Part shown: one piece after another, positions 1 to 64,000 of the stretch | Numbering within the stretch: the first letter of the stretch is position 1 | Layout of the letters: the number at the start of each line of letters is the position of its first letter | From: Bacillaceae bacterium OF18-1A | GTDB lineage: Bacteria > Bacillota > Bacilli > Bacillales > Bacillaceae_G | DNA: 64,000 nt | Assembly: GCA_027694045.1 (NCBI GenBank) | Contig: JAQEWB010000009.1 | Location: 1 to 64,000 of the forward strand | Direction of reading: 5' to 3' | Translations under genes and position numbers: made by a program | The notes under the pieces: model-generated | What the model saw: only the letters and a program-made list of their open reading frames with translations | Databases searched by the model: none | Told to the model about the DNA's origin: nothing

Positions 1-338
1 GATAAACCAATGTACTCAGCCTTATCCATTTACACAGACTTCTTGACGGAACCCTACCAGAACAAAAACCGATTGAATTAATTACGTTTGAAACGGTTTC
101 CTCTAGTGAGTGGAACGTGTATACGAATGATAAAACTTTTAAACCAAATTATTTTGTTAACATTACAGAACAAATGGATTCAAAAATTGCGGCACTCAAA
201 CATTACGATATAGAAATGAGGGATTTTCCTCATCCTCGTTCGTATGAAGGAGTGCAGCATTTAGGTAGGGTTAGGGGGATGACGGTTGGTGTACAATATG
301 CTGAAGCATTCGAAGTGATAAGGAGGATCTGGCAATGA
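1..338 (+). pseudogene. PIG-L family deacetylase, C-terminal part, probably frameshifted
   Basis: The C-terminal half reads like the PIG-L/LmbE zinc deacetylase family, which removes acetyl groups from N-acetylglucosamine-type sugars: PNYFVNITEQMDSK, PHPRSYEG, RVRGMTVGVQYAEAF. The frame carrying this region has a TAA at 3-5, only about 110 codons before the stop. Family members are about 220 residues long, so the N-terminal catalytic half cannot come from the same frame. Frame 1 is open across the window edge to 81 and carries MYSAL, where family members have a similar helix. I infer a frameshift near 40-55; a sequencing error is possible. The stop overlaps the next ATG (ATGA), so the gene was translationally coupled to the glycosyltransferase. 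Confidence 0.6.
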
Positions 339-1663
339 GAAAGAAGAGTATGTTCCCGTATCCTTATATAATCGAAGCAATGGATCAACATTTTGGAATA
401 CAATCATTTTTGCCGCCAAAAAAGAAGAGTAAACTGCGAGGACGATACGTAAATACAAGACCACAGATGATGTTGAAGAAAAGAAGGCTTTCTATATTAA
501 TTGCAACATTTTGGGATTATCCTCATATGGGAGGGTTATCTAATTATATTACGGCACTTAGTGAAGGTTTAAGAAAACTAGGTCATAAAGTTGATATTAT
601 CTCACCTAACCAATTTCCTGTGAACGAAGTAAAAACTATGCGCACAGAGGTTGTTTCAGAATTGAAAAGCTTTTTTCATACACGCTATGGAAGTTATAAC
701 AGCACGATTGTAAAAAGTCAAAGACATATGTATGTATATGAGATGATGCTTAAAAATATCAATTTACAAAAATATGATGTCTTTCACCCACAAGATTTAT
801 TTACAGCCAATATATTGGGAAGAATTAATGAAGTTTATAGGAAACCGTTGCTATTTACGCCCCATGGGATGTTTACTTTTAATCGGGTGAGATTTGGCAT
901 ATTTCAAAAAGGTTCATTAGAAGAACTTTATTATAAAACATTAGAATGTAAAGCGATTGAATTTGCTAATCATCTTATCATTCTCAGTGATTCATTTCGT
1001 GATCCATTAATGCAGCTGGGGGCAAAGCAAGAAAAAATGACAACAGTGCTTACGGGTATTAATTATCCTGAAAAGTATGGTACAAAAAATACATCGACAC
1101 AAAAAGAACTCGTTATTACATGTGTGGCGAGATTAGGACCAAGAAAAGGTCATAAAGTATTATTTGACGCTCTTTCAAAGATGGAGAAAAAATATACTGA
1201 CAACATGAAAGTACTTATTGCCGGCGATGGTGAGATGAGAGATGCGCTAGAAAAGCAAGTTGCTTCTTTGGGTCTTTCTATGGTGGAGTTTTTGGGAGAA
1301 AGAGATGATGTGCCAAACATTTTAAGTGAAACTGATATTTTTGTACTTCCAACTTTAAATGATAGCCTACCTATTTCTATTATTGAAGCCATGCATAGTG
1401 GATCTTGTGTCATTTCAACAATATCAGGAGGGATACCTGAATTAGTGCATCATGAACAAACAGGGATTTTACTAGAGCCAGGAGATGTAAATAAATTAGT
1501 AGATGCATTAAAGCTCGTTATTGAAAATGAAGATGAGCGGAAGCGATTAGGGGAAAATGCAAGAGCCTTCGCAAAAGAACATTTAACTAGAGAGACAATG
1601 ATAGCTCACATCGAAAAAATCTACAAAAAGTGTTTAAGTGAGGGCGGATTCTATGTATCATGA
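335..1663 (+). CDS. Glycosyltransferase family 4 (GT-B fold)
   Basis: This 442-residue protein should transfer a sugar from a nucleotide donor in the cytoplasm. After a basic N-terminal tail of about 50 residues comes the Rossmann start ILIATFWDYPHMGGLSNYI, with the glycine-rich acceptor-domain loop near residue 65. The C-terminal donor domain has CVARLGPRKG, LIAGDGEM and the E-x7-E type segment SLPISIIEAMHSGSCV followed by GGIPELV, all typical of GT4 enzymes. AAGGAGG lies upstream of the ATG. The start overlaps the deacetylase stop and the 3' end overlaps the ATP-grasp gene, so this is an operon. Donor and acceptor cannot be read from sequence. The fold is the same as BshA, but overall similarity to BshA is not evident. 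Confidence 0.88.
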   Translation: MRKKSMFPYPYIIEAMDQHFGIQSFLPPKKKSKLRGRYVNTRPQMMLKKRRLSILIATFWDYPHMGGLSNYITALSEGLRKLGHKVDIISPNQFPVNEVKTMRTEVVSELKSFFHTRYGSYNSTIVKSQRHMYVYEMMLKNINLQKYDVFHPQDLFTANILGRINEVYRKPLLFTPHGMFTFNRVRFGIFQKGSLEELYYKTLECKAIEFANHLIILSDSFRDPLMQLGAKQEKMTTVLTGINYPEKYGTKNTSTQKELVITCVARLGPRKGHKVLFDALSKMEKKYTDNMKVLIAGDGEMRDALEKQVASLGLSMVEFLGERDDVPNILSETDIFVLPTLNDSLPISIIEAMHSGSCVISTISGGIPELVHHEQTGILLEPGDVNKLVDALKLVIENEDERKRLGENARAFAKEHLTRETMIAHIEKIYKKCLSEGGFYVS

Positions 1664-2819
1664 ACACGCGGCAGTTGTATTGGATTTAAGTGCTAATGGA
1701 GTTGGGATTATTAGAAGTTTAAAGAAAAAGGGAATCAAAGTTTATGCATTTGATGTAGAAGGGCCTTATAAGATAGGGAGATCACGTCTTGCTTCATGCG
1801 GAGTATGTCCGAGTCCTTTGTTCGAGGAAAAGGAATTATTAACTTTTTTAATCCGTTTGGCTAAAGAATTGAAATTGAAACCAGTTTTATATACAGGTGC
1901 GGATGATTATGTCGTATTTATTTCAAAATATCGGACGGAGTTGTCTAACTACTATTTATTTTTATTTCCAGATCATTCATTAATTGAAGCGACATTAGAT
2001 AAACATAAAATGTATGAACTGGCAGTGAAGCATAATATTCCATGTCCTAAAACATATGTAATTGAACATAAAGAACAGCTAGAAGAAGTAATCTCGAACC
2101 TCGACTTTCCATGTATATTAAAGCCGACTTTAGGTCATAAGTTTCGAAAAAAAGTAAACAAAAAAGCTATATTCATAAAGGATCCAGATCAACTAAGAAA
2201 TGAATATGAATTGTACCGGCAGCATGGGAGGCTTCTCGCTCAGGAAATCATTCCTGGTGATAATCAGCATTTTTATAAAGTGGCTACTTTTTATGACGAC
2301 AATATGGAACTATTAGCGTTATTTTCTTTGCAAAAAAATCATCAATTTCCAGCTGAATTTGGAACGGGCGCTCATATTGTTAGTAAACAGATTCCAGAAC
2401 TAGTGGATATATGCTTACCTTTTTTTGAAAACATACACCTTAAAGGTATTGGTATGGCAGAGTTTAAAAAGGATCCTCGAGATGGTGTTTATAAATTTAT
2501 TGAAATAAACCCTCGTTTTTGGTTAACCCATAGTCTGACAGGACCTGCAGGCATCGATTTTGTTTATATGTATTATTTATATGTAACGAAGCAAAATCCA
2601 GCGCCAAGACTTAAACAAAGAGACGGCATCCAATGGATTTATCTTGTACGATACTATTTAACGTTTCGTGACAAGAAGAAAAGAGCTGAGATGACGTGGA
2701 GAGAATTTTATGAAGGGTTGCGAGGAGAAAAAGAGTATGCTCTATTTGCATGGAACGATCCGATGCCATTTATTAGAAGCGCGTGGTCTCATTTGAAGAA
2801 TGCATGGAAACGAAAATGA
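1653..2819 (+). CDS. ATP-grasp domain protein (carboxylate-amine ligase-like)
   Basis: ATP-grasp enzymes activate a carboxylate as acyl phosphate and join it to an amine or thiol. The N-terminal pre-ATP-grasp segment is VVLDLSANGVGIIRSLKKKG. The ATP-binding lysine region is FPCILKPTLGHKF, followed by LLAQEIIPG. The metal-binding end of the active site is GIGMAEFKKD and FIEINPRFWLTHSL, where E and N of EINPR should bind magnesium. I chose the ATG at 1653, 9 bases after a GAGG, over an in-frame GTG at 1638. It overlaps the glycosyltransferase end by 11 bases. The layout resembles D-aspartate ligase-like and polysaccharide-decorating ATP-grasp proteins. The substrate is unknown. Confidence 0.83.
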   Translation: MYHEHAAVVLDLSANGVGIIRSLKKKGIKVYAFDVEGPYKIGRSRLASCGVCPSPLFEEKELLTFLIRLAKELKLKPVLYTGADDYVVFISKYRTELSNYYLFLFPDHSLIEATLDKHKMYELAVKHNIPCPKTYVIEHKEQLEEVISNLDFPCILKPTLGHKFRKKVNKKAIFIKDPDQLRNEYELYRQHGRLLAQEIIPGDNQHFYKVATFYDDNMELLALFSLQKNHQFPAEFGTGAHIVSKQIPELVDICLPFFENIHLKGIGMAEFKKDPRDGVYKFIEINPRFWLTHSLTGPAGIDFVYMYYLYVTKQNPAPRLKQRDGIQWIYLVRYYLTFRDKKKRAEMTWREFYEGLRGEKEYALFAWNDPMPFIRSAWSHLKNAWKRK

Positions 2820-3889
2820 AAGGACTGACAGCATTGTACGAGGCGAAAGTATTATCCTATTATTTCAAGAGGTTGAAAATTTCAGAGAAACTTTCTTATT
2901 CAATGGGCGAAAGAGTTGTAATAGATCCTGTTAAAATTGAATGTTTGAAATCAACGACAAGAACTAGTATCTACAAATTATCTATTCGGAAAAAAATAAA
3001 AAACGAATTTATTATTTTAAAAGTATATAATTCAGCTAACTACAAAAATGAAATAGAGATTCAAGTATATCAAAGAGCTTATTCTATATTAAAGGAGTTT
3101 CTTCCTCAAATATATCATATTGAAAAAAAAGGAACTGAAACATGGGTATTCATGGAGTTTATCCAGCAAGTACGCGGTCAGATTACTTTTTCTCCAAAAC
3201 ACTTTGAACATATTATCCCCACTATTGCTAAACTTCACACACACACATTTGAAGACAATTTTAAAAAACATCAAGATGTTTGGAATCCATGGCTCCCTAT
3301 TTATGAATCAAGTAAAATGAGAAGTAATCGTTCTAGATATATTGGAAGAACGGTTGGTTTTCTCGATGATGCAATGCAAGATGAAAGAGTAAGGGAAACT
3401 ATTAAGCCATATTATAAATCGTTAGTAGAACTATGTAATAAAGGGCCAGATTTTTTTCCAGAGCTATTGGAAAATGGTTCATCTATAACGCATGGAGATC
3501 TTCATATGCAAAATATATGTAGTAACAATGTGACGCTAGATGCGCCGTGGAATATTCAATTTATCGATTGGGAGTCTATTAAATATGGACCAGTTTGGTT
3601 TGATATGGTTGTTTTAGTTGAAATATTATTAGGTTTTAGAAAAGATTGGCAGAGCAATGCCGAAGAAATTCGCACGCATTGTGTGGAATTATACACATCA
3701 GAAATGCAGAAGAATGGCATTCAATTTAAAACAGCTCCAATGGATCTTTATAAAATGGCATATGTGCAGAGAACGTTAGAAAAGGGGCTGCATACTCAGC
3801 TGCGGAGAATATTCAATAACCGTGGTGGTGAATTATTACCATATCATCTTGAAAAAGTTTCAACATGGGGAAGAGAACTAGGTTTATAG
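2816..3889 (+). CDS. Aminoglycoside phosphotransferase-fold kinase
   Basis: A small-molecule kinase of the APH/choline kinase fold. The Brenner motif is ITHGDLHMQN (catalytic Asp) and the metal-binding motif is FIDWESIKYGP, close together in the C-terminal half; N-terminally ILKVYN fits the ATP lysine strand. The ATG at 2816 overlaps the ATP-grasp stop as ATGA, which I prefer; an ATG at 2804 is a possible alternative. It is the last gene of the operon with the deacetylase, glycosyltransferase and ligase, and a large hairpin follows. The neighbours suggest it phosphorylates the sugar or sugar-amino acid product. It need not be a resistance enzyme, because many APH-fold proteins act on primary or secondary metabolites. 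Confidence 0.78.
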   Translation: MKGLTALYEAKVLSYYFKRLKISEKLSYSMGERVVIDPVKIECLKSTTRTSIYKLSIRKKIKNEFIILKVYNSANYKNEIEIQVYQRAYSILKEFLPQIYHIEKKGTETWVFMEFIQQVRGQITFSPKHFEHIIPTIAKLHTHTFEDNFKKHQDVWNPWLPIYESSKMRSNRSRYIGRTVGFLDDAMQDERVRETIKPYYKSLVELCNKGPDFFPELLENGSSITHGDLHMQNICSNNVTLDAPWNIQFIDWESIKYGPVWFDMVVLVEILLGFRKDWQSNAEEIRTHCVELYTSEMQKNGIQFKTAPMDLYKMAYVQRTLEKGLHTQLRRIFNNRGGELLPYHLEKVSTWGRELGL

Positions 3890-3956
3890 TGGATAAATAA
3901 ATTATGAATAAGAAATATGAATGAAAAGGTTAGTTATCGGCGGAGTGAGCTTGTTA

Positions 3957-4007
3957 TTAAAACCCAGTTATTTATTCAATATAATCGAATAAATAACTGG
4001 GTTTTAA
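3957..4007 (+). terminator. Large perfect hairpin ending the sugar operon
   Basis: Perfect 21-bp arms (3957-3977 and 3987-4007) separated by 9 bases. The stem is flanked by TTAA and a modest T run. It sits 70 bases after the kinase gene and is the likely operon terminator. It is longer than a usual terminator. Confidence 0.6.
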
Positions 4008-4076
4008 CAATATTTTAGGCAAGAGCGTTCGCACTTAATGACTTTTGAGAATTCTCAAAAGTAGCGGGCGTGTATG
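4000..4076 (-). pseudogene. Decayed partial copy of an internal DUF3900 gene segment
   Basis: This stretch aligns with 4618-4695 inside the neighbouring DUF3900 gene. Shared blocks include AGGCA, AGAGCGTTCG and the 15-base run AAAGTAGCGGGCGTG, with scattered substitutions and small gaps between. No open frame survives. It is a short remnant of a duplicated or paralogous gene in the same orientation as the intact one. Homology does not clearly extend further on the right. Confidence 0.6.
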
Positions 4077-4084
4077 AATATACT

Positions 4085-4115
4085 TAAAATAAAAGAGCGC
4101 TTGTTAATAGCGCTC
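4085..4115 (-). terminator. Terminator of the DUF3900 gene
   Basis: GAGCGCT and AGCGCTC arms (4095-4101, 4109-4115) form a hairpin. Read on the minus strand it is followed by TTTTATTTTAAG, which fits termination of the gene ending at 4198. Confidence 0.7.
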
Positions 4116-4197
4116 AGTAAAAAAATTTAAATGAAGAGTTTGTTCGGTGTAGAACCAAAGTTTTAAGGGCTACATGGATACAAACATGTATATTGTT

Positions 4198-5289
4198 CTA
4201 TTCTATTTCTTCTGGACTATAGCTATACTGCTGTTTATTCTCAATCCGTTCAATTACGTCTTGTAACTCATCTGGTTTTAAGAATTCAATTGGAGAGAAG
4301 CCTTTCTCAAACGTTAGTGTATCTGCTTCAATCATAAGTACATATCGGTCATTTACTTTTGCGATATGTATTTGATCCCCGAAATCAGCAAGCAGGGCCT
4401 TCACAGAGATATGATCTGCTTTTAGCTTTAATTCCACTTCAGGAGCATGCTCAACGATTTGAGCGGTAGCTTCCATTACTTCTTCGGTTGAAAATTGTTC
4501 CATAATTTCGCGTTTCGGACTAGCAGCCCATACTTCCATCGCTTGGTCGAATTGTTCGCGTTCTTCCGTACCTTCTTCAAATACGTCTTCAATTTGGTCG
4601 TATACCATGTCCATTACTTGTGTTTTCATAATTTCAGGCATAGAGCGTTCGTACTCGACGAACTTTAAGAAGTCTTCAAAGTAGCGGGCGTGTGATGCTT
4701 GGTGTATTTTTAGTTCGCCTACTTCGACCATACCTTCTTCAGGCATGTATGGATATTGGATAGATTTCATGTTCTTTGTTGTGATAGCCATTTCAACGTT
4801 ACGAATAAGTGTTGATTCGTCTGAAATGGAAGCAACTTTCGGTTCGAAGTCACATTTCATAACGAATACGAATGGATCATCAAAATATTTACGTAGTTTT
4901 GCTTGAGCAATTAAAAATACCCCACCACGAACAGCGCTTGTATCAAGGTATGTATAAACGAGAGGTTCGCTCATATCTTTGAAATTCTCTTTCGTTTCTG
5001 CAAAACGAATACGATTAAATAAATTGTAATGAGGGTTTGAATCGAATTCGTGTCCTGCTTCTACAATAAAGCGACCAATCTTTGTTGGAGCCTGTTCTGT
5101 TTTTGCGTGACGTTCTACTTTTCGCTTCGATATTTTTAATAATTCACCGTTCAAAAACTCTTTTAAGGAGCTATCTTCATACTCTTCAGCGTCCAATGTT
5201 TGAAAATGTTTGTAGCGTTTATCAACTGCTTCACCTTTTCCTTCTACTTGTACAACATAAAAGGAAAGAAAATTTATTTCAAAATCCAT
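4198..5289 (-). CDS. DUF3900-type Bacillus protein
   Basis: A soluble, acidic protein of 363 residues. From memory of its N-terminus (MDFEINFLSFYVVQVEG) it matches the uncharacterised Bacillus family DUF3900; no function is established to my knowledge. There is no signal peptide or membrane segment. The C-terminal third is rich in Glu. I chose the ATG at 5289, with AAGGTG 6 bases upstream, rather than the in-frame GTG at 5298. It appears to be monocistronic, with hairpins on both sides. A fragment of a related sequence lies just beyond its 3' end at 4000-4076. Nothing in the context points to a pathway. Confidence 0.75.
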   Translation of the reverse strand: MDFEINFLSFYVVQVEGKGEAVDKRYKHFQTLDAEEYEDSSLKEFLNGELLKISKRKVERHAKTEQAPTKIGRFIVEAGHEFDSNPHYNLFNRIRFAETKENFKDMSEPLVYTYLDTSAVRGGVFLIAQAKLRKYFDDPFVFVMKCDFEPKVASISDESTLIRNVEMAITTKNMKSIQYPYMPEEGMVEVGELKIHQASHARYFEDFLKFVEYERSMPEIMKTQVMDMVYDQIEDVFEEGTEEREQFDQAMEVWAASPKREIMEQFSTEEVMEATAQIVEHAPEVELKLKADHISVKALLADFGDQIHIAKVNDRYVLMIEADTLTFEKGFSPIEFLKPDELQDVIERIENKQQYSYSPEEIE

Positions 5290-5356
5290 ATTTATCACCT
5301 TGTTTCATTTCATTAACTCTTATCAGTATAGAGATGGAAAAAACTTTCGTCAATTT

Positions 5357-5387
5357 ATATAAGGAAGGGGAAGACCCTTCCTTATAT
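5357..5387 (-). terminator. Hairpin between the coiled-coil gene and the DUF3900 gene
   Basis: 13-base arms with a 5-base loop, followed on the plus side by ATTTTTC and on the minus side by an AT-rich tail. It lies just downstream of the minus-strand gene 5405-5734 and probably terminates it. Confidence 0.6.
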
Positions 5388-5404
5388 ATTTTTCATTTTT
5401 GAAA

Positions 5405-5734
5405 TTAAAATCCGTCTTCTAATGCTGCAAATGGAATGTTCAATCGGTTTTCTACTGTGCGTAAACGTTGGTTTAAGCGGTTTAGTCTACGTGTATGGCG
5501 CTCAACTGTATTTTCTAGTTGACGTACTCTTTGTTCAAGTTCATTTACGCGTCTTTCTAATTGACGATTTCCAGTGCCAGGAAAAGAGATTGGAAGTTGG
5601 AATTGTCTATTTTGGTCATATGGATTCGTTTGCTCTGCTTGATCTATATAAGGTTGGTATTGTGCTTGTAAGTCATACTGTGGTTGTTGGTGCGCATATT
5701 GATTATATGGATCGTATGGATTGTAGGGATACAT
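5405..5734 (-). CDS. Small Tyr/Gln/Pro-rich protein with C-terminal coiled coil
   Basis: 109 residues. The N-terminal half is low-complexity and rich in Tyr, Asn, Gln and Pro (MYPYNPYDPYNQYAHQQPQY). The C-terminal half is a heptad coiled coil (ERRVNELEQRVRQLENTVER and onward). I do not recognise a characterised homologue. The composition resembles spore coat or exosporium proteins of Bacillus, and a possible sigma-K type promoter lies upstream, so a spore-surface role is a reasonable inference only. GGAGG lies 8 bases before the ATG at 5734, which favours this start over the longer in-frame one at 5788. Confidence 0.75.
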   Translation of the reverse strand: MYPYNPYDPYNQYAHQQPQYDLQAQYQPYIDQAEQTNPYDQNRQFQLPISFPGTGNRQLERRVNELEQRVRQLENTVERHTRRLNRLNQRLRTVENRLNIPFAALEDGF

Positions 5735-5775
5735 AAAAACATCCTCCATTTCTTTTAATAGGTTGAATTCACCAT

Positions 5776-5802
5776 AATGTATGTGCAAAAGCGGAGCGGT
5801 GG
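5776..5802 (-). promoter_or_regulatory. Candidate sigma-K promoter
   Basis: On the minus strand, CATACATT (fits CATAnnnT) lies about 15 bases after CCACC (fits the AC-type -35). The predicted start point is about 36 bases before the coiled-coil gene. Pattern match by eye only. Confidence 0.3.
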
Positions 5803-6113
5803 CACGGCAAATACCTATTTATGTTTATGTGTTTTGCTTTTGTAAATAAGAATATGGAGTTTTTTAATTTGTATTTTTTTTGTTTGATGGTATATACTGG
5901 ATAAAAGAGTTTGGTTACATAAAGGTTACAATTCTATCAAACTTAAGTATTTATATAAATATGTGTAGACATTTGTAAAAGAAAAGAGTAATTTATATAG
6001 AGTGAAAAATAACTTGTAACATTTTATAAACATATTGTAAAATGATTGTAACAAAACATACATAAAAATGAAATAATACATAAAAGTAATATTGGGGAAA
6101 AGGAGAGAGTATA

Positions 6114-7025
6114 TTGTTCCGTAAAGTAAAGGGTATATTAGTAGGGGTGTTATGTGTAGCTGTAGTGAGTGGTTGCGGTACAAAAGTAAGTGATGTTGCA
6201 TTAGTAAGTGATATTGGCGGACACACTGTAGAGGCTAAAGCAGAAGTGCAAGATACGATTAGTTTAGTTGATGGTCGTACTGGTACTGAAGTGAAAAAAC
6301 TAGATTTATCAAGTTTAGGTTATTTTGAAGATGAAGCGAAATTTAAAAAGTCAGTAACAAAGGTTGCTAGCGAGGTTGGAAAAAGCGTCGACAAAAAAAT
6401 GGTTCCTTCACGTATAGCTCCTGATGGAAGTTGGCAAGAAGGAAAACCTTCGTATGAATTAATGGAAAAAGAATTAGTAGATAAATTGTTGAACGTAGGT
6501 ATGTGGGATTCTTCATACCAGTTACCAATTACTGAGAAAAAGCCTACTGCAACATTAAGTGACGGGCAAGGAAGTGGTACTGTAATTGGTAGATATGAAA
6601 CAAATTTAGGTGGTTCAGCAGGCGGTCGAATTGAAAATATTCGTTTGTCAGCAGCGAGTATAAATGGAGTTGTATTAGCAAAAGGAGACCGTTTCTCTTT
6701 TAATGCATTAATTGGTGATACAACGCCAGATAAAGGATATCAATTAGGAAAAGAAATTGTAGATGGTAAATTAGTAGATGGATATGGCGGTGGCGTTTGT
6801 CAAACATCGTCAACTCTATACAATGCTGCAGATCAAGCTGGTTTAAAAATGGTAGAGAGAACGACACACTCTAAAACAGTAGGCTATGTTCCAAAAGGAA
6901 GAGATGCTACAATTGCATATCCATATTTAGATTTAGTATTTGAAAACACGAATGATGCACCAGTTAAACTTTATATGGGCATTCAAGGTGGAAAATTAGT
7001 TGCTGAAGTACATAAAATGAGATAA
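6114..7025 (+). CDS. VanW family lipoprotein
   Basis: 303 residues. It begins with a lipoprotein signal ending in AVVSGC (Cys about residue 21), so the protein should be anchored to the outer face of the membrane. The C-terminal half is the VanW-like domain: RIENIRLSAASINGVVLAKGDRFSFN, GYQLGKEIVDG, the strongly conserved GYGGGVCQTSSTLYNAA, and RDATIAYPYLDLVF. VanW-like domains occur in envelope proteins; their activity is not settled. The start is TTG at 6114, with AAAGGAGAGAG just upstream. A terminator follows, so this is a single-gene unit. It does not sit in a vancomycin resistance cluster and should not be read as a resistance gene. Confidence 0.85.
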   Translation: MFRKVKGILVGVLCVAVVSGCGTKVSDVALVSDIGGHTVEAKAEVQDTISLVDGRTGTEVKKLDLSSLGYFEDEAKFKKSVTKVASEVGKSVDKKMVPSRIAPDGSWQEGKPSYELMEKELVDKLLNVGMWDSSYQLPITEKKPTATLSDGQGSGTVIGRYETNLGGSAGGRIENIRLSAASINGVVLAKGDRFSFNALIGDTTPDKGYQLGKEIVDGKLVDGYGGGVCQTSSTLYNAADQAGLKMVERTTHSKTVGYVPKGRDATIAYPYLDLVFENTNDAPVKLYMGIQGGKLVAEVHKMR

Positions 7026-7045
7026 GTATAATACATTATAAAAAT

Positions 7046-7087
7046 AAAGCCATTATTTCTAAGTTTGATAGAAGTAATGGCTTTTTT
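7046..7087 (+). terminator. Terminator of the VanW gene
   Basis: AAAGCCATTA and TAATGGCTTT arms with a partly paired interior, then a T run. Confidence 0.85.
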
Positions 7088-7091
7088 GTAT

Positions 7092-7122
7092 GTTTATCCC
7101 GCGATTTGCCAGGCTGCCCGTA
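7092..7122. repeat. GC-rich intergenic repeat-like segment, copy A
   Basis: TTTATCCCGCGATTTGCCAG followed by a GCCCGTAA-type motif. Read in reverse it shares the GGC-AAT-GCGGGATAAA core with 32746-32780. Such segments are familiar from dispersed B. cereus group intergenic (bcr-type) repeats; the assignment is from memory. Confidence 0.4.
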
Positions 7123-7249
7123 AAATTCCGGTTGATGAGAGCTGACTACAGTTTCACTTTATTCTGTTCTAGTGGTGCACAACTAGACTAAATGAATGTT
7201 AGAAATCAAGATAATGAAAGGATATTAAATTTAATTCATAGTTTTCCTA

Positions 7250-7278
7250 TTGACTTTATAATTGATTAGCTGTATCCT
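7250..7278 (+). promoter_or_regulatory. Sigma-A promoter of the S-box operon
   Basis: TTGACT (7250-7255), 17-base spacer, TATCCT (7273-7278). The predicted start near 7285 lies just ahead of the riboswitch. Confidence 0.65.
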
Positions 7279-7319
7279 TCATAGTAACAACTAAATAAAT
7301 GGAAAATTTTATTAGTTTT

Positions 7320-7477
7320 CTTATCGAGAGAGATGGAGGGACTGGCCCGATGAAATCTCAGCAACAGACTATAGAAAGTACTGTGCTAATTCCAGCAAAC
7401 GTATGAAGCGTTTGAAAGATAGGGGGAAATGAATGGACATTCAACTCTTCTTATATGTATAAGAAGAGTTTTTTTGT
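7320..7477 (+). ncRNA. SAM-I (S-box) riboswitch with terminator
   Basis: The aptamer carries the S-box signature: CTTATCGAGAG, then GGAGGGACTGGCCCGATGAA, CAGCAAC, and the closing GATAGGGGGAAA near 7428. A strong hairpin with a T run follows (7443-7477). S-boxes in Firmicutes end transcription when S-adenosylmethionine is abundant, so the downstream ABC transporter should be expressed when SAM is low. This strongly suggests uptake of methionine, cysteine/cystine or a related sulfur compound. Confidence 0.95.
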
Positions 7478-7495
7478 TTAGAAAGGGGGGATAAA

Positions 7496-8164
7496 GTGAA
7501 ATTTGATGTAGCGTATTTTTTCGAAAGTTTTCCGCAATTATTTAAGTATGTATACATAACTTTAGGGATTACTGTTGTTTCAATGATTATTTCTTTCGTT
7601 ATAGGAGTAGGTTTGGCGATCATAACGAAAAACAAAACAAAATTTTTATATCCTATTGCAAGAATTTATATTTCTTTCTTTAGAGGAACACCATTATTAG
7701 TTCAATTGTTTGTTTTGTATTTCGGATTGCCGCAAATTTTTCCAACTTTTACAGTGCTCACAGCTATGCAAGCAACATTAATTGGCCTCAGCTTGAATAA
7801 TGCAGCATATTTATCAGAGATTATTCGAGGCTCGTTAAATGCTGTGGAATCAGGGCAAATGGATGCTTGTTTATCTGTTGGAATGACAAAAGCACAAGCG
7901 ATGCAACAAATTATTTTTCCGCAGGCTATTCGCGTAGCTGTACCATCACTAGGAAATAATTTTGTTGGATTGTTAAAAGAATCTTCGTTATCTTTTGCTC
8001 TTGGGGTCGCTGAAATTTTAGCACAAGCGAAAATGTTAGCGGCGCAATCATATCGTTATATGGAAAGTTATTTAGCGGTAGCGATTGTGTATTGGATTAT
8101 TACAATCGTGATTAGTTGGGGACAGAAAAAGTTAGAAAAGAAACTTGATGCACCATATTTGTAA
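7496..8164 (+). CDS. Amino-acid ABC transporter permease (polar amino acid / cystine type)
   Basis: 222-residue integral membrane permease of the His/Glu/Gln/Arg/opine family, with about five hydrophobic segments. [19 protein letters not shown] and the cytoplasmic EAA-type loop [25 protein letters not shown], which contacts the ATPase, are both present. The GTG start at 7496 follows a GAAAGGGGGG ribosome site. It is the first gene of a three-gene unit (permease, ATPase, binding protein) under the SAM riboswitch. By analogy with S-box or sulfur-controlled transporters the substrate is probably a sulfur amino acid, but sequence alone cannot fix it. Confidence 0.92.
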
Positions 8165-8183
8165 AAGAAATGAGGTGACATAT

Positions 8184-8945
8184 GTGATTGAAATAAGTGG
8201 TTTGCATAAAGCTTATAAACATAATGAAGTACTTAAGGGAATTTCACTTACTGTGGAAAAAGGTGAGGTAGTAGTTATTATTGGCCCTTCTGGTTCAGGG
8301 AAATCAACATTACTCAGGTGTTTAAATTTATTAGAACAACCAAATGAAGGCAGTATTAAAATTGAAGATTTAGAGATTCATGCGAAGAAGCTTTATAAAA
8401 AAGAAATTATACAGTTACGTCAAAAAACAGCAATGGTTTTTCAAAATTACAATTTATTTAAAAATAAAACAGCATTGCAAAATATTACAACGCCATTAAT
8501 TGTTGTACAGAAGAAAAGTGAAGAAGAAGCAAAGCGATTGGCCAGAGAAATATTAAAACAAGTGGGCTTAGCTGAAAAAGAAGATCATTATCCGACAATG
8601 TTATCAGGTGGACAGCAACAAAGAATTGGTATTGCTAGAGCAATGGCGTTAAACCCAGCTGTATTATTGTTTGACGAACCAACGTCTGCACTTGATCCAG
8701 AACTAGTTAATGAGGTACTGCAAGTTATTAAAGACTTGGCAAGACAACATATAACGATGGTTATTGTCACACATGAAATGAGTTTTGCGAAAGAAGTAGC
8801 AGATCGCATTATATTTATGGCAGATGGGGTTATTGTGGAGCAAGGAACACCAGAGGAGATTTTTCGAAATCCACAAAATGAACGTACGAAAAAGTTTTTA
8901 AGACAATTAAATGCTTCAGAAGAAGGAAATCATTTCGTTATTTAG
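8184..8945 (+). CDS. Amino-acid ABC transporter ATP-binding protein
   Basis: 253-residue ABC ATPase. Walker A is GPSGSGKST, the Q-loop is MVFQNYNLF, the signature is [15 protein letters not shown], Walker B is [12 protein letters not shown], and the switch His is in IVTHEM. FADGV-type and [16 protein letters not shown] are typical of polar amino-acid importers such as GlnQ and TcyC. I take the GTG at 8184, six bases after GAGGTG, rather than the upstream in-frame ATG that lies inside the permease end. It powers uptake through the neighbouring permease and is under the same S-box. Confidence 0.93.
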
Positions 8946-8956
8946 GGGGAAGAATT

Positions 8957-9748
8957 ATGAAGAAATCATCATTATTACTAACGTTAGCATTAACTGTATC
9001 AGTTGGGCTGTTGTCTGCTTGTAGCTCAGATACAGCGAGTACAAAGACAGATGAGAAGGTAGTGAAGGTTGGAACTTCTGCAGGACGTAGCCCATTTATT
9101 TTTAAAGAAGGTGAGAAAGTAAAAGGATTTGATGCTGAAATTATTGAAGCAGCTGCTAAAAAGGCTGGGTATAAAGTAGAATGGAATGTTTCAGATTTTG
9201 AAGGCTTATTTGGCTTATTAGATTCAGGCCGTATTGATACAATTGCGAATGAATTATCAGTTTCTCCTGAAAGAAAAAAGAAATATGACTTTTCAATTCC
9301 GTATGTATATTCAGGATCTGTTTTCGCAGTGAAGAAAGATAATAATACGATTAAATCAGTCGATGATTTAAAAGGTAAGACAGTAGGTGTTGGACTCGGT
9401 ACAGCCGGAGAGCAAGAATTAAAAGCATTAAACAAAAATAATGCATTCACGATTAAAACGTTCTCAGAAGATCCAACAGCAGAATTGAATGAAGTAGGAC
9501 TTGGGCGTGTAGATGCTTATTATAATGATAAAGTACAAGTGGAAACAACAATTAAAAAAGCGAAGCTAGATAATGTGAAAGTAGGATTTGGTCCACTTGA
9601 ATGGGGAGAAATAGCATTTCCGTTTGCTAAAAAGAGTGAAAAGTTAGAAGATATAAACAAGGCGTTAAAAGAATTAGAGCAAGATGGAACATTGAGTGAG
9701 ATATCTAAAAAATGGCTGAAAGTTGATGCTACGAAAAAACAAAATTAA
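8957..9748 (+). CDS. Amino-acid ABC transporter substrate-binding lipoprotein
   Basis: 263 residues with a lipoprotein signal (LLSACSS, Cys about residue 22). The mature part is a periplasmic-binding-protein type II fold: VGTSAGRSPFIFKEGEKVKG-FDAEII, DTIANELSVSPERKKKYDFSIPY, and GKTVGVGLGTAGEQELK. Family members bind polar amino acids or cystine outside the cell and deliver them to the permease. The gene begins 11 bases after the ATPase gene, with GGGGGAAG as ribosome site, and completes the S-box transporter. No clear terminator follows, and the next gene starts 74 bases on. Confidence 0.92.
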   Translation: MKKSSLLLTLALTVSVGLLSACSSDTASTKTDEKVVKVGTSAGRSPFIFKEGEKVKGFDAEIIEAAAKKAGYKVEWNVSDFEGLFGLLDSGRIDTIANELSVSPERKKKYDFSIPYVYSGSVFAVKKDNNTIKSVDDLKGKTVGVGLGTAGEQELKALNKNNAFTIKTFSEDPTAELNEVGLGRVDAYYNDKVQVETTIKKAKLDNVKVGFGPLEWGEIAFPFAKKSEKLEDINKALKELEQDGTLSEISKKWLKVDATKKQN

Positions 9749-9822
9749 GATGTATTCGTTGAATGGGACTATAGTCTATCAACTTACATAAAAATTAAAG
9801 GGAACTGGAGAGGAAGTTAATC

Positions 9823-10731
9823 ATGGTACAAATTCATCCGAAAACACGCATTGGTCATGTTGAGTTTAAAGTAATAGATTTAGAGCGTCAAATTGCTTTT
9901 TATGAGAATGTTGTAGGGTTAGAGGTAATTAAGCAAGAGGGAAATAAAGTGTATTTATCTGGAAAAGGTGGTAAGAATACGTTACTTGTTCTTGAAAAGA
10001 TAGAGGACGGGGTACAGCAAGAACCACGTACGACTGGTATATATCATGTAGCCTTTTTAGTTCCGACTCGTGAGGCATTTGCTTCGGCATTATTTGGTGT
10101 GATTCGTAATAAGAATGTAATTGATAGTCCGGCTGAGCAAGAGGGACGTTATACATATTCAAATGAAATTTTACCAATTTCAAGGTTTAATAGCGCAAGC
10201 GATCATACGTATAGCGAAGCGTTTTATTTACAAGACTTAGAGGGAAATGGTATTGAAATTTATGCGGATCGTCCGCGCGATCAATGGGGAGAAGGGCCAG
10301 GAGGAAGTACCCCGCTTGATTTAAAAGAACTGGCGACACTTGTTAATTATGAATTTGATGGATTACCTGCTAATACTGTCGTTGGACACGTGCATTTACG
10401 GATAGCCGATGTAGAGGAGTCGTATGAATTTTATGTAGATACAGTAGGTTTTGAAGTACAGCAACGCGAAGATGACTGCTTATTCATTTCTGCAGGAGGA
10501 TATCATCATCATATAGGAGCAAATACGTGGAACGGAGTAAATAATCCGCACCCACCCGCACATGCTACTGGACTTAAAGTGTATACAATTGTATTACCGC
10601 ATAAAGAAGCGTTAGATGAAGTGAAAGAAAGATTAATAGAAAAACAGCATGGAATAAATGAGATTTTAAATGGATTTACTGTAGTAGACCCGAGTGGTAT
10701 TACAGTACAGTTTGAAATAGAAATAGCATAA
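9823..10731 (+). CDS. Two-domain VOC protein, CatE-like ring-cleaving dioxygenase
   Basis: 302 residues with two vicinal-oxygen-chelate domains. The N-terminal one starts TRIGHVEFKVIDLERQIAFY and contains GIYHVAFLVPTR and GNGIEIYADRPRDQW. The second carries GHVHLRIADVEES, GGYHHHIGANTW and VQFEIEIA. Its His (GHVHL), His (YHHHIG) and Glu (QFE) positions fit the iron-binding triad of type I extradiol dioxygenases such as B. subtilis CatE, which opens the catechol ring. The overall pattern closely follows CatE; the natural substrate is uncertain. GAGAGGAAG precedes the ATG. A shared convergent terminator follows. Confidence 0.85.
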   Translation: MVQIHPKTRIGHVEFKVIDLERQIAFYENVVGLEVIKQEGNKVYLSGKGGKNTLLVLEKIEDGVQQEPRTTGIYHVAFLVPTREAFASALFGVIRNKNVIDSPAEQEGRYTYSNEILPISRFNSASDHTYSEAFYLQDLEGNGIEIYADRPRDQWGEGPGGSTPLDLKELATLVNYEFDGLPANTVVGHVHLRIADVEESYEFYVDTVGFEVQQREDDCLFISAGGYHHHIGANTWNGVNNPHPPAHATGLKVYTIVLPHKEALDEVKERLIEKQHGINEILNGFTVVDPSGITVQFEIEIA

Positions 10732-10770
10732 AAGAAATCGGAAGGTGTATAATTACCTTCCGATTTCTTT
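10731..10770. terminator. Bidirectional terminator
   Basis: Perfect 16-bp arms (10731-10746, 10755-10770) with A and T ends. It serves the VOC gene on the plus strand and the acetyltransferase gene, whose stop lies inside it, on the minus strand. Confidence 0.9.
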
Positions 10771-11670
10771 TTGATACGTAATCCAAGTAGCACAAGGATT
10801 GAAAGGAAAGGATTTTAATATCTGCATTGCATATATACTTGTTGAATCGAATTCACCTTGAATGAAAGAATAACCGTGTGTATTTGCATACATAGCTTGT
10901 TTGAAAACGAGAAGTTTCAGTAAGGATACATTTTCTGTATTGTGAGTCCCGCACCATCCTAGTTCTACTGTATTATCCTTTTCTGATGTATGGAGGAAAG
11001 AGTACGCAATAATTTCAGTCTCTTCATCTATTATTACAAAGCTCCCATCTAGTAACACATCATCAGCTAAGATCTGTTCTTTCCAAGCTTCGAGCGGGAA
11101 TGAGGCAACTGGGTTTGCTAAGTGAGTATCTTCATAATTCGTTTTTACTACGTAGGCTAGTTTTTCAAAGAAGCTAGTATTGGATAAAATGTTTGATAAA
11201 CTTTGAACAGCATAATTTGAATGAAGCATTGTATCGATAGTTATGATTTTTCGTATGTCTAATATTGGCATATATGTTCTTCGGATTTCCGTAAAATTAT
11301 GTTCTTCAAAAAACGCTTTTAAATGAGCTGATGTTTCCCATATAGAGGTTTGTAATGGTAGTTTGAAGTTTTCTCTTTTTGAAATCTCGTTTAATAAAAA
11401 TTTTTCAATGTGTAGCTCTGAATAGAAAGGATTCGTATATATTCGAAAGTATGTGCAGTATGGATGGAAGGTACTCCCCCAGGCGAAAAAGATACCTACT
11501 ACATCTTTTTTATAGTAGGCAACATACGCACATTTAGTTTTATTCTCTCGTAATAAGTGAAATAGATACGATTCTTCATTATATAAATCAATAAGTTGTT
11601 TTACTTGTAGCTCATTACTTCTACTATACTTCTCTATAACAAGAGTATGTTTATTGGTGGACTTCTTCAT
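10753..11670 (-). CDS. GNAT-like acetyltransferase, possibly two-domain
   Basis: 305 residues. The N-terminal part reads like a divergent GNAT domain (CAYVAYYKKDVVGIFFAWG, then LLNEISKR and HLKAFFEEHNFTEIRR). The C-terminal part has the same order of elements again (GSFVIIDEETEIIAYSFLH, VELGWCGTHN, SLLKLLVFKQAMYAN). The canonical acetyl-CoA loop R/Q-x-x-G-x-G/A is not clear in either, so activity is uncertain. It overlaps the upstream acetyltransferase gene by four bases (ATGA), so the two are co-translated. I do not know the substrate. Confidence 0.7.
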   Translation of the reverse strand: MKKSTNKHTLVIEKYSRSNELQVKQLIDLYNEESYLFHLLRENKTKCAYVAYYKKDVVGIFFAWGSTFHPYCTYFRIYTNPFYSELHIEKFLLNEISKRENFKLPLQTSIWETSAHLKAFFEEHNFTEIRRTYMPILDIRKIITIDTMLHSNYAVQSLSNILSNTSFFEKLAYVVKTNYEDTHLANPVASFPLEAWKEQILADDVLLDGSFVIIDEETEIIAYSFLHTSEKDNTVELGWCGTHNTENVSLLKLLVFKQAMYANTHGYSFIQGEFDSTSIYAMQILKSFPFNPCATWITYQKEIGR

Positions 11671-12185
11671 AGCTCAATCCAAAACCTTCTTACTACATTC
11701 CCATCTTCCTCAGTGAAATCATCATCACGAAGCCCACCGTTATGTAAAATTGTTTTTTCAGAAGCTGTATTCACTTCGTCACAAACGACAAGTACTTTCT
11801 CGATGTTTAATTCCTTCGTTTTTTGTAGAGATAATTCTAATAACTTCGTAGCATATCCTTTTCTTCTTTCAGAAGGGCGAATGCCATAACCGATATGACC
11901 GCCAGCGTTAAATAGGTGGTCAGTTAAACTATGACGTATATTAACAGCCCCTACAATTCTATTATGATCTGTAACGAGCCAATATGTAGAATCTGGTACC
12001 CATGTTTCAGGAATATTTATTCCGTTATGTGCATCGAGTAACTCTTGAATCATAGCGGAGAAGTTAGAAGGATCTTTTGTAATAACCCATGGGATCATCG
12101 TTTCACCGCTATCTTTCCATTCATTATAAAAATCTAAGTATTCTTTTTGTAAATCAGTAGTAGGTGTAAGTAAAGAAATATTCAT
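11667..12185 (-). CDS. GNAT family N-acetyltransferase
   Basis: 172 residues. The acetyl-CoA binding signature is clear: IGYGIRPSERRKGYATKLLELSL (R-x-x-G-x-A), preceded by the strand RIVGAVNIRHSL and followed by VLVVCDEVNTASEKTILHNGGL. These are standard GNAT motifs A and B. The N-terminal segment (LQKEYLDFYNEWKDSGE) belongs to a common Bacillus GNAT subfamily of unknown substrate. The ATG at 12185 has AAAGGAG about ten bases upstream. It is the first gene of a two-gene unit with the next acetyltransferase. Confidence 0.87.
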   Translation of the reverse strand: MNISLLTPTTDLQKEYLDFYNEWKDSGETMIPWVITKDPSNFSAMIQELLDAHNGINIPETWVPDSTYWLVTDHNRIVGAVNIRHSLTDHLFNAGGHIGYGIRPSERRKGYATKLLELSLQKTKELNIEKVLVVCDEVNTASEKTILHNGGLRDDDFTEEDGNVVRRFWIEL

Positions 12186-12378
12186 CGTTAATAAGCTCCT
12201 TTATTTAGTATTTCCAAAAAAAATGCAGCATGAAATGAAAGCGTTTTCTGTAATTTCTCAACATTTTTCTTGAGACTCATATTTTTTATTTATGTTAATA
12301 TTTAAAATATTAACATAAAATATCTGGAGTATTAAGTGTATTTTAGTAAGAGTCTTTCATATCGATAAATGGATGTGT

Positions 12379-12408
12379 GTGATAATTTTGGTTTCATCTA
12401 TCTATAAT
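12379..12408 (+). promoter_or_regulatory. Candidate sigma-A promoter of a short transcript
   Basis: GTGATA (12379-12384), 18-base spacer, TATAAT (12403-12408). It lies directly before a short reading frame and strong terminator. Confidence 0.4.
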
Positions 12409-12429
12409 GAATGAAAGGGGGAAGTGCTC

Positions 12430-12474
12430 GTGAGTTTACATCCGGAAGTGACATTTATAAAGTTAAAATCATAG
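12430..12474 (+). CDS. Possible 14-residue peptide MSLHPEVTFIKLKS
   Basis: GTG start eight bases after an AAAGGGGG ribosome site, 14 codons, TAG stop, then a strong terminator. The peptide is not recognised. It may be a leader, a signalling or toxin-like peptide, or a remnant of a lost gene; only the arrangement supports it. Confidence 0.3.
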   Translation: MSLHPEVTFIKLKS

Positions 12475-12484
12475 TGTTGAAAAG

Positions 12485-12529
12485 AGAGATAGATGTAGTG
12501 AGAATTTCGCTACTATCTATCTCTTTTTG
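12485..12529 (+). terminator. Strong terminator between the short peptide frame and colA
   Basis: AGAGATAGAT and ATCTATCTCT arms continue inward with a GTAGTG/CGCTAC pairing and a 7-base loop, followed by TTTTT. It would end any transcript entering from 12403 before colA. In the rest of 12186-12676 I see only AT-rich sequence. Confidence 0.75.
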
Positions 12530-12676
12530 ATATGAAACGTATAGAAAGTCAAGTGCTAATTTTGTATGGGACGGATATATATGTGAACGTTACCTTATGT
12601 TTTCTCAATACAGAATAAAAAGTAAAAATAGTAAAATTATGGAGAATGAAACTAAAAATGTAAGGTAGGGGAGAAC

Positions 12677-15592
12677 ATGAAAGGTTATTCGAAAAAAGTG
12701 TTAGTAGGGGTAAGTTTTGCTAGTTTAATGTTAGGGAGTTTTCAGGGGAGCGTATTGGCGGAAGATACGAAAGGAGAGCCAGTTTCTTATCGGAATGTGC
12801 TCAAAATGGAGCCAAATGGTGTACAACTGCCAGCGCAAGAATTAGCTCATTCATCAAAAGTATTAGAAAACAAATCTTTTGAGAAAAGACTACAATTTGC
12901 TGATTTATCACAAAGACCACCAGAAGTGAAAAAAGAAAGTAAGCAACTAGCTGCAGCAAAAACTTATACAATTGCCGAATTAAATCAATTAAGTAATCAG
13001 CAGTTAGTAGATGTACTTGTAACAATCAATTGGGAGCAAATTACAGGGCTATTTCAGTTTCATAAGGACAGCCTTGCATTCTATCAAAATGATAGTAGGA
13101 TGCAGGCAATTATTGATAAATTGAAGCAGCAAGGACAAGCTTATACGAAAGATGATTCGAAAGGGATAGAGACATTAGTAGAGGTATTACGTTCTGGTTT
13201 TTATTTAGGTTTTTACAATCCAGAATTAAGTAAATTAAATGAACGGAGTTATCATGATAAGTGCTTACCGGCATTAAAAGCAATCGCTAACAATTCAAAT
13301 TTCAAGCTTGGTACATTAGAACAAAATAGAGTTGTATCGTCATATGGAAAGCTAATTGGAAATGCTTCTAGTGATGTGGAAACTGTTACACAAGCTGCAA
13401 AGATTTTTAAACAATATAATGATAATCTTTCTACATTTGTAGATAATCGCTCAGCTGGAAGTGCGATTTACGATATTATGCAAGGTGTTGATTATGATAT
13501 TCAATCGTATTTATACGATACGAGAAAAACACCGAAAGATACAATGTGGTATCAAAAAATAGATAGTTATATTAACGAATTAAGCCGATTTGCGTTAATT
13601 GGAACGGTGACAGAAAAAAATGGATGGTTAATTAATAATGGAATTTATTATACAGGTAGACTCGGCACGTTCCACAGTACAGGAACGAAAGGATTGCAAG
13701 TTGTAACGGATGCGATGAAAATCTATCCGTATTTAGGTGAGCAATATTTCGTAGCAGCTGAGCAAATTACGACGAATTATGGCGGGAAAGACGCGAATGG
13801 TAAAGTCGTTAATTTAGATGAAATAAGAGAAGAAGGTAAGAAAAAATATTTGCCAAAAACGTATACGTTTGATGACGGAGCAATTGTGTTAAAAGCTGGG
13901 GATAAAGTGACTGAGGAAAAAGTAAAACGATTATATTGGGCGGCAAAAGAAGTGAAGGCTCAATTCCATCGTACTGTTGAAAGTGACCAGCCTTTAGAAA
14001 AAGGAAATCCTGATGATGTATTAACGATGGTTATTTATAATAGTCCAGCTGAATATCAATATAACCGTCAATTGTACGGATATGAAACGAATAACGGTGG
14101 TCTTTATATAGAAGGAACAGGTACGTTCTTTACTTATGAACGTACGCCAGAAGAAAGTATTTATAGTTTAGAAGAGTTATTCCGACATGAGTTTACACAT
14201 TACTTACAAGGTAGATATGAAGTGCCAGGACTTTGGGGGCAAGGAAAGATTTATGAGAATGAGAGGTTATCTTGGTTTGAAGAAGGAAATGCTGAATTTT
14301 TCGCAGGTGCAACGAGAACAGATAATGTTGTGCCAAGAAAGAGTATCATAGGAGGACTATCTTCAAATCCAGCAGAGCGTTATACGGCAGAGAGAACGTT
14401 AAATGCAAAATATGGAACGTGGGATTTCTATAATTATTCCTTCGCTTTACAATCGTACATGTACAATAAGAGATATGATATGTTTGACAAAATTCATGAT
14501 CTGATTAGAAAAAATGACGTAACAGCATATGATGCATACCGCTCTGCTTTAAGTAAAGATGCGAACTTAAATAAAGAGTATCAAGATTATATGCAAATGT
14601 TAGTTGATAATCGTGATAAATATAATGTGCCGTTAGTATCAGACGATTATTTAGTAACTCATGCGCCGAAGCCAGTTTCGGACATTGCGACAGAAATTAC
14701 AGCCGAAGCAAAATTAAGTAATGTATCAGTAAAGAAAAATAAATCACAGTTCTTTCATACATTTACACTGCAAGGAACATATACAGGAACGGCAGCAAAA
14801 GGAGAGTATGAAGACTGGAAAACAATTACCCAAAACGTTAATGATACGTTAAAGCGTTTAAGTGCAAAAGAATGGACAGGCTATAAAACGGTAACAGCAT
14901 ACTTCGTAAATTATCGCGTGAATGCATCAGGACAATTTGAATATGATATTGTGTTCCATGGTATTAATACGGAAGAAGGTGCTGTGAATAAAGCACCAGT
15001 TGCAGTTATTAACGGTCCATATAGTGGAAATGTTAATGAAGCAATTTTATTTAAAAGCGATGGATCAAAAGATGAAGATGGAAAAATTGTTGCTTATAAA
15101 TGGGAGTTTGGTGATGGTACCGTAAGCAATGAACAAAATCCAACTCACGTTTATACAAAAGAAGGAACGTATACGGCAAAACTAACAGTAACAGATGATA
15201 AAGGAGCAACTAATACTGCTACAACGAATGTAACTGTTCAAAAGAAAGAAGATAACAGTGTAGAAAAAGAGCCGAACAATTCATTCCAAACAGCAAATAA
15301 ACTGCCATTAAATCAAATTTTACGTGCTAGTTTAGGAAATGGTGATACGAGTGATTTCTTTGAAATAAATGTGGAAACGGCGAAAAACCTACAAATTAAT
15401 GTAACGAAGGAAAATAATATCGGAGTAAACTGGGTTCTTTATTCTGAAGCAGATTTAAACAATTATATTACGTATGCTCAGCAACAAGGTAATAAATTAG
15501 TAGGTAGTTATTATACGTATCCTGGGAAGTATTATTTACATGTATATCAGTATGGTGGGGGAGTAGGGAATTATACGGTAGAAGTGAAATGA
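12677..15592 (+). CDS. colA: Secreted collagenase ColA (peptidase M9)
   Basis: 971 residues with a signal peptide (cleavage near SVLAED). It degrades native collagen outside the cell. Order: N-terminal activator domain, M9 peptidase domain, one PKD domain (about 773-855, APVAVINGPYSG to TVTDDKGATN) and a C-terminal pre-peptidase/collagen-binding domain (VEKEPNNSFQTANKL to the end). The zinc site is visible: H504-E505-x-x-H508 (RHEFTHYL) and a third ligand E536 in WFEEGNAEFF, 28 residues after H508 as in clostridial ColG. The ATG has AGGTAGGGGAG upstream. Collagenases of this group are often PlcR-controlled, but I found no good PlcR box here. A terminator follows, so the gene stands alone. Confidence 0.96.
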   Translation: MKGYSKKVLVGVSFASLMLGSFQGSVLAEDTKGEPVSYRNVLKMEPNGVQLPAQELAHSSKVLENKSFEKRLQFADLSQRPPEVKKESKQLAAAKTYTIAELNQLSNQQLVDVLVTINWEQITGLFQFHKDSLAFYQNDSRMQAIIDKLKQQGQAYTKDDSKGIETLVEVLRSGFYLGFYNPELSKLNERSYHDKCLPALKAIANNSNFKLGTLEQNRVVSSYGKLIGNASSDVETVTQAAKIFKQYNDNLSTFVDNRSAGSAIYDIMQGVDYDIQSYLYDTRKTPKDTMWYQKIDSYINELSRFALIGTVTEKNGWLINNGIYYTGRLGTFHSTGTKGLQVVTDAMKIYPYLGEQYFVAAEQITTNYGGKDANGKVVNLDEIREEGKKKYLPKTYTFDDGAIVLKAGDKVTEEKVKRLYWAAKEVKAQFHRTVESDQPLEKGNPDDVLTMVIYNSPAEYQYNRQLYGYETNNGGLYIEGTGTFFTYERTPEESIYSLEELFRHEFTHYLQGRYEVPGLWGQGKIYENERLSWFEEGNAEFFAGATRTDNVVPRKSIIGGLSSNPAERYTAERTLNAKYGTWDFYNYSFALQSYMYNKRYDMFDKIHDLIRKNDVTAYDAYRSALSKDANLNKEYQDYMQMLVDNRDKYNVPLVSDDYLVTHAPKPVSDIATEITAEAKLSNVSVKKNKSQFFHTFTLQGTYTGTAAKGEYEDWKTITQNVNDTLKRLSAKEWTGYKTVTAYFVNYRVNASGQFEYDIVFHGINTEEGAVNKAPVAVINGPYSGNVNEAILFKSDGSKDEDGKIVAYKWEFGDGTVSNEQNPTHVYTKEGTYTAKLTVTDDKGATNTATTNVTVQKKEDNSVEKEPNNSFQTANKLPLNQILRASLGNGDTSDFFEINVETAKNLQINVTKENNIGVNWVLYSEADLNNYITYAQQQGNKLVGSYYTYPGKYYLHVYQYGGGVGNYTVEVK

Positions 15593-15594
15593 TG

Positions 15595-15622
15595 AAAAGG
15601 TCGCCATTATGGCGACCTTTTT
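15595..15622 (+). terminator. Terminator of colA
   Basis: GGTCGCCAT and ATGGCGACC arms with a T run. Its stem is nearly the same as the one at 15985-16017. Confidence 0.9.
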
Positions 15623-15642
15623 GTTGCATGTTATATAAAAAA

Positions 15643-15825
15643 TTAAATGAAATTGATAAAAGTTTGATAGGCAATACCAAGGGAAAATACGGTAGCTACC
15701 ATATGTGCAGTCCATTTAGGCATATTTAATTTCAATACGGTATTGTACAAGATTCCATATACAATATAAATAATTAATATAAATGCAATGAATTGAAGAA
15801 CTAACAAAAATAGTGGTTGTTCCAT
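15643..15825 (-). CDS. Small two-helix membrane protein
   Basis: 60 residues, mostly hydrophobic: one membrane segment at about 5-27 (LFLLVLQFIAFILIIYIVYG) and another at about 41-59. GAGGTGAGGA lies just before the ATG at 15825. I do not recognise a family. It is monocistronic and flanked on both sides by nearly identical hairpins. No function can be inferred. Confidence 0.7.
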   Translation of the reverse strand: MEQPLFLLVLQFIAFILIIYIVYGILYNTVLKLNMPKWTAHMVATVFSLGIAYQTFINFI

Positions 15826-15984
15826 TTATCCTCACCTCTCTTATTTGATATATTAATATAACATATTTACAAGTGGAAGAGTTATTTCTATAAAGTACCA
15901 AAAATGTGATATGAAAGGGTGATTGGTAATTACAAAAATTAACGCGAACTATCATGTAACGTAAGGTATTATTATAAAATTAGT

Positions 15985-16017
15985 AAAAAAGGGTCGCCAT
16001 TAATGGCGACCTTTTTT
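15985..16017. terminator. Bidirectional terminator
   Basis: GGTCGCCATT and AATGGCGACC form a nearly continuous palindrome flanked by A6 and T6. It most likely ends the minus-strand acetyltransferase gene, whose stop lies at its edge. Confidence 0.85.
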
Positions 16018-16519
16018 ACGCGTTATAGCCAAATAATTTTAAATCTTCTCCTGAGCCCGAAATGATTTCTTCGAACCGCAATCCGACTTTTTCTAAAAGT
16101 TTTCCTGAATTAACATTGTCTATAGAAGTAATTGCTACAATTCGTTTCATTCCTAGCTTTTGTACACCATATTCGATTACCGCAGAAGCTGACTCGTATC
16201 CGTATCCTTTTGAGCGGAATTTTTCTAAAAAGGCAAAGCCAATATCAACATCTTTTAATGAATCCCTTTTAATAAGACCACACATGCCAATTGGTGTAAG
16301 GTCTTCTTTTCGTTCTACTAAATAAAGGCCAAATCCGATTTTGTTATACATATCGACTGGTCCATTTACAATATATTTTTTAGCGTCTTCTAAGTTTTGA
16401 ACTCTTTTATCACCAATAAACTGAATCCATGCAGGGTCGTTTACTAATTCAAGAATAAACGGAGCATCTTTTATATGAAACCAACGAAGATTGAGGCGTT
16501 CAGTTTCTAAAACTATCAA
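16016..16519 (-). CDS. GNAT acetyltransferase, RimJ/RimL-like
   Basis: 167 residues with the layout of ribosomal-protein-type acetyltransferases: ETERLNLRWFHIKDAPFILEL at the start, GLYLVERKEDLTPIGMCGL, the acetyl-CoA loop FRSKGYGYESASAVIEYG, and MKRIVAITSIDNVNSGKLLEKVGLRFE. Such enzymes acetylate N-terminal or side-chain amines, and many are of unknown substrate. The start appears to be TTG at 16519, with AAAGGTGG upstream; no ATG is available nearby. It is transcribed alone. Confidence 0.87.
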   Translation of the reverse strand: MIVLETERLNLRWFHIKDAPFILELVNDPAWIQFIGDKRVQNLEDAKKYIVNGPVDMYNKIGFGLYLVERKEDLTPIGMCGLIKRDSLKDVDIGFAFLEKFRSKGYGYESASAVIEYGVQKLGMKRIVAITSIDNVNSGKLLEKVGLRFEEIISGSGEDLKLFGYNA

Positions 16520-16686
16520 TCTATTGCACCACCTTTACAGTTATAACAATTAGTATGGATTGTGTGAAACAAAAGTGCAACATATTTTAATGGAGATTTA
16601 TTCGTTCACATAAAGTTCGTTTGTTTTGTATAAAAGGATATTTTATAATTAGGATTGATTGTAAAGAGAGAAACGCTCATGCAATG

Positions 16687-16710
16687 ACTCCTAGGTAACT
16701 AGGAGTTTTT
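16687..16710 (+). terminator. Hairpin in the 5' region of the DUF2871 gene
   Basis: ACTCCTAG and CTAGGAGT with a 4-base loop, then TTTTT. It lies between the divergent gene and the ribosome site of the next gene, so it could attenuate that gene or end a short upstream transcript. No known riboswitch motif was recognised. Confidence 0.55.
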
Positions 16711-16773
16711 ACTATATAACTATCATTATTACTAAATATGTCACACTACACATTTTACTCAAGGAGGTACATA

Positions 16774-17175
16774 ATGAAAAAATTATATAATGCATCGTTT
16801 ACTTATTTAATTATAGGTTTACTATCAGGAATATTTGCTAGGGAGTATGGGAAATTTAAAGGGATTTTAGGATCTACTTTGTTAAATCTTCTGCATACGC
16901 ATACACTTGTACTTGGCTTTTTCTTCTTTTTGATTGCTTTAGGGTTAGCAAAAGTATTCGCGTTTCATGAAGTGAAAGGGTTTAATAAATGGTTTGTTTT
17001 ACATAACATCGCACTAACTCTAATGTTAGGTTCGCTGGCAGCGAGAGGGCTTCTTCAGTTAAATGGAGCAGATTTCAAAGGGTTAACGTATATTGTAGGA
17101 TTCTCTCATTCAATGATGGCAGTTACATTAGTTTGGTTTATGCTTTTAATAAAGAAGTCATTCAATATGAAATGA
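16774..17175 (+). CDS. DUF2871-type four-helix membrane protein
   Basis: 133 residues with four hydrophobic segments: LYNASFTYLIIGLLSGIFARE, LLHTHTLVLGFFFFLIALGLA, WFVLHNIALTLMLGSLAARG, and IVGFSHSMMAVTLVWFMLLI. Conserved-looking His residues sit in or near helices two to four (HTHTLVLG, LHNIAL, GFSHSMM), suggesting a heme- or metal-handling layout as in NnrS/cytochrome-like small proteins, though this is inference. It matches DUF2871 as I remember it. AAGGAGG lies 6 bases before the ATG at 16774, which is better than the in-frame upstream ATG at 16738. A terminator follows. Confidence 0.78.
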   Translation: MKKLYNASFTYLIIGLLSGIFAREYGKFKGILGSTLLNLLHTHTLVLGFFFFLIALGLAKVFAFHEVKGFNKWFVLHNIALTLMLGSLAARGLLQLNGADFKGLTYIVGFSHSMMAVTLVWFMLLIKKSFNMK

Positions 17176-17212
17176 AAAAAGAACTTGTAGCGAGTGCTGC
17201 AAGTTCTTTTTT
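17175..17212 (+). terminator. Terminator of the DUF2871 gene
   Basis: AAAAGAACTTG-TAGC and GC-CAAGTTCTTTT type arms with a short loop and T run. Confidence 0.88.
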
Positions 17213-17292
17213 GTGTATAATAATCTTATTTTTCTAATTATTTTGTATAAAAATGGTATACTTATTTTAAAATTAAAAAAGGAGAGTTAGTG

Positions 17293-18684
17293 ATGGAAAT
17301 AACAATTGAACATTTAGTAAATGAATTAAAGGATATACTTCCTGAAGATCGAGTAGTAATCAATACGACAGTAAGAGAGTTACATAGTAAAGATGAATCA
17401 TATCACACTAGTAGTTTACCTGATGTAGTTGTTTTTCCGAAAACGACTGAAGAAGTTAGCGAAATAATGAAAGTAGCGAGTGAGCATAAAAAACCTGTCG
17501 TTCCTTTCGGTGTAGGTTCTAGTTTAGAAGGACACATTATTCCATATGAAAAAGGAATCACAATGGACTTTTCACTTATGAATAAAATACTTGAAATAAG
17601 AGAGAAAGATTTTCTTGTGAGGGTACAGCCAGGAGTAACTCGCTCTCAGCTCAATAAAGAATTGAAAAAGTACGGTCTGTTTTTTAGTGTAGATCCAGGG
17701 GCAGATGCAACATTAGGTGGAATGGCTGCTACGAATGCGAGCGGAACCACAGCGGTAAGATATGGAGTTATGCGTGATCAAGTTCGTGATTTAGAGGTGG
17801 TACTTGCTGATGGACAAGTGATACATACTGGTAATTTAGCTGCGAAGTCATCATCAGGTTATCATTTAAATGGTATTTTCGTAGGATCAGAGGGTACGCT
17901 TGGATGCTTTACAGAACTAACGTTAAAAGTATACGGCATACCAGAACATGTGATGGCGGCGCGAGCATCGTTTCCAACTATAAATGATGCAGTAGAAGCT
18001 GTTATTAACATATTGCAAGCGGGTATTCCAATTGCTCGAATTGAACTCGTTGATGAACTATCGATGAAACAAGTAAATCATTATAATGAAACAAGTTACA
18101 GAGAAGAGCCTACACTGTTTTTAGAGTTTCATGGCAATGAAGCAGGACTAAAGCAAGACATTGAATTTACGAAAGAAATTGTTCTTGATCATAAATGTAA
18201 AGAAATTGCGTTTGAGACAGAAACAGCGGCAAGAAATAAATTATGGGATGCAAGACATAACTTAGCATACTCATATGTGCATAGTTATCCTGGTAAAAAG
18301 CTAATGAGTACAGATGTATGTGTACCAATTTCAGAATTAGCTGGCGCGATTCATCATGCGAAAGAAGTATTAGAGAAAGTAGGTCTAATTGGTGGTATCC
18401 TTGGCCATGTTGGGGACGGGAATTTCCATGTGCTTTTAATGATTAATCCAAATGATAAAGAAGAAGTGAAAAAAGCAGACGAAATAAATGAAAGTATCGT
18501 TCTATATGCTCTTAAACGAGGCGGAACGTGTACGGGAGAACATGGCGTAGGAATCGGAAAACGGAAGTACCAGGAAGAAGAACATGGGGCGGCATTACTC
18601 GTAATGGAAAAAATAAAGAAAGCTCTTGACCCGCAAAATATTTTGAATCCGAATAAAGTGTTCAAGTTGAAGGATAGGGGATGA
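17293..18684 (+). CDS. FAD-linked oxidase, GlcD / D-lactate dehydrogenase type
   Basis: 463 residues of the FAD-binding type 4 (VAO) fold. It oxidises a 2-hydroxy acid such as D-lactate or glycolate and passes electrons on. FAD-binding segments are VVPFGVGSSLEGHIIP and GGMAATNASGTTAVRYGVMRD; the C-terminal cap has the conserved GHVGDGNFHV and TGEHGVGIGK, where the histidines line the active site. Length and motifs agree with stand-alone GlcD/Dld proteins; no iron-sulfur partner gene is adjacent. The ATG at 17293 lies six bases after GGAGAG. The next small gene starts seven bases after its stop, so the two are probably co-transcribed. Confidence 0.9.
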   Translation: MEITIEHLVNELKDILPEDRVVINTTVRELHSKDESYHTSSLPDVVVFPKTTEEVSEIMKVASEHKKPVVPFGVGSSLEGHIIPYEKGITMDFSLMNKILEIREKDFLVRVQPGVTRSQLNKELKKYGLFFSVDPGADATLGGMAATNASGTTAVRYGVMRDQVRDLEVVLADGQVIHTGNLAAKSSSGYHLNGIFVGSEGTLGCFTELTLKVYGIPEHVMAARASFPTINDAVEAVINILQAGIPIARIELVDELSMKQVNHYNETSYREEPTLFLEFHGNEAGLKQDIEFTKEIVLDHKCKEIAFETETAARNKLWDARHNLAYSYVHSYPGKKLMSTDVCVPISELAGAIHHAKEVLEKVGLIGGILGHVGDGNFHVLLMINPNDKEEVKKADEINESIVLYALKRGGTCTGEHGVGIGKRKYQEEEHGAALLVMEKIKKALDPQNILNPNKVFKLKDRG

Positions 18685-18690
18685 TAAAAT

Positions 18691-19038
18691 GTGCAAAAAC
18701 GTATTATACATTGTGAAGGCCTAATTATATTATTAGCCACGATTTATATGTATTCATTATATGAATTTAGTTGGATTATATTTTTAGTGTTTCTTTTAAC
18801 GCCGGATTTATCAGCGTTAGCATACGGTATAAATAATCATGTTGGTGCAAAAATCTATAATGTATTTCACACATATACCATATCCATATTACTTGTTTTA
18901 ATAGGTGTCTATTTTAAAATAGATACCGTTATAATGGCAGGCTTAATATGGACGGCGCATATCGGAATGGATCGAATGTTTGGATATGGATTGAAATATG
19001 AGACAGATTTTAAAGATACTCATATTCAAAGGTTATAA
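18691..19038 (+). CDS. DUF4260-type small membrane protein
   Basis: 115 residues with about four hydrophobic segments and the C-terminal signature HIGMDRMFGYGLKYETDFKDTHI, which I associate with DUF4260 proteins (sometimes labelled YdjM-like). Function unknown. The start is GTG at 18691, only seven bases after the oxidase stop, with GGGG-type pairing upstream. It forms a likely operon with the FAD oxidase and perhaps GrpB, though a role in hydroxy-acid oxidation is not implied. Confidence 0.78.
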   Translation: MQKRIIHCEGLIILLATIYMYSLYEFSWIIFLVFLLTPDLSALAYGINNHVGAKIYNVFHTYTISILLVLIGVYFKIDTVIMAGLIWTAHIGMDRMFGYGLKYETDFKDTHIQRL

Positions 19039-19061
19039 TTGTTTTTGAGAAGAGGGACATA

Positions 19062-19589
19062 TTGAAACAGAGAATTACTATCGAAGAATATAACATTAAA
19101 TGGGAAAGTGAATTTTATAAACTACAAACTCTCATTAAAGATGTAATGGAAGGCAATATTTTATTTATTGAACATGTTGGGAGTACATCTGTTAAAGGAC
19201 TTGCATCGAAGCAAATATTAGACATTGATGTTGTCATAGAAGATTACGAAATTTTTCCTGAAGTAGTAAAAAAGCTTGAAACGGTAGGGTACTATCACCA
19301 ACTAGAGTGGAGCTTCAAAGGGAGAGAAGCGTTTGGAAGAAAGGATGCTTTCGTTCCATGGAGTGAGGAAAATACAGTTTGGATAGAACATCATCTATAT
19401 GTGTGTGATAAGAATAGTGAAGAGCTAAAAAGACATGTAGCGTTTCGGGATTACCTTCGTAAACATGATGATGTTGCTATTGAATATGGTCGTTTAAAGA
19501 AAAAGTTAGCAAGAGAGTCGAAAAATCGAGTTAGCTATACGGAAGGAAAGACAGCTTTTATTACAGCAATATTAAAAAAGATAAACTAA
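19062..19589 (+). CDS. GrpB family nucleotidyltransferase-fold protein
   Basis: 175 residues. HVGSTSVKGLASKQILDIDVVIED carries the G-S-x9-D-x-D pattern of the nucleotidyltransferase fold found in GrpB/UPF0157 proteins, which also occur fused to dephospho-CoA kinase. The C-terminal half has the usual HHLYVCDKNSEELKRHVAFRDYLR and YTEGKTAFI. Function is not firmly established. The start is TTG at 19062 after AGAGGG. It follows the DUF4260 gene by 23 bases and could be in the same transcript. Confidence 0.88.
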   Translation: MKQRITIEEYNIKWESEFYKLQTLIKDVMEGNILFIEHVGSTSVKGLASKQILDIDVVIEDYEIFPEVVKKLETVGYYHQLEWSFKGREAFGRKDAFVPWSEENTVWIEHHLYVCDKNSEELKRHVAFRDYLRKHDDVAIEYGRLKKKLARESKNRVSYTEGKTAFITAILKKIN

Positions 19590-19721
19590 GGCGGCAGAAG
19601 TACATGCGGCCTATTTTTTTAGATAGGAATCTGCCATTATAAAACAAATACAAACTGGCCCTGTTGGGTGCTGTGCGACTCAAATATAATGAGAAATAAA
19701 AGATTGGAAAAGAGGGAATTT

Positions 19722-20321
19722 ATGTACATACCAAAATACTTCGCAATACAAGATGAAGAGATGAAGTGCGAAATAATCGAACAAAATAGCTTTGCAACAC
19801 TATTCTCTCAACATAATGGAGAGCCATATGCAACGCATTTACCGTTGTTGCTAAATAGAGAAACACTCACATTACACGGGCACTTTGCACGTCCGAATGA
19901 ACAGTGGAGAGATACTAGGGATCAGCAAGTACTAGCTATCTTTCAAGGACCGCATAGTTATATCTCTCCTTCATGGTATGAAACAAAAAATGCAGTACCA
20001 ACCTGGAATTATGTTGCAGTACATGTATACGGTGAATTAGAAATTGTTGAGGATGAACAGGAATTATTAAATTCTCTTCAAGATTTATTACATACATATG
20101 AAGATCCAAAGAGTGCCTACTCACTTGATGATGTAGACCCGAATTATATGGCGGGATTAAGTAAGGGGATAGTTGGATTCAAAATAAAGATAAATAAAAT
20201 AGAAGGAAAAGCGAAGTTAAGTCAAAATCATTCTGTGGAAAGAAGAAAATTAGTTGTGGGGGAACTTGAGAAAGTTAATAGTGAGGGGAGTAGGGGGATT
20301 GCAGGGTTGATGAGAAGATAG
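19722..20321 (+). CDS. PaiB-like FMN-binding negative transcriptional regulator
   Basis: 199 residues, close to the usual PaiB length of about 207. Typical features are MYIPKYFAIQDEE, FATLFSQHNGEPYATHLPL, LHGHFARPNEQWRD, and the strongly conserved FQGPHSYISPSWYETKNAVPTWNY. In B. subtilis PaiB acts with PaiA on protease and sporulation genes; the biochemical role is unclear, and the fold is a split-barrel flavin binder. The ATG at 19722 has AGAGGGAA before it. No paiA neighbour is present. A terminator follows. Confidence 0.88.
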   Translation: MYIPKYFAIQDEEMKCEIIEQNSFATLFSQHNGEPYATHLPLLLNRETLTLHGHFARPNEQWRDTRDQQVLAIFQGPHSYISPSWYETKNAVPTWNYVAVHVYGELEIVEDEQELLNSLQDLLHTYEDPKSAYSLDDVDPNYMAGLSKGIVGFKIKINKIEGKAKLSQNHSVERRKLVVGELEKVNSEGSRGIAGLMRR

Positions 20322-20362
20322 AGTTTACTTGAAAGGGAAACATTCTAAATAAGTGTATTTAA

Positions 20363-20396
20363 AAAGACCTTCTTAATTGAAGGTCTTTCGTTTTTT
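20363..20396. terminator. Terminator between paiB-like and phr genes
   Basis: AAAGACCTTC and GAAGGTCTTT arms with T6 on the plus side. It also lies just beyond the minus-strand phr stop. Confidence 0.88.
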
Positions 20397-20583
20397 AAAG
20401 TGCTTTTTCAGCTGTTGTTTGGTTGTAATCTTTGCTTACGTCAACAGATTGAACAAAGTCAGGTCTTTGTGGTGCAGGGAAATCAGCGTGGCCTGCTTGA
20501 TATGTAAATGAGCTATTTATCCCAATAGACACAATTCCGATAGCAGACAATCCTAATACGATAGAACTAATTTTTTTAATCAT
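20395..20583 (-). CDS. Phr-type pro-signalling peptide
   Basis: 62 residues: a basic N-terminus, a hydrophobic core (SSIVLGLSAIGIVSIGI), and a polar tail that could be cut after GHA to release DFPAPQRPDFVQ and beyond. Its start overlaps the stop of the Rap-type gene (ATGA), which is the classical rap-phr arrangement. Phr precursors are exported, trimmed to 5-7 residue peptides, re-imported by Opp and bind the TPR domain of the cognate Rap. The mature peptide is not certain: candidates lie in the Pro-rich stretch or at the C-terminal end YNQTTAEKAL. Confidence 0.75.
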   Translation of the reverse strand: MIKKISSIVLGLSAIGIVSIGINSSFTYQAGHADFPAPQRPDFVQSVDVSKDYNQTTAEKAL

Positions 20584-21674
20584 TTTAGAGCTCCTTTCTC
20601 AAACGTTTTTTCTTTTGCTTGTAACGCTTTATGAAAATATTCACTTGCTTTTATGTGATTATTTTCATTGTAAAGTTTAATCGCTAATTTTTCTGAATAT
20701 TCTTGAGTGTAGTTATATAAAGATTCTTTGTCGAAATACGTAATTCCTTCAAGAATAATTTTTTCTAAGTCCTCAGCAGACTCATTATTGTTAAGTGACT
20801 CTAAAATTTTAAAATGAAGCATATATTCTTCATTATTTAGTTCCGTACAAATTTTTAATCCCTTTTTAATGAATTGATTTGCAACATTTATTTCACCAAG
20901 CTTAGAATGCTCTCTAGCTTGTAAGAAGATTGCTTTGAAATGAGTAGGCATTTTTGTCGTCACTTCAGATAGATGACGAATAGCTAATATCGATAAGTTT
21001 TGATTAGCATATAACCATCCTAAGTTATTACGAACCCTTAAAAGTAATGATTCTTCATTTTTTTTCTGTAAAATATTGATTGCTGAATTGTATTTTTCCT
21101 CTGCTTGCTCGTATTGTTTTAAATATACAAATGCCGCTCCTAATACGCTTTCACAAGAAGCGATGTTCGTTTCGTATCCTAAAGTTTTAATGAAGAGTTC
21201 TTTCGCTTTAGTTGCATATTCAATAGCCTCAATTGGTTGATAAAAATGATAATGGAAAATAGCCATTCGATAATAAAACTCACCTTGCTCTAAATCATCA
21301 GAAGTGTTTATTAGTAGTTTCTCAGCCTTTTCATACTGTTCACTTGCTAAATTATAGTTTGTTATTAAAGTAGCATAAACCGCTTTAAACAAATGGTAAT
21401 AATAAGAAAGTGGGTGGTTAGATGAGATTGTATAAGAATCTATCTTATCAAAACTATCTTTTGCAATGCTTAAACTATCTGTTAAAACTTTATAACGAAA
21501 ATCTAGTAAAGAATGGTATAGTGCTAAGTTTTCATCTTCTTTAAAGTTTAGTTCTTTTTCTTCAAGCTCATGTTTTAAATTTGTCGCCTGTGTAACATCT
21601 TGCTTTAGCATAGATAGATACCAGTCATTAAATAGTTTCATAACTTGTTCATTACCCTGTAATTGAACGTTCAT
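20580..21674 (-). CDS. Rap family protein (aspartate phosphatase, TPR)
   Basis: 364 residues, the usual Rap length. The N-terminal helical bundle begins VMKLFNDWYLSMLKQDVTQA, matching the Rap pattern of a W-Y-containing helix. The rest is a row of about six TPR-like repeats (for example EQGEFYYRMAIFHYHFYQPIEAI and CESVLGAAFVYLKQYEQAEEK). Raps dephosphorylate Spo0F or block response regulators such as ComA, so it probably tunes sporulation or another late programme. Its partner peptide gene overlaps the stop codon. No HTH domain is seen, so it is a Rap rather than a PlcR/NprR-type activator. The target is not deducible. Confidence 0.88.
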   Translation of the reverse strand: MNVQLQGNEQVMKLFNDWYLSMLKQDVTQATNLKHELEEKELNFKEDENLALYHSLLDFRYKVLTDSLSIAKDSFDKIDSYTISSNHPLSYYYHLFKAVYATLITNYNLASEQYEKAEKLLINTSDDLEQGEFYYRMAIFHYHFYQPIEAIEYATKAKELFIKTLGYETNIASCESVLGAAFVYLKQYEQAEEKYNSAINILQKKNEESLLLRVRNNLGWLYANQNLSILAIRHLSEVTTKMPTHFKAIFLQAREHSKLGEINVANQFIKKGLKICTELNNEEYMLHFKILESLNNNESAEDLEKIILEGITYFDKESLYNYTQEYSEKLAIKLYNENNHIKASEYFHKALQAKEKTFEKGALK

Positions 21675-21887
21675 AAAATCCCCTCGCTTTTTTGAATATT
21701 CTTATAAATTATGTTATCAAAAATAACAATATTTAGAAATGGGGTTTTATATTTCTCAATATTTGTTTAGTAGATTTACTATTAAGTCTATTGGAGTGAA
21801 GTGGAGTTGGTTTTATGGTTTACAGTGAGAGAAGAGGGGATATAATTAGGCCATTGAAATATGTTTAAGTGTTCTGTTGAGGGTATA

Positions 21888-21928
21888 AAAAAGATGTGTT
21901 CATAACAATTGTATGAACACATCTTTTT
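21888..21928 (-). terminator. Terminator of selO
   Basis: 17-base perfect arms (21888-21904, 21912-21928) with A and T ends, just beyond the selO stop. The remaining bases up to 21674 hold no visible gene. Confidence 0.9.
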
Positions 21929-21937
21929 ATGAAACAA

Positions 21938-23404
21938 TCAAGTCCCACAAAAAGTACGATAAGGACGATTCGTCGGTGCGGGTGGAACGCAGTATTCTTC
22001 CTGATCCGTAGAGTATGCATAAGGGTTGGATAAAGCTTCAAGAAGCTTCTCCATTACACTATAGTCGCCATTTGTAACAGCTGCTTCTAATGCTTCTTCT
22101 ACGCGGTGGTTCCTTGGGATAATCGATGGATTATTATTTTTCATCAGCTCGTAGGCGTTCGCTTTTGATTCGTCTTGTTGTTCTAATCGAGATTGCCACT
22201 CATTGTACCATTCTTTAAATTCAGTGCTATCGAAGAAAGGGCTACTTTCTAACGTATTAAGAGTTAAAGAACGGAAAGTATTTGTGTAATCCGCTTTATA
22301 TTGCTCCATCATTTTTAAAAGTTTCTCAATAAGTGATCGATCTTGTTCTACGTTGCTAAATAGTCCTAATTTCTTTTTCATTCCAAGGAACCAATTGTTT
22401 TCATACTGTACACTAAATTTTGAAATTTCGTCTTGGGCAATCTTTAATGCTTCTTCTTCATCTTCGTGTAGGATTGGTATTAAAGATTCAGCTAATCGAG
22501 CGAGATCCCATGCTGCCATATATGGTTGGTTTCCATATGCATAACGGCCTTGTGTGTCAATGGAGCTAAATACTGTTCCTTGGTCGTAATTGTCCATAAA
22601 TGCACAAGGGCCGTAATCAATCGTTTCGCCACTAATTGTTATATTGTCGGTATTCATTACACCGTGGATAAACCCAACGAGTTGCCATTTTGCGATGAGG
22701 CTTGCTTGTCTTTTAATGACTTCTCTTAGTAATGCAGTATATCGGTTTTCATGAGATTCAATTTCTGGATAATGTCTTTTAATCGTATAGTCAGCTAGCG
22801 ATTTAAGATCCTCGATTGAGCTACGAGCTGCAGCGTATTGGAAAGTACCAACGCGTATATGACTACTAGCTACTCTAGTTAAAATTGCTCCAGGTAACTT
22901 TGTTTCACGGTAAGTTGGTTCACCAGTTGTAACAACAGCTAAACTACGAGTAGTCGGAATATCAAGTGCATACATTGCTTCGCTAATAATATATTCACGT
23001 AGCATCGGACCAAGGGCAGCACGACCGTCACCGCGGCGTGAATATGGAGTAGGGCCAGAGCCTTTTAATTGAATATCAAAACGATTACCTGATGGAGTAA
23101 TTTGTTCACCTATTAAAAGGGCACGACCGTCGCCTAACATATTAAAATGTCCGAATTGATGACCAGCGTATGCTTGGGCTAATGGATGAGCGCCTTCTGG
23201 GATGGCGTTACCAGCGAAAATAGCAATTTCAGCTTCCTTTTTCAGTTCTTCAGGGTTAAAGCCAAGAGATATCGCTAGTGAATGATTTAGTTTCACTAGC
23301 TCGGGTGAACTTACGGGAGTAGGGGGGATTTCTGTATAAAATGAATGTGGCAAAGTAGCATAACTATTATCTAAATTCCAACCTACTTCATTATTTTTAG
23401 TCAT
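21938..23404 (-). CDS. selO: Protein adenylyltransferase SelO (YdiU, pseudokinase fold)
   Basis: 488 residues, full length for the family. SelO transfers AMP from ATP to protein hydroxyls and is linked to redox stress. Conserved blocks: [100 protein letters not shown], and the C-terminal [18 protein letters not shown] with the Cys that is selenocysteine in some eukaryotic homologues. GGAGGAGA precedes the ATG. It is transcribed alone. Confidence 0.96.
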
Positions 23405-23546
23405 TTTATCTCCTCCTTGCTTATTTTTTATTATGTATTTGTACGTATGTATTCTTTGTAAAGTTAACTAAAAGTATAATGTATTATTTCCCCTTGCAAT
23501 CTATTGTAAGGACTTCAGTGCACTATGTCTATTTAACAGCAAATAT

Positions 23547-23577
23547 AAAACCTCCATTTTACGAAAATGGAGGTTTT
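23547..23577 (-). terminator. Terminator of the oxidoreductase gene
   Basis: AAAACCTCCATTTT and AAAATGGAGGTTTT with a 3-base loop, directly after the minus-strand stop. Confidence 0.88.
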
Positions 23578-23581
23578 ATTA

Positions 23582-24580
23582 TTATTTGATTTTTACAATT
23601 ATTTTCCCTTTTGCTCTTCCAGCCTCTGAATACTCCATTGCTTTTTGAGCATCTTCAAAAGGAAAAACTCGATCGATTATCGGTTTGATTTTTCCGGCTT
23701 CAATATAGTTTGCAATAATACGTAATTGATCCCCACTTGGTTTCATAAATAAAAATGAATATTGAGCATTATGCTTTTTTTCAAGTGCAGTAAGTTTTTT
23801 GCTAGCTAATGAAAATAAGAAAGTTTTAAAAAATCCAGAACCAAATTCTTTACCGAAGCGAGCATTCGGCATTCCTGAAACAGAAACAATGTTGCCACCG
23901 CTTTTTATAATATTGAATGATTTTTCAAGTGTTGTCCCGCCGATTGTATCAAATACTGCATCATAATTTGTTAGTATATCTTCAAATTTCTCTGTTTTGT
24001 AATTAATAATTTCATCTGCGCCAAGAGATTTTACTAAATTCGCACCAGCTTCACTGGCAGTTGTTGCAACGGTAGCCCCCATTATTTTTGCTAATTGGAT
24101 AGCGAAAGTACCAACACCACCGGATCCAGCGTGAATTAAAATCTTTTGTCCTTTTTGTAACTGCATAATGTCATGTAATGCTTGATAAGATGTTAAGCCA
24201 ACGAGTGGAATGGATGCTGCTTCCTCAAAACTTAAATTTTTCGGTTTTAAAGCTATATCATCTTCATGAATAGCTATATATTCTGCAAAAGTACCGATTT
24301 TATTTTTTCTTGGGCGTGCATATATTTCATCGCCAACTTTAAAGCGAGTCACTTTTGCGCCAACCTTTACGATAACACCTGAAAAGTCATTTCCAAGAAT
24401 TAGTGGCATGTCATATTTAAGCAACATCTTCACTTTTCCATCGCGTATTTTAAAATCAATTGGGTTAATACTAGCTGCATGAATCTCTGCTAGCACTTCA
24501 TTCTCATTTATTTCAGGAGTGGGTACCTCTATCATACGCATTGGAACTTTCCCATATTTATCAATCACCATTGCTCTCAT
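23582..24580 (-). CDS. NADP-dependent oxidoreductase of the MDR/quinone reductase family
   Basis: 332 residues of the medium-chain dehydrogenase/reductase superfamily without the structural zinc cysteines. N-terminal GroES-like part: AASINPIDFKIRDGKVKM, LGNDFSGVIVKVG, GDEIYARPRK. The Rossmann NADPH site is ILIHAGSGGVGTFAIQLAKIMGA. C-terminal AMEYSEAGRAKGKIIVKIK. Such enzymes reduce quinones or enones. An ArsR-type regulator sits 31 bases upstream in the same direction, so the pair is probably one unit, with the regulator sensing the reactive substrate. Confidence 0.9.
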   Translation of the reverse strand: MRAMVIDKYGKVPMRMIEVPTPEINENEVLAEIHAASINPIDFKIRDGKVKMLLKYDMPLILGNDFSGVIVKVGAKVTRFKVGDEIYARPRKNKIGTFAEYIAIHEDDIALKPKNLSFEEAASIPLVGLTSYQALHDIMQLQKGQKILIHAGSGGVGTFAIQLAKIMGATVATTASEAGANLVKSLGADEIINYKTEKFEDILTNYDAVFDTIGGTTLEKSFNIIKSGGNIVSVSGMPNARFGKEFGSGFFKTFLFSLASKKLTALEKKHNAQYSFLFMKPSGDQLRIIANYIEAGKIKPIIDRVFPFEDAQKAMEYSEAGRAKGKIIVKIK

Positions 24581-24611
24581 TTCTTATACCTCCAAATACT
24601 GTTTCTTTATT

Positions 24612-24947
24612 TCAATAAAAATTGTTCAATAGCTTCTCAATATCTAATACAAGATTTTTTAATAAACCTAATTTTGTACGTATATCAATATAATAAAAGT
24701 TTTTTGTACCTTCTTTTCGCATTAAAATAATACCGGCTTCTCTTAAAATCCTAAGGTGATGTGATACGGCTGGTCGAGAAAGGTGTGTTTGTTTCGTAAT
24801 TTCTCCTACACGTAATCCGGTTTGACATTCTGTTTCCATTAAAACTAACAAAATGGCTTGACGCGTTTCATCACCAATGGCTAATAATACTTTTTGAGAA
24901 TCAATAAAATCTTTTTTTATAACATTTAATTGTTCTTGTTTATTCAT
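24612..24947 (-). CDS. ArsR-type winged-helix regulator
   Basis: 111 residues. The winged helix is clear: LLAIGDETRQAILLVLME, VGEITKQTHLSRPAVSHHLRILREAGIILMRKEGTKNFYYI. The classical metal-binding ELCVC motif of ArsR is absent; one Cys (TECQTG) is present just before the recognition region. A redox or electrophile sensor is therefore more likely than a metal sensor, which is inference. It lies upstream of the oxidoreductase gene and probably controls it. Confidence 0.9.
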   Translation of the reverse strand: MNKQEQLNVIKKDFIDSQKVLLAIGDETRQAILLVLMETECQTGLRVGEITKQTHLSRPAVSHHLRILREAGIILMRKEGTKNFYYIDIRTKLGLLKNLVLDIEKLLNNFY

Positions 24948-25088
24948 TTCAATTACTTTACCTCCGGGTAATTAGTCGAATGGTTTAAGATGATAAACCG
25001 TTATATCGATAAGGTAATGCTACATGATTGTTGAATGAGCTGCAATATTGGGAAAGAAAATCGAGACGAATAAAATGGGTGCGACTTT

Positions 25089-25118
25089 CAACTTACAAAA
25101 TAAAAATATTGTAAGTTG
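25089..25118. promoter_or_regulatory. TetR-type operator, copy 1
   Basis: CAACTTACAA, 10-base A/T-rich spacer, TTGTAAGTTG. The arms are perfect and extend to 13 bases with TTT/AAA. Identical arms and spacing occur at 25172-25201. Confidence 0.8.
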
Positions 25119-25143
25119 AAAAAGGGTATGTTAATCTTATAAC
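25116..25143 (+). promoter_or_regulatory. Sigma-A promoter of the TetR-helD unit
   Basis: TTGAAA (25116-25121), 16-base spacer, TATAAC (25138-25143). The -35 overlaps the right arm of the first operator and the start would lie before the second, the usual layout for autorepression. Confidence 0.55.
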
Positions 25144-25171
25144 CTAATTGAAAAATGAGTTTTTTTACACT

Positions 25172-25201
25172 CAACTTACAAATAATAAAAATTGTAAGTT
25201 G
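25172..25201. promoter_or_regulatory. TetR-type operator, copy 2
   Basis: CAACTTACAA, 10-base spacer, TTGTAAGTTG, placed between promoter and ribosome site of the TetR gene, 83 bases from copy 1. Confidence 0.8.
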
Positions 25202-25229
25202 TTATTTGAATAAATTGGACGGTGAGGAA

Positions 25230-25814
25230 ATGACAGAGAAGGCGTTAACGAAAAATGTTGTTTTAGATGCAGCAGAAAAAGAGTTGATGAAATACGGATG
25301 GAGTAGAACGACACTTGTTAGTATTGCGAAGTCACTTGATGTGAGTCATGCGGCTTTATATTCTTATTTTCGGAGTAAGGCTACATTGCGCGATGCTATT
25401 TTAGAAAGATGGTTGTTCAAGTACTCAGGTCAGCTTGAGAAAATTGCTGGGAAAGATGGAGAGACGGCAACCATTTTACAAGAGTGGTTCTACTGTTTAT
25501 TTCAGCTTAAAAAGAAAGAACTACTTGAAAACGAAGAGTTATTTACATTAAATAGTTCGTTAGTGCAGCAAAAGAATAAAGTTATTCAAGAGCATGAAAA
25601 AAGATTAGTTGGACAACTGGAGAAGGTAATAAACCTTGGGATAGAGCGCAATGAGATTGAAAAACAAGATAGTTTGTTTTTAGCGCATACGTTATTTAGC
25701 TTGCTTTCATCGTTTTATCATCCTGCTTTTTCTGAGAGATGGAAAGAAGAGAGGATAGATGAAGAATTTCAAAAGTCATGGGAAATGGTTGCTCGTGGCA
25801 TTTTTCAAAAGTAA
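25230..25814 (+). CDS. TetR/AcrR family repressor
   Basis: 194 residues. N-terminal HTH: VVLDAAEKELMKYGWSRTTLVSIAKSLDVSHAALYSYFRSKATLRDAI, a textbook TetR DNA-binding domain; the C-terminal part is an all-helical ligand domain without recognisable motif. The ATG at 25230 follows GGTGAGG; a longer in-frame start at 25155 would begin inside the operator region and is rejected. Two identical inverted repeats flank its promoter, so it should repress itself and the following helD gene, which begins 30 bases after the stop. Confidence 0.92.
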   Translation: MTEKALTKNVVLDAAEKELMKYGWSRTTLVSIAKSLDVSHAALYSYFRSKATLRDAILERWLFKYSGQLEKIAGKDGETATILQEWFYCLFQLKKKELLENEELFTLNSSLVQQKNKVIQEHEKRLVGQLEKVINLGIERNEIEKQDSLFLAHTLFSLLSSFYHPAFSERWKEERIDEEFQKSWEMVARGIFQK

Positions 25815-25844
25815 AGAACTATGTATCATATAAGGAGAGATTAT

Positions 25845-28139
25845 ATGAGTCATTATAAAGAAGAACAACACCGCGTCAATGTAGTGATTGAAAAAGTAGA
25901 TGAGGTACTGGAAGAGCTTGATGGTCGAGTTGGTTCGGTGAAGTCTGAAATTGTAAGTATTAGAAAAAACTTTTGGGAAGATGTAAAAGTAAATATAGAT
26001 AATATTAAAGAAGCGGTTGAAACGGCGGCGAGTATTAGGCAAGAAGCTGAGATTCTTTCAGAAAGAGAGCATACACATCGCCATGCGAAAAACGAATATA
26101 ACCTTTTAACGAAAATAAAAGAGACGCCGTATTTTGGGCGAATTGATTTTAAAGAAGATGATGAAGCGGATACTGATGAAATTTATATCGGTATCGGCTC
26201 TTTTTATGATAAAGAAAATGATGAGTTTTTAGTATACGATTGGCGGGCACCTATTTCGAGTCTGTACTACGATTACACTTTAGGGAAAGCTCAATATAAA
26301 GCGCCGATTGGTACAATTTCAGGTGATTTATTTTTAAAACGTCAATACATCATTCGAAGTGGAAAGATTCAGAGCATGTTTGATACAGGTGTGACGATAG
26401 GTGATGAATTATTACAAGAAGTACTTGGACGAAATGCGAGCGAGCAAATGAAAAGTATTGTAGCGACAATACAAAGAGAACAAAATCAAATTATTCGAAA
26501 CGATAAAAGCGATGTGTTAATTGTGCAAGGGACTGCTGGAAGTGGGAAAACTTCGGCAGCACTGCAGCGTGTTGCTTATTTATTGTACCGATACCGCAGC
26601 ACAGTTAAAGTGGATCAAATTCTACTATTTTCTCCGAATGAATTGTTCAATAGTTATATTGCGAACGTATTGCCAGAGCTTGGAGAGGAGAACATGCAGC
26701 AAACGACTTTTCAGGCGTATGTTGAGCATATGATTGGAAAGAGTTTTACTGTAGAAGATGCTTTTTCACAGTTAGAATACGTGTTAACAAAAGAGCATGA
26801 AAGTACGTATGAAACTAGAGTAAAAGGAATTCAATATAAATCTTCGGTTGAATTTATGGGATTACTTGAGAAATACGCGAAAAGCCTAAGGGAAAAAGGG
26901 TTACAATTTCATGATATAACCTTTAAAGGTGAAATGATGATAAAGGCAAAAGCAATATATGATTATTTTTATAGTATAGACATATCTATTGCTATACCGA
27001 ATCGAATGCAACTTACAATGGAGTGGATTTGTAAGAAGTTAAACGACTTTGAAAAGATAGAAGTGAAAAAAGGTTGGGTAGAACGAGAAATTCAATATTT
27101 AAATAAAGAAGATTACAATCGTTTGTATGAAAAATTAGAGAAGGATAATCAATTTGATTATTATGAGAAGGAACATGAGTTATTAACGAAATATGTAGTG
27201 AAAAAACATTTTCGTTCGTTACGTATAAAGGTGAAAAAATACGCTTTTGTAAATTATCCTGCGATTTTCCAGCAGTTATTTGAAAGCATGCAGAAAGATG
27301 TTTTCGTACCAGATTGCTGGGAAGAGATATGTAAGCAAACGGTAGAGCGTTTGAAGAAGAAAGAGTTAGCATATGAAGATGCTACGCCGTATTTATTTTT
27401 AAAAGAGTTAATGGAAGGTTTTAAAACGAATCATCTTGTGAAGTTTGTATTTATTGATGAAGTGCAAGATTATACATCTTTTCAATTAGCCTTTCTAAAG
27501 AGACTATTTCCGAAGGCGAAATGGACATTACTTGGTGATCGTAATCAAAATATTTTTTCTCAGGAGAATAATAGTATCTCCACATTATTTGCAGATCGTA
27601 AAGTAGAAACAGTTCAGCTTAACCGTAGTTATCGATCGACAAAACCGATCATTGAATTTACAAAGTGTATGATTTCAAATGGAAAAAATATTGAAGCTTT
27701 TAACAGGGATGGAAAGAAGCCTGTTTATATACAAGTAAGTGATGAACGAGAGCGTGTAGATAATATGATTCTTAAGATGAAAGGGTTAGAAGAAAAGGGC
27801 CATAAAACAATTGCGATTATTTGTAAAACAAATGAAGAATGTATGAAAGTGATGGAGCTCATAGGGGATACATTGCATGTCCATCTTATGCAAAAAGAGA
27901 ATACAACGTATGAGAAAGGTGTTGTTGTTATTCCTGCTTATTTGGCGAAAGGGATAGAATTTGACGCTGTTATTATATTTGATGCTTCAAATGACAACTA
28001 TTATAGAGAGTCTGAACGTAATTTGTTTTACACAGCGTGTACGAGAGCGATGCATGAATTGTATGTGTATTATGCTGGGGAACCAACGAACTTTCTCGCG
28101 CATATTCCAGAAGGTTTATATAAAAGGGAGAGATGTTAA
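25845..28139 (+). CDS. helD: HelD-like RNA polymerase recycling helicase
   Basis: 764 residues, similar to B. subtilis HelD (774). HelD is a UvrD/Rep-type superfamily 1 ATPase that binds RNA polymerase and releases stalled complexes. The N-terminal coiled coil (about 1-75) that enters the polymerase secondary channel is present. Walker A is GTAGSGKT (K235), motif II is FIDEVQDY (D538, E539), with LLGDRNQNIF, LNRSYRST and YTACTRAMHELYVYY further on. AAGGAGAG precedes the ATG at 25845. It sits in an operon downstream of the TetR gene, unlike a simple housekeeping layout. Confidence 0.9.
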   Translation: MSHYKEEQHRVNVVIEKVDEVLEELDGRVGSVKSEIVSIRKNFWEDVKVNIDNIKEAVETAASIRQEAEILSEREHTHRHAKNEYNLLTKIKETPYFGRIDFKEDDEADTDEIYIGIGSFYDKENDEFLVYDWRAPISSLYYDYTLGKAQYKAPIGTISGDLFLKRQYIIRSGKIQSMFDTGVTIGDELLQEVLGRNASEQMKSIVATIQREQNQIIRNDKSDVLIVQGTAGSGKTSAALQRVAYLLYRYRSTVKVDQILLFSPNELFNSYIANVLPELGEENMQQTTFQAYVEHMIGKSFTVEDAFSQLEYVLTKEHESTYETRVKGIQYKSSVEFMGLLEKYAKSLREKGLQFHDITFKGEMMIKAKAIYDYFYSIDISIAIPNRMQLTMEWICKKLNDFEKIEVKKGWVEREIQYLNKEDYNRLYEKLEKDNQFDYYEKEHELLTKYVVKKHFRSLRIKVKKYAFVNYPAIFQQLFESMQKDVFVPDCWEEICKQTVERLKKKELAYEDATPYLFLKELMEGFKTNHLVKFVFIDEVQDYTSFQLAFLKRLFPKAKWTLLGDRNQNIFSQENNSISTLFADRKVETVQLNRSYRSTKPIIEFTKCMISNGKNIEAFNRDGKKPVYIQVSDERERVDNMILKMKGLEEKGHKTIAIICKTNEECMKVMELIGDTLHVHLMQKENTTYEKGVVVIPAYLAKGIEFDAVIIFDASNDNYYRESERNLFYTACTRAMHELYVYYAGEPTNFLAHIPEGLYKRERC

Positions 28140-28736
28140 ATGGCAAATCAATATAATACTTTTCAAAATTGTAGTAAGGAAGTTGCAATAATATTACCGA
28201 TTCCAAAGTATGTGAAATTAGTACGTGAGCATGAGGAATTACGTGATGGCGTCCAAGTTTCCATTCAGCGTTATCAAGCGGAAAAACCACTACATTACGG
28301 CGGTTCTCATATTACAACTATTACTTCTCAAAATGGTAAGTATTTATTAAGTTACACAAATATGATGCCGGTATACTCTAATACATTACCCCATAAAGAT
28401 GAGGCGGAAAAAATAGCGATGGATGTAATGGAAAAGGTTGATCAACAATATGCAAGTGGTTTAACTTTACTCCGTATTGAAAAACAAACGAGACAGTATG
28501 AAAATGAAGGAGAAATTAATGTTTTCCCTGTATTGTGGGTGAAAATGATGCATCATAACGGTAGTTTCAACTGGGTAACAATTGGAGGCGATGGACAAAT
28601 TATCGAATTTGAGCGTGACGTACGCTGGGATTATATGATGAGCCGCCGTCAAACGGAAATGTGGAATTACGATAATTGGATCTTGGCACGTATGGGGAAA
28701 GGGCCACAATTAATGCCACCATCTGCCTTAGCTTAG
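28140..28736 (+). CDS. Uncharacterised protein next to helD
   Basis: 198 residues, no signal peptide or membrane segment. I do not recognise the family. The sequence has a mixed alpha/beta look with a central repeat of aromatic strands (KYLLSYTNMMPVYSN, VFPVLWVKMMHHNGSFNWVTIGGDGQIIEFER). The ATG directly follows the helD stop, with GGGAGAG as ribosome site, so it is co-translated with helD and falls under the TetR operators. A terminator follows at 28828. Confidence 0.78.
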   Translation: MANQYNTFQNCSKEVAIILPIPKYVKLVREHEELRDGVQVSIQRYQAEKPLHYGGSHITTITSQNGKYLLSYTNMMPVYSNTLPHKDEAEKIAMDVMEKVDQQYASGLTLLRIEKQTRQYENEGEINVFPVLWVKMMHHNGSFNWVTIGGDGQIIEFERDVRWDYMMSRRQTEMWNYDNWILARMGKGPQLMPPSALA

Positions 28737-28827
28737 AAGTTATCTATTTTAAAAAATATTCACAAATTTCAATAGGTTTGATATGATTAACTTCAACAAG
28801 TTAATAGAGGCCGGAGATATTTGAGAT

Positions 28828-28888
28828 AAGCCATAAATTTATTTAGGTATACAGGAGGAATGTAGCTTAAATAATTTATGGCTTTTTT
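28828..28888 (+). terminator. Long-loop terminator of the TetR-helD operon
   Basis: AAGCCATAAATT and AATTTATGGCTT with a loop of about 33 bases, then T7. The rest of 28737-29079 is AT-rich with no gene seen. Confidence 0.7.
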
Positions 28889-29043
28889 TATTGGATGAGC
28901 CATACACAATAGGGAGGGTTGTAGGAATTAAATAGTATAGTAATAGTTTTTTGTATTATAAATATATTTGTTAGATTGGAATTTTAATATAAGCTTATAA
29001 AAATAATGAAAATATATCTTCTATTTCGTGTAAATCTCATTAA

Positions 29044-30024
<981 letters not shown>

Positions 30025-30034
30025 GTGGAATAGG

Positions 30035-30071
30035 AAAAAGGGTATGCCAGTGTTTTCGGTATACCCTTTTT
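30035..30071. terminator. Bidirectional terminator
   Basis: AAAAAGGGTAT-CC and GG-ATACCCTTTTT arms. It ends the GDPD gene and, on the other strand, the DUF3916 gene whose stop touches it. Confidence 0.88.
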
Positions 30072-30579
30072 ACGTCAGCTCCCCAATAAACCAAATTTCT
30101 TCTTCATGGCATTCATCGTCATCATGAATAGTATCTTGAAAGTGTAAAGTTTGAACAGTATTACAAATTGAAATGCCCGATGACTCCCAATAATCGGGCT
30201 CATTTGAAAGAGGAATCCATTTTTGATATTCACCATTTCTGTTGAAAAAGTTGCGAAAGTAGTCATCGTTTTTAAATACAATAATTTGAGAGTTCCACAA
30301 ATGTTCTATAGAAATCAAAGTAACGACTCGGTATGTATTTGTATCGTTCGGTTTTATTTTCGTTAAATGATTGGCTTGATTTAATAAAGTTTGAATACAC
30401 AATTCTTTTACTTTTTTCGGTGTTTTATGAGACTCGATAAAAGCTTGGGAAACTGGTAAAGGCATACACCAATATTCATTGTTATAGAAAGTAGAAGGGA
30501 ACGTTTTTGTATGTTCCTCAATGCGTTTAATCATAGTGTTTGTTTTTTGTTTCATACCACGTATTTTCTTTTCATGCAT
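30070..30579 (-). CDS. DUF3916-type protein
   Basis: 169 residues, soluble. MKQKTNTMIKRIEEHTKTFPS, YNNEYWCMPLPVSQAFIES, KVKELCIQTLLNQANHLTKIKPND and YRVVTLISIEHLWNSQIIVF match the family DUF3916 as I remember it; no function is known. Its ATG overlaps the end of the LysR gene by eight bases, so it is translated together with it, and it may start internally at the second Met (MKQK). Confidence 0.8.
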   Translation of the reverse strand: MHEKKIRGMKQKTNTMIKRIEEHTKTFPSTFYNNEYWCMPLPVSQAFIESHKTPKKVKELCIQTLLNQANHLTKIKPNDTNTYRVVTLISIEHLWNSQIIVFKNDDYFRNFFNRNGEYQKWIPLSNEPDYWESSGISICNTVQTLHFQDTIHDDDECHEEEIWFIGELT

Positions 30580-31423
30580 TGTGAGTCATCTCCATAAATT
30601 TTTGTAATGCAGCTGAGCGAAATATATCGTTTCTAGTAATGAAAGTAGTAGGAACTTTTTTGAAGCTATTTGGTAAAGGATTGAATGATAAGTCATGTTC
30701 ATGCCCCTTTAAAATGGATTTCATCATAATTGCTACACCTATACCTGATTTTACACATGCAAGTATTGCTTCAATTGTCCCGAATTCTAATACTCGTTTA
30801 GGCGAGATTCCTTCTTCTTGAAGCCAGTCTTCTAATAAACTTCTATAATAGCAATCGTGACTAAAAGCGAGTAAATTCATATCTTCTATGTCTTTAAGAG
30901 AGGACAAAGGTTTTTTACTAATGAGAACTAATTCTTCTTCCCGAAATACATTTGCATGAAGTTCAGCATGCTGAATAGTTCCAGCGATAAATGCCCCGTC
31001 TAGTTTTCGTTCTAACACAAGCCTAATTAGTTGTTCAGTTGTATTTGTTTCTAAAATCAATTCGACTTTTGGGTACTTCTCATAATAGGACGTTAATATA
31101 GATGGAAGCCTTACAGCAGTTGTAGATTCTGTACATCCAATTTTTAAAGTTCCTTTTGGCTCAGTTCCATTACTTTGGACAGCTTTAACAGATTGATCCA
31201 TTAAGTGGAGGATTTGTTTTGCATACGTTAATAAAATCTCACCGTTAGAAGTTAACGTAACACCTTTTCCATTTCGATAAAATAAAGGTACACCTAATTC
31301 GTTTTCTAATTGTTTTATGCGCATCGTAACACCAGATTGCACATAGTTTAACTTTTTAGCTGCATGAGATATATTTTTTTCGTTTGCAACTTCGTAAAAA
31401 ACAGTTAAATCTTTTATGTCCAC
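30572..31423 (-). CDS. LysR family regulator (divergent to an MFS transporter)
   Basis: 283 residues. N-terminal LysR HTH: FYEVANEKNISHAAKKLNYVQSGVTMRIKQLENELGVPLFYRNGKGVTLT, then the effector-binding fold starting GTLKIGCTESTTAVRLPSIL. It is transcribed away from an MFS transporter gene across a spacer of about 110 bases, the usual LysR arrangement, so it probably activates or represses that transporter in response to a small molecule. Confidence 0.93.
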   Translation of the reverse strand: MDIKDLTVFYEVANEKNISHAAKKLNYVQSGVTMRIKQLENELGVPLFYRNGKGVTLTSNGEILLTYAKQILHLMDQSVKAVQSNGTEPKGTLKIGCTESTTAVRLPSILTSYYEKYPKVELILETNTTEQLIRLVLERKLDGAFIAGTIQHAELHANVFREEELVLISKKPLSSLKDIEDMNLLAFSHDCYYRSLLEDWLQEEGISPKRVLEFGTIEAILACVKSGIGVAIMMKSILKGHEHDLSFNPLPNSFKKVPTTFITRNDIFRSAALQKFMEMTHNA

Positions 31424-31533
31424 GTATCATCCCTCCGAAAAGGTATCAATTTTTTTGATGGATTATATAATTAATGTTTATGTTATATGATATCAAAATC
31501 TTCATACAATGGAAGGATATGGAGGGATTTTTG

Positions 31534-32739
31534 ATGTTAGTGGAGGAAAAGGTGAGTAGTTCCTATAAGTGGATAATGTTAATTTTTGCAACGATTGCTC
31601 AAGCAACAGCGACACTTATAACGTATGGTGTCGGAGTTTTTGTTTTATTTTGGAGAGAAGAATATTCGCTTACGAATATGGAGAGTGGATTGTTAATCAG
31701 TGTTGTGAATATTGGTCCGTTATTTTGTATGCTTTTCGTCGGTCGGCTACTCGATCAATATAATGAAAAATTATTAATTTGTATCAGTTCATTTTTGCTA
31801 GGGAGTTCACTTTTACTGACTAATATAGTAAGTGGATTTAATGGATTACTCTTTGTCCTTTTATTAGTAGGAATATTTTATAGTGTTTCGCAGCCGGGAG
31901 GAAGTAAAGTGATAATGAAATGGTTCTCCAAAGAAAATCGTGGGTTAGCGATGGGGATCCGGCAAGCCGGTATACCGGTTGGTGGTGCGCTAGGGGGAGT
32001 ATTGATTCCTTTTCTTACAATAAAATATAATGTGTCTTATGCGATAAATATAATTGCATGCATTTGTATCATTGGAGGGTTTTTATTTTTCATATTTTAC
32101 AAGGATCCATATGTTCAGGAGAAAGTAAAAGAAGAACGTATTAACCGCTCTATTTGTATGCAATTAAAAGCAGTGATAAATAAAAAAGAGTTGTATCCAA
32201 TCTATATAACAGGTATTAGTATGATTTCATTGCAAATGGTGTTAGTCGGACACTTTATTAAATTTTTAGTAATAGAACAATCTATTACGCCCATTTTAGC
32301 AGGGAAAATATTTTCAGTTATGTTCTTTTCCGGAATGGTTGGTCGTATTATATTGGCAGCTGTTAGTGATTTGCTTTATAAGGGGAACCGTCGCATCCCT
32401 TTATTTATATCGGTCTGCACGTCTATTGGTGTTATTCTCATATTAGTAATGAGTATACATACAATAACGAGTGGAGTATTGTATGTTGTAAGTGCATTGT
32501 TAGGGTTCTTTTCAATTGGCTGGTTCAGTCTTTTTATAGTCGAAGTTGCAGAATCGGCAAGTGAAGAATGTGTAGGGATGACGGTCAGTTTTGCTCTGAC
32601 ATTAAATCAAATTGCTATTATTGTCGCACCTATTTTATTTGGCTATATTGTAGACGAGAAAGGGTATACGTATGCGTGGATGTGTATAGTTGTATTATTA
32701 AGTATCTCCGTAGTTAGTTTATATAAAGTGAAACTTTAA
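31534..32739 (+). CDS. MFS transporter
   Basis: 401 residues with about 12 membrane segments. Typical motif-A-like loop: GRLLDQYNEKLLI; SQPGGSKVIMKWFSKENRGLAMGIRQAGIPVGGALGG is characteristic of the CynX/NimT or oxalate-formate-type branch. The ATG at 31534 lies 8 bases after GGAGGG; the longer in-frame start at 31474 would begin in the divergent promoter region. Likely substrate: a small organic anion or drug. Expression is probably set by the divergent LysR regulator. Confidence 0.88.
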   Translation: MLVEEKVSSSYKWIMLIFATIAQATATLITYGVGVFVLFWREEYSLTNMESGLLISVVNIGPLFCMLFVGRLLDQYNEKLLICISSFLLGSSLLLTNIVSGFNGLLFVLLLVGIFYSVSQPGGSKVIMKWFSKENRGLAMGIRQAGIPVGGALGGVLIPFLTIKYNVSYAINIIACICIIGGFLFFIFYKDPYVQEKVKEERINRSICMQLKAVINKKELYPIYITGISMISLQMVLVGHFIKFLVIEQSITPILAGKIFSVMFFSGMVGRIILAAVSDLLYKGNRRIPLFISVCTSIGVILILVMSIHTITSGVLYVVSALLGFFSIGWFSLFIVEVAESASEECVGMTVSFALTLNQIAIIVAPILFGYIVDEKGYTYAWMCIVVLLSISVVSLYKVKL

Positions 32740-32745
32740 ACAGTG

Positions 32746-32780
32746 GGGGGTCTTACTGCCCGGCGAATAGCGGGATAAAT
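32746..32780. repeat. GC-rich intergenic repeat-like segment, copy B
   Basis: GGGGTCTTACTGCCCGGCGA followed by a GCGGGATAAA core, related to 7092-7122 in reverse. CCCG and CGGG can pair. Resembles dispersed B. cereus group repeats; the family name is from memory. Confidence 0.45.
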
Positions 32781-32894
32781 ATAATGAAAAATGAGTAATG
32801 TAAATTTTTTATGAAGAATATCTTAAGACATGCCGAATGAACGACATTTCTTTTTTGTTTGCTGTATAATCAAAATTGTGAATGAGATTTATTT

Positions 32895-33125
32895 TCAATA
32901 CCGTTCGTTTCCTCTTTTGAAATTACCTGTAATTTTAGCCATAATCAGTTGTTTTTCTTTATCATTATTTGCATGATTTATTTTGTTTAAAAATTTTTCA
33001 GCGTCATTTCCTTTTAAAGTCATAATTTGTTTTCCGTAATATTCAATTAATACTATGTTGTTTTTTGTTATCCGATAATGAAACATCATATCATCTAAGC
33101 AATCGCGTTTATCAGTTTTTTTCAT
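32895..33125 (-). CDS. Small uncharacterised protein
   Basis: 76 residues from the ATG at 33125 (MKKTDKRDCLDDMMFHYRIT), preceded by GGAGATGAAC. Soluble, basic, with a beta-rich centre (NNIVLIEYYGKQIMTLKGND) and helical C-terminus. Not recognised. It stands alone between the MFS gene and the serine hydrolase. Confidence 0.6.
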   Translation of the reverse strand: MKKTDKRDCLDDMMFHYRITKNNIVLIEYYGKQIMTLKGNDAEKFLNKINHANNDKEKQLIMAKITGNFKRGNERY

Positions 33126-33376
33126 ATGTTCATCTCCATTCTTTATGATGTGTAACAAATGTTACATAAGAAATTGAAATTATAGTTAGACGCATCCGAT
33201 TGCAAGGTGGAAATTTTGCAAGAAAGAAATACAATAGAGAGTAGTCGAAAACTAGATGTGAGAAAAAGGAATCTGATCAAATAGGGTGAATAATAGATTA
33301 GGAAATATTATAAATAAAAGATATAGAATAGAATGGATGCACGTTAAGTGAAATTAGATAAAAGAGGGTTCCTATT

Positions 33377-34504
33377 ATGTTAAAGAAATGGTTAATCGTT
33401 TTCTTTATCTTTGCTATTTTTTGTGGAAGTGTCGCTACACTAATATATGCAAATAAAGATAAAAAATATGATACAAAAGCATTTTCGAATTTAAAGGATA
33501 AACAGAAGGACGATAAGCAAGAAGTTAGTGCAAATGAGAAGAAGCGCTACGAAATGGCAGCTGAAAAACTAGATCAATATTTAAAAGATAGAGGGTTTAA
33601 TGGGAGTGTTCTTGTAGCCAGTAAAGATCATGTGATTTTACGAAAAGGTTACGGATACGCGAATGTGGAAGATAAAGTATTAACAACACCACGAACGAGA
33701 TATCGCATTGGTTCGATTACGAAAACCGTCGTTGCAATATCGATTATGCAGCTAAGAGAAAAAGGGAAATTGAATATTGAAGACAATGTAAATAAGTATA
33801 TCCCATCGTTTCCAGCAGATAAAAATATTACGTTGCGAAATTTGTTAACACATACGTCTGGATTACCCGAACAGGGACAAGGAAGTGTTGATGCGGCGTC
33901 ACGTTTAAAGTTAGTAACTTGGATTGGAGCACAAAAATTGCAGTTTCCTGCAGGGACAGGATGGAAATATACAGATTATAACTATATGGTGCTTGCGTAT
34001 ATTGTAGAAAAGATAGCAAAGAAACCACTGGCTGAATATGTGAAAGAAAATATTTTTACTCCTGTTGAAATGCATGAATCGGGAATGGGGGCAACTCTCC
34101 CTGAAGATATTTTCTTGGCAGAAGGTTATACGAAAAAAGATAATGGTTTAATAGCCACGCCTCGCTTGAAAATGAACTGGCTATATGGCTGCGGAGAAAT
34201 GTATACGACTGTTGAAGATATGAAAAAGTTAGATGAAGCTATTATGGATGGTAAACTACTTTCTAAACAAAGCTTATCAGATATGTTTACTGCATCCCCT
34301 GCTAGAAGGTATGGATTTAGTTTCTACATTTATCCGGATTATTATCATAACCACGGTGTGTTAGCTGGATGGAATACATTTAATAATTTTAATTGGGATA
34401 AACGAACGTTTGTCATTTTATTCTCTAACGTACAAAATGGTATGAATGATGCCTTTAATCAAGAATTTAGGAAATTGGCGAATGATTTAATAGAAGGAAA
34501 ATAA
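33377..34504 (+). CDS. Serine hydrolase of the beta-lactamase / PBP class C family
   Basis: 375 residues with an N-terminal signal anchor (LIVFFIFAIFCGSVATLIYA). The SxxK motif is S113-I-T-K116 in RIGSITKTVVAIS. The second motif reads YTD in WKYTDYNYMVLAYIVEK, a Y-x-D variant of Y-x-N seen in several class C-type hydrolases. The KTG box position is HGVLAGW (H-x-G type). Such proteins include D-Ala-D-Ala carboxypeptidase/esterase-like enzymes acting outside the membrane; a true beta-lactamase is less likely because of the H-x-G triad. It is monocistronic. Confidence 0.87.
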   Translation: MLKKWLIVFFIFAIFCGSVATLIYANKDKKYDTKAFSNLKDKQKDDKQEVSANEKKRYEMAAEKLDQYLKDRGFNGSVLVASKDHVILRKGYGYANVEDKVLTTPRTRYRIGSITKTVVAISIMQLREKGKLNIEDNVNKYIPSFPADKNITLRNLLTHTSGLPEQGQGSVDAASRLKLVTWIGAQKLQFPAGTGWKYTDYNYMVLAYIVEKIAKKPLAEYVKENIFTPVEMHESGMGATLPEDIFLAEGYTKKDNGLIATPRLKMNWLYGCGEMYTTVEDMKKLDEAIMDGKLLSKQSLSDMFTASPARRYGFSFYIYPDYYHNHGVLAGWNTFNNFNWDKRTFVILFSNVQNGMNDAFNQEFRKLANDLIEGK

Positions 34505-34513
34505 TTACTTTGG

Positions 34514-34551
34514 AATCGGTATTGATATGAAACTATCAATACCGATTTTTT
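34514..34551 (+). terminator. Terminator of the serine hydrolase gene
   Basis: AATCGGTATTGATA and TATCAATACCGATT with 6-base loop, then TTTT. Confidence 0.9.
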
Positions 34552-34740
34552 ATTTAGTACGTTAGCAACTAGGGAAGAGTTAATATGAGAATAAATTCAT
34601 GAATGATGTTAAATATTAGGGAAGATAATGCGTGAAGTTACGGAATGTTAGTTGGGAATTTTTACATTGATAAAAAAAGCTTGAGCTTCACATTATGTGA
34701 AGCTTTATATTATTGGAGAAACGAACAGGAGGTTAGAGCA

Positions 34741-35898
34741 ATGAAAAAAGCAGTAAAGTTTTGTTTAATAGCTACATTATCTACAGCGATTATGAGTGGG
34801 TGTTCTTTTGAAGGAAACAATGAAAATGCTAAAGGGAAAGAGGATAAAAAAGTAGAGGTACAGAAAAGCGCTGGGAAATATACGATGCCAGATGAAAAAG
34901 ATAAACATGAAGGTACATGGCTACAATGGCCACATGAATACACGTATGGGAAAGAGTATAAAGAAGAAGTTGAGCCAATTTGGGTGAAGATGGCAAGTGC
35001 TTTAACTGAAGGTGAAAAAGTTCATATTGTTGCATATGATGGGGATGAAAAAGAGCGAATTAACAAGCTTTTAACAGACGAAGGGTTAAATATGGAGAAG
35101 GTTGATTTCTTTATTGCTCCTACTGATGATGTGTGGGCGAGAGATAGTGGACCGATTTTTGTTTATGATGAAAATAAAAATTTAAAAATATTAGATCCAG
35201 CATTTAATGGTTGGGGGAAGAAAACACCTTATAAAAATGATGCTCGCATACGTGAGAACGTTAGTAAACAATCAGGAATTGAAAGAATTGATTGGGGAAA
35301 ATTTGTCCTGGAAGGTGGCGCAATTGAATTAGACAGCAATGGAACAGCTTTATTAACGCGAAGTGCAGTAACGAATAAAAATAGAAATCCGAATTTATCA
35401 GAAAAGGAAATTGAAAAATATGTAAGTGACCTTGGAGTGAAACACTTTATTTGGCTAGACGGAGTGCCTAATTTAGATATTACTGATTTTCATATTGATG
35501 GATTTGCTAAATTCCATGATAAATCTACCATTGTAACGATGAAAGAAGATGATCTAGCTGAATGGGGATTATCAAACAAAGATATGGATACGTTGTTAGA
35601 TGCAAAAAATGCTTCAGGAAAGAAGTATAAGTATGAATATTTACCACTTAGTAAAGAGGAGGTTACATTAGAAGACGGAAAAACGCTGGATTATAAAGGG
35701 TCATATATCAATTATTACATTGGGAATACAGTTGTATTGGTGCCTAATTATAATGACCCAAATGACAAAATCGCAAACGATACGATTCAGAAGTTATACC
35801 CAGATCGTAAAGTAGTCGGTATTGATGTGAGAGAGCTTTATAAAAATGGCGGTATGATTCATTGTGTGACGCAGCAACAACCGATTTCATTGAAGTAA
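34741..35898 (+). CDS. Agmatine deiminase family lipoprotein
   Basis: 385 residues, pentein fold of the agmatine/peptidyl-arginine deiminase family, with a lipoprotein signal (AIMSGCS, Cys about residue 21) so it acts outside the membrane. Conserved blocks: WLQWPHEYTYG, DDVWARDSGPIF, FNGWGKKTPY, LEGGAIELDSNGTALLTRSA, ITDFHIDGFAKF (His and Asp), and the nucleophile segment GGMIHCVTQQQP. Reaction: guanidine to ureido plus ammonia, probably on agmatine or a related compound. AGGAGG precedes the ATG at 34741. A hairpin at 34678-34714 lies in its leader. A second family member follows directly. Confidence 0.9.
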   Translation: MKKAVKFCLIATLSTAIMSGCSFEGNNENAKGKEDKKVEVQKSAGKYTMPDEKDKHEGTWLQWPHEYTYGKEYKEEVEPIWVKMASALTEGEKVHIVAYDGDEKERINKLLTDEGLNMEKVDFFIAPTDDVWARDSGPIFVYDENKNLKILDPAFNGWGKKTPYKNDARIRENVSKQSGIERIDWGKFVLEGGAIELDSNGTALLTRSAVTNKNRNPNLSEKEIEKYVSDLGVKHFIWLDGVPNLDITDFHIDGFAKFHDKSTIVTMKEDDLAEWGLSNKDMDTLLDAKNASGKKYKYEYLPLSKEEVTLEDGKTLDYKGSYINYYIGNTVVLVPNYNDPNDKIANDTIQKLYPDRKVVGIDVRELYKNGGMIHCVTQQQPISLK

Positions 35899-35989
35899 TC
35901 AGTTTCTATAAGGTTGATGATTCTACTACTTAAGCTATAGTGAAGAGTTGTTTCTACTACAGAATTATCCAAAGGGTGAGGGAATAAAT

Positions 35990-36961
35990 ATGGAACAAAA
36001 AGGAATTATTTTTACTGCAATACCAGATGAATCGAATGAATATTATGAACCATTTTATGAAGACATTCTTTACTTTAATGAATGCTTACATGAAAAAAAA
36101 TCACTTGCCGATCAATTTATATCTTTATCTGTTGAAGAGCAAGACTTTCCTACAAACTTTTTTGAGTATGATGATATTTGGCTAAGAGATGTTGCGCCAG
36201 TTGTAACGAATCATCTTGTTAAATTTAAATATCGACCAAATTATTTACCAGAGGATCAAGGAAAGTATTTAGATCAGCAATTTAATAAATGGTTGAAGAA
36301 AAATGACTTTGATTATGTAAAATCCCCGTTAATATTGGATGGTGGTAATCTGATTTGGAATAAAAAAGATACCGTTATATTAACAGAACGCATATTTGAT
36401 GATAACGATGATTGGACAGAAGAGGAAATTATAGAGCAATTAGAGTGGGATTTAGATGTGAGCCGAGTTATTATTATTCCTGCTGAAGAAGGAGATGTAC
36501 TTGCACACGCAGACGGAATGGTCAAATTTATTGATGAACACACAATGTTTATTAGTGATTTTCTAGGGGGTCGTGAATTTAGATATCATGTTCAAGAGAT
36601 TATTCAAGAGCAAATGCCAGAAGCTGAATTTATAGTTGTTCCTTCGTCATATACAGAGAAAGGTCAATATGATCAAGAAATAGCGTCGGCAAAAGGGTTA
36701 TATATAAATATGTTAGAGACATGTGATGCTCTTTACGTTCCTAAGTTTGGATTAGCGAAAGACGGGGAAGTTTTACGATATATTCAACAGTATACGGAGA
36801 AACAAGTTATTCAAATTCATGTAGGAGAAATATCGACTATGGGAGGCGCAATGAATTGTTTAACGTGGTATTGTCCGGATTATTTGTTACCTTCCAAAAT
36901 GAAAAGATTGAGTAATCAGAATGGAGAATCTTCAATTAGAAAAATTTTTGATTGGTTTTAA
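35990..36961 (+). CDS. Second agmatine deiminase family protein, cytosolic
   Basis: 323 residues without a signal peptide. The family blocks are visible but divergent: DDIWLRDVAPVV, LILDGGNLIWN, VLAHADGMVKFIDEH and the nucleophile segment GGAMNCLTWY, in which the His before Cys is replaced by Asn. ATG at 35990 with AAAGGGTGAGGG upstream. It follows the lipoprotein paralogue by 91 bases and precedes a MerR-type gene, suggesting a regulated guanidine- or polyamine-related unit. Catalytic Cys, His and Asp appear to be kept; substrate unknown. Confidence 0.83.
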   Translation: MEQKGIIFTAIPDESNEYYEPFYEDILYFNECLHEKKSLADQFISLSVEEQDFPTNFFEYDDIWLRDVAPVVTNHLVKFKYRPNYLPEDQGKYLDQQFNKWLKKNDFDYVKSPLILDGGNLIWNKKDTVILTERIFDDNDDWTEEEIIEQLEWDLDVSRVIIIPAEEGDVLAHADGMVKFIDEHTMFISDFLGGREFRYHVQEIIQEQMPEAEFIVVPSSYTEKGQYDQEIASAKGLYINMLETCDALYVPKFGLAKDGEVLRYIQQYTEKQVIQIHVGEISTMGGAMNCLTWYCPDYLLPSKMKRLSNQNGESSIRKIFDWF

Positions 36962-37001
36962 TAAATAAGCGTATAAGAAAATGTAGTCAAGGGGTATTTC
37001 T

Positions 37002-37823
37002 ATGTATACAATTACTGAGTTTTCACGGATTTGTAAAATGAGTACGCGAATGCTAAGGCACTATGACAAGGAAGAGATATTGAAACCAGCATATGTGAAT
37101 CCAGTGAATGGATATAGATACTATGAGCAAGGACAGCTAGAAATAGCGTTAAAAATTAAAAAGCTGAGGGAGTACAAGTTTCCTTTGCCGAAAATTAAAG
37201 TAATACTGCAGTCATCAGATCAAGATTCATTTATTCACCATATGCAAGCGCAAATTATCGAGTTATCTCATGAGGTGAAACAAAATTTACGGGTGATTTC
37301 AGAAATGAATGAAATGGTAAATATGAATACGGCTTTAAATATTGCTCGCCATAGAAATTACGATATATTAATTGGAATGCGAAATGAAATGACGGTAATT
37401 GCTGAAAGAGTACAAATAGATATAGAGGAGCTAGATGACTATTTTTATGATTTATATGAAAAAGTACAAAAAAATAGTTTGCAAATAGTCGGTTCACCGT
37501 CCGTAGTCTTTTATGATGAAGAGTATATTCCAAATCACAGTGATATAGAATTAAGGATTCCGATAATTGCTGGAGATGATAAAGGGATATTTCAAGCGTG
37601 CGAAATAAAAAATCTATATGAGCACCAAATCGTTACTACTATTCATTATGGTAGTTATGATTATATAGGTTACGCTTATATGGCGTTAGAAGAGTGGATT
37701 GAAAGAAATGGTTATATAATAGAAGGGCATCCATATGAAGTTTATATAAAGGGATCTGAATGTGATGGTTTAGTAGAGGAATATGTGACACAAATTTGTT
37801 TATTAGTTACGAAAATCGAATGA
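37002..37823 (+). CDS. MerR family regulator with GyrI-like effector domain
   Basis: 273 residues. N-terminal MerR HTH (ITEFSRICKMSTRMLRHYDKEEILKPAYVNPVNGYRYYEQGQ), a coiled linker (about 75-120), and a C-terminal domain (about 150-270) with strands like the GyrI/BmrR drug-binding fold, ending YEVYIKGSECDGLVEEYVTQICLLVTKIE. Such regulators sense hydrophobic cations. It begins 40 bases after the second deiminase gene and may regulate that pair. A strong bidirectional terminator follows. Confidence 0.9.
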   Translation: MYTITEFSRICKMSTRMLRHYDKEEILKPAYVNPVNGYRYYEQGQLEIALKIKKLREYKFPLPKIKVILQSSDQDSFIHHMQAQIIELSHEVKQNLRVISEMNEMVNMNTALNIARHRNYDILIGMRNEMTVIAERVQIDIEELDDYFYDLYEKVQKNSLQIVGSPSVVFYDEEYIPNHSDIELRIPIIAGDDKGIFQACEIKNLYEHQIVTTIHYGSYDYIGYAYMALEEWIERNGYIIEGHPYEVYIKGSECDGLVEEYVTQICLLVTKIE

Positions 37824-37861
37824 GAATTGTCGATGTTTCTGTAAATGAGGTAATTCAAGTG

Positions 37862-37897
37862 AAAAAGCATGCAGAGCATATACTCTGCATGCTTTTT
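37862..37897. terminator. Bidirectional terminator
   Basis: 15-base perfect arms with a 6-base loop, A5 and T5 ends. It serves the MerR gene and, on the minus strand, pepF. Confidence 0.9.
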
Positions 37898-39683
37898 ATA
37901 ATGCTGAAAATTCTTCAACAAGTGAGCTAAAACGATTTAGTGCGCTTTCAATCGGTTCTGGTGTAGTTAAATCAACACCAGCTTTTTTCAGTAGATTTAA
38001 TGGATAGTCAGAACTTCCGCCTTTAAGGAATTCGATATAGTTTTTCTGAGCATTTGGGTCACCGCTTAATAGTTTGTCAACAATTTGAATGGCAGAGGCG
38101 AATCCAGTTGCGTATTTGTACACGTAAAATGGACGATAGAAATGAGGGATTCTAGACCATCCGTATTTTACTTCTTCATCAAATACAATGGAATCACCGT
38201 TATATTCTCTAAATAGCTTTTCATAAATTTCACTGAAAACTTGTGCATTTAATGGTTTACCTTGCTCAGCCATTTCATGTGTGATTTTTTCAAACTCTGC
38301 AAACATGATTTGTGTAAAGAAAGTACCTTTAAAGCTATCGATAAAGTAGTTGATTAAATGATTACGGACGTTTGTTTCTTTCGCTTCTTTTAATAAATAG
38401 TGAATTAATAATACTTCATTTACTGTAGAAGCGACTTCTGCAACAAAGATAGAGTAGTGTGCAGAAATTCTCGGTTGGTATCCGTGTGAATAGTGTGTAT
38501 GCATACCATGTCCACATTCATGAGTTAGCGTGAAAAGGCTATTTAAATCATCGTGATGATTTAAAAGAATGAAAGGGTGAACGCCGTATACACCGAAATT
38601 ATAAGCACCTGAACGTTTTCCTGGTGTTTCTCTCACATCGATATATCGTTTATCTTTAAAGCTTTTTAATGTTTCGATATATTCTTCACCTAAAGGAGCT
38701 AGCGATGCGATCATAATGTCAAACGCTTCATCATATGGAATATCTTGTTTTACACCCGGTACTAAATCGACACTTAAGTCGTATTGGCGTAGTTCATCCA
38801 CATTTAATTTTTCTTTTCGAAGTTCATTGTATGTATGTAATGACTGAATGTTTTTCTTCGTCGTATGAATTAAGTTTTCATATACTTCTTTCGGAACCAT
38901 ATCGCCAAATAATGATTTTTCTAAAGCAGATGGATATTTTCTTAGCTTTGAAACAGTAACGTTATTTTTAATTGCAGCGGATAAAGTAGAAGCGATGGAG
39001 TTCTTTAACTGAACGTATGGTTTGTAATACGCTTTATAAGCTTCTTTTCGTTTTTCACGATTCTCATCTTCTATTAACTTCGAATACATTCCACGTGTTA
39101 AATGCACTTTCTTTCCATCATCAGTCGTTACTTCACCAAATACTATGTCTGCATTATTTAACATACCAAATGTATGTTGCGGAGAGGAAAGTGCTTCACC
39201 CATTTGGGATAAAATTTCTTCTTGGTCTTTAGTCAATACGTGTTTTTTGTAACGATATAACTCAAATAAATCTTCTTTATAATATTGTAAGCCTTCGTTT
39301 TCTTCTATGTAAGAACGTAAAGTGTCTTCATCTATGCTAAGTAAAAATGGAGAGAAAAATGATTTAGCTGCGCTTACTTTTACGTGTAATTGTGATGCTT
39401 TATCGACAAGTGATTGGGCGTCAGTATCGCGTGTATCTAAGTCGGATTGTAATCGTGCATAAGCGAACATTAAAGATAGTATGCTAGATATTTCTTCACT
39501 CTTCGTTAAATAAGCTAGTAAACGATTGCCATCGTAAATATTACCGTTAAACTCTTTAAGTTCGTTCGTTAATACTTCAACTTTTTTATAATCACTTTCC
39601 CAATCTTCAATTGTATGGTAAATGTCCGTTAAATTCCATTTTTCATTGTCAGGTACGTGTAATCGATCTTTAAGTTCTGTCAT
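37896..39683 (-). CDS. pepF: Oligoendopeptidase F (peptidase M3)
   Basis: 595 residues, full family length. It cleaves short peptides in the cytoplasm. The zinc motif is H388-E-C-G-H392 in TLTHECGHGMH, followed by SHGYQPRISAHYSIFVAEVASTVNE, which holds the third Glu ligand. N-terminal LTDIYHTIEDWESDY and C-terminal GWSRIPHFYRPFYVYKYATGFASAI are typical. I prefer the ATG at 39683, seven bases after AGGA, over the ATG two codons earlier. Confidence 0.95.
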   Translation of the reverse strand: MTELKDRLHVPDNEKWNLTDIYHTIEDWESDYKKVEVLTNELKEFNGNIYDGNRLLAYLTKSEEISSILSLMFAYARLQSDLDTRDTDAQSLVDKASQLHVKVSAAKSFFSPFLLSIDEDTLRSYIEENEGLQYYKEDLFELYRYKKHVLTKDQEEILSQMGEALSSPQHTFGMLNNADIVFGEVTTDDGKKVHLTRGMYSKLIEDENREKRKEAYKAYYKPYVQLKNSIASTLSAAIKNNVTVSKLRKYPSALEKSLFGDMVPKEVYENLIHTTKKNIQSLHTYNELRKEKLNVDELRQYDLSVDLVPGVKQDIPYDEAFDIMIASLAPLGEEYIETLKSFKDKRYIDVRETPGKRSGAYNFGVYGVHPFILLNHHDDLNSLFTLTHECGHGMHTHYSHGYQPRISAHYSIFVAEVASTVNEVLLIHYLLKEAKETNVRNHLINYFIDSFKGTFFTQIMFAEFEKITHEMAEQGKPLNAQVFSEIYEKLFREYNGDSIVFDEEVKYGWSRIPHFYRPFYVYKYATGFASAIQIVDKLLSGDPNAQKNYIEFLKGGSSDYPLNLLKKAGVDLTTPEPIESALNRFSSLVEEFSAL

Positions 39684-39769
39684 AATCATTTCCTTTCTAA
39701 ATATGTAGTTATATTTCTATATAACTATGAAATACAACAAATTGCAAAAAATCCCTGCTGAAAATTAAA

Positions 39770-39795
39770 AAGCCTTGCAGTAAATAGCAAGGCTT
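39770..39795 (-). terminator. Terminator of the NAT gene
   Basis: AAGCCTTGC and GCAAGGCTT arms; read on the minus strand a T run follows. Confidence 0.8.
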
Positions 39796-39801
39796 AAATA
39801 G

Positions 39802-40593
39802 CTATTGCGTAATTCCGAACTTGGAGTATAGAAGGTTTGTATATTGCTCATCTGTAACTGTTTCTTTCGTTTTTTCACCGTTTTTCGCTATCGTTAAACT
39901 ATCTTTCGTTAAAGATGCATGCCCATCTTCCGTAAGTTTGACGATAAGAGGAACTTTATTAAATGGTGAACTTTCATTTTCAACAATCATTTTTTGTGCT
40001 GTATTCGCTATCGTTTCGTCTACTTCTTCTATATAAAATGCATAGCCTAACGTCCAATCGTTAGCGGGAGATTGGTCTAGAAACGCATTATTTTTACGCA
40101 TTTCTAAAACATAGTTTCCTTTTTCAGTTGTTTCTTTGCGAATACGATAATCGCCTGTTACGGAGTGGACAACCTCACCTGAGAAAGGAACAGGTGCAAG
40201 AGGTAAGTAAGATCCAAAACCAACTTCAATTAAATAAAGTTCATTATCATATGTTAAAACGGTAGCGACATGCCCAGAACTAACAGCCCATATAGAATGA
40301 GCAGCGTTATAAACTGTTCCTGAAACTAAATGAACATGAAATCCAGCGTCTTTAAGGAAGTAATACATTGTAGGATTTAGTTCATAACAAAGGCCACCTC
40401 GATTGTTTACTAAAATCTTCTCTTGAAGATTTTCTTTTGTTATTTCTTTAAAGTTCTTTTCAAGAATATTTAAGTTTTCAAAAGGGACAGTTCGTGCCAT
40501 CGCGGACATAATGTGAGGTAAGTCCTCAAATGAAACTGTTTCTTTTTCTTCTATACGTAATCGTGCGAAAAATTGTTTTTGAAAATCGGTCAT
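39802..40593 (-). CDS. Arylamine N-acetyltransferase with Cys-His-Glu triad
   Basis: 263 residues. NATs acetylate arylamines and hydrazines from acetyl-CoA. The nucleophile is C69 in NNRGGLCYELN and the His is H108 in SGHVATVLT. The third residue, normally Asp in D-V-G-F-G, is Glu here: E123 in LIEVGFGS. A B. cereus NAT with a Cys-His-Glu triad has been described as active, so this is probably the same protein. The ATG at 40593 follows GGAGGG; the longer reading from 40635 is rejected. Confidence 0.93.
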   Translation of the reverse strand: MTDFQKQFFARLRIEEKETVSFEDLPHIMSAMARTVPFENLNILEKNFKEITKENLQEKILVNNRGGLCYELNPTMYYFLKDAGFHVHLVSGTVYNAAHSIWAVSSGHVATVLTYDNELYLIEVGFGSYLPLAPVPFSGEVVHSVTGDYRIRKETTEKGNYVLEMRKNNAFLDQSPANDWTLGYAFYIEEVDETIANTAQKMIVENESSPFNKVPLIVKLTEDGHASLTKDSLTIAKNGEKTKETVTDEQYTNLLYSKFGITQ

Positions 40594-40635
40594 CGAAATC
40601 CCTCCAGTATGATTGTATAGATAAATCGTAAACAA

Positions 40636-40978
40636 AATTGAATAAGATGTGAAGTGAAACTACTTGGAGTATTTGAACTGCTTGTTACTTTACTCATAAG
40701 TTAGCTGTTAGTGTATGCGAATTTGTATACAGATGGAGTTAAGGAAATAAAGGCGATGATTGTTTTTAGCCACTGATATAATGGGATGAATAAGAAACTG
40801 CATGCTTGGGTGAAGAGGATGTTTCATAGAATGTTGATGACTCGGGGATTGTTGATGGTGAGACGTTATGTTAACTTTACGTGTATAAGATATACACGGT
40901 TCTTTATCCAACTAACAAAGCAGGATAGTTGGATAAAGGCTATAGATACCGGGAAAGCTATTCCGTAAAAACAAACGG
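40636..40978. other. Intergenic region with two hairpins, no clear gene
   Basis: Two inverted repeats stand close together: GTGTATA/TATACAC (40881-40897, 3-base loop) and a 13-base perfect pair at 40902-40914 and 40926-40938. Neither is followed by a T run. A 60-codon frame (40786-40968) spans them but has no convincing ribosome site and an odd, basic sequence. The region could be a leader for the DUF3888 gene that follows. Confidence 0.4.
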
Positions 40979-41371
40979 ATGGTGATATTCATAAGAAGGC
41001 CTTTCATTTTATTATTAAGTATTACATTTTTGTTTTTAATAACAACTAAAGTCTATTCACAAAATGAACTTACAAGAGAGAAACTATTGGAAGAAACTTT
41101 GATGATTAGATATATACCATTCATCTTAGAAAGTACTGATAATAAATTATTTATGTGTGAAAGAATTACTGCCATAAAAAGATTTGGTGGAAATAATCGT
41201 CAACACGAATTAACAATAGAGGTAGTAACCTTTGAGCAAGCACATTCGCCCCCGTACAACTTAATTCGAATAACACTAACCGATCCACCACCAGAGAAAA
41301 TAAAGGTTACAAATGTAGAACGTAAAGAAAATTTATCAATTCAACAACTTAATAAACATTGCGGAAAATAG
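40979..41371 (+). CDS. Secreted DUF3888-type protein
   Basis: 130 residues. An N-terminal signal peptide (FILLLSITFLFLITTKVYSQ) is followed by a small mature domain: LLEETLMIRYIPFILESTDN, ERITAIKRFGGNNRQHELTIEVVTFEQAHSPPYNLIRITL and C-terminal KENLSIQQLNKHC. It fits DUF3888 as I remember it; function unknown. The ribosome site before the ATG at 40979 is weak, and a GTG at 40982 is an alternative start. A terminator follows. Confidence 0.75.
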   Translation: MVIFIRRPFILLLSITFLFLITTKVYSQNELTREKLLEETLMIRYIPFILESTDNKLFMCERITAIKRFGGNNRQHELTIEVVTFEQAHSPPYNLIRITLTDPPPEKIKVTNVERKENLSIQQLNKHCGK

Positions 41372-41455
41372 ATAATATTCAAATTGTACTAGCGGGTGTG
41401 ATGCTTTAATAATCGTATCATATTGACTTCCGCTAACGATAATTATATGAACAAG

Positions 41456-41489
41456 AAAGTCCTCCAATTTAACAATCTGGAGGACTTTT
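41456..41489 (+). terminator. Terminator of the DUF3888 gene
   Basis: AAAGTCCTCCA and TGGAGGACTTT with a short loop and TTAT tail. Confidence 0.85.
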
Positions 41490-41552
41490 ATTTGTGAGTT
41501 TAATAACTATAACTATGTATAGTGAATCAATCCACACTATGTACAAAAGGTA

Positions 41553-41580
41553 ACTAATAGTGTAAAATTACACTATTAGT
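41553..41580. promoter_or_regulatory. Palindromic operator upstream of the XRE gene
   Basis: 13-base perfect arms (ACTAATAGTGTAA / TTACACTATTAGT) with a 2-base centre. A related half, CACACTATG, lies at 41533-41541. It lies 35 bases before the XRE start codon and is the obvious candidate binding site. Confidence 0.7.
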
Positions 41581-41614
41581 AGAATTGAACACTTATTTGT
41601 GAAGGTGATATCAT

Positions 41615-42067
41615 TTGGATAAAGAAACTGTAATTCATTTAATTTCTAAAAATGTTCGACTCATTCGTCTTGAAAAAGGATATTCCCAAGAAAAAATGGC
41701 TACTGTTCTAGGGATTTCTAAAAAGACATTGGTTCAAGTTGAAAAAGAAAGAACATCGATTGGTTGGACAAATGCAGTCGTAGTTTGTGCCTTATTTAAA
41801 GAGAGTCAAATTTTAAAACATATTTTAGGAGAAGAACCATTTGAAGTAATCGAAATTCTAGCTCACGATAGTATGGATACTCCAAAAGTAAAAACATTAG
41901 GAGGAAAAATGTTTTGGAATGAGATTGCAAAAAAAGGTGAATTTCGAGTACAACAAAACGTGATCAGTCAACATTTTCGCATTTTAGATGATAATGACTA
42001 TAGATGGTATAGCACGTTTGAAGAAGACGAAGTTATGAAGCATTTTCATGAATTAGTTAATGAATAA
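41615..42067 (+). CDS. XRE family HTH regulator
   Basis: 150 residues. The HTH covers about 8-62: LISKNVRLIRLEKGYSQEKMATVLGISKKTLVQVEKERTSIGW. The C-terminal part (about 90-150: LGGKMFWNEIAKKGEFRVQQN and onward) looks like a small domain of its own and is not recognised. The start is TTG at 41615 after GAAGGTGAT. The near-perfect palindrome in front suggests autoregulation. No obvious target gene follows in the same operon. Confidence 0.85.
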   Translation: MDKETVIHLISKNVRLIRLEKGYSQEKMATVLGISKKTLVQVEKERTSIGWTNAVVVCALFKESQILKHILGEEPFEVIEILAHDSMDTPKVKTLGGKMFWNEIAKKGEFRVQQNVISQHFRILDDNDYRWYSTFEEDEVMKHFHELVNE

Positions 42068-42270
42068 TTAAATTTCAAAGGGGCAAGGAACAATTATGTG
42101 TGCTTCTTATGAGGGGCTAGTAGTTATTTTTGTTAGAAGCATAAGTTGAGCAAAATGGCCATTTGACTACTTCTTGTTATAATACTACATGCAAAATAAG
42201 ATAAGAGAGTGTACGGATTATAATAATTTTGGTGGAATAGGAAAAGATTTCATGCAAGAGGAGATGCAAG

Positions 42271-42990
42271 ATGAGAAGAGTAAAGACGATATGTGGCATA
42301 ATGCTTAGTTTAATACTACTAACATCATGCGATATATCGGATAAAGAAATTGAAGAAAAAGCACAAAGTTATACAATGTCGGAGTATGGTATTGCTGTTA
42401 AACTAAACAAAGTTGAAGCAGAGGATAACGGAAAGGATTTTCTTGGTCCTAAGTGGCGGATAGTTACTGTGCAGCAAGTCGATGAACCGCACTTGCAATT
42501 TCAACTGTACTTCGAGGGGCAAATCTCTCCAGAAGTAAATAATGATAACTATGAAAAGAAAAAGGAAGCAAATAATTTACAAGGAAGATTTAATACATAT
42601 TATGGAGAGAAAGGGAATAACACTATACTTACTTTTGATCAAATGCAGACTGGGGATAATGTTTCCGATAAGAATACTGAGGAACAAATAGCGAAGAAAA
42701 ATTTGCAACAGTATTATACGGCAGTTTTTAAAAGTAATACTGTTTTAGATGTAAACAATTCTGTACATATGGAAACATTAGCGAGGGTTGCAAGAAGTAT
42801 TCAGGAGTTTAATAAAACGATTGAAAATAGTAACAGTAATGTAGAAGATATAACGATTCAGTTGCCAAATATTAATAAGGATGTACTACAAAATATTCCT
42901 GTAGATTATATAGTAACGGCTGAAGATGCGAAAAAGACCCTTGAGAAAAAGGTTGATTATATGAACATTTTACAGTCTGCAAGGAAATAG
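42271..42990 (+). CDS. Uncharacterised lipoprotein
   Basis: 239 residues with a lipoprotein signal (LSLILLTSC, Cys about residue 20). The mature part contains a region with a cystatin-like strand order (AVKLNKVEAEDNGKDFLGPKWRIVTVQQV) and a helical C-terminus rich in Asn and Lys. I do not recognise the family with confidence. GAGGAG lies upstream of the ATG. It stands alone. Confidence 0.72.
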   Translation: MRRVKTICGIMLSLILLTSCDISDKEIEEKAQSYTMSEYGIAVKLNKVEAEDNGKDFLGPKWRIVTVQQVDEPHLQFQLYFEGQISPEVNNDNYEKKKEANNLQGRFNTYYGEKGNNTILTFDQMQTGDNVSDKNTEEQIAKKNLQQYYTAVFKSNTVLDVNNSVHMETLARVARSIQEFNKTIENSNSNVEDITIQLPNINKDVLQNIPVDYIVTAEDAKKTLEKKVDYMNILQSARK

Positions 42991-43197
42991 TTTGACACCT
43001 TTACTTCTTACAAAACATATAGTATGATGATTTCAATAAATTAGATTTCAATGACTATAATATAAATTAATGAGAGGTGCTTTTTGTGAGTGCGGTAGGT
43101 ACTAAATAGGAAAAATTGAATGAAATAAATCGGATAAAATCAGGGGATTTTTATGTATATCATACCCCTAACTTTGTCATGGATTTATTTCGCTACC

Positions 43198-43402
43198 TAT
43201 GAAGATACCTACAATACTTTATAAAGCGTGTAATAAGGGACTGCCATCTATTTTTTATGGCTTATTTCCTCATATGTTATTACACATGCCTTGTAAATGT
43301 AAAAGCTGCGGTATCCCCGCAGCTTTTTTGTATATGTTTTTAATGTATAATTATGGAATTTTATATATAGCTCATTGGAATCTAATGAGTAGGTATCTTC
43401 AT
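43198..43402. repeat. 205-bp segment bounded by 14-bp inverted repeats
   Basis: ATGAAGATACCTAC at 43198-43211 and its exact complement GTAGGTATCTTCAT at 43389-43402. Inside is a strong terminator-like hairpin (43301-43329). It sits directly upstream of the split gene at 43405. It could be a miniature inverted-repeat element or the leader of that gene. Confidence 0.5.
43301..43329 (+). terminator. Terminator inside the inverted-repeat segment
   Basis: AAAAGCTGCGG and CCGCAGCTTTTTT with a 5-base loop. Confidence 0.85.
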
Positions 43403-43628
43403 TTATGATAAAAAACAATCATAGTGAGGAGAAACAAAATGAATACGATGACTTTGGTATTATCTATAAAGAAAAAGATAATTTCTATCATGCCTTTCGA
43501 GAGGACTCCCACCTCTAAACGTAAGTGAAGGTGGTGAGGTGAATCGAAAGAAATATTTTATTTTCAAGAAAAAACAGAAACATACGTTCCTTTTTTGCTA
43601 TAATATCCTTAACAAGGAGGTGAATAAA

Positions 43629-45098
43629 ATGACAAAGGAAAATCCATCAAACTATAAAACTCTTCAAATTTGGATTAAAAAAGGGCATCGTATGTATTCT
43701 TATTTTCAAGAATGTTGTCATAACGCTAAGAATATGTACAACACCACAAACTTTTATATACGCCAGGTGTACACTGGATTAACACAAGAAAAAGAGTTGC
43801 AGCCTTTGCAAAAAGAAGTTCTGGATCATATTCATAAAAATATTGGTAAGATGAATGACACACAACTTCTTGCCTATCAGAAGAGATTGGAAAAAGAGAA
43901 AGTAAAGCCTAAAGAAGAACAGAAAGAGATTACATGTAATTTGTTTTCAGAACCTAATTTTGAAAAACCTTATGTAGATTACAACTTTCTAGATGCACTA
44001 TTTAAGGCTATGATTCAAAATGATTATCGAGCTTTGCCTACGCAATGTAGCCAGTCAATCATGAAAGGTGTGTTCCAAAATTGGAAATCTTTTTTTGCTA
44101 GTTTAAAAGACTATAAAAAGAATCCAAACAAATATGCTGGAACGCCTAGGATTCCAAAGTATATTCGTTCTTCTGAAAAAGAGATTCTGTATACAAACCA
44201 AGATTGCATCATTAAAAACGATAGATTTTTAAAGTTTCCAAAGACGAAATTGCAATTAAATATTGGGAAACTAGGTTTCACTGAAGGTAAACTGAAACAA
44301 GTTCGTGTGATTCCAAAATACAATGAATATGTAGTGGAATTGGTAATTGATGTCCCTTCTGAACAACAAATTATTGAAGAGAATGCTCGTTATATGAGTA
44401 TTGATTTAGGTATTGATAACCTTGCAACCATTGTAACAAACACAGGTATGAAACCTGTCCTTGTTAAGGGCAAACATGTCAAAAGCATAAATCAATATTA
44501 CAACAAAATGAAGAGTCATTTTACAAGCATTCTTAGAAATGGAAAACAAACGAATGAAGGACCTTTTACTTCTAAAAGGATAGAAAAACTTCATCAAAAA
44601 CGTTACTTGAAAATAAAAGACGTCTTCCATAAAGTTAGTTACCATATCGTAAAACTAGCTCAAGAAGAAGAAGTTTGTAAAATCGTTATTGGTCAAAACA
44701 AAAGTTGGAAACAAGAAACGAATATGGGAAAAAGAAATAACCAATCGTTTTGTCATATCCCACATAATTTACTGATTCAAATGATTACATACAAAGCAAA
44801 TGCTGTAGGCATTCAAGTTGTTGTAACTGAAGAATCATATACATCGAAAGCAAGTTTTCTGGATAACGACTTCATTCCAACGTATGGAGAAAATGACCAA
44901 AATACAACTTTTTCAGGAAAACGAATAAAGCGCGGCATATATCGTTCAGCAAATAAAACTTTAATTCATGCAGATGTAAATGCTGCGGCTAATATTTTAC
45001 GAAAAGTAATCCCAAATGCATGGACAAATGGGATAGAGGGGTTAGGCGTGAAACAGCTCGCTAATGTGTTAACTCCCCTGACGTTAATCGTCCGTTAG
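43629..45098 (+). CDS. tnpB: TnpB RNA-guided nuclease-type transposon protein
   Basis: 489 residues, larger than typical TnpB. RuvC motif I is MSIDLGIDNLATIV (catalytic Asp) and motif III is IHADVNAAANILRK (Asp). The motif II position reads KIVIGQNKSWKQE, without the usual E-D-L; an acidic replacement may be in TEESYTSKASFLDND. The usual CPxCG zinc ribbon is missing between motifs II and III. Such rearranged TnpBs are known. TnpB uses an RNA from the element's right end to cut matching DNA next to a TAM, which keeps the element in the population. AAGGAGGTG precedes the ATG at 43629; the longer frame from 43539 is rejected. Confidence 0.9.
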   Translation: MTKENPSNYKTLQIWIKKGHRMYSYFQECCHNAKNMYNTTNFYIRQVYTGLTQEKELQPLQKEVLDHIHKNIGKMNDTQLLAYQKRLEKEKVKPKEEQKEITCNLFSEPNFEKPYVDYNFLDALFKAMIQNDYRALPTQCSQSIMKGVFQNWKSFFASLKDYKKNPNKYAGTPRIPKYIRSSEKEILYTNQDCIIKNDRFLKFPKTKLQLNIGKLGFTEGKLKQVRVIPKYNEYVVELVIDVPSEQQIIEENARYMSIDLGIDNLATIVTNTGMKPVLVKGKHVKSINQYYNKMKSHFTSILRNGKQTNEGPFTSKRIEKLHQKRYLKIKDVFHKVSYHIVKLAQEEEVCKIVIGQNKSWKQETNMGKRNNQSFCHIPHNLLIQMITYKANAVGIQVVVTEESYTSKASFLDNDFIPTYGENDQNTTFSGKRIKRGIYRSANKTLIHADVNAAANILRKVIPNAWTNGIEGLGVKQLANVLTPLTLIVR

Positions 45099-45152
45099 GT
45101 CGAAACGTTAGAAACCCCCACTTCAAGCTTTGCTAAGTGGGGGAGTGTTCAT
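44960..45152 (+). ncRNA. Predicted omega (reRNA) scaffold at the right end
   Basis: In characterised TnpB elements the guide RNA scaffold overlaps the end of tnpB and stops at the right end, with the guide copied from the flank. The hairpin at 45115-45143 and the boundary at 45152 fit this. The 5' limit is a guess. The present guide would be the host bases from 45153 onward. Confidence 0.45.
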
Positions 45153-45371
45153 AATGTTGTTGTATATTATAATGGTGAATTTGTTGAAGTGAATGTAAAA
45201 CGTATTACTTTAGAAGTTACGGCGAAAGAATTATACCCAGAAGGATATGATTTAAATACACTATTTGTCGATTATAAGGAAAGAAAAATGCAACATGATA
45301 TAGAGCGAGGATCGAAAAAGGCGCTTCGTAAAATTGCAAAAGAAATGAGAAAGAATAGAGGATAATATAAA

Positions 45372-45893
45372 ATGGTAACGATTAGACAAGAACAAAAAGA
45401 TGATTATAGAAAAACAGAAGAAGTTGTAAGAGAAGCATTTTTAAAGGAAGAATTTAGTGATAAAACAGAACATGAGCTTGTAAAACGTATTAGAGAATGT
45501 GACGCATTTATTCCGGCGTTATCAATTGTTGCGGTAGATGAAGATATAGTTGGTCACATTATGTTATCGGAAATTACAATAGAAGGCGAGACTTCTGTAA
45601 ATTCATTAGCGCTTGCACCAGTTTCAGTTGCTACGGGTCATCAGAAGAAAGGAATTGGCGGAAAACTTATTGTAGCTGCATTAGAAAAAGCAAAAGAACT
45701 TGGATACGGATCAGTTGTAGTATTAGGACATCCAGAATATTATCCGAAATTTGGTTTTAAGAAAGCAAGTGAGTGGAATGTAAAAGCACCATTTGAAGTG
45801 CCAGATGAAGTGTTTATGGTGATGGAACTAAGAAAGAATGCTCTTCAAGGTGTAGAAGGGATTGTACAATATTCGAGTGCTTTTGCTGAGTAG
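45372..45893 (+). CDS. GNAT acetyltransferase, YhbS-like
   Basis: 173 residues with the YhbS layout: MVTIRQEQKDDYRKTEEVVREAF, SIVAVDEDIVGHIMLSEI, the acetyl-CoA site VSVATGHQKKGIGGKLIVAALEKAKELGYGSVVVLGHPEYYPKFGFKKASEWNV, and EVFMVMEL. Substrate unknown. The start lies six bases after the split gene's stop; with that gene broken, the acetyltransferase may be expressed from the element or from read-through. Confidence 0.9.
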   Translation: MVTIRQEQKDDYRKTEEVVREAFLKEEFSDKTEHELVKRIRECDAFIPALSIVAVDEDIVGHIMLSEITIEGETSVNSLALAPVSVATGHQKKGIGGKLIVAALEKAKELGYGSVVVLGHPEYYPKFGFKKASEWNVKAPFEVPDEVFMVMELRKNALQGVEGIVQYSSAFAE

Positions 45894-45908
45894 GAATATG
45901 TGATCATA

Positions 45909-45955
45909 AAAATGCTATCTTTTTGTAGGGATATACAGAAAGGTAGCGTTTTTTT
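45909..45955 (+). terminator. Terminator of the YhbS-like gene
   Basis: ATGCTATCTTT and AAAGGTAGCGT (with G-T pairs) followed by T7. Confidence 0.75.
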
Positions 45956-46037
45956 ACTCGATCCTTTTACGTATATTTTGCTCAATGGATAATTGAGATG
46001 GTAAGATTGGTATAGAAAGTTAAAGGGAGAGAATATA

Positions 46038-46748
46038 ATGAAGAATCGAGAAGCGAATAGCAATGAAAATGTAGTTACATTATATGTTACAAGACATGGT
46101 AAAACAATATTAAATACAAATCATCGCGCGCAAGGTTGGGCAGATTCTCCGTTAGTAGAAAAAGGCGTTGAAGTGGCTGCAAATTTAGGAACGGGATTAA
46201 AAGATATTCATTTTACTAGTGTGTATAGTAGTGATAGTGGCCGAGCGATTGAAACTGCTAATTTAGTATTAAAATATAGTGAGCAATCAAAATTAAAACT
46301 TGAAAAAAGAAAAAATTTACGAGAATTAAATTTCGGTATTTTTGAAGGTGAAAAACTGGATATTATGTGGGAGGCTATTGGAAAAGTTGCGGGTGTTACA
46401 TCACCAGAAGAACTTATGAAGTTTTCTATTCAAGAAGTGATTGATCTTATTAGAGTAGCAGATCCTACGAAACAGGCGGAAGATTGGGAATTATTTTCTA
46501 CTCGTATAAAAAAAGAGATTGATAAAATTAGTGAAGAAGCAGCTAAAGATGGCGGCGGTAACGTTTTAGTTGTTGTTCATGGACTTCTAATAACTACATT
46601 AATAGAAATGATAGATCATAATAAAACAAAACTTGGGGTTGAAAATGCAAGTGTAACGAAAATTTTATATAAAGATGGGGAATACATCGTCGAGTCGGTT
46701 GGAGATATGAGTTATGTTGAAAAAGGAAAAGAAAGTGTGGAAATATAA
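46038..46748 (+). CDS. Histidine phosphatase family protein
   Basis: 236 residues of the phosphoglycerate mutase-like branch 1 family. The phospho-acceptor motif is YVTRHGKTILN; further conserved pieces are VYSSDSGRAIETANLV, LRELNFGIFEGE and the second His in LVVVHGLLITTLI. Such enzymes are mainly phosphatases acting on small phosphate esters, and the substrate is unclear. AAAGGGAGAG precedes the ATG. Single gene with terminator. Confidence 0.9.
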   Translation: MKNREANSNENVVTLYVTRHGKTILNTNHRAQGWADSPLVEKGVEVAANLGTGLKDIHFTSVYSSDSGRAIETANLVLKYSEQSKLKLEKRKNLRELNFGIFEGEKLDIMWEAIGKVAGVTSPEELMKFSIQEVIDLIRVADPTKQAEDWELFSTRIKKEIDKISEEAAKDGGGNVLVVVHGLLITTLIEMIDHNKTKLGVENASVTKILYKDGEYIVESVGDMSYVEKGKESVEI

Positions 46749-46771
46749 TCATATCTTAAATAGACATAAGG

Positions 46772-46803
46772 AAAGGAAGCTAAAAAAATCTAGCTTCCTT
46801 TTC
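46772..46803. terminator. Terminator
   Basis: AAGGAAGCTA and TAGCTTCCTT with 8-base loop and TTTTC. Shared by the phosphatase gene and the broken oxidoreductase gene. Confidence 0.85.
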
Positions 46804-46813
46804 ATTTTGTGAA

Positions 46814-47154
46814 TTACGGGATTAATAAAATTTTCCCAGTACTTTTTCTGATGGAATGGCAACTAATTCTGCATTTGCAAAAGGAACGTCAGCAAATGCA
46901 ATGCGGTCTCCAGCATTGATAGTAGTAACGTTAGCACCTACTTTTTCAACAATTCCCGCGCCTTCATACCCTAATATGTAAGGCGGGTTACCTGCGAGGT
47001 GATAATCACCGCGACGTCTATAAATATCAGCGAAATTTAAGCCGATTGCTTTCGTGCGGACAAGAATTTCATTTGGATTTATGATTGGATCCTGTATTTC
47101 TTTATATTGTAATACAGCTGGATTTCCGAACTGTTCGAAACAAAGTGCTTTCAT
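46814..47154 (-). pseudogene. Quinone oxidoreductase (MDR) gene with internal deletion
   Basis: The N-terminal 110 residues are a normal GroES-like MDR start (MKALCFEQFGNPAVLQYKEI, ...LNFADIYRRRGDYHLA, YILGYEGAGIVEKVGANVTTINAGDRIAF). Family members have about 320 residues. After VAIPSEK the frame ends at once. In another frame the DNA reads KSTGKILLIP and stop (46814), which is the usual MDR C-terminal end. The NADPH-binding middle of about 200 residues is gone and the two ends are joined out of frame. GGAGG precedes the start. A LysR gene lies divergently. Confidence 0.85.
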
Positions 47155-47241
47155 ATGGAATACCTCCATTTATATATTGTTTGTCGATGCTCTTTATCAT
47201 ACAATACAACTATCAATAGACAAAGAGGATTATTTCGATAA

Positions 47242-47267
47242 TATCAATCGGAAATATCGATTGGATA
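47242..47267. promoter_or_regulatory. Possible LysR binding site
   Basis: CAATCG and CGATTG (47245-47250, 47258-47263) with flanking TAT/ATA in the divergent spacer, 13 bases upstream of the LysR start. Confidence 0.35.
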
Positions 47268-47279
47268 GAGGGATGATAA

Positions 47280-48173
47280 ATGGAGATAAAACAATTAATT
47301 ACATTTAAAATAGCGGCAGGCACTTTGAATTTTACCCAAACTGCGAAGAAATTGAACTTTGCTCAATCGAGCGTAACGGCGCAAATTAAAACGTTAGAGG
47401 CTGAGCTCGGTACACCGTTATTTGAGAGATTAGGAAAACGTCTTTTCTTAACTGAAGCAGGAAGAAAGTTTCAACTATATGCCGATAAGATGATTGCACT
47501 CAGTAACGAAGCGAAAATGGCTGTGAAAGATGATGAGGAAATAACAGGTACGCTCATAATTGGTGCACAAGAAAGTCAATGTACATATAGGCTTCCTTCT
47601 ATATTAAAAAGGTTCAAGGCACGATTTCCCCAAATAAAACTTATATTTAAACCAGCACATTCCAACAAAGATGCGAAGGAACAATTGATGGAAGGGAAAA
47701 TAGATCTTGCGTTTATTTTGGACGAATGTAAAAAAGAAGATGTTTTACATATAGAGCCACTTATGAAAGAAGAATTAAAAGTAGTAGCTACTCCGGTGCA
47801 TCGTCTAGCTGGAAAACCAGCAATTACTACAAAAGATTTAGAAAGTGAAACGCTTTTATTAACGGAACTCGGTTGTTCGTATCGGATTTTATTTGAAGAG
47901 CTATTTCGTACGGAAGATGTATATCCAGCAAATAAGATTGAGTTTGTTAGTGTTGAGGCGATTAAACAATGTGTGATTGCCGATTTAGGTATAGCTATTT
48001 TACCAGCGATAGTAGTAGAAAAAGATATACGAGAAGGGACGATACAAGAGTTACATTTAGAAAATGCAATCTCTCCGATTTATACCCAAATTGCTTGGCA
48101 TAAAGATAAATGGATGACAGCACCACTGCAAAAATTTATTGATGTAACGAGGGAGTCCTTAGCAGGGGATTGA
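47280..48173 (+). CDS. LysR family regulator beside a broken oxidoreductase gene
   Basis: 297 residues. HTH: KIAAGTLNFTQTAKKLNFAQSSVTAQIKTLEAELGTPLFERLGKRLFLTEAGR; effector domain starts GTLIIGAQESQCTYRLPSIL. Divergent to the truncated quinone oxidoreductase gene, which was probably its target. GAGGGATGA is upstream of the ATG. It is intact and may now act elsewhere. Confidence 0.93.
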   Translation: MEIKQLITFKIAAGTLNFTQTAKKLNFAQSSVTAQIKTLEAELGTPLFERLGKRLFLTEAGRKFQLYADKMIALSNEAKMAVKDDEEITGTLIIGAQESQCTYRLPSILKRFKARFPQIKLIFKPAHSNKDAKEQLMEGKIDLAFILDECKKEDVLHIEPLMKEELKVVATPVHRLAGKPAITTKDLESETLLLTELGCSYRILFEELFRTEDVYPANKIEFVSVEAIKQCVIADLGIAILPAIVVEKDIREGTIQELHLENAISPIYTQIAWHKDKWMTAPLQKFIDVTRESLAGD

Positions 48174-48315
48174 GTGGAGACACTTTTTGTTGTTTTCAGT
48201 AAGCATATTAGATGTATTTCTTAATTGTTTCTGATAAATTAAATAAAGTAAAACTTTAATAAGTGGAATATTTTTAGTTCGAAATAAACTGTGCATACAA
48301 AAGGAGAACGATAGA

Positions 48316-48771
48316 GTGAATAGAATAGTTGGTTTGAAACAATTGGAATTAACGCGCGCGGCATTACTTAAGTTTATGGAAACGTTAGATGATAAAACTG
48401 TGGATACGCAGCCAGAGGGCTTTAATAACACAATTCGCTGGCACATCGGCCACGTGTTGACAGCAGCAGAGATTTTCATGTTTGGCAGAGAGTTTAAACA
48501 TTTACCGACTGAATATCCAGGTATGTTTGGATATGGATCAAGACCATCTAAATGGAAAACAGAAGGACCTTCGTTAGAAGTATTAACGGCTCAATTAAAA
48601 GAACAAGCGAAGCGTATTAACGAAATTCCGGCAGAAGCATTTGAAAACAAACTTCCAGAGCCGTTTTTAGGATTGGAAACAGTAGGGGAACTTTATGGTA
48701 TGATGCTTTATCATGAGGCAGATCATATTGGTCAAATGAAAGCGATGGAACGTATTATTAAAGCTCTTTAG
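48316..48771 (+). CDS. DinB family protein
   Basis: 151 residues of the DinB/YfiT-like four-helix metalloenzyme fold. The metal-binding His pattern is visible: WHIGHVLTAAEIF and YHEADHIGQMKAM. Some members are bacillithiol- or mycothiol-dependent transferases, but many have no known role. The start is GTG at 48316 after AAGGAGA. Single gene with a strong terminator. Confidence 0.9.
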   Translation: MNRIVGLKQLELTRAALLKFMETLDDKTVDTQPEGFNNTIRWHIGHVLTAAEIFMFGREFKHLPTEYPGMFGYGSRPSKWKTEGPSLEVLTAQLKEQAKRINEIPAEAFENKLPEPFLGLETVGELYGMMLYHEADHIGQMKAMERIIKAL

Positions 48772-48774
48772 TTA

Positions 48775-48814
48775 AAAAAACGAAATCCTAGGTGGATTTC
48801 GTTTTTTTTTTTTT
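48775..48814 (+). terminator. Terminator of the DinB gene
   Basis: CGAAATCC and GGATTTCG with 5-base loop, then T12. Confidence 0.92.
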
Positions 48815-48837
48815 GAGCAAGCAATACAGTACTGGTA

Positions 48838-48936
48838 TTATCTCTTCGATTCCTTAAAATGTTTTAGCTGCGTAACAATCATAATGCTAATGACGACGAG
48901 TAAAAACCATGAGCTAATTTTGCTAAGATGAACGAG
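48838..48936 (-). pseudogene. C-terminal scrap of a membrane protein gene
   Basis: On the minus strand the frame reads SKISSWFLLVVISIMIVTQL, then KHFKESKR and a stop at 48838. That is a terminal membrane helix plus a basic tail. No start exists; the frame runs into the neighbouring acetyltransferase scrap. Family not identifiable. Confidence 0.5.
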
Positions 48937-49137
48937 ATTCCACTTTTAAAGTATGCTTTCTATGAAATGAATTTACACCGCATCGGTCTTGATGTTATTT
49001 CCTATAATAAAGCGGCTATTAAACTGTATAAAAAGATGGGCTTTCAGGAGGAAGGTTGTATGAGAGAAGCAGTTCAAAGAGTTTAATCGTATCATTATGG
49101 GGATATTGCGGGATGAATGGATAGATCTAGAAGGTTA
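48928..49137 (+). pseudogene. Remnant of a GNAT acetyltransferase gene
   Basis: The frame from 48928 reads LLKYAFYEMNLHRIGLDVIS, YNKAAIKLYKKMGFQEEGCM, REAVQRV stop at 49086, the C-terminal half of a RimJ/YkkB-like acetyltransferase. A second frame continues RIIMGILRDEWIDLEG to 49137, the normal ending of such proteins, so there is a frameshift around 49080. The N-terminal half is missing. Confidence 0.7.
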
Positions 49138-49237
49138 GAAATTATATTCAGAATTATATATGTAGTATGCAGGAGATATAATAATAATTGGCGAATTTTG
49201 ACAGTGTACTGATTGCATTTATAAGGAGCTATGTGAG

Positions 49238-49465
49238 ATGAACTTAGAAAAAGAAAAACCAGTAAATGAAGAGGTCGCTGAGTTAAAGGAACTAATAAAA
49301 GAATTGCACGGAAGTGTGCATCAACTTCAAAATGAAGTGCAACAACTAAGGCATGAAAGGCCGGTTGTTGAAGTGAGAAAAGGTGTTCAATTATCACCAA
49401 CAATCGTCGGACAAATTGGCGGTATAATATTAGGTGGGTTAGCGATTATCGGTATATTTTGGTGA
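49238..49465 (+). CDS. Small coiled-coil protein with C-terminal membrane anchor
   Basis: 75 residues: an N-terminal heptad coiled coil (EEVAELKELIKELHGSVHQL and onward) followed by a C-terminal membrane segment (IVGQIGGIILGGLAIIGIFW). AAGGAG precedes the ATG. Tail-anchored layout; not recognised. A terminator follows. Confidence 0.75.
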   Translation: MNLEKEKPVNEEVAELKELIKELHGSVHQLQNEVQQLRHERPVVEVRKGVQLSPTIVGQIGGIILGGLAIIGIFW

Positions 49466-49468
49466 TGA

Positions 49469-49504
49469 AAAAAGGTTTGCAGTATTATGCTGCAAACCCT
49501 TTTT
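49469..49504. terminator. Terminator
   Basis: GGTTTGCAG and CTGCAAACC with 7-base loop and T5. Confidence 0.88.
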
Positions 49505-49538
49505 GTATTTGACGATATAATTTCACACACTACAACTT

Positions 49539-50864
49539 TTACATTAAATAACGTAAATAAATATAAGCGTGTGATAACAATAATGCAATAATAGTTAACG
49601 GAAAACCGATTTTTAAGAAGTCCATATAAGAGAAAGCATGTCCTTCGCGTTTCGCAATACCAGCAACGACTACGTTTGCTGATGCTCCGATTAATGTTCC
49701 GTTTCCTCCTAAGCAAGCTCCAAGTGATAACGCCCACCATAGTACTTCGATTTGCGGAGAGTCGACAGATAGTCCGAGTCCTGTAGCTAAATCTTGAATA
49801 AGTGGAATCATTGTTGCGACAAATGGGATGTTGTCAATGGTCGCAGATGCGATACCAGATACCCATAAAATAAGTATCGCAGCGAAACCGATGTCGCCAT
49901 TTGTTACGTCGATTACTCCTTTAGCGAGTGAAGAAATAAGTCCGATATCAATTAACCCGCCAACGAGAACGAATAATCCGGCGAAGAAGAAAATGGTTAC
50001 CCATTCAACGTGGGCAAATACATCTTCAATATCGTGTTCTTTCACGCCAATTAACATAAGAAGTGTAGCACCAGTCATTGCAATTACCGCAGCGTCTACA
50101 TGAATAATCGAATGAAGTACAAAGCCTAAAATAGTTAGTCCTAAAATCGAAATGGATTTTAAAAGGAGGCTTTGATCTTTAATATAATCTTTTTCATTTA
50201 ACGCCATTAGTTTTTCGATTTGCTCAGGCATTGTTTTTAGTTTGTTACGATACAGGAAGTAAATAATGCCAAGTGTCACGATAGAAATAATAATTACAAT
50301 AGGAGCTAAGTTAAGTAAAAAGGCATTGAAGTCTAAATGCTTATTTGCTGATCCAATCATAATGTTCGGCGGATCACCGATCAATGTTGCTGTTCCACCT
50401 ATATTTGAAAATAGTACTTCCGAAATTAAATAAGGAACAGGGTTTACTTTTAAAATACGTGTAATGGATAGTGTAACAGGTACAATTAATAAGACGGTCG
50501 TTACGTTGTCCAAAAATGCTGATCCGACAGCGGTTAATAGGGATAGCAGTAATAAAATACGGATTGGTTTTCCGCCAGCTGCCTTCGCTGCTTTAATAGC
50601 TACAAATTCAAAGACACCCGATTGGCTCGTAATATGTACGAGAATCATCATTCCAATTAAAAGGGTGATTGTTTCCCATTGAATATGGGACGTGAAAGCA
50701 GTATGTAAATCTACAATTCCAAAAATAATCATAATAGCAGCACCGAATAGTGCGATTACAGCACGATTCAATTTCTCAGAAATAATAAAACCGTATGTGA
50801 CTAAAAATACGGCAATTGCAAAATAATATTGCCAATTTGCTACTTCATGTGCTGATTGTTCCAA
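49539..50864 (-). CDS. ArsB/NhaD-type ion transporter (SLC13-like)
   Basis: 441 residues with about 11-12 membrane segments. Two symmetric halves each hold the family hairpin motifs: AVGSAFLDNVTTVLLIVPVTL with GGTATLIGDPPNIMIG, and SATIDNIPFVATMIPL with GGNGTLIGASANVVVAG. These are typical of the ArsB/NhaD/P-permease group, which exports Na+ against protons or oxyanions. The exact ion is not decidable. I prefer the TTG at 50864, six bases after AAGGTG, over the in-frame GTG at 50873 that lacks a ribosome site. Confidence 0.88.
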   Translation of the reverse strand: MEQSAHEVANWQYYFAIAVFLVTYGFIISEKLNRAVIALFGAAIMIIFGIVDLHTAFTSHIQWETITLLIGMMILVHITSQSGVFEFVAIKAAKAAGGKPIRILLLLSLLTAVGSAFLDNVTTVLLIVPVTLSITRILKVNPVPYLISEVLFSNIGGTATLIGDPPNIMIGSANKHLDFNAFLLNLAPIVIIISIVTLGIIYFLYRNKLKTMPEQIEKLMALNEKDYIKDQSLLLKSISILGLTILGFVLHSIIHVDAAVIAMTGATLLMLIGVKEHDIEDVFAHVEWVTIFFFAGLFVLVGGLIDIGLISSLAKGVIDVTNGDIGFAAILILWVSGIASATIDNIPFVATMIPLIQDLATGLGLSVDSPQIEVLWWALSLGACLGGNGTLIGASANVVVAGIAKREGHAFSYMDFLKIGFPLTIIALLLSHAYIYLRYLM

Positions 50865-51125
50865 AAGTGTCACCTTCTTTAAAGTATGTATTCAATTGTC
50901 GAAATGTATCTCGTTATATGAATACGGGATAAAATATATTGTAGCAAATTCAAAAAAGAAAGAAAACTATTTAACAAAGTGAAGAAAAAAATGATAATTT
51001 TACATATGATAAAAAAAATAGCAAAACACGGTGCAAATTATTAGGAAAAGTGGGCGTTGTCCTCTAATATAGAGATAGCAATTTACATTATTTTTGCGTA
51101 AAATGGTTTAAAGAGGTGAATTCCG

Positions 51126-51476
51126 ATGGAAATAGTAAAAGATAGTTCTATTATTCAAAATGAAATTGAACGTTTTGTAAATAAAGATGTATATATTCAT
51201 TTAGAAACGACGAACGGAGCGTATGCGTCACACTTTAATGAAAAGATGATGACAGTTGGAGCATTCATTCGAAATGCAATTATCCGTTTTGAACGTGGAA
51301 AGATTACCGGAACGAATCCATACCGAGTTGGTTTGAAAATGGATCATGGCTGGGTATATGCAGAAGGTATTACGCACTGGGAAGTAGATGGTCAAGAGCG
51401 TTTATTACTTGCAGGGCATGATAATCAAGGTCGCTTAGCGGTAGCGCTTGAGTTAAGCTTAACGCCATTTAAGTAA
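51126..51476 (+). CDS. yojF: YojF family protein
   Basis: 116 residues, DUF1806/YojF. Conserved blocks: VYIHLETTNGAYASHFNEKMMTVGAFIRNA and KITGTNPYRVGLKMDHGWVYAEGITHW. It always neighbours bshB2 and is thought to assist the bacillithiol pathway; no enzymatic activity is established. AAAGAGGTGAA precedes the ATG. The gene ends 15 bases before bshB2. Confidence 0.93.
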   Translation: MEIVKDSSIIQNEIERFVNKDVYIHLETTNGAYASHFNEKMMTVGAFIRNAIIRFERGKITGTNPYRVGLKMDHGWVYAEGITHWEVDGQERLLLAGHDNQGRLAVALELSLTPFK

Positions 51477-51491
51477 GAAGGAGGGAAACTT

Positions 51492-52154
51492 ATGGAGAGA
51501 CATGTACTTGTTGTATTTCCGCATCCAGATGATGAAGCATTTGCGGCGGGAGGAACAATTCGCTTATTAACAGATCAAGGAGTACCTGTAACGTATGCAT
51601 GTGGTACTCTAGGACAAATGGGACGTAACATGGGGAAAAACGTATTCGCTAACCGTGAAACGATTCCAAATATCCGTGAAAAAGAATTAAAAGATGCTTG
51701 TGAAGCGATGGGAATCAAAGATTTAAGAATGCTTGGCTTCCATGATAAAACACTAGAATTTGAAGATGTTGATTTCGTTGCAGACAAAATTGAAGCGATT
51801 ATTCAAGAAGTAAATCCATCTCGAATTATTACATTTTATCCAGAACACGGCGTACATCCAGATCATGATGCATTTGGTCGTGCTGTCGTTCGCGCCGTAT
51901 CACGTATGCAAAAAGAAGAACGTCCAGTCATTCACGCAGTCGCGATTACGAGAAATCGCGAAGCAGTGCTCGGTGAGCCGGATGTTGTAAATAATATTAG
52001 TGAAGTATTCGAGCATAAATTAGCTGCACTAGGCGCGCATCGTTCACAAACAGAAGCAATGCTTGAAGAAACACATGCAAAAATAAAAAACAAAGATGCA
52101 GCAACATTGAAATGGCTGCAACTTGAACAATTTTGGACTTATAAATGGGAGTAG
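51492..52154 (+). CDS. bshB2: Bacillithiol biosynthesis deacetylase BshB2
   Basis: 220 residues of the PIG-L/LmbE fold. It deacetylates GlcNAc-malate (or bacillithiol S-conjugates) in bacillithiol metabolism. Zinc motif: FPHPDDEAFAAGGT (H, D, D) and GVHPDHDAFGRAV (H). Other landmarks: GTLGQMGRNMGKNVFANRE and HRSQTEAM. It is complete, unlike the PIG-L remnant at the start of the window. GAAGGAGGGAAAC precedes the ATG. Confidence 0.95.
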   Translation: MERHVLVVFPHPDDEAFAAGGTIRLLTDQGVPVTYACGTLGQMGRNMGKNVFANRETIPNIREKELKDACEAMGIKDLRMLGFHDKTLEFEDVDFVADKIEAIIQEVNPSRIITFYPEHGVHPDHDAFGRAVVRAVSRMQKEERPVIHAVAITRNREAVLGEPDVVNNISEVFEHKLAALGAHRSQTEAMLEETHAKIKNKDAATLKWLQLEQFWTYKWE

Positions 52155-52189
52155 GCTAGAAGGGAATCTTCTAGTAGCTCTTACATAGA

Positions 52190-52221
52190 AAAAGCACCGT
52201 CATTTGTGACGGTGCTTTTTT
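52190..52221 (+). terminator. Terminator of yojF-bshB2
   Basis: AGCACCGTCA and TGACGGTGCT with a 4-base loop, T6. Confidence 0.9.
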
Positions 52222-52315
52222 GTGTAAATCAATTATATTACATGTCCTAATTTTTCCATTTCATTATGATATGTAATATAATTGAAAAAGTATATGTAAA
52301 AATCGATGTTAATAT

Positions 52316-52455
52316 TACCCTCCTATAAGTATTAACATACGTAATTGAGGTGTTTTCTTTGTTGTTTTATGATCGAATTTCTATAATGGCCCCTCCTGTT
52401 CCGTAGCTAAGGAAAGTCTTTTTATTTCTGAGATTTTCAAAGTTATAGGAGGGTA
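52316..52455 (+). promoter_or_regulatory. Leader of the efflux gene with anti-Shine-Dalgarno repeats
   Basis: TACCCTCCTATAA (52316-52328) is the exact complement of TTATAGGAGGGTA (52443-52455), which contains the ribosome site of the pump gene. A second piece, CCCTCCT (52391-52397), also pairs with it. A promoter-like TTGTTG-N17-TATAAT lies at 52359-52387; if it is the main promoter, only the second piece would be in the RNA. Confidence 0.45.
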
Positions 52456-52461
52456 TGAAAA

Positions 52462-53661
52462 ATGAAAAAAGTCTCAGTACCATCGCTTTTGTTAATGATT
52501 ATTCTTGTCGCATTTCCGCAAATTAGTGAAACGATTTACACACCGTCTTTACCGGACATTTCAAAGGCGTTACATGTAAGTAATAATGAGGTGCAGTTAA
52601 CACTTAGTGTGTATTTTGCTGGATTTGCTTTAGGTGTATTTTTTATTGGATGGCTATCAGATATAATTGGCCGTCGCCCAGCAATGTTATTTGGAATTGT
52701 TGTATATGGCGTTGGGAGTTTCTTATGCTTTATTGCAAATTCCATTGAAGTTTTATTGGTAAGTCGTTTTATTCAAGCGTTTGGAGCAAGTGCTGGTTCA
52801 GTGGTAACACAAACGATTCTACGTGAAAGTGTAGAAGGGCATAAGAGGCATGTTATGTTTGCTCAAATTTCGGCAGTTATTGCTTTTACACCAGCGATAG
52901 GACCGTTAATTGGTGGCTTTCTTGATCAAATGTTTGGATTTAAAATCGTATTTTTAAGTTTAGTAGTTATGAGTGTCGGAATTTTTCTGTATACATTTGT
53001 TTTCCTTCCCGAAACAAAGCCGGACACAGTAACGAATAAAATAAATGTATTTTCAGTCTCGAAGAGGTTAATTACAAATCCGAAAGTAGTAACATATGGG
53101 CTATTAATTGGAGGAGCAAATGGTGTTTTATTTAGCTATTATGCAGAAGCGCCGTTTATCTTTATTGAATACTTTCAATTATCGCCTAGTATGTATGGAT
53201 TTCTAGGAATTGTTGTAGCGTCTGCTTCTATTGTTGGAGCGAAAGTTTCAAAACGTTTATTTGCTACTTATAAACCAGAGAAAATTATATATATCGGTTG
53301 TGTTGTAATGATAGGGGGAGCTATCCTTTTATCTGTTATTACGTTTGTTGGATCGAATCCAAACGTAATATATATGATTGGATTTTTAGTAGCGATGTTT
53401 ATATTGCTATTAGGAATTGGAGTCGCGTTACCTAATTGTTTAAGTTTAGCGTTAGTAGATTTTCAAGACGTTATTGGTACAGCGGGAGCATTGTTTAGCC
53501 TGGGGTACTATATAGTAGTGACAGTGACAATTGTGGGAATGAGTAAGATTCATACAGGTTCGTTACTGGTGATGCCACTTTATTTTCTGGCTATAGTAGT
53601 TGTAATGTCAGTGTTTACTAGGGTATTTATTTTGGAGAAACAAACTTCAAAATTAATTTGA
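52462..53661 (+). CDS. Bcr/CflA-type multidrug efflux MFS transporter
   Basis: 399 residues, 12 membrane segments. DHA1/Bcr-CflA features: QISETIYTPSLPDISKALHVS near the N-terminus, motif A GWLSDIIGRRPAMLFG, RFIQAFGASAGSVVTQTILRE and AVIAFTPAIGPLIGG (motif C-like). It should export drugs such as bicyclomycin- or chloramphenicol-like compounds by proton antiport; the substrate is unproven. Its ribosome site AGGAGGG lies 8 bases before the ATG and is complementary to upstream segments in the leader. Confidence 0.92.
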   Translation: MKKVSVPSLLLMIILVAFPQISETIYTPSLPDISKALHVSNNEVQLTLSVYFAGFALGVFFIGWLSDIIGRRPAMLFGIVVYGVGSFLCFIANSIEVLLVSRFIQAFGASAGSVVTQTILRESVEGHKRHVMFAQISAVIAFTPAIGPLIGGFLDQMFGFKIVFLSLVVMSVGIFLYTFVFLPETKPDTVTNKINVFSVSKRLITNPKVVTYGLLIGGANGVLFSYYAEAPFIFIEYFQLSPSMYGFLGIVVASASIVGAKVSKRLFATYKPEKIIYIGCVVMIGGAILLSVITFVGSNPNVIYMIGFLVAMFILLLGIGVALPNCLSLALVDFQDVIGTAGALFSLGYYIVVTVTIVGMSKIHTGSLLVMPLYFLAIVVVMSVFTRVFILEKQTSKLI

Positions 53662-53668
53662 AAATGGT

Positions 53669-53700
53669 AAAAGAGTCTCATTTGTAATGAGGCTCTTTTT
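53669..53700 (+). terminator. Terminator of the efflux gene
   Basis: AGAGTCTCAT and ATGAGGCTCT (one G-T pair) with T5. Confidence 0.85.
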
Positions 53701-53790
53701 GCCATTTTAATAAATTATAGGTATGAATATGTAATTAATGTTAAAATATAACAAAGTTGTATAGTTATAGATTTTAAAGGAGGAGAAAAT

Positions 53791-54345
53791 ATGTTAATGA
53801 ATCTAGCATGCGCTCTACTACTTATTTCAGGGCTAATTATAGTTGTAAGAAAAACTTTCATTGTAAACCACTATCTTTGTAATTTAATGGCTTTCTTTTG
53901 TGTTTATATGACAACGTCTTCTTATATGCTAAATCAACTTTCATTAGTAAAAACAATAGTTATAATGGGTTTGTTGTTTGTAACTTTAGTTCTCGTATAC
54001 TCACATTTTGATATTAGAGGGCTAGCCTTTAATGACTATACAGTATTTAATTTACCTTCTAACCGAGTGAGTATGCTAGTGAAAGAAGGACTTGTTGAAG
54101 AAAACATAGAATTCAATTTAGATAAAAATAACATTTGTTTATCGGGATTGCCAACTAAGATTCGAATTTTAAATAGGCCGTTTCATACTACTAATATTCT
54201 ATTTAGAAAATGTCCGGATGATATGAAGGGGGAAATTAAAAATATTATTGAGCGAAAGATAAAAGCTGAAGAGAAGAGTTTTCCGCTTTCTGGCGTATTG
54301 TTGATTGTATTAGGAGTAATAATATTTTTTGTTGAAAAATTATAA
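53791..54345 (+). CDS. Uncharacterised membrane protein
   Basis: 184 residues. Membrane segments at about 5-20, 29-45 and 52-70, then a soluble middle part (about 72-160) and a last segment (LSGVLLIVLGVIIFFVEKL). AAGGAGGAG precedes the ATG. Not recognised. The acetyltransferase gene follows by 48 bases. Confidence 0.7.
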   Translation: MLMNLACALLLISGLIIVVRKTFIVNHYLCNLMAFFCVYMTTSSYMLNQLSLVKTIVIMGLLFVTLVLVYSHFDIRGLAFNDYTVFNLPSNRVSMLVKEGLVEENIEFNLDKNNICLSGLPTKIRILNRPFHTTNILFRKCPDDMKGEIKNIIERKIKAEEKSFPLSGVLLIVLGVIIFFVEKL

Positions 54346-54393
54346 TTTTTAATTATAACAATTTTATTGTTTAGTAAAAAAGAGGTGGAATGT

Positions 54394-55341
54394 ATGAAGA
54401 ACTTAGTAAACAATTTAAGTACTAAAGCAACCACACAAGAAGATCTACAACAAATTTTAAAACTATGTAAGATTTACGATCAAGCCATTTACGGTGAAGT
54501 TGATACAACGGTAGAAGATATTCTTAATTCATGGAGAGGTATTGATATTAGTAAAAGCTCTTACGTTGTTAAGAATGAGGAAGAAGTAATTGTTTACGGC
54601 ATTCTGACAGGGAATGAAAAACAATTTCCATCTGCTGTACTGATTCATCCTAAGTATATGAATCAAGGTATTGAACAAGTAATATGGTCAAAGCTTGTAG
54701 AGCGTGCTACGGATCTTGTTAGTAATTCGTCTTGCTCGAATGGCACGATTATAACACAGGCAAATAATTTCTATGAGGAAAAAATATTAGAAGAAGATGG
54801 ATTTATCCCAACTCGTATATGGTGGGGAATGGGGATTGAATTGAACTCAAATGTGCCAATACCACTATGGCCAAATGGTGTTACAGTGCGACATTACATA
54901 CCTGGTGTGGATGATAAGAGATTACATGAAGCTTTTAATGAAGTCTTTGCAGATCACTGGAATTCCAAACCTTCAACGTTTGAAGAGTTTATGAAGCGTA
55001 CTGGAAGAGAGGGATTTCATCCTACATTATGGTCATTAGCGATGGTTGAGGATGAAGTAGTTGGTTTTGTCTTTAGTAAAAAAGGTGCTGACAATAAAGC
55101 AGAAATTACTCACTTAGGTGTAAGGCGTTCTAAGAGAAAACAAGGATTAGGGTTAGGGTTGTTACATCATGCATTCTATCAATTGTACGAAGAGGGAATT
55201 TCAAAGGTTCACCTCAGTGTAGATTCTGAAAACCTTACAGGCGCACCTCGTGTATATGAAGCAGCTGGAATGGAAGTACAGAGTAAATTTGTCCGTTTTG
55301 ATAAGGAAGTTTTTGTAGAAAATAAAGAAGAAGTCCAGTGA
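54394..55341 (+). CDS. Tandem-domain GNAT acetyltransferase
   Basis: 315 residues with two GNAT-like halves. The N-terminal one (SYVVKNEEEVIVYGILTG, IHPKYMNQGIEQVIWSKLVE) is degenerate; the C-terminal one has a clear acetyl-CoA loop, EITHLGVRRSKRKQGLGLGLLHHAFYQL, and VHLSVDSENLTGAPRVYEAAGMEV. The pattern resembles mycothiol synthase-type double GNATs, but the substrate is unknown. The ATG at 54394 follows GAGGTGG; the longer frame from 54367 is rejected. Confidence 0.88.
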   Translation: MKNLVNNLSTKATTQEDLQQILKLCKIYDQAIYGEVDTTVEDILNSWRGIDISKSSYVVKNEEEVIVYGILTGNEKQFPSAVLIHPKYMNQGIEQVIWSKLVERATDLVSNSSCSNGTIITQANNFYEEKILEEDGFIPTRIWWGMGIELNSNVPIPLWPNGVTVRHYIPGVDDKRLHEAFNEVFADHWNSKPSTFEEFMKRTGREGFHPTLWSLAMVEDEVVGFVFSKKGADNKAEITHLGVRRSKRKQGLGLGLLHHAFYQLYEEGISKVHLSVDSENLTGAPRVYEAAGMEVQSKFVRFDKEVFVENKEEVQ

Positions 55342-55367
55342 TAAATTACTGGACTTCTTTGTTTTTT
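55328..55367 (+). terminator. Terminator overlapping the acetyltransferase stop
   Basis: AAGAAGTCCAGT and ACTGGACTTCTT with T6 after; the left arm lies within the last codons. Confidence 0.85.
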
Positions 55368-55369
55368 AT

Positions 55370-55839
55370 TGATTAGGCCTGTTCGAATGTATCAAGTATG
55401 CATAGGTGAATGGTTTTACTAATATATTAAAATTAAAAGTGGAATTCATTTGAATGACATGTATTATGAAACCGAGGAAGGGATTTGCTTCTCGGTTATT
55501 TATATTGTAATAATATAAATGCTAGAATCATGTTGAATAGATGTATTTTATTGTTAATTAAGTTAAAGATTAATCAGATTTATGCATATTAATTTATTGA
55601 AAAAATAATTGAATTTTTCAGATAAATGAATTAATATAAAATAAGTAATTTTAAGATTTATAGATTACTAGAAGATGGGCGCTTTTGGAAATATCATAAG
55701 AGGCAGGAAACGATTTTAGGATAGCTTTAATGCTAGTGTAAAATGACGTTTGCTTCATCATTTTCAGGGCCAAAAGGAATTAGGGTAAAGCATCTTGTTT
55801 TAAAATGCGGCTATGAATCATCTAAGAGGGGGAAGTGAA
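55370..55839 (+). other. 470-bp leader region of the amino-acid permease
   Basis: No gene seen. A hairpin (AACCGAG-x-AAG / CTT-x-CTCGGTT, about 55471-55498) stands in the first half. Between about 55670 and 55800 there are several short pairings (TAGCTTTAATGCTA, AAATGACGTTTGCTTCATCATTT) of a kind expected in a structured mRNA leader, but I could not match it to a known riboswitch or T-box. Confidence 0.35.
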
Positions 55840-57231
55840 GTGGCAAACAAAGAATTGAAAAGAGGTTTAGAAGCACGTCATATTCAAATGATTGCTTTAG
55901 GCGGAACGATTGGTGTTGGTTTATTTATGGGGTCAGCCAGCACGATTAAATGGACAGGTCCGTCAGTAATGCTTGCTTATGCAATTGCAGGTATTTTTAT
56001 CTTCTTCATCATGCGTGCCATGGGGGAAATGTTGTATATGGAGCCAAGTACAGGCTCATTTGCGACGTTCGGTCATAAGTATATTCACCCGTTAGCTGGT
56101 TATATGACAGCATGGAGTAACTGGTTCCAGTGGGTTATCGTTGGGATGTCAGAGATTATCGCAGTTGGAGCGTACATGCAATATTGGTTCCCGGATTTAC
56201 CAGCATGGATACCAGGTATTATCGCAATGGTTATTCTTGGTGCTGCTAACTTAATTTCTGTTAAGTCATTTGGTGAATTTGAATTTTGGTTTGCAATGAT
56301 CAAAATCGTTACGATTCTATTAATGATTATTGCAGGTTTCGGTCTTATCTTCTTCGGAATTGGTAATGGTGGAGAAGCGATTGGGATATCTAATCTTTGG
56401 TCAAATGGTGGTTTCTTTACAGGTGGTTTTTCAGGATTCTTCTTTGCATTATCACTTGTAGTTGGAGCGTATCAAGGCGTGGAGTTAATCGGGATTACTG
56501 CTGGTGAAGCGAAAAATCCAAAGAAGACGCTTACAAGAGCGATTCAAAGTACAATTTGGCGTATTTTAATATTCTATATTGGTGCTATTTTCGTTATTGT
56601 AACTGTGTATCCTTGGGATCAATTAAGTACAATTGGTAGCCCGTTCGTAGCGACGTTTGCGAAGGTTGGTATTACGGCAGCAGCTGGACTTATTAACTTC
56701 GTTGTTATTACAGCGGCAATGTCTGGTTGTAATAGTGGTATTTATAGTGCTGGGCGTATGCTTTATACGTTAGGGGTAAATGGACAAGCACCGAAATATT
56801 TCACGAAACTTTCTGGAAATGGTGTGCCTTTATTCGGTACAGTTGGTGTAATTATCGGTTTAGCTGTCGGTGTTGTATTAAGTTATATTGCACCGAAAAA
56901 TTTATTCGTATATGTATATAGTGCGAGTGTACTTCCTGGTATGGTACCGTGGTTCGTTATATTAATTAGTCAAATTCGTTTTAGAAAAGCAAAGGGAGCA
57001 GAGATGAAAGATCATCCGTTCAAAATGCCATTTGCTCCTGTTACAAACTATTTAACGATTGCCTTTTTAATTATGGTATTAATCGGTATGTGGTTTAACG
57101 ATGATACTCGCGTTTCACTAGTTGTAGGTATTATTTTCTTAGCTATCGTTACAATTAGTTTCTATGCTTTCGGAATAGGAAAGCGAGCTCCGTTAGAAGT
57201 TCCAAATGATCAAGAGATTTCAAGTAAATAA
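55840..57231 (+). CDS. Amino acid permease (APC superfamily)
   Basis: 463 residues, 12 membrane segments. AAT-family features: [28 protein letters not shown] at the start, [40 protein letters not shown], and GYQGVE-like [26 protein letters not shown]. It imports an amino acid with protons; specificity (alanine, proline or a basic residue) is not clear. I take the GTG at 55840, which has GAGGGGG in place, over an ATG at 55813 without a ribosome site. Confidence 0.92.
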
Positions 57232-57238
57232 AGATAAC

Positions 57239-57275
57239 AAAAAGTCCGATTTCTTATTTAGAAATCGGACTTTTT
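57239..57275. terminator. Bidirectional terminator
   Basis: 15-base perfect arms with A5/T5 ends between the permease and the convergent oxidoreductase gene. Confidence 0.9.
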
Positions 57276-57277
57276 TA

Positions 57278-58297
57278 TTAAAATTCCTCTAATACAATCT
57301 TCCCAATTGTACGTCCACTCTCAAGTAATGCATGTGCTTTTTTAAGGTTTTCTGCATTGATCGGTGTTAACGTATCGTTTAAAGTTGTATGAAGTGTACC
57401 TTCGTCTAATAGCTCACTTACTTTATTTAATAATTCGTGTTGTGTAATCATATCACCAGTTTCGTACATTGCTTTCGTAAACATAAATTCCCAAACGAAT
57501 GTAGCACTCTTGCTTTTTAAAACACCCATTTCAAGAGGATGCTCATTTTCTACAATAGAACAAATTTTTCCTTGTGGTTTAATGAGATCACTCATTGCTT
57601 GCCAATGTTGATCTGTATTGTTTAGGCAGAAGATGTAATCTACATCATTGAATCCAACACTTTGTATCTGCTCTTTTAAAGGTTTATGATGGTTAATTGT
57701 ATAGTCAGCACCGAACTTTTTCACCCAGTCTATCGTTTCAGGGCGAGAAGCAGTTGTGATTACATTTAGTCCAGCCCATTTCGCTAATTGAATAGCGATT
57801 GAACCAACGCCACCAGCTCCGCCGATAATTAAAATGTTTTTAAATGTATTTGTTTCTTTTTTATTATAATCAATTCCTAAACGTTCGAATAAACCTTCCC
57901 ATGCGGTAATCGCTGTTAAAGGAATTGCTGCAGATTCAGCATTACTTAAAGTTTTTGGTTTTTTACCAACGATTCTTTCATCAACTACGTGGTATTCACT
58001 ATATGTACCTTGTCTCGTAATGCTACCAGCGTAAAAGACTTCATCACCTTCTTTAAATAACGTACAACTTTCACCAGTTTGTACGACAACACCGCTAGCA
58101 TCCCAGCCAAGTATTTTTGCTATATCTTCTTTTTTATCTTTCGGAGAGCGAACTTTTGTATCAACCGGGTTAACGGAAATTGCGTTAACTTTAACGAGTA
58201 TATCTCTTCCTGTGGCAACAGGTTTTTCAACCTCAATATCAATTAAACTGTTTTCGTTTTCGATAGGTAAGTATTCGTGTAAACCAATTGCTTTCAT
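57278..58297 (-). CDS. Zinc-less alcohol dehydrogenase / quinone reductase (MDR)
   Basis: 339 residues. N-terminal MKAIGLHEYLPIENENSLID and NAISVNPVDTKVRSPKD, LGWDASGVVVQTG, GDEVFYAGS; the NADPH site is ILIIGGAGGVGSIAIQLAKWAGLN; C-terminal ALLESGRTIGKIVLEEF. It belongs to the ZADH/YfmJ-like or zinc-binding alcohol dehydrogenase family protein group; it probably reduces quinones or enals. The ATG at 58297 follows GGAGGG; the longer frame from 58327 is rejected. Confidence 0.9.
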   Translation of the reverse strand: MKAIGLHEYLPIENENSLIDIEVEKPVATGRDILVKVNAISVNPVDTKVRSPKDKKEDIAKILGWDASGVVVQTGESCTLFKEGDEVFYAGSITRQGTYSEYHVVDERIVGKKPKTLSNAESAAIPLTAITAWEGLFERLGIDYNKKETNTFKNILIIGGAGGVGSIAIQLAKWAGLNVITTASRPETIDWVKKFGADYTINHHKPLKEQIQSVGFNDVDYIFCLNNTDQHWQAMSDLIKPQGKICSIVENEHPLEMGVLKSKSATFVWEFMFTKAMYETGDMITQHELLNKVSELLDEGTLHTTLNDTLTPINAENLKKAHALLESGRTIGKIVLEEF

Positions 58298-58364
58298 TTT
58301 TATTCCCTCCATTAAAGTAAAAATCATTTACTTCTATATTATAGATGGTGAAATACTGTTATGT

Positions 58365-58407
58365 AAAAAAGTACATCCTTTTTATAGTGAGAAAGGATGT
58401 ACTTTTT
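58365..58407. terminator. Terminator of the gene at 58410
   Basis: 15-base arms (58368-58382, 58392-58406) with A/T ends, just beyond the minus-strand stop. Confidence 0.88.
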
Positions 58408-58409
58408 GA

Positions 58410-58922
58410 TTAAATAATCTTTTTAAATAAGTTATAGACTTTTTTCGAATTGGTCTCATTTAACTGGTAATACGTAAGGTTTACATCATCAGGAGTATCT
58501 TGCTGAGCAATCATCACTTCGCTACTGTCGTGATCAACTACCCATATGAAATATTTTTTATAAGTCCCATCCTTGAAAGTAATCCACATATCAAAATCGA
58601 TTAAATCTGACCCTTCTTCATCTAATGTTAATTTCCCTTTTTTTGCGGTATCCATACTGTTAATAAATGTTTTTAATTCATCTGTTTTTGTGAGAAAGAT
58701 ATCCTTTTTTGTTTTAATGGATTCTACATGTATATCTTTTATTTCCTGTTTTCCTAAAAAGACAGGGGGCTCCTTTGGGTCTCTTTGCGTTGAAATAATA
58801 GTAGCTTTCTTCTTTGGTTTATTTTCTGCATAGAAGTCTTGAATAGATTTTCCAGAGCTTACAAACCATACGATTCCACAAATAATCAATGTGCTACCAA
58901 GCAATAAAATGATTTTCTTAAT
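58410..58922 (-). CDS. Uncharacterised anchored protein, probable ATT start
   Basis: 170 residues with an N-terminal anchor or signal peptide (KKIILLLGSTLIICGIVWFV) and a soluble extracellular part ending NSKKVYNLFKKII. Not recognised. AGAGGAG lies eight bases before an ATT at 58922, followed by AAG AAA, so the natural N-terminus reads (M)KKIILLLGST. The only ordinary alternative is a TTG at 58904, which lacks a ribosome site and would start inside the hydrophobic core. Confidence 0.7.
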   Translation of the reverse strand: MKKIILLLGSTLIICGIVWFVSSGKSIQDFYAENKPKKKATIISTQRDPKEPPVFLGKQEIKDIHVESIKTKKDIFLTKTDELKTFINSMDTAKKGKLTLDEEGSDLIDFDMWITFKDGTYKKYFIWVVDHDSSEVMIAQQDTPDDVNLTYYQLNETNSKKVYNLFKKII

Positions 58923-58993
58923 AGAATATTCTCCTCTCTATTACTTCGTGTGAAGAGTTTTTCTATTAATATATGATAGGTAAGCGTAAAGTA

Positions 58994-59458
58994 TTATAGT
59001 TGAACTTGGTTATGGTTCACAGTTTTTATAGGGCGATCAACGAGTAAATTGTAAGTGAGCCCAATTAATACGAAAACACCGCCGATAATCTTTCCAGTTG
59101 AGAGTTCATTTGTTAGAAAGAAATCAATGATAGTCCCCGCAAATAATTGTCCGATAAAGATGAGTAACGTTAAATAAAATGCTGATATTTTAGGTGTGAT
59201 GTAGTTGGATAATGAGATAACGATAACACCTACTAATCCGCCTAAGTAAACAGCGATAGGAATAGATTGCAATGTATGACTAGGAATATACAATGAATCT
59301 GAACTGAACATTAAAAATAACATAGAGAAAAATAAGCCAGTAATATAATTAAAAAACGTGCCTTCCCAATTGCCAATTTTTTTTGCTAAATTCGCGTTAA
59401 TAATTCTAGCAACAACGATAGAAACACCAGCTAAAATAGCGATCGTAATATATAACAT
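58994..59458 (-). CDS. DMT family transporter half (YdcZ/DUF606 type)
   Basis: 154 residues with five hydrophobic segments; DUF606/YdcZ layout with LYITIAILAGVSIVVARIINANLAKKIG and GQLFAGTIIDFFLTNELSTGKIIGGVFVLIGL. Such small DMT proteins work as pairs. The partner gene lies 13 bases upstream. Function and substrate unknown. Confidence 0.87.
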   Translation of the reverse strand: MLYITIAILAGVSIVVARIINANLAKKIGNWEGTFFNYITGLFFSMLFLMFSSDSLYIPSHTLQSIPIAVYLGGLVGVIVISLSNYITPKISAFYLTLLIFIGQLFAGTIIDFFLTNELSTGKIIGGVFVLIGLTYNLLVDRPIKTVNHNQVQL

Positions 59459-59471
59459 TTTCTTGCCCCCA

Positions 59472-59894
59472 TTAATAAATTGTCATGATTATAATTCCGG
59501 AAGAGATGAAACATAATCCAATTAGTTTTTTCTTTTCAAACTTTGCAACTTTCATTCCTAATAAGCCGAAATGATCAATAACGATGGAAGCGATAGATTG
59601 ACCGAGTAAACTTAATGCAATCGTAATAGAAGCACCAAGGACGGAGAAACTTATATTATTAAAAAGAACAGTGAATACTCCAATCGCTCCAGCGCTATAT
59701 AAAAAAAGTGGAATACTTTTATCAAAATGAATTTTATTTTTGTTCATAATTAAAACGATAACAACGGCTATTAAACCGACAAGATGAATAACAACGCTCG
59801 CTGTATACTTGCCAATTAACTCAGATAAAATCCCATTCAGTGGAAGCATAACGGCGATGAGCACCCCAATAAAGACAGAAAGAAAGTTATACAA
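59472..59894 (-). CDS. DMT family transporter half, partner gene
   Basis: 140 residues, five hydrophobic segments: LSVFIGVLIAVMLPLNGILSELIG and LLGQSIASIVIDHFGLLGMKVAKFEKKKLIGLCFISSGIIIM. Same family as the next gene, so the two probably form a heteromeric transporter. I prefer a TTG start at 59894, eight bases after AAAGGGGAT; the ATG at 59918 has no clear ribosome site. Divergent to the YeiL-like regulator. Confidence 0.85.
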   Translation of the reverse strand: MYNFLSVFIGVLIAVMLPLNGILSELIGKYTASVVIHLVGLIAVVIVLIMNKNKIHFDKSIPLFLYSAGAIGVFTVLFNNISFSVLGASITIALSLLGQSIASIVIDHFGLLGMKVAKFEKKKLIGLCFISSGIIIMTIY

Positions 59895-59954
59895 TGTAAT
59901 ATCCCCTTTATATTTCATATTTGTAATGACTGTATCATGCTGAAATTGTGTATT

Positions 59955-59974
59955 ACTATGACATATGTCATAGT
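59955..59974. promoter_or_regulatory. 20-bp perfect palindrome in the divergent spacer
   Basis: ACTATGACATATGTCATAGT lies between the DMT pair and the Crp/Fnr-type regulator and is the natural candidate for its binding site. Confidence 0.7.
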
Positions 59975-60026
59975 GGAAGAAGAAAATTTTGATTACAATG
60001 GGGATGAGTTGTAAAGGTGGGGGACT

Positions 60027-60719
60027 ATGAAGAAAGTATGTAATTCTATTAAATTAGCAGCGTATATGAAGCAAAATAATATTGATTCCTTTTTTAGTCA
60101 TGATATGAAGCCATATATGGAACTTATATTTTTTAAAAAGAATGAGTTTATTTGCAAGGAGAATGAGGAGATAGATTATTTATATTTTTTTGTGGAAGGA
60201 AAAGCGAAAGCATTTAATACATTAAGTAACGGGAAATCTGTATTGTTATGTTTTTATGATAGTTTGCAGCTGTTAGGAGATGTGGAGTTAATTCATTCTC
60301 AAAAGACTGCTTCAAATGTACAAGTGATGGCAGATTCATATTGTGTTGGTTTGCCTTTAGGAAAAGTGAGAAATCAACTATTTCATGATGCGAAATTTTT
60401 ACGATGTATTTGTGGATCATTAGCACATAAATTAAATCGACTTTCCAAAAATAGTACAATTAATTTACTATATCCACTTGAAAATCGACTTGCGAGTTAC
60501 ATGTTAGCAGCAGGGGAACGAGCGGTGCAGCACGGAAATAGAATTGTATTTAGTGGGAATTTAACGGAAATAGCTGAATTGTTAGGAACGAGTTATCGAC
60601 ATTTATTACGTACATTAAATATTTTTTGTGATAAAGAAATTATAAAGAAGAACGATGGTTGCTTTGAAGTAGTAAATGTAGTTGTTTTGAGAGAGTTGGC
60701 TGCGGATGTGTATAAATAG
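60027..60719 (+). CDS. yeiL: Crp/Fnr family regulator, YeiL-like
   Basis: 230 residues. N-terminal cyclic-nucleotide-like sensory barrel: FFKKNEFICKENEEIDYLYFFVEGKAKAFNTLSNGKSVLLCFYDSLQLLGDVEL. C-terminal HTH: ENRLASYMLAAGERAV and GNLTEIAELLGTSYRHLLRTLNIFCDKEIIKK. The order and size match YeiL-like regulators. No Fnr-type N-terminal Cys cluster. AAAGGTGGGG precedes the ATG. It most likely regulates the divergent DMT pair through the palindrome at 59955. Confidence 0.88.
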   Translation: MKKVCNSIKLAAYMKQNNIDSFFSHDMKPYMELIFFKKNEFICKENEEIDYLYFFVEGKAKAFNTLSNGKSVLLCFYDSLQLLGDVELIHSQKTASNVQVMADSYCVGLPLGKVRNQLFHDAKFLRCICGSLAHKLNRLSKNSTINLLYPLENRLASYMLAAGERAVQHGNRIVFSGNLTEIAELLGTSYRHLLRTLNIFCDKEIIKKNDGCFEVVNVVVLRELAADVYK

Positions 60720-60733
60720 GGGGGAGAGTATAA

Positions 60734-61087
60734 ATGATAACACCTATATTTAGAATTTTTGATATTGAAAAAGCAAAGCTATTTTACTTAGATTTTTTAG
60801 GATTTCAACTGGATTGGGAACATCGGTATGAGGAACATATGCCATTGTATATGCAAATTTCGTTACATGATGCTGTAATACATTTATCAGAGCATCATGG
60901 GGATGCTTCGCCAGGCGGTGCAATTCGGGTCAAAATAGATAATGTAAAGGAGTATCATGCTGTATTATTAAGTAAAGAATATGCTTATTCGAATCCTAAT
61001 ATAGAAAAAACACTTTGGGGCACAATTGAATTAACTGTGATCGATCCATTTGCAAATAGGATTACATTGTATGAAGAGAAACTTTAA
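60734..61087 (+). CDS. Glyoxalase-superfamily (VOC) protein
   Basis: 117 residues, single VOC domain of the bleomycin-resistance-like type: PIFRIFDIEKAKLFYLDFLGFQLDWEHRYEEHMPLYMQI, VIHLSEHHGDASPGGAIRV and ELTVIDPFANRITLYE. It probably forms a dimer that binds a small ligand; activity unknown. It starts 14 bases after the YeiL-like gene with GGGGGAGAG as ribosome site, so the two are co-transcribed. Confidence 0.9.
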   Translation: MITPIFRIFDIEKAKLFYLDFLGFQLDWEHRYEEHMPLYMQISLHDAVIHLSEHHGDASPGGAIRVKIDNVKEYHAVLLSKEYAYSNPNIEKTLWGTIELTVIDPFANRITLYEEKL

Positions 61088-61135
61088 AAAACTATATTAA
61101 ATTGAGCAGTTGAGCTAGGTGCTTGATGAATATAT

Positions 61136-61171
61136 AAAAGAGGAGTTCGTAAAATAACGAACTCCTCTTTT
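61136..61171 (+). terminator. Terminator of the yeiL-VOC unit
   Basis: 15-base perfect arms with T4. Confidence 0.92.
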
Positions 61172-61183
61172 ATATATTGTGTG

Positions 61184-61270
61184 GCAAAAAAATAGATCAG
61201 TAGCAGCAACTACTGATCATCCATAGGTACATGAATTAGGAGAGGTCAAACATTTATTAACCTTAGTATA
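61184..61270 (-). ncRNA. Possible small RNA
   Basis: On the minus strand a -10-like TATACT (61265-61270) is followed by about 60 bases and then a hairpin (GATCAGTAG / CTACTGATC, 61195-61218) and T7. This looks like a complete small transcription unit of about 75 nt. No recognisable -35. The rest of 61172-61556 is AT-rich and empty. Confidence 0.35.
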
Positions 61271-61556
61271 ATAGATTTTCATAATTTAATAAACTGAAAA
61301 TTCTTATTTTTTATTGAGAAAGTTTTTTGTATCGAAATATAAAAACTAATCATTTTATTGTTTTTAAAAGTTTTTATATGTTTTTTTTCAAATTTATTAG
61401 AAAATATGTTGTTAGTTTGGATTCACTTTACTAATCTCTCTTTCTATAAAAATATGATAGTTATATTTTGGAAATTTATGATATAGTCTATGTAGGAAAT
61501 ATTTCCTTACACTTGATGATTCTCATAGTCATTACATTTGCAAGAGGGGAGGGGAA

Positions 61557-61811
61557 ATGATTATGAAATTTGATGATCAACGCCTACTAGGAGTTCGATT
61601 AGGTTCTGTGCTTGTAACAGAAGAGAATCAATATTTAGTCATTAAGAAAAAAGAGCATTATGCATTATTAAACATACATAATTTAGAATGCACACATGTA
61701 GAGGTGCAGCTAGAACATATTGAAGAATTGTTGCGGGAAGATTTCCAAGAAAGTATAACGGAGATTATTGCGCCGGAACATATAAAGATTGTTGCGAAGA
61801 ATGTTATATAA
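61557..61811 (+). CDS. Small uncharacterised protein
   Basis: 84 residues, soluble. MKFDDQRLLGVRLGSVLVTEENQYLVIKKKEHYALLNIHNLECT suggests a small beta-barrel start and helical C-terminus. Not recognised. Two possible ATGs (61557, 61563) follow a GAGGGGAGGGG stretch; either is possible. A terminator follows. Confidence 0.7.
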   Translation: MIMKFDDQRLLGVRLGSVLVTEENQYLVIKKKEHYALLNIHNLECTHVEVQLEHIEELLREDFQESITEIIAPEHIKIVAKNVI

Positions 61812-61845
61812 GAAAGAAGCGGGGGAATCCGCTTCTTTCTTTATA
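61811..61845 (+). terminator. Terminator
   Basis: AGAAAGAAGCGG and CCGCTTCTTTCT with a 6-base loop, T3 and AT tail. Confidence 0.85.
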
Positions 61846-61879
61846 TTTGTTTATGAAATAAAAGATGAAGTGTTTTTAA

Positions 61880-62083
61880 CTATTTTGCAGGAATTCGCAG
61901 TATAAGGTGAAGTAATTTATCTCTATACATATACATTAGCCATAGAGTGGTTATGTAGGAAATAAGTGTGTTTTTATTTTCTATAGGTGATTTAAAGATA
62001 AGCCAACCAACTATATCAAATAGTAAATGTAATGCGAATGAAAGAACTACAAATAGTAGTAATGTTTTCAAAAATCTTTTCAT
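61880..62083 (-). CDS. Small membrane protein
   Basis: 67 residues with membrane segments at about 6-30 (TLLLFVVLSFALHLLFDIVGWLI starts the first) and about 40-54. GGAGGACGC precedes the ATG. Not recognised. Confidence 0.7.
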   Translation of the reverse strand: MKRFLKTLLLFVVLSFALHLLFDIVGWLIFKSPIENKNTLISYITTLWLMYMYRDKLLHLILRIPAK

Positions 62084-62210
62084 GAAGCGTCCTCCTGAAT
62101 GAAAGGTTGTATTAATAATATTATATATTACTATTATACATAAAATGTGTTTAATGGTAAAATTTACACAAGTTAATGAAATAAATAATTGCTAGTGAGG
62201 AGGAGTAGCC

Positions 62211-62531
62211 GTGGAATTTTGGGTTATCATACCGATAGCGGCCCTTGGCTTTATTTATATTAAAGAAAAATTAAATGAAATTGAAAAGAAAAATGACGCT
62301 CGTTTAAAAGGGATTGAAGATAGGTTACAAGTAATTACGAAAGAAATGGGAATTGTGGAAAGAGAACCTGAGATTAATAAAGAATTGCGTCAGCTTGTAG
62401 AAGAAGGGAAAACAGTTACGGCGGTTAAGAGAGTAAGGGAAGCGTTCGGATTATCGTTATTAGAAGCGAAGCAATATGTCGATAAATTATTTGAAGAAAA
62501 AATGATGATTAATAAAGAGCGTGAGTGGTAA
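62211..62531 (+). CDS. Membrane-anchored protein with an L7/L12 C-terminal-like domain
   Basis: 106 residues: an N-terminal membrane helix (FWVIIPIAALGFIYI), a charged helical linker (IKEKLNEIEKKNDARLKGIE) and a C-terminal domain NKELRQLVEEGKTVTAVKRVREAFGLSLLEAKQYVDKL resembling the ribosomal L7/L12 C-terminal fold. Such anchored L7/L12-like proteins are common in Bacillus, with unknown role. The start is GTG at 62211 after GAGGAGG. Confidence 0.82.
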   Translation: MEFWVIIPIAALGFIYIKEKLNEIEKKNDARLKGIEDRLQVITKEMGIVEREPEINKELRQLVEEGKTVTAVKRVREAFGLSLLEAKQYVDKLFEEKMMINKEREW

Positions 62532-62569
62532 AATTAATCTTTGTAGATTCAAAATACGTAAAAAATACA

Positions 62570-62607
62570 AAAGAGAGGAGAAAATAAATTTCGCCTCTCT
62601 TTCTTTT
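62570..62607 (+). terminator. Terminator of the L7/L12-like gene
   Basis: AAAGAGAGG and CCTCTCTTT with a 15-base loop and a T-rich tail. Confidence 0.7.
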
Positions 62608-62650
62608 AACTATATTGAAATGCTAAAGGTGTTAATCACGTCTGTATATG

Positions 62651-62755
62651 TTACTGAGATTTTACTTCTAAGTATACGAATACTAGTACTGTCATAATTG
62701 CTATAACAACGTAAGTAGCATCAAGCATTATAAGTGTCTTTAAAGTTTCAGTCAT
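62651..62755 (-). CDS. 34-residue membrane peptide
   Basis: MTETLKTLIMLDATYVVIAI followed by MTVLVFVYLEVKSQ. GAGGTGAG lies 6 bases before the ATG, the frame is uninterrupted, and the centre (about 12-29) is a single membrane helix. Small single-helix proteins of this kind are common and easily missed. The region from 62756 to 63178 holds no other gene that I can see. Confidence 0.65.
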   Translation of the reverse strand: MTETLKTLIMLDATYVVIAIMTVLVFVYLEVKSQ

Positions 62756-63178
62756 CCGAACTCACCTCTGTTATAAAAATATAACATGATCTTTTATCAA
62801 TCACATAAGAGATCATACAGATAAAAAATGTATAAGACATTTTTTAAGTAGTTTCTATATCAATATATCATATAATTAATGTAAATAATGTTAAGATAGT
62901 GTAAAGGTATTGTAAATGAAGGTGTTTCTTATACTGTTCATATTTCTTGATTAGAGTAATAGGTATGGAGAATACCACTTTTTTGTAATAGTTTATTATT
63001 TTTGAAGGGCTGTTCGGTGTGGAGTGGAAAAATCCATTTACTATTTTCGGCCAAATTTAATCAATATAATATGATAAAATTTGGTTAAAAATAGTGAGAT
63101 TTTAAGTGTAATGAGGTACACTAGTCAATGGTTTTAGTTTAAAGTCGATTGACGTTGATGTATATGGGGGAAAGATTA

Positions 63179-64000
63179 ATGAATAACAATGTAACAAATG
63201 AGTCAGTTGAAGAAGTTGGTAGAAAACGAGTAAGATCAAGCAAGCGTTTTACAAATTGGAAGTTTATCGTAGCGGGTGGCGGTATAATTGCAGTTCTCAT
63301 TGGGGGAATGAGTTATTATCAGGCAACCCATTTTAATTCAAATGTTACGATTAATGACACAAAAGTCGATGGTCTAACTGCTGAGCAGGCAATACAGAAA
63401 TTAAAAACATCTGGATTAGAAAATAAAGTTTATGTTGATCAACAACAAATTTTAGATGAACAAAATACGCAAACGGAACTTTCGGAAAAAGATTTGCCTC
63501 AAGTTAAGAAACTATTAAAAAGCCAGTGGACATTTTTCCCTTCATCAAAGGAAAAAAATTATTCGCTATTACCTGAAAAGGCGGAGCAATATCGTAGTGA
63601 AACACTGAAAAAACTTGTGGAAGAAAAGCTTGTCTCTATGAATAAGGAATTAAAAGCACCTCAAGATGCTATGGCGAAGCTTGAACAAGGAAAAATTGTT
63701 ATTTCGAAAAGTATTGATGGAAAACAGTATGACGTTACTAGTCTATTGAAAGATTATGAAAAACAGAAGTATAAAAGCGAAATTCATCTGAAGTCTACAT
63801 ACATACAGCCTATTAAGGAAGACAATCCGATTGTTAAAAAAGAGGAGAAAGCATTACTGGATCTTCTTGGGCAGTCTGTTGATTATAAGGTACAGAATGA
63901 AGTGTATCCTTTAAAAGCGAAAGATTTAATTCAAAATGCCTCTATATCAAAGGATATGAAAGTTACAATCGATGCAAGTGGCATTAAAGATAAGATTGCT
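63179..64000 (+). CDS. Probable L,D-transpeptidase, N-terminal part, cut by the window end
   Basis: The open frame runs from the ATG at 63179 (GGGGGAAAG upstream) to the window edge, at least 274 residues. Order: cytoplasmic basic tail, one membrane helix (FIVAGGGIIAVLIGGMSYY), then two peptidoglycan-binding type 4-like domains (NSNVTINDTKVDGLTAEQAIQKL and EEKALLDLLGQSVDYKVQNE). This layout is typical of L,D-transpeptidases with a C-terminal YkuD domain, or of some VanW-type proteins; the catalytic part lies outside. It acts on peptidoglycan outside the membrane. Confidence 0.78.
   Translation, partial: MNNNVTNESVEEVGRKRVRSSKRFTNWKFIVAGGGIIAVLIGGMSYYQATHFNSNVTINDTKVDGLTAEQAIQKLKTSGLENKVYVDQQQILDEQNTQTELSEKDLPQVKKLLKSQWTFFPSSKEKNYSLLPEKAEQYRSETLKKLVEEKLVSMNKELKAPQDAMAKLEQGKIVISKSIDGKQYDVTSLLKDYEKQKYKSEIHLKSTYIQPIKEDNPIVKKEEKALLDLLGQSVDYKVQNEVYPLKAKDLIQNASISKDMKVTIDASGIKDKIA

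Follow-up and report, generated by a model that had tools for sequence, protein, structure and literature searches.

The four genes that open the window (the whole stretch of DNA analysed, 64,000 nucleotides) are best read, with reasonable confidence, as a conserved, sporulation-associated operon of the Bacillales for making or modifying a spore-surface glycan, either in the exosporium or in the outer coat/crust. This reading is preferred because the promoters of relatives and the neighbourhoods on Priestia plasmids point there. The link to sporulation is probable, and the placement at the spore in the present genome is carried over from those relatives. No earlier description of the operon was found in the open-licence literature. 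The features are as follows.

Positions 1 to 53, no strand: right-hand end of an insertion sequence of the IS256 family, adjoining the PIG-L fragment (inner boundary within a few bases).
Positions 52 to 338, plus strand: 3' portion of a deacetylase gene of the PIG-L family, placed by DNA alignment to the intact gene of the relative L001.
Positions 335 to 1663, plus strand: GT4 glycosyltransferase, 442 aa (PF00534, PF13439).
Positions 1653 to 2819, plus strand: ATP-grasp enzyme of carboxylate-amine ligase type, 388 aa (PF02786, 27.4 bits; PF08443, 22.9 bits).
Positions 2816 to 3889, plus strand: kinase of EcKL/APH/choline-kinase fold, 357 aa (PF02958, PF01636; fold neighbours).
Positions 3952 to 4012, plus strand: terminator-type hairpin 3' of the kinase gene (−27.7 kcal/mol, z −8.4; loop of 9).

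A first-pass annotation of positions 1–3889 had proposed four overlapping genes for a deacetylase, a glycosyltransferase, a ligase and a kinase, and these proved to be real open reading frames, the last three with Pfam matches, among them PF00534 at 135.3 bits for the GT4 protein and EcKL and APH at 32.4 and 31.6 bits for the kinase. Neighbouring genes overlap by 4, 11 and 4 nt when the ligase and the kinase are taken to start at ATG 1653 and ATG 2816, positions set from relatives (the longest-ORF starts are 1638 and 2783).

Only the 3' part of the first of these genes is in the window. The same annotation had described a PIG-L remnant; that description holds from base 52, where similarity to the intact L001 gene begins (frame +3), while bases 1 to about 53 belong to an IS256-family end. 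Bases 21–56 match such an end by BLAST (88.9% over 36 nt, E 7e-4), in a match that begins 19 nt beyond an annotated transposase of the IS256 family, and a gapped local alignment to the same end covers bases 1–59. As expected for a C-terminal fragment, the tail has no Pfam match and a weak NCBIfam match to BshB1 (22.6 bits). The IS end has matches in 102 records, and of the two inspected, one (H127) has no IS256 transposase annotated within 2.5 kb on either side; the exact pattern was found in none of the viral contigs. In relatives the metal-site motifs are well kept, HPDD in 22 of 23 (HFDD in L039) and HHxGDxNxDH in all 23, and the segment that carries them falls outside the window. Judged from the DNA, the deacetylase gene thus appears interrupted by a mobile element and, because an IS256-type end lies inside it, its product is probably inactive in this genome.

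The operon may be decaying here, the insertion having removed the deacetylase so that the three remaining genes no longer yield the full product. We give this somewhat less than an even chance, and it is compatible with every other reading. Besides the IS256-type end itself, it is favoured by one relative (L030) in which the operon is present with no PIG-L gene in place. Against it, the three downstream reading frames are full length and retain their conserved residues, and Jeotgalibacillus soli has, on another contig, a PIG-L protein 70% identical to that of L001, so that in this species the deacetylase step may be supplied in trans.

Conservation among relatives supports the assigned enzyme classes and speaks for a single operon. 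The order PIG-L, GT4, ATP-grasp, kinase, which the first-pass annotation had named as a check, is kept in 23 of 26 loci examined, and 20 of the 23 ligase-bearing genomes among 397 searched have it; a second GT4 and an NAD-epimerase often accompany the four. In one genome (L042) the GT4 and ATP-grasp proteins are fused, each nearly full length; entry P0051 (315 aa) begins inside the fused reading frame, and the fusion was not called by its annotators. The four proteins show correlated pairwise identities (r 0.83–0.89) over 18 of the 23 loci, five near-duplicates having been dropped, a pattern for which shared descent alone could suffice. Two further loci, L048 and L049, are orphans at 38–39% identity, with the other operon genes absent. 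Elsewhere in the window, a collagenase gene has matches in 13 of the 397 genomes (E≤0.001; best identity 70%) and no close relative among them.

The intact proteins retain conserved residues. In the GT4 protein, R270, K271, D343 and E351 lie in columns at least 95% identical over 24 sequences, and H226, D228, N233 and D251 of the kinase lie in columns invariant in 62 sequences. The structure model of the kinase (pLDDT 95.5) resembles antibiotic and small-molecule kinases in fold. When the kinase was compared with the sequences of solved structures, the single-sequence search gave nothing at E≤0.001 and the profile search a best E of 0.0073. Fold searches placed the ligase and the kinase in broad superfamilies only, pointing to no substrate. 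Distant relatives of the ATP-grasp enzyme (<60% identity) occur in Azospirillum and on haloarchaeal plasmids, which counts against the spore-surface reading, and the phage collection gave five records at no more than 26.5% identity.

The combination of a GT4 enzyme, a deacetylase and an amino acid ligase had initially been likened to bacillithiol and mycothiol synthesis. As membership of either pathway this is rejected, since the thiol models score far under their cut-offs and an ATP-grasp enzyme stands in place of BshC. The GT4 protein reaches 97.9 bits against BshA (TIGR03999; cut-off 273.7) and 84.3 bits against MshA (cut-off 462.5), and the intact L001 PIG-L 68.3 bits against BshB1 (cut-off 182.5) and 59.5 bits against BshB2 (cut-off 195.25). 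No BshC model appeared for the window's four genes in Pfam or NCBIfam (for GT4, among the best 25 of 37 matches), in keeping with the earlier assignment of the ligase to the ATP-grasp class, which the two Pfam matches listed above bear out. Also as first noted, the window holds a BshB2 gene at 51492–52154 (334.7 bits, cut-off 195.25) and, at 51126–51476, a gene for a DUF1806 protein (184.3 bits), which we take to be YojF-type. A related possibility is that the product is a small soluble compound resembling bacillithiol or an aminoglycoside, made perhaps in the mother cell and unattached to the surface. The enzyme classes are the same, BshA ranks third of 37 models for the GT4 protein, BshB1 is the best model for the intact PIG-L, and the kinase fold fits; these points are set against the low thiol scores, the separate BshB2 and YojF-type genes, the surface-sugar and coat genes beside the operon on plasmid pBM600 and the sugar epimerases that recur in the flanks of other loci. 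On balance, this is unlikely.

Evidence for sporulation comes in part from upstream motifs, which were read in relatives, the window's own promoter region lying outside it. Of 23 loci, 15 have the motif CATANNNTA within 90 nt of the PIG-L gene, as do 39 of 340 control ORFs (Fisher p 1.2e-8, with control upstreams counted from longest ORFs and the loci related to one another); after dereplication the figure is 10 of 16 loci. The motif is a candidate mother-cell-type −10 element (SigE/SigK-type); by eye no clear SigK or SigE −35 accompanies it, and it is absent in 8 of the 23 loci. A second element, the box TGNCNGTT(T/G)C, stands upstream in 14 of 23 loci and 1 of 340 controls, and the nine loci with both strict motifs space them by 27–28 nt. 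Two other candidate lines of evidence were discarded. As a regulon signal the box fails: in 21 genomes a reversed-pattern control has one match and the box 23; of these 23, 8 are at the operon, and the 15 elsewhere have no CATANNNTA visible in the 75 nt shown. Co-occurrence with SigK has too high a base rate, since within the order 347 of 397 genomes score above the cut-off and all 397 have a match at E≤0.001.

The second line comes from P. megaterium QM B1551, whose plasmid pBM600 carries the same four-gene operon at 29342–33536, with two Coat_X genes 3.4 kb away (24945–25944) and, from 13960 to 23746, six genes annotated as glycosyltransferases. Genes annotated as spore coat protein lie within about 4 kb of the operon on pBM600 and in L002–L004, all Priestia plasmids, and Coat_X was confirmed for one gene in L002 and two on pBM600. 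BMQ_pBM60028, BMQ_pBM60029 and BMQ_pBM60030 are named CotX1, CotX2 and CotW in one article (PMC4656864); from order and product names these would be the genes at 24945–26355. According to another, P. megaterium strains that lack an exosporium have in common the absence of pBM600, evidence at the level of the whole plasmid only (PMC4674009). With 82 annotated features on pBM600, this phenotype is no evidence for the four-gene operon alone. The same source names BclA1, BclA2, BxpB and Alr; glycosyl-, deacetylase, carbamoyl- and sugar do not occur in its main text, and the operon is taken as not described there.

Away from the Priestia plasmids, a survey of flanking genes took in up to four of the closest ORFs (100 aa or longer) on each side, with near-duplicate loci left out (120 proteins, 16 loci; 152 and 773 families matched in the two libraries). 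No spore-coat family was among the 25 most frequent of either library, which counts against the spore-surface reading; among the families listed, sugar-nucleotide epimerase/dehydratase models were the commonest (10 of 120 proteins), which counts for it. Such flanks would also suit an operon that decorates a vegetative envelope glycan, whether of the capsule, of teichuronic acid or of some other polymer of the wall. Clusters of this kind often have GT4 and epimerase types, rmlA and rmlD follow the operon in L033 (which fits a spore-surface glycan as well), and, in the families listed, chromosomal-type loci show no recurrent coat genes. Even so, the GT4 protein scores 63.1 bits against TuaC, where the cut-off is 550, CATANNNTA is conserved upstream and the operon is found on the exosporium plasmid, so that this alternative seems quite improbable. 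The first-pass annotation had offered envelope glycan decoration as its own alternative, and there it came nearer to the evidence; it is the spore, not the vegetative wall, to which the relatives' promoters and the Priestia neighbourhoods point.

Under the spore-surface reading, with substrates and step order taken from the enzyme classes, the GT4 enzyme would add an N-acetylhexosamine to an acceptor, the PIG-L enzyme would remove the N-acetyl group, the ATP-grasp enzyme would couple the resulting amine to a carboxylate, probably that of an amino acid, and the kinase would phosphorylate the sugar or the added group. In many relatives, the second GT4 and the NAD-epimerase/dehydratase could lengthen the chain or supply a sugar. 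A sugar bearing an amino acid and a phosphate is a reasonable guess at the chemistry. More tentatively, and with considerable doubt, the operon may stand for a hitherto undescribed pathway of charged (zwitterionic) exosporium decoration: an ATP-grasp ligase would aminoacylate the deacetylated amino sugar, which would then be phosphorylated. This would bring a bacillithiol-like logic of construction to the spore surface, with the genes on plasmids or chromosomes and under an operon-specific promoter element. Adhesion, hydrophobicity and persistence depend on the spore surface, and to our knowledge the chemistry of many exosporium and crust glycans in Bacillus has yet to be worked out. If the ligase and kinase work as proposed, aminoacyl and phosphate modifications would be added to the repertoire of spore-surface sugars. 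With the cassette present on pBM600 of P. megaterium QM B1551, a tractable and non-pathogenic host, the chemistry of one such layer is open to direct testing.

Among known systems, bacillithiol biosynthesis (BshA, BshB1/B2, BshC) shares the logic of a GT4 step, PIG-L deacetylation and amino acid ligation, but the operon has an ATP-grasp enzyme for BshC, an extra kinase and scores under the model cut-offs. Aminoglycoside clusters such as that of butirosin offer the same combination of classes (BtrM, GT4; BtrD, PIG-L; BtrJ, ATP-grasp), with APH-type kinases in clusters of this type; the operon differs from them, as far as seen, in neighbourhood and spread. In B. subtilis, CotSA and CotS (cotSA/cotS) form a GT4 and APH-fold kinase pair, and we know of no PIG-L and ATP-grasp pair among its crust/outer-coat genes. 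The genes for its spore crust/outer-coat polysaccharides, likewise concerned with spore-surface sugars, include spsM, spsABCDEFGIJKL, yfnHGFED, ytdA-ytcABC and cgeAB-cgeCDE (PMC7439481). As for pBM600, the window comes from another organism and does not reach the sequence upstream of the operon, but the same four genes are present on the plasmid, with Coat_X and many glycosyltransferase genes nearby.

Four neighbouring + strand ORFs at the window start run into one another, with overlaps of 4, 11 and 4 nt (window 1-3889), and the kinase gene is followed by a 3' hairpin of -27.7 kcal/mol (z -8.4). The features are:
to 338, + strand: PIG-L deacetylase gene, 3' end (similarity to relatives)
335-1663, + strand: GT4 glycosyltransferase (ORF and family models)
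1653-2819, + strand: ATP-grasp enzyme (start at 1653 chosen by homology)
2816-3889, + strand: EcKL/APH-fold kinase (start at 2816 chosen by homology)
1-53, strand not given: IS256-family right end inside the PIG-L gene (BLAST-type match and gapped alignment)

The first-pass annotation had placed true bshB2 and yojF genes elsewhere in the window, and both were located, BshB2 at 51492-52154 and a DUF1806/YojF-type gene at 51126-51476. About 2 kb past bshB2, the protein encoded at 54367-55341 gave a weak MshD-type (GNAT) match (73 bits, cut-off 163).

A search with the ATP-grasp protein (E<=1e-60) covered 397 genomes of the order and found matches in 23. The 26 loci compared comprised a relative with intact PIG-L (L001), three named Priestia plasmids and 22 fetched regions. 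The four-gene order, suggested earlier as a search target, recurs on one strand as PIG-L, GT4, ATP-grasp and kinase in 23 of them; L030 lacks PIG-L at its place, and L048 and L049 hold orphan ATP-grasp genes (38-39%). Counted by genome, the cassette is complete in 20/23, without PIG-L in 1/23 and an orphan in 2/23. Of the 23 complete loci, 14 carry a second GT4 after the kinase, and in eight an NAD-epimerase comes directly after that GT4. A RIO/protein-kinase-like gene (184-231 aa) lies less than 1 kb upstream in 11/23; this neighbour of PIG-L recurs in L001, L031-L037, L039, L041 and L042. In L042 a single 826-aa ORF (8169-10649) joins GT4 residues 3-430 of 442 to ligase residues 2-388 of 388; a deposited 315-aa entry, its presumed counterpart, begins within this ORF. 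Across 18 of the loci, pairwise identities for the four proteins are correlated with one another (r 0.83-0.89), for which common species history alone could suffice.

In the present genome, frame +3 runs uninterrupted from base 6 on, whereas PIG-L similarity starts only at base 52. Bases 21-56 are similar to an IS256-family right end (88.9%, E 7e-4), and a gapped alignment to the same end covers bases 1-59. In one plasmid record the matched site begins 19 nt past an annotated IS256 transposase; the second of the two records examined, among 102 with similar short ends (84 from Enterococcus), has no IS256 transposase within 2.5 kb. We read this sequence as an IS inserted into the deacetylase gene, with the contig stopping within the repeat. 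The PIG-L portion holding the metal-site motifs lies outside the window, and the PIG-L step is probably absent from this genome. In the PIG-L of L039, HFDDE replaces HPDDE in the metal-site motif.

The PIG-L upstream region also falls outside the window, and its motifs are known from relatives. In 15/23 loci the 90 nt before PIG-L contain CATANNNTA, against 39/340 control ORFs, the control upstreams being taken from longest-ORF starts and the loci being mutually related; after dereplication it occurs in 10/16. The box TGNCNGTT(T/G)C was found in 14/23 loci against 1/340 controls, with 27-28 nt between motif starts in the nine loci having both strict motifs. Eighteen upstreams align as GCNNATGNCNGTTTC, a gap of 16-18 nt and CATATA-TA, an arrangement shared by pBM600, the exosporium plasmid of P. 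megaterium QM B1551. Across these 18 loci the box is operon-specific, at a near-fixed distance from the CATA -10 (about 29268-29312 in pBM600). CATANNNTA is similar to the -10 element of SigK and SigE, the sigma factors of the mother cell; a matching -35 was not seen beside it in the aligned upstreams of relatives, and genome-wide box matches did not show a regulon, as far as seen.

In the plasmid collection, the ligase matches 37 Priestia records and the kinase 37 Priestia records plus one Cytobacillus. The pBM600 features are:
29342-33536: the operon
24945-25944: two Coat_X genes
13960-23746: six annotated glycosyltransferase genes, upstream of the operon

Also upstream are wecB and two NAD-epimerases; elsewhere (90199-92604) another ATP-grasp gene adjoins a YheC/YheD family gene. 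According to the main text of PMC4674009, strains devoid of exosporium all lack pBM600, and essential components were inferred to be encoded there; a term search of that text returned zero occurrences of glycosyl-, deacetylase, carbamoyl- or sugar. BMQ_pBM60028/29/30 were named CotX1, CotX2 and CotW in PMC4656864, and we infer from gene order that they correspond to the genes at 24945-26355. Evidence for a spore-surface context is weaker outside the Priestia plasmids. Among 120 proteins flanking 16 such loci, sugar-nucleotide epimerases/dehydratases are commonest (10/120), and no spore-coat family appears among the 25 most frequent families listed for each of two libraries. In L033, rmlA and rmlD, both over cut-off, come after the operon, and on a Cytobacillus plasmid a gene lying 4 kb past the kinase bears the annotation stage II sporulation protein P.

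Judged from enzyme classes, the GT4 would put an N-acetylhexosamine in place, PIG-L would expose its amine, the ATP-grasp enzyme would acylate the freed amine and the kinase would phosphorylate the product, all on a glycan destined for the spore surface. That the cassette acts on such a glycan is reasonably likely; that the group joined to the amine is an amino acid is a more tentative proposal.

No earlier description of this cassette was found in the open-licence literature searched, which does not prove absence. Operons for B. subtilis spore-surface sugars are already known, as is the P. megaterium exosporium plasmid; the conserved cassette uniting PIG-L, GT4, ATP-grasp and kinase is new here.
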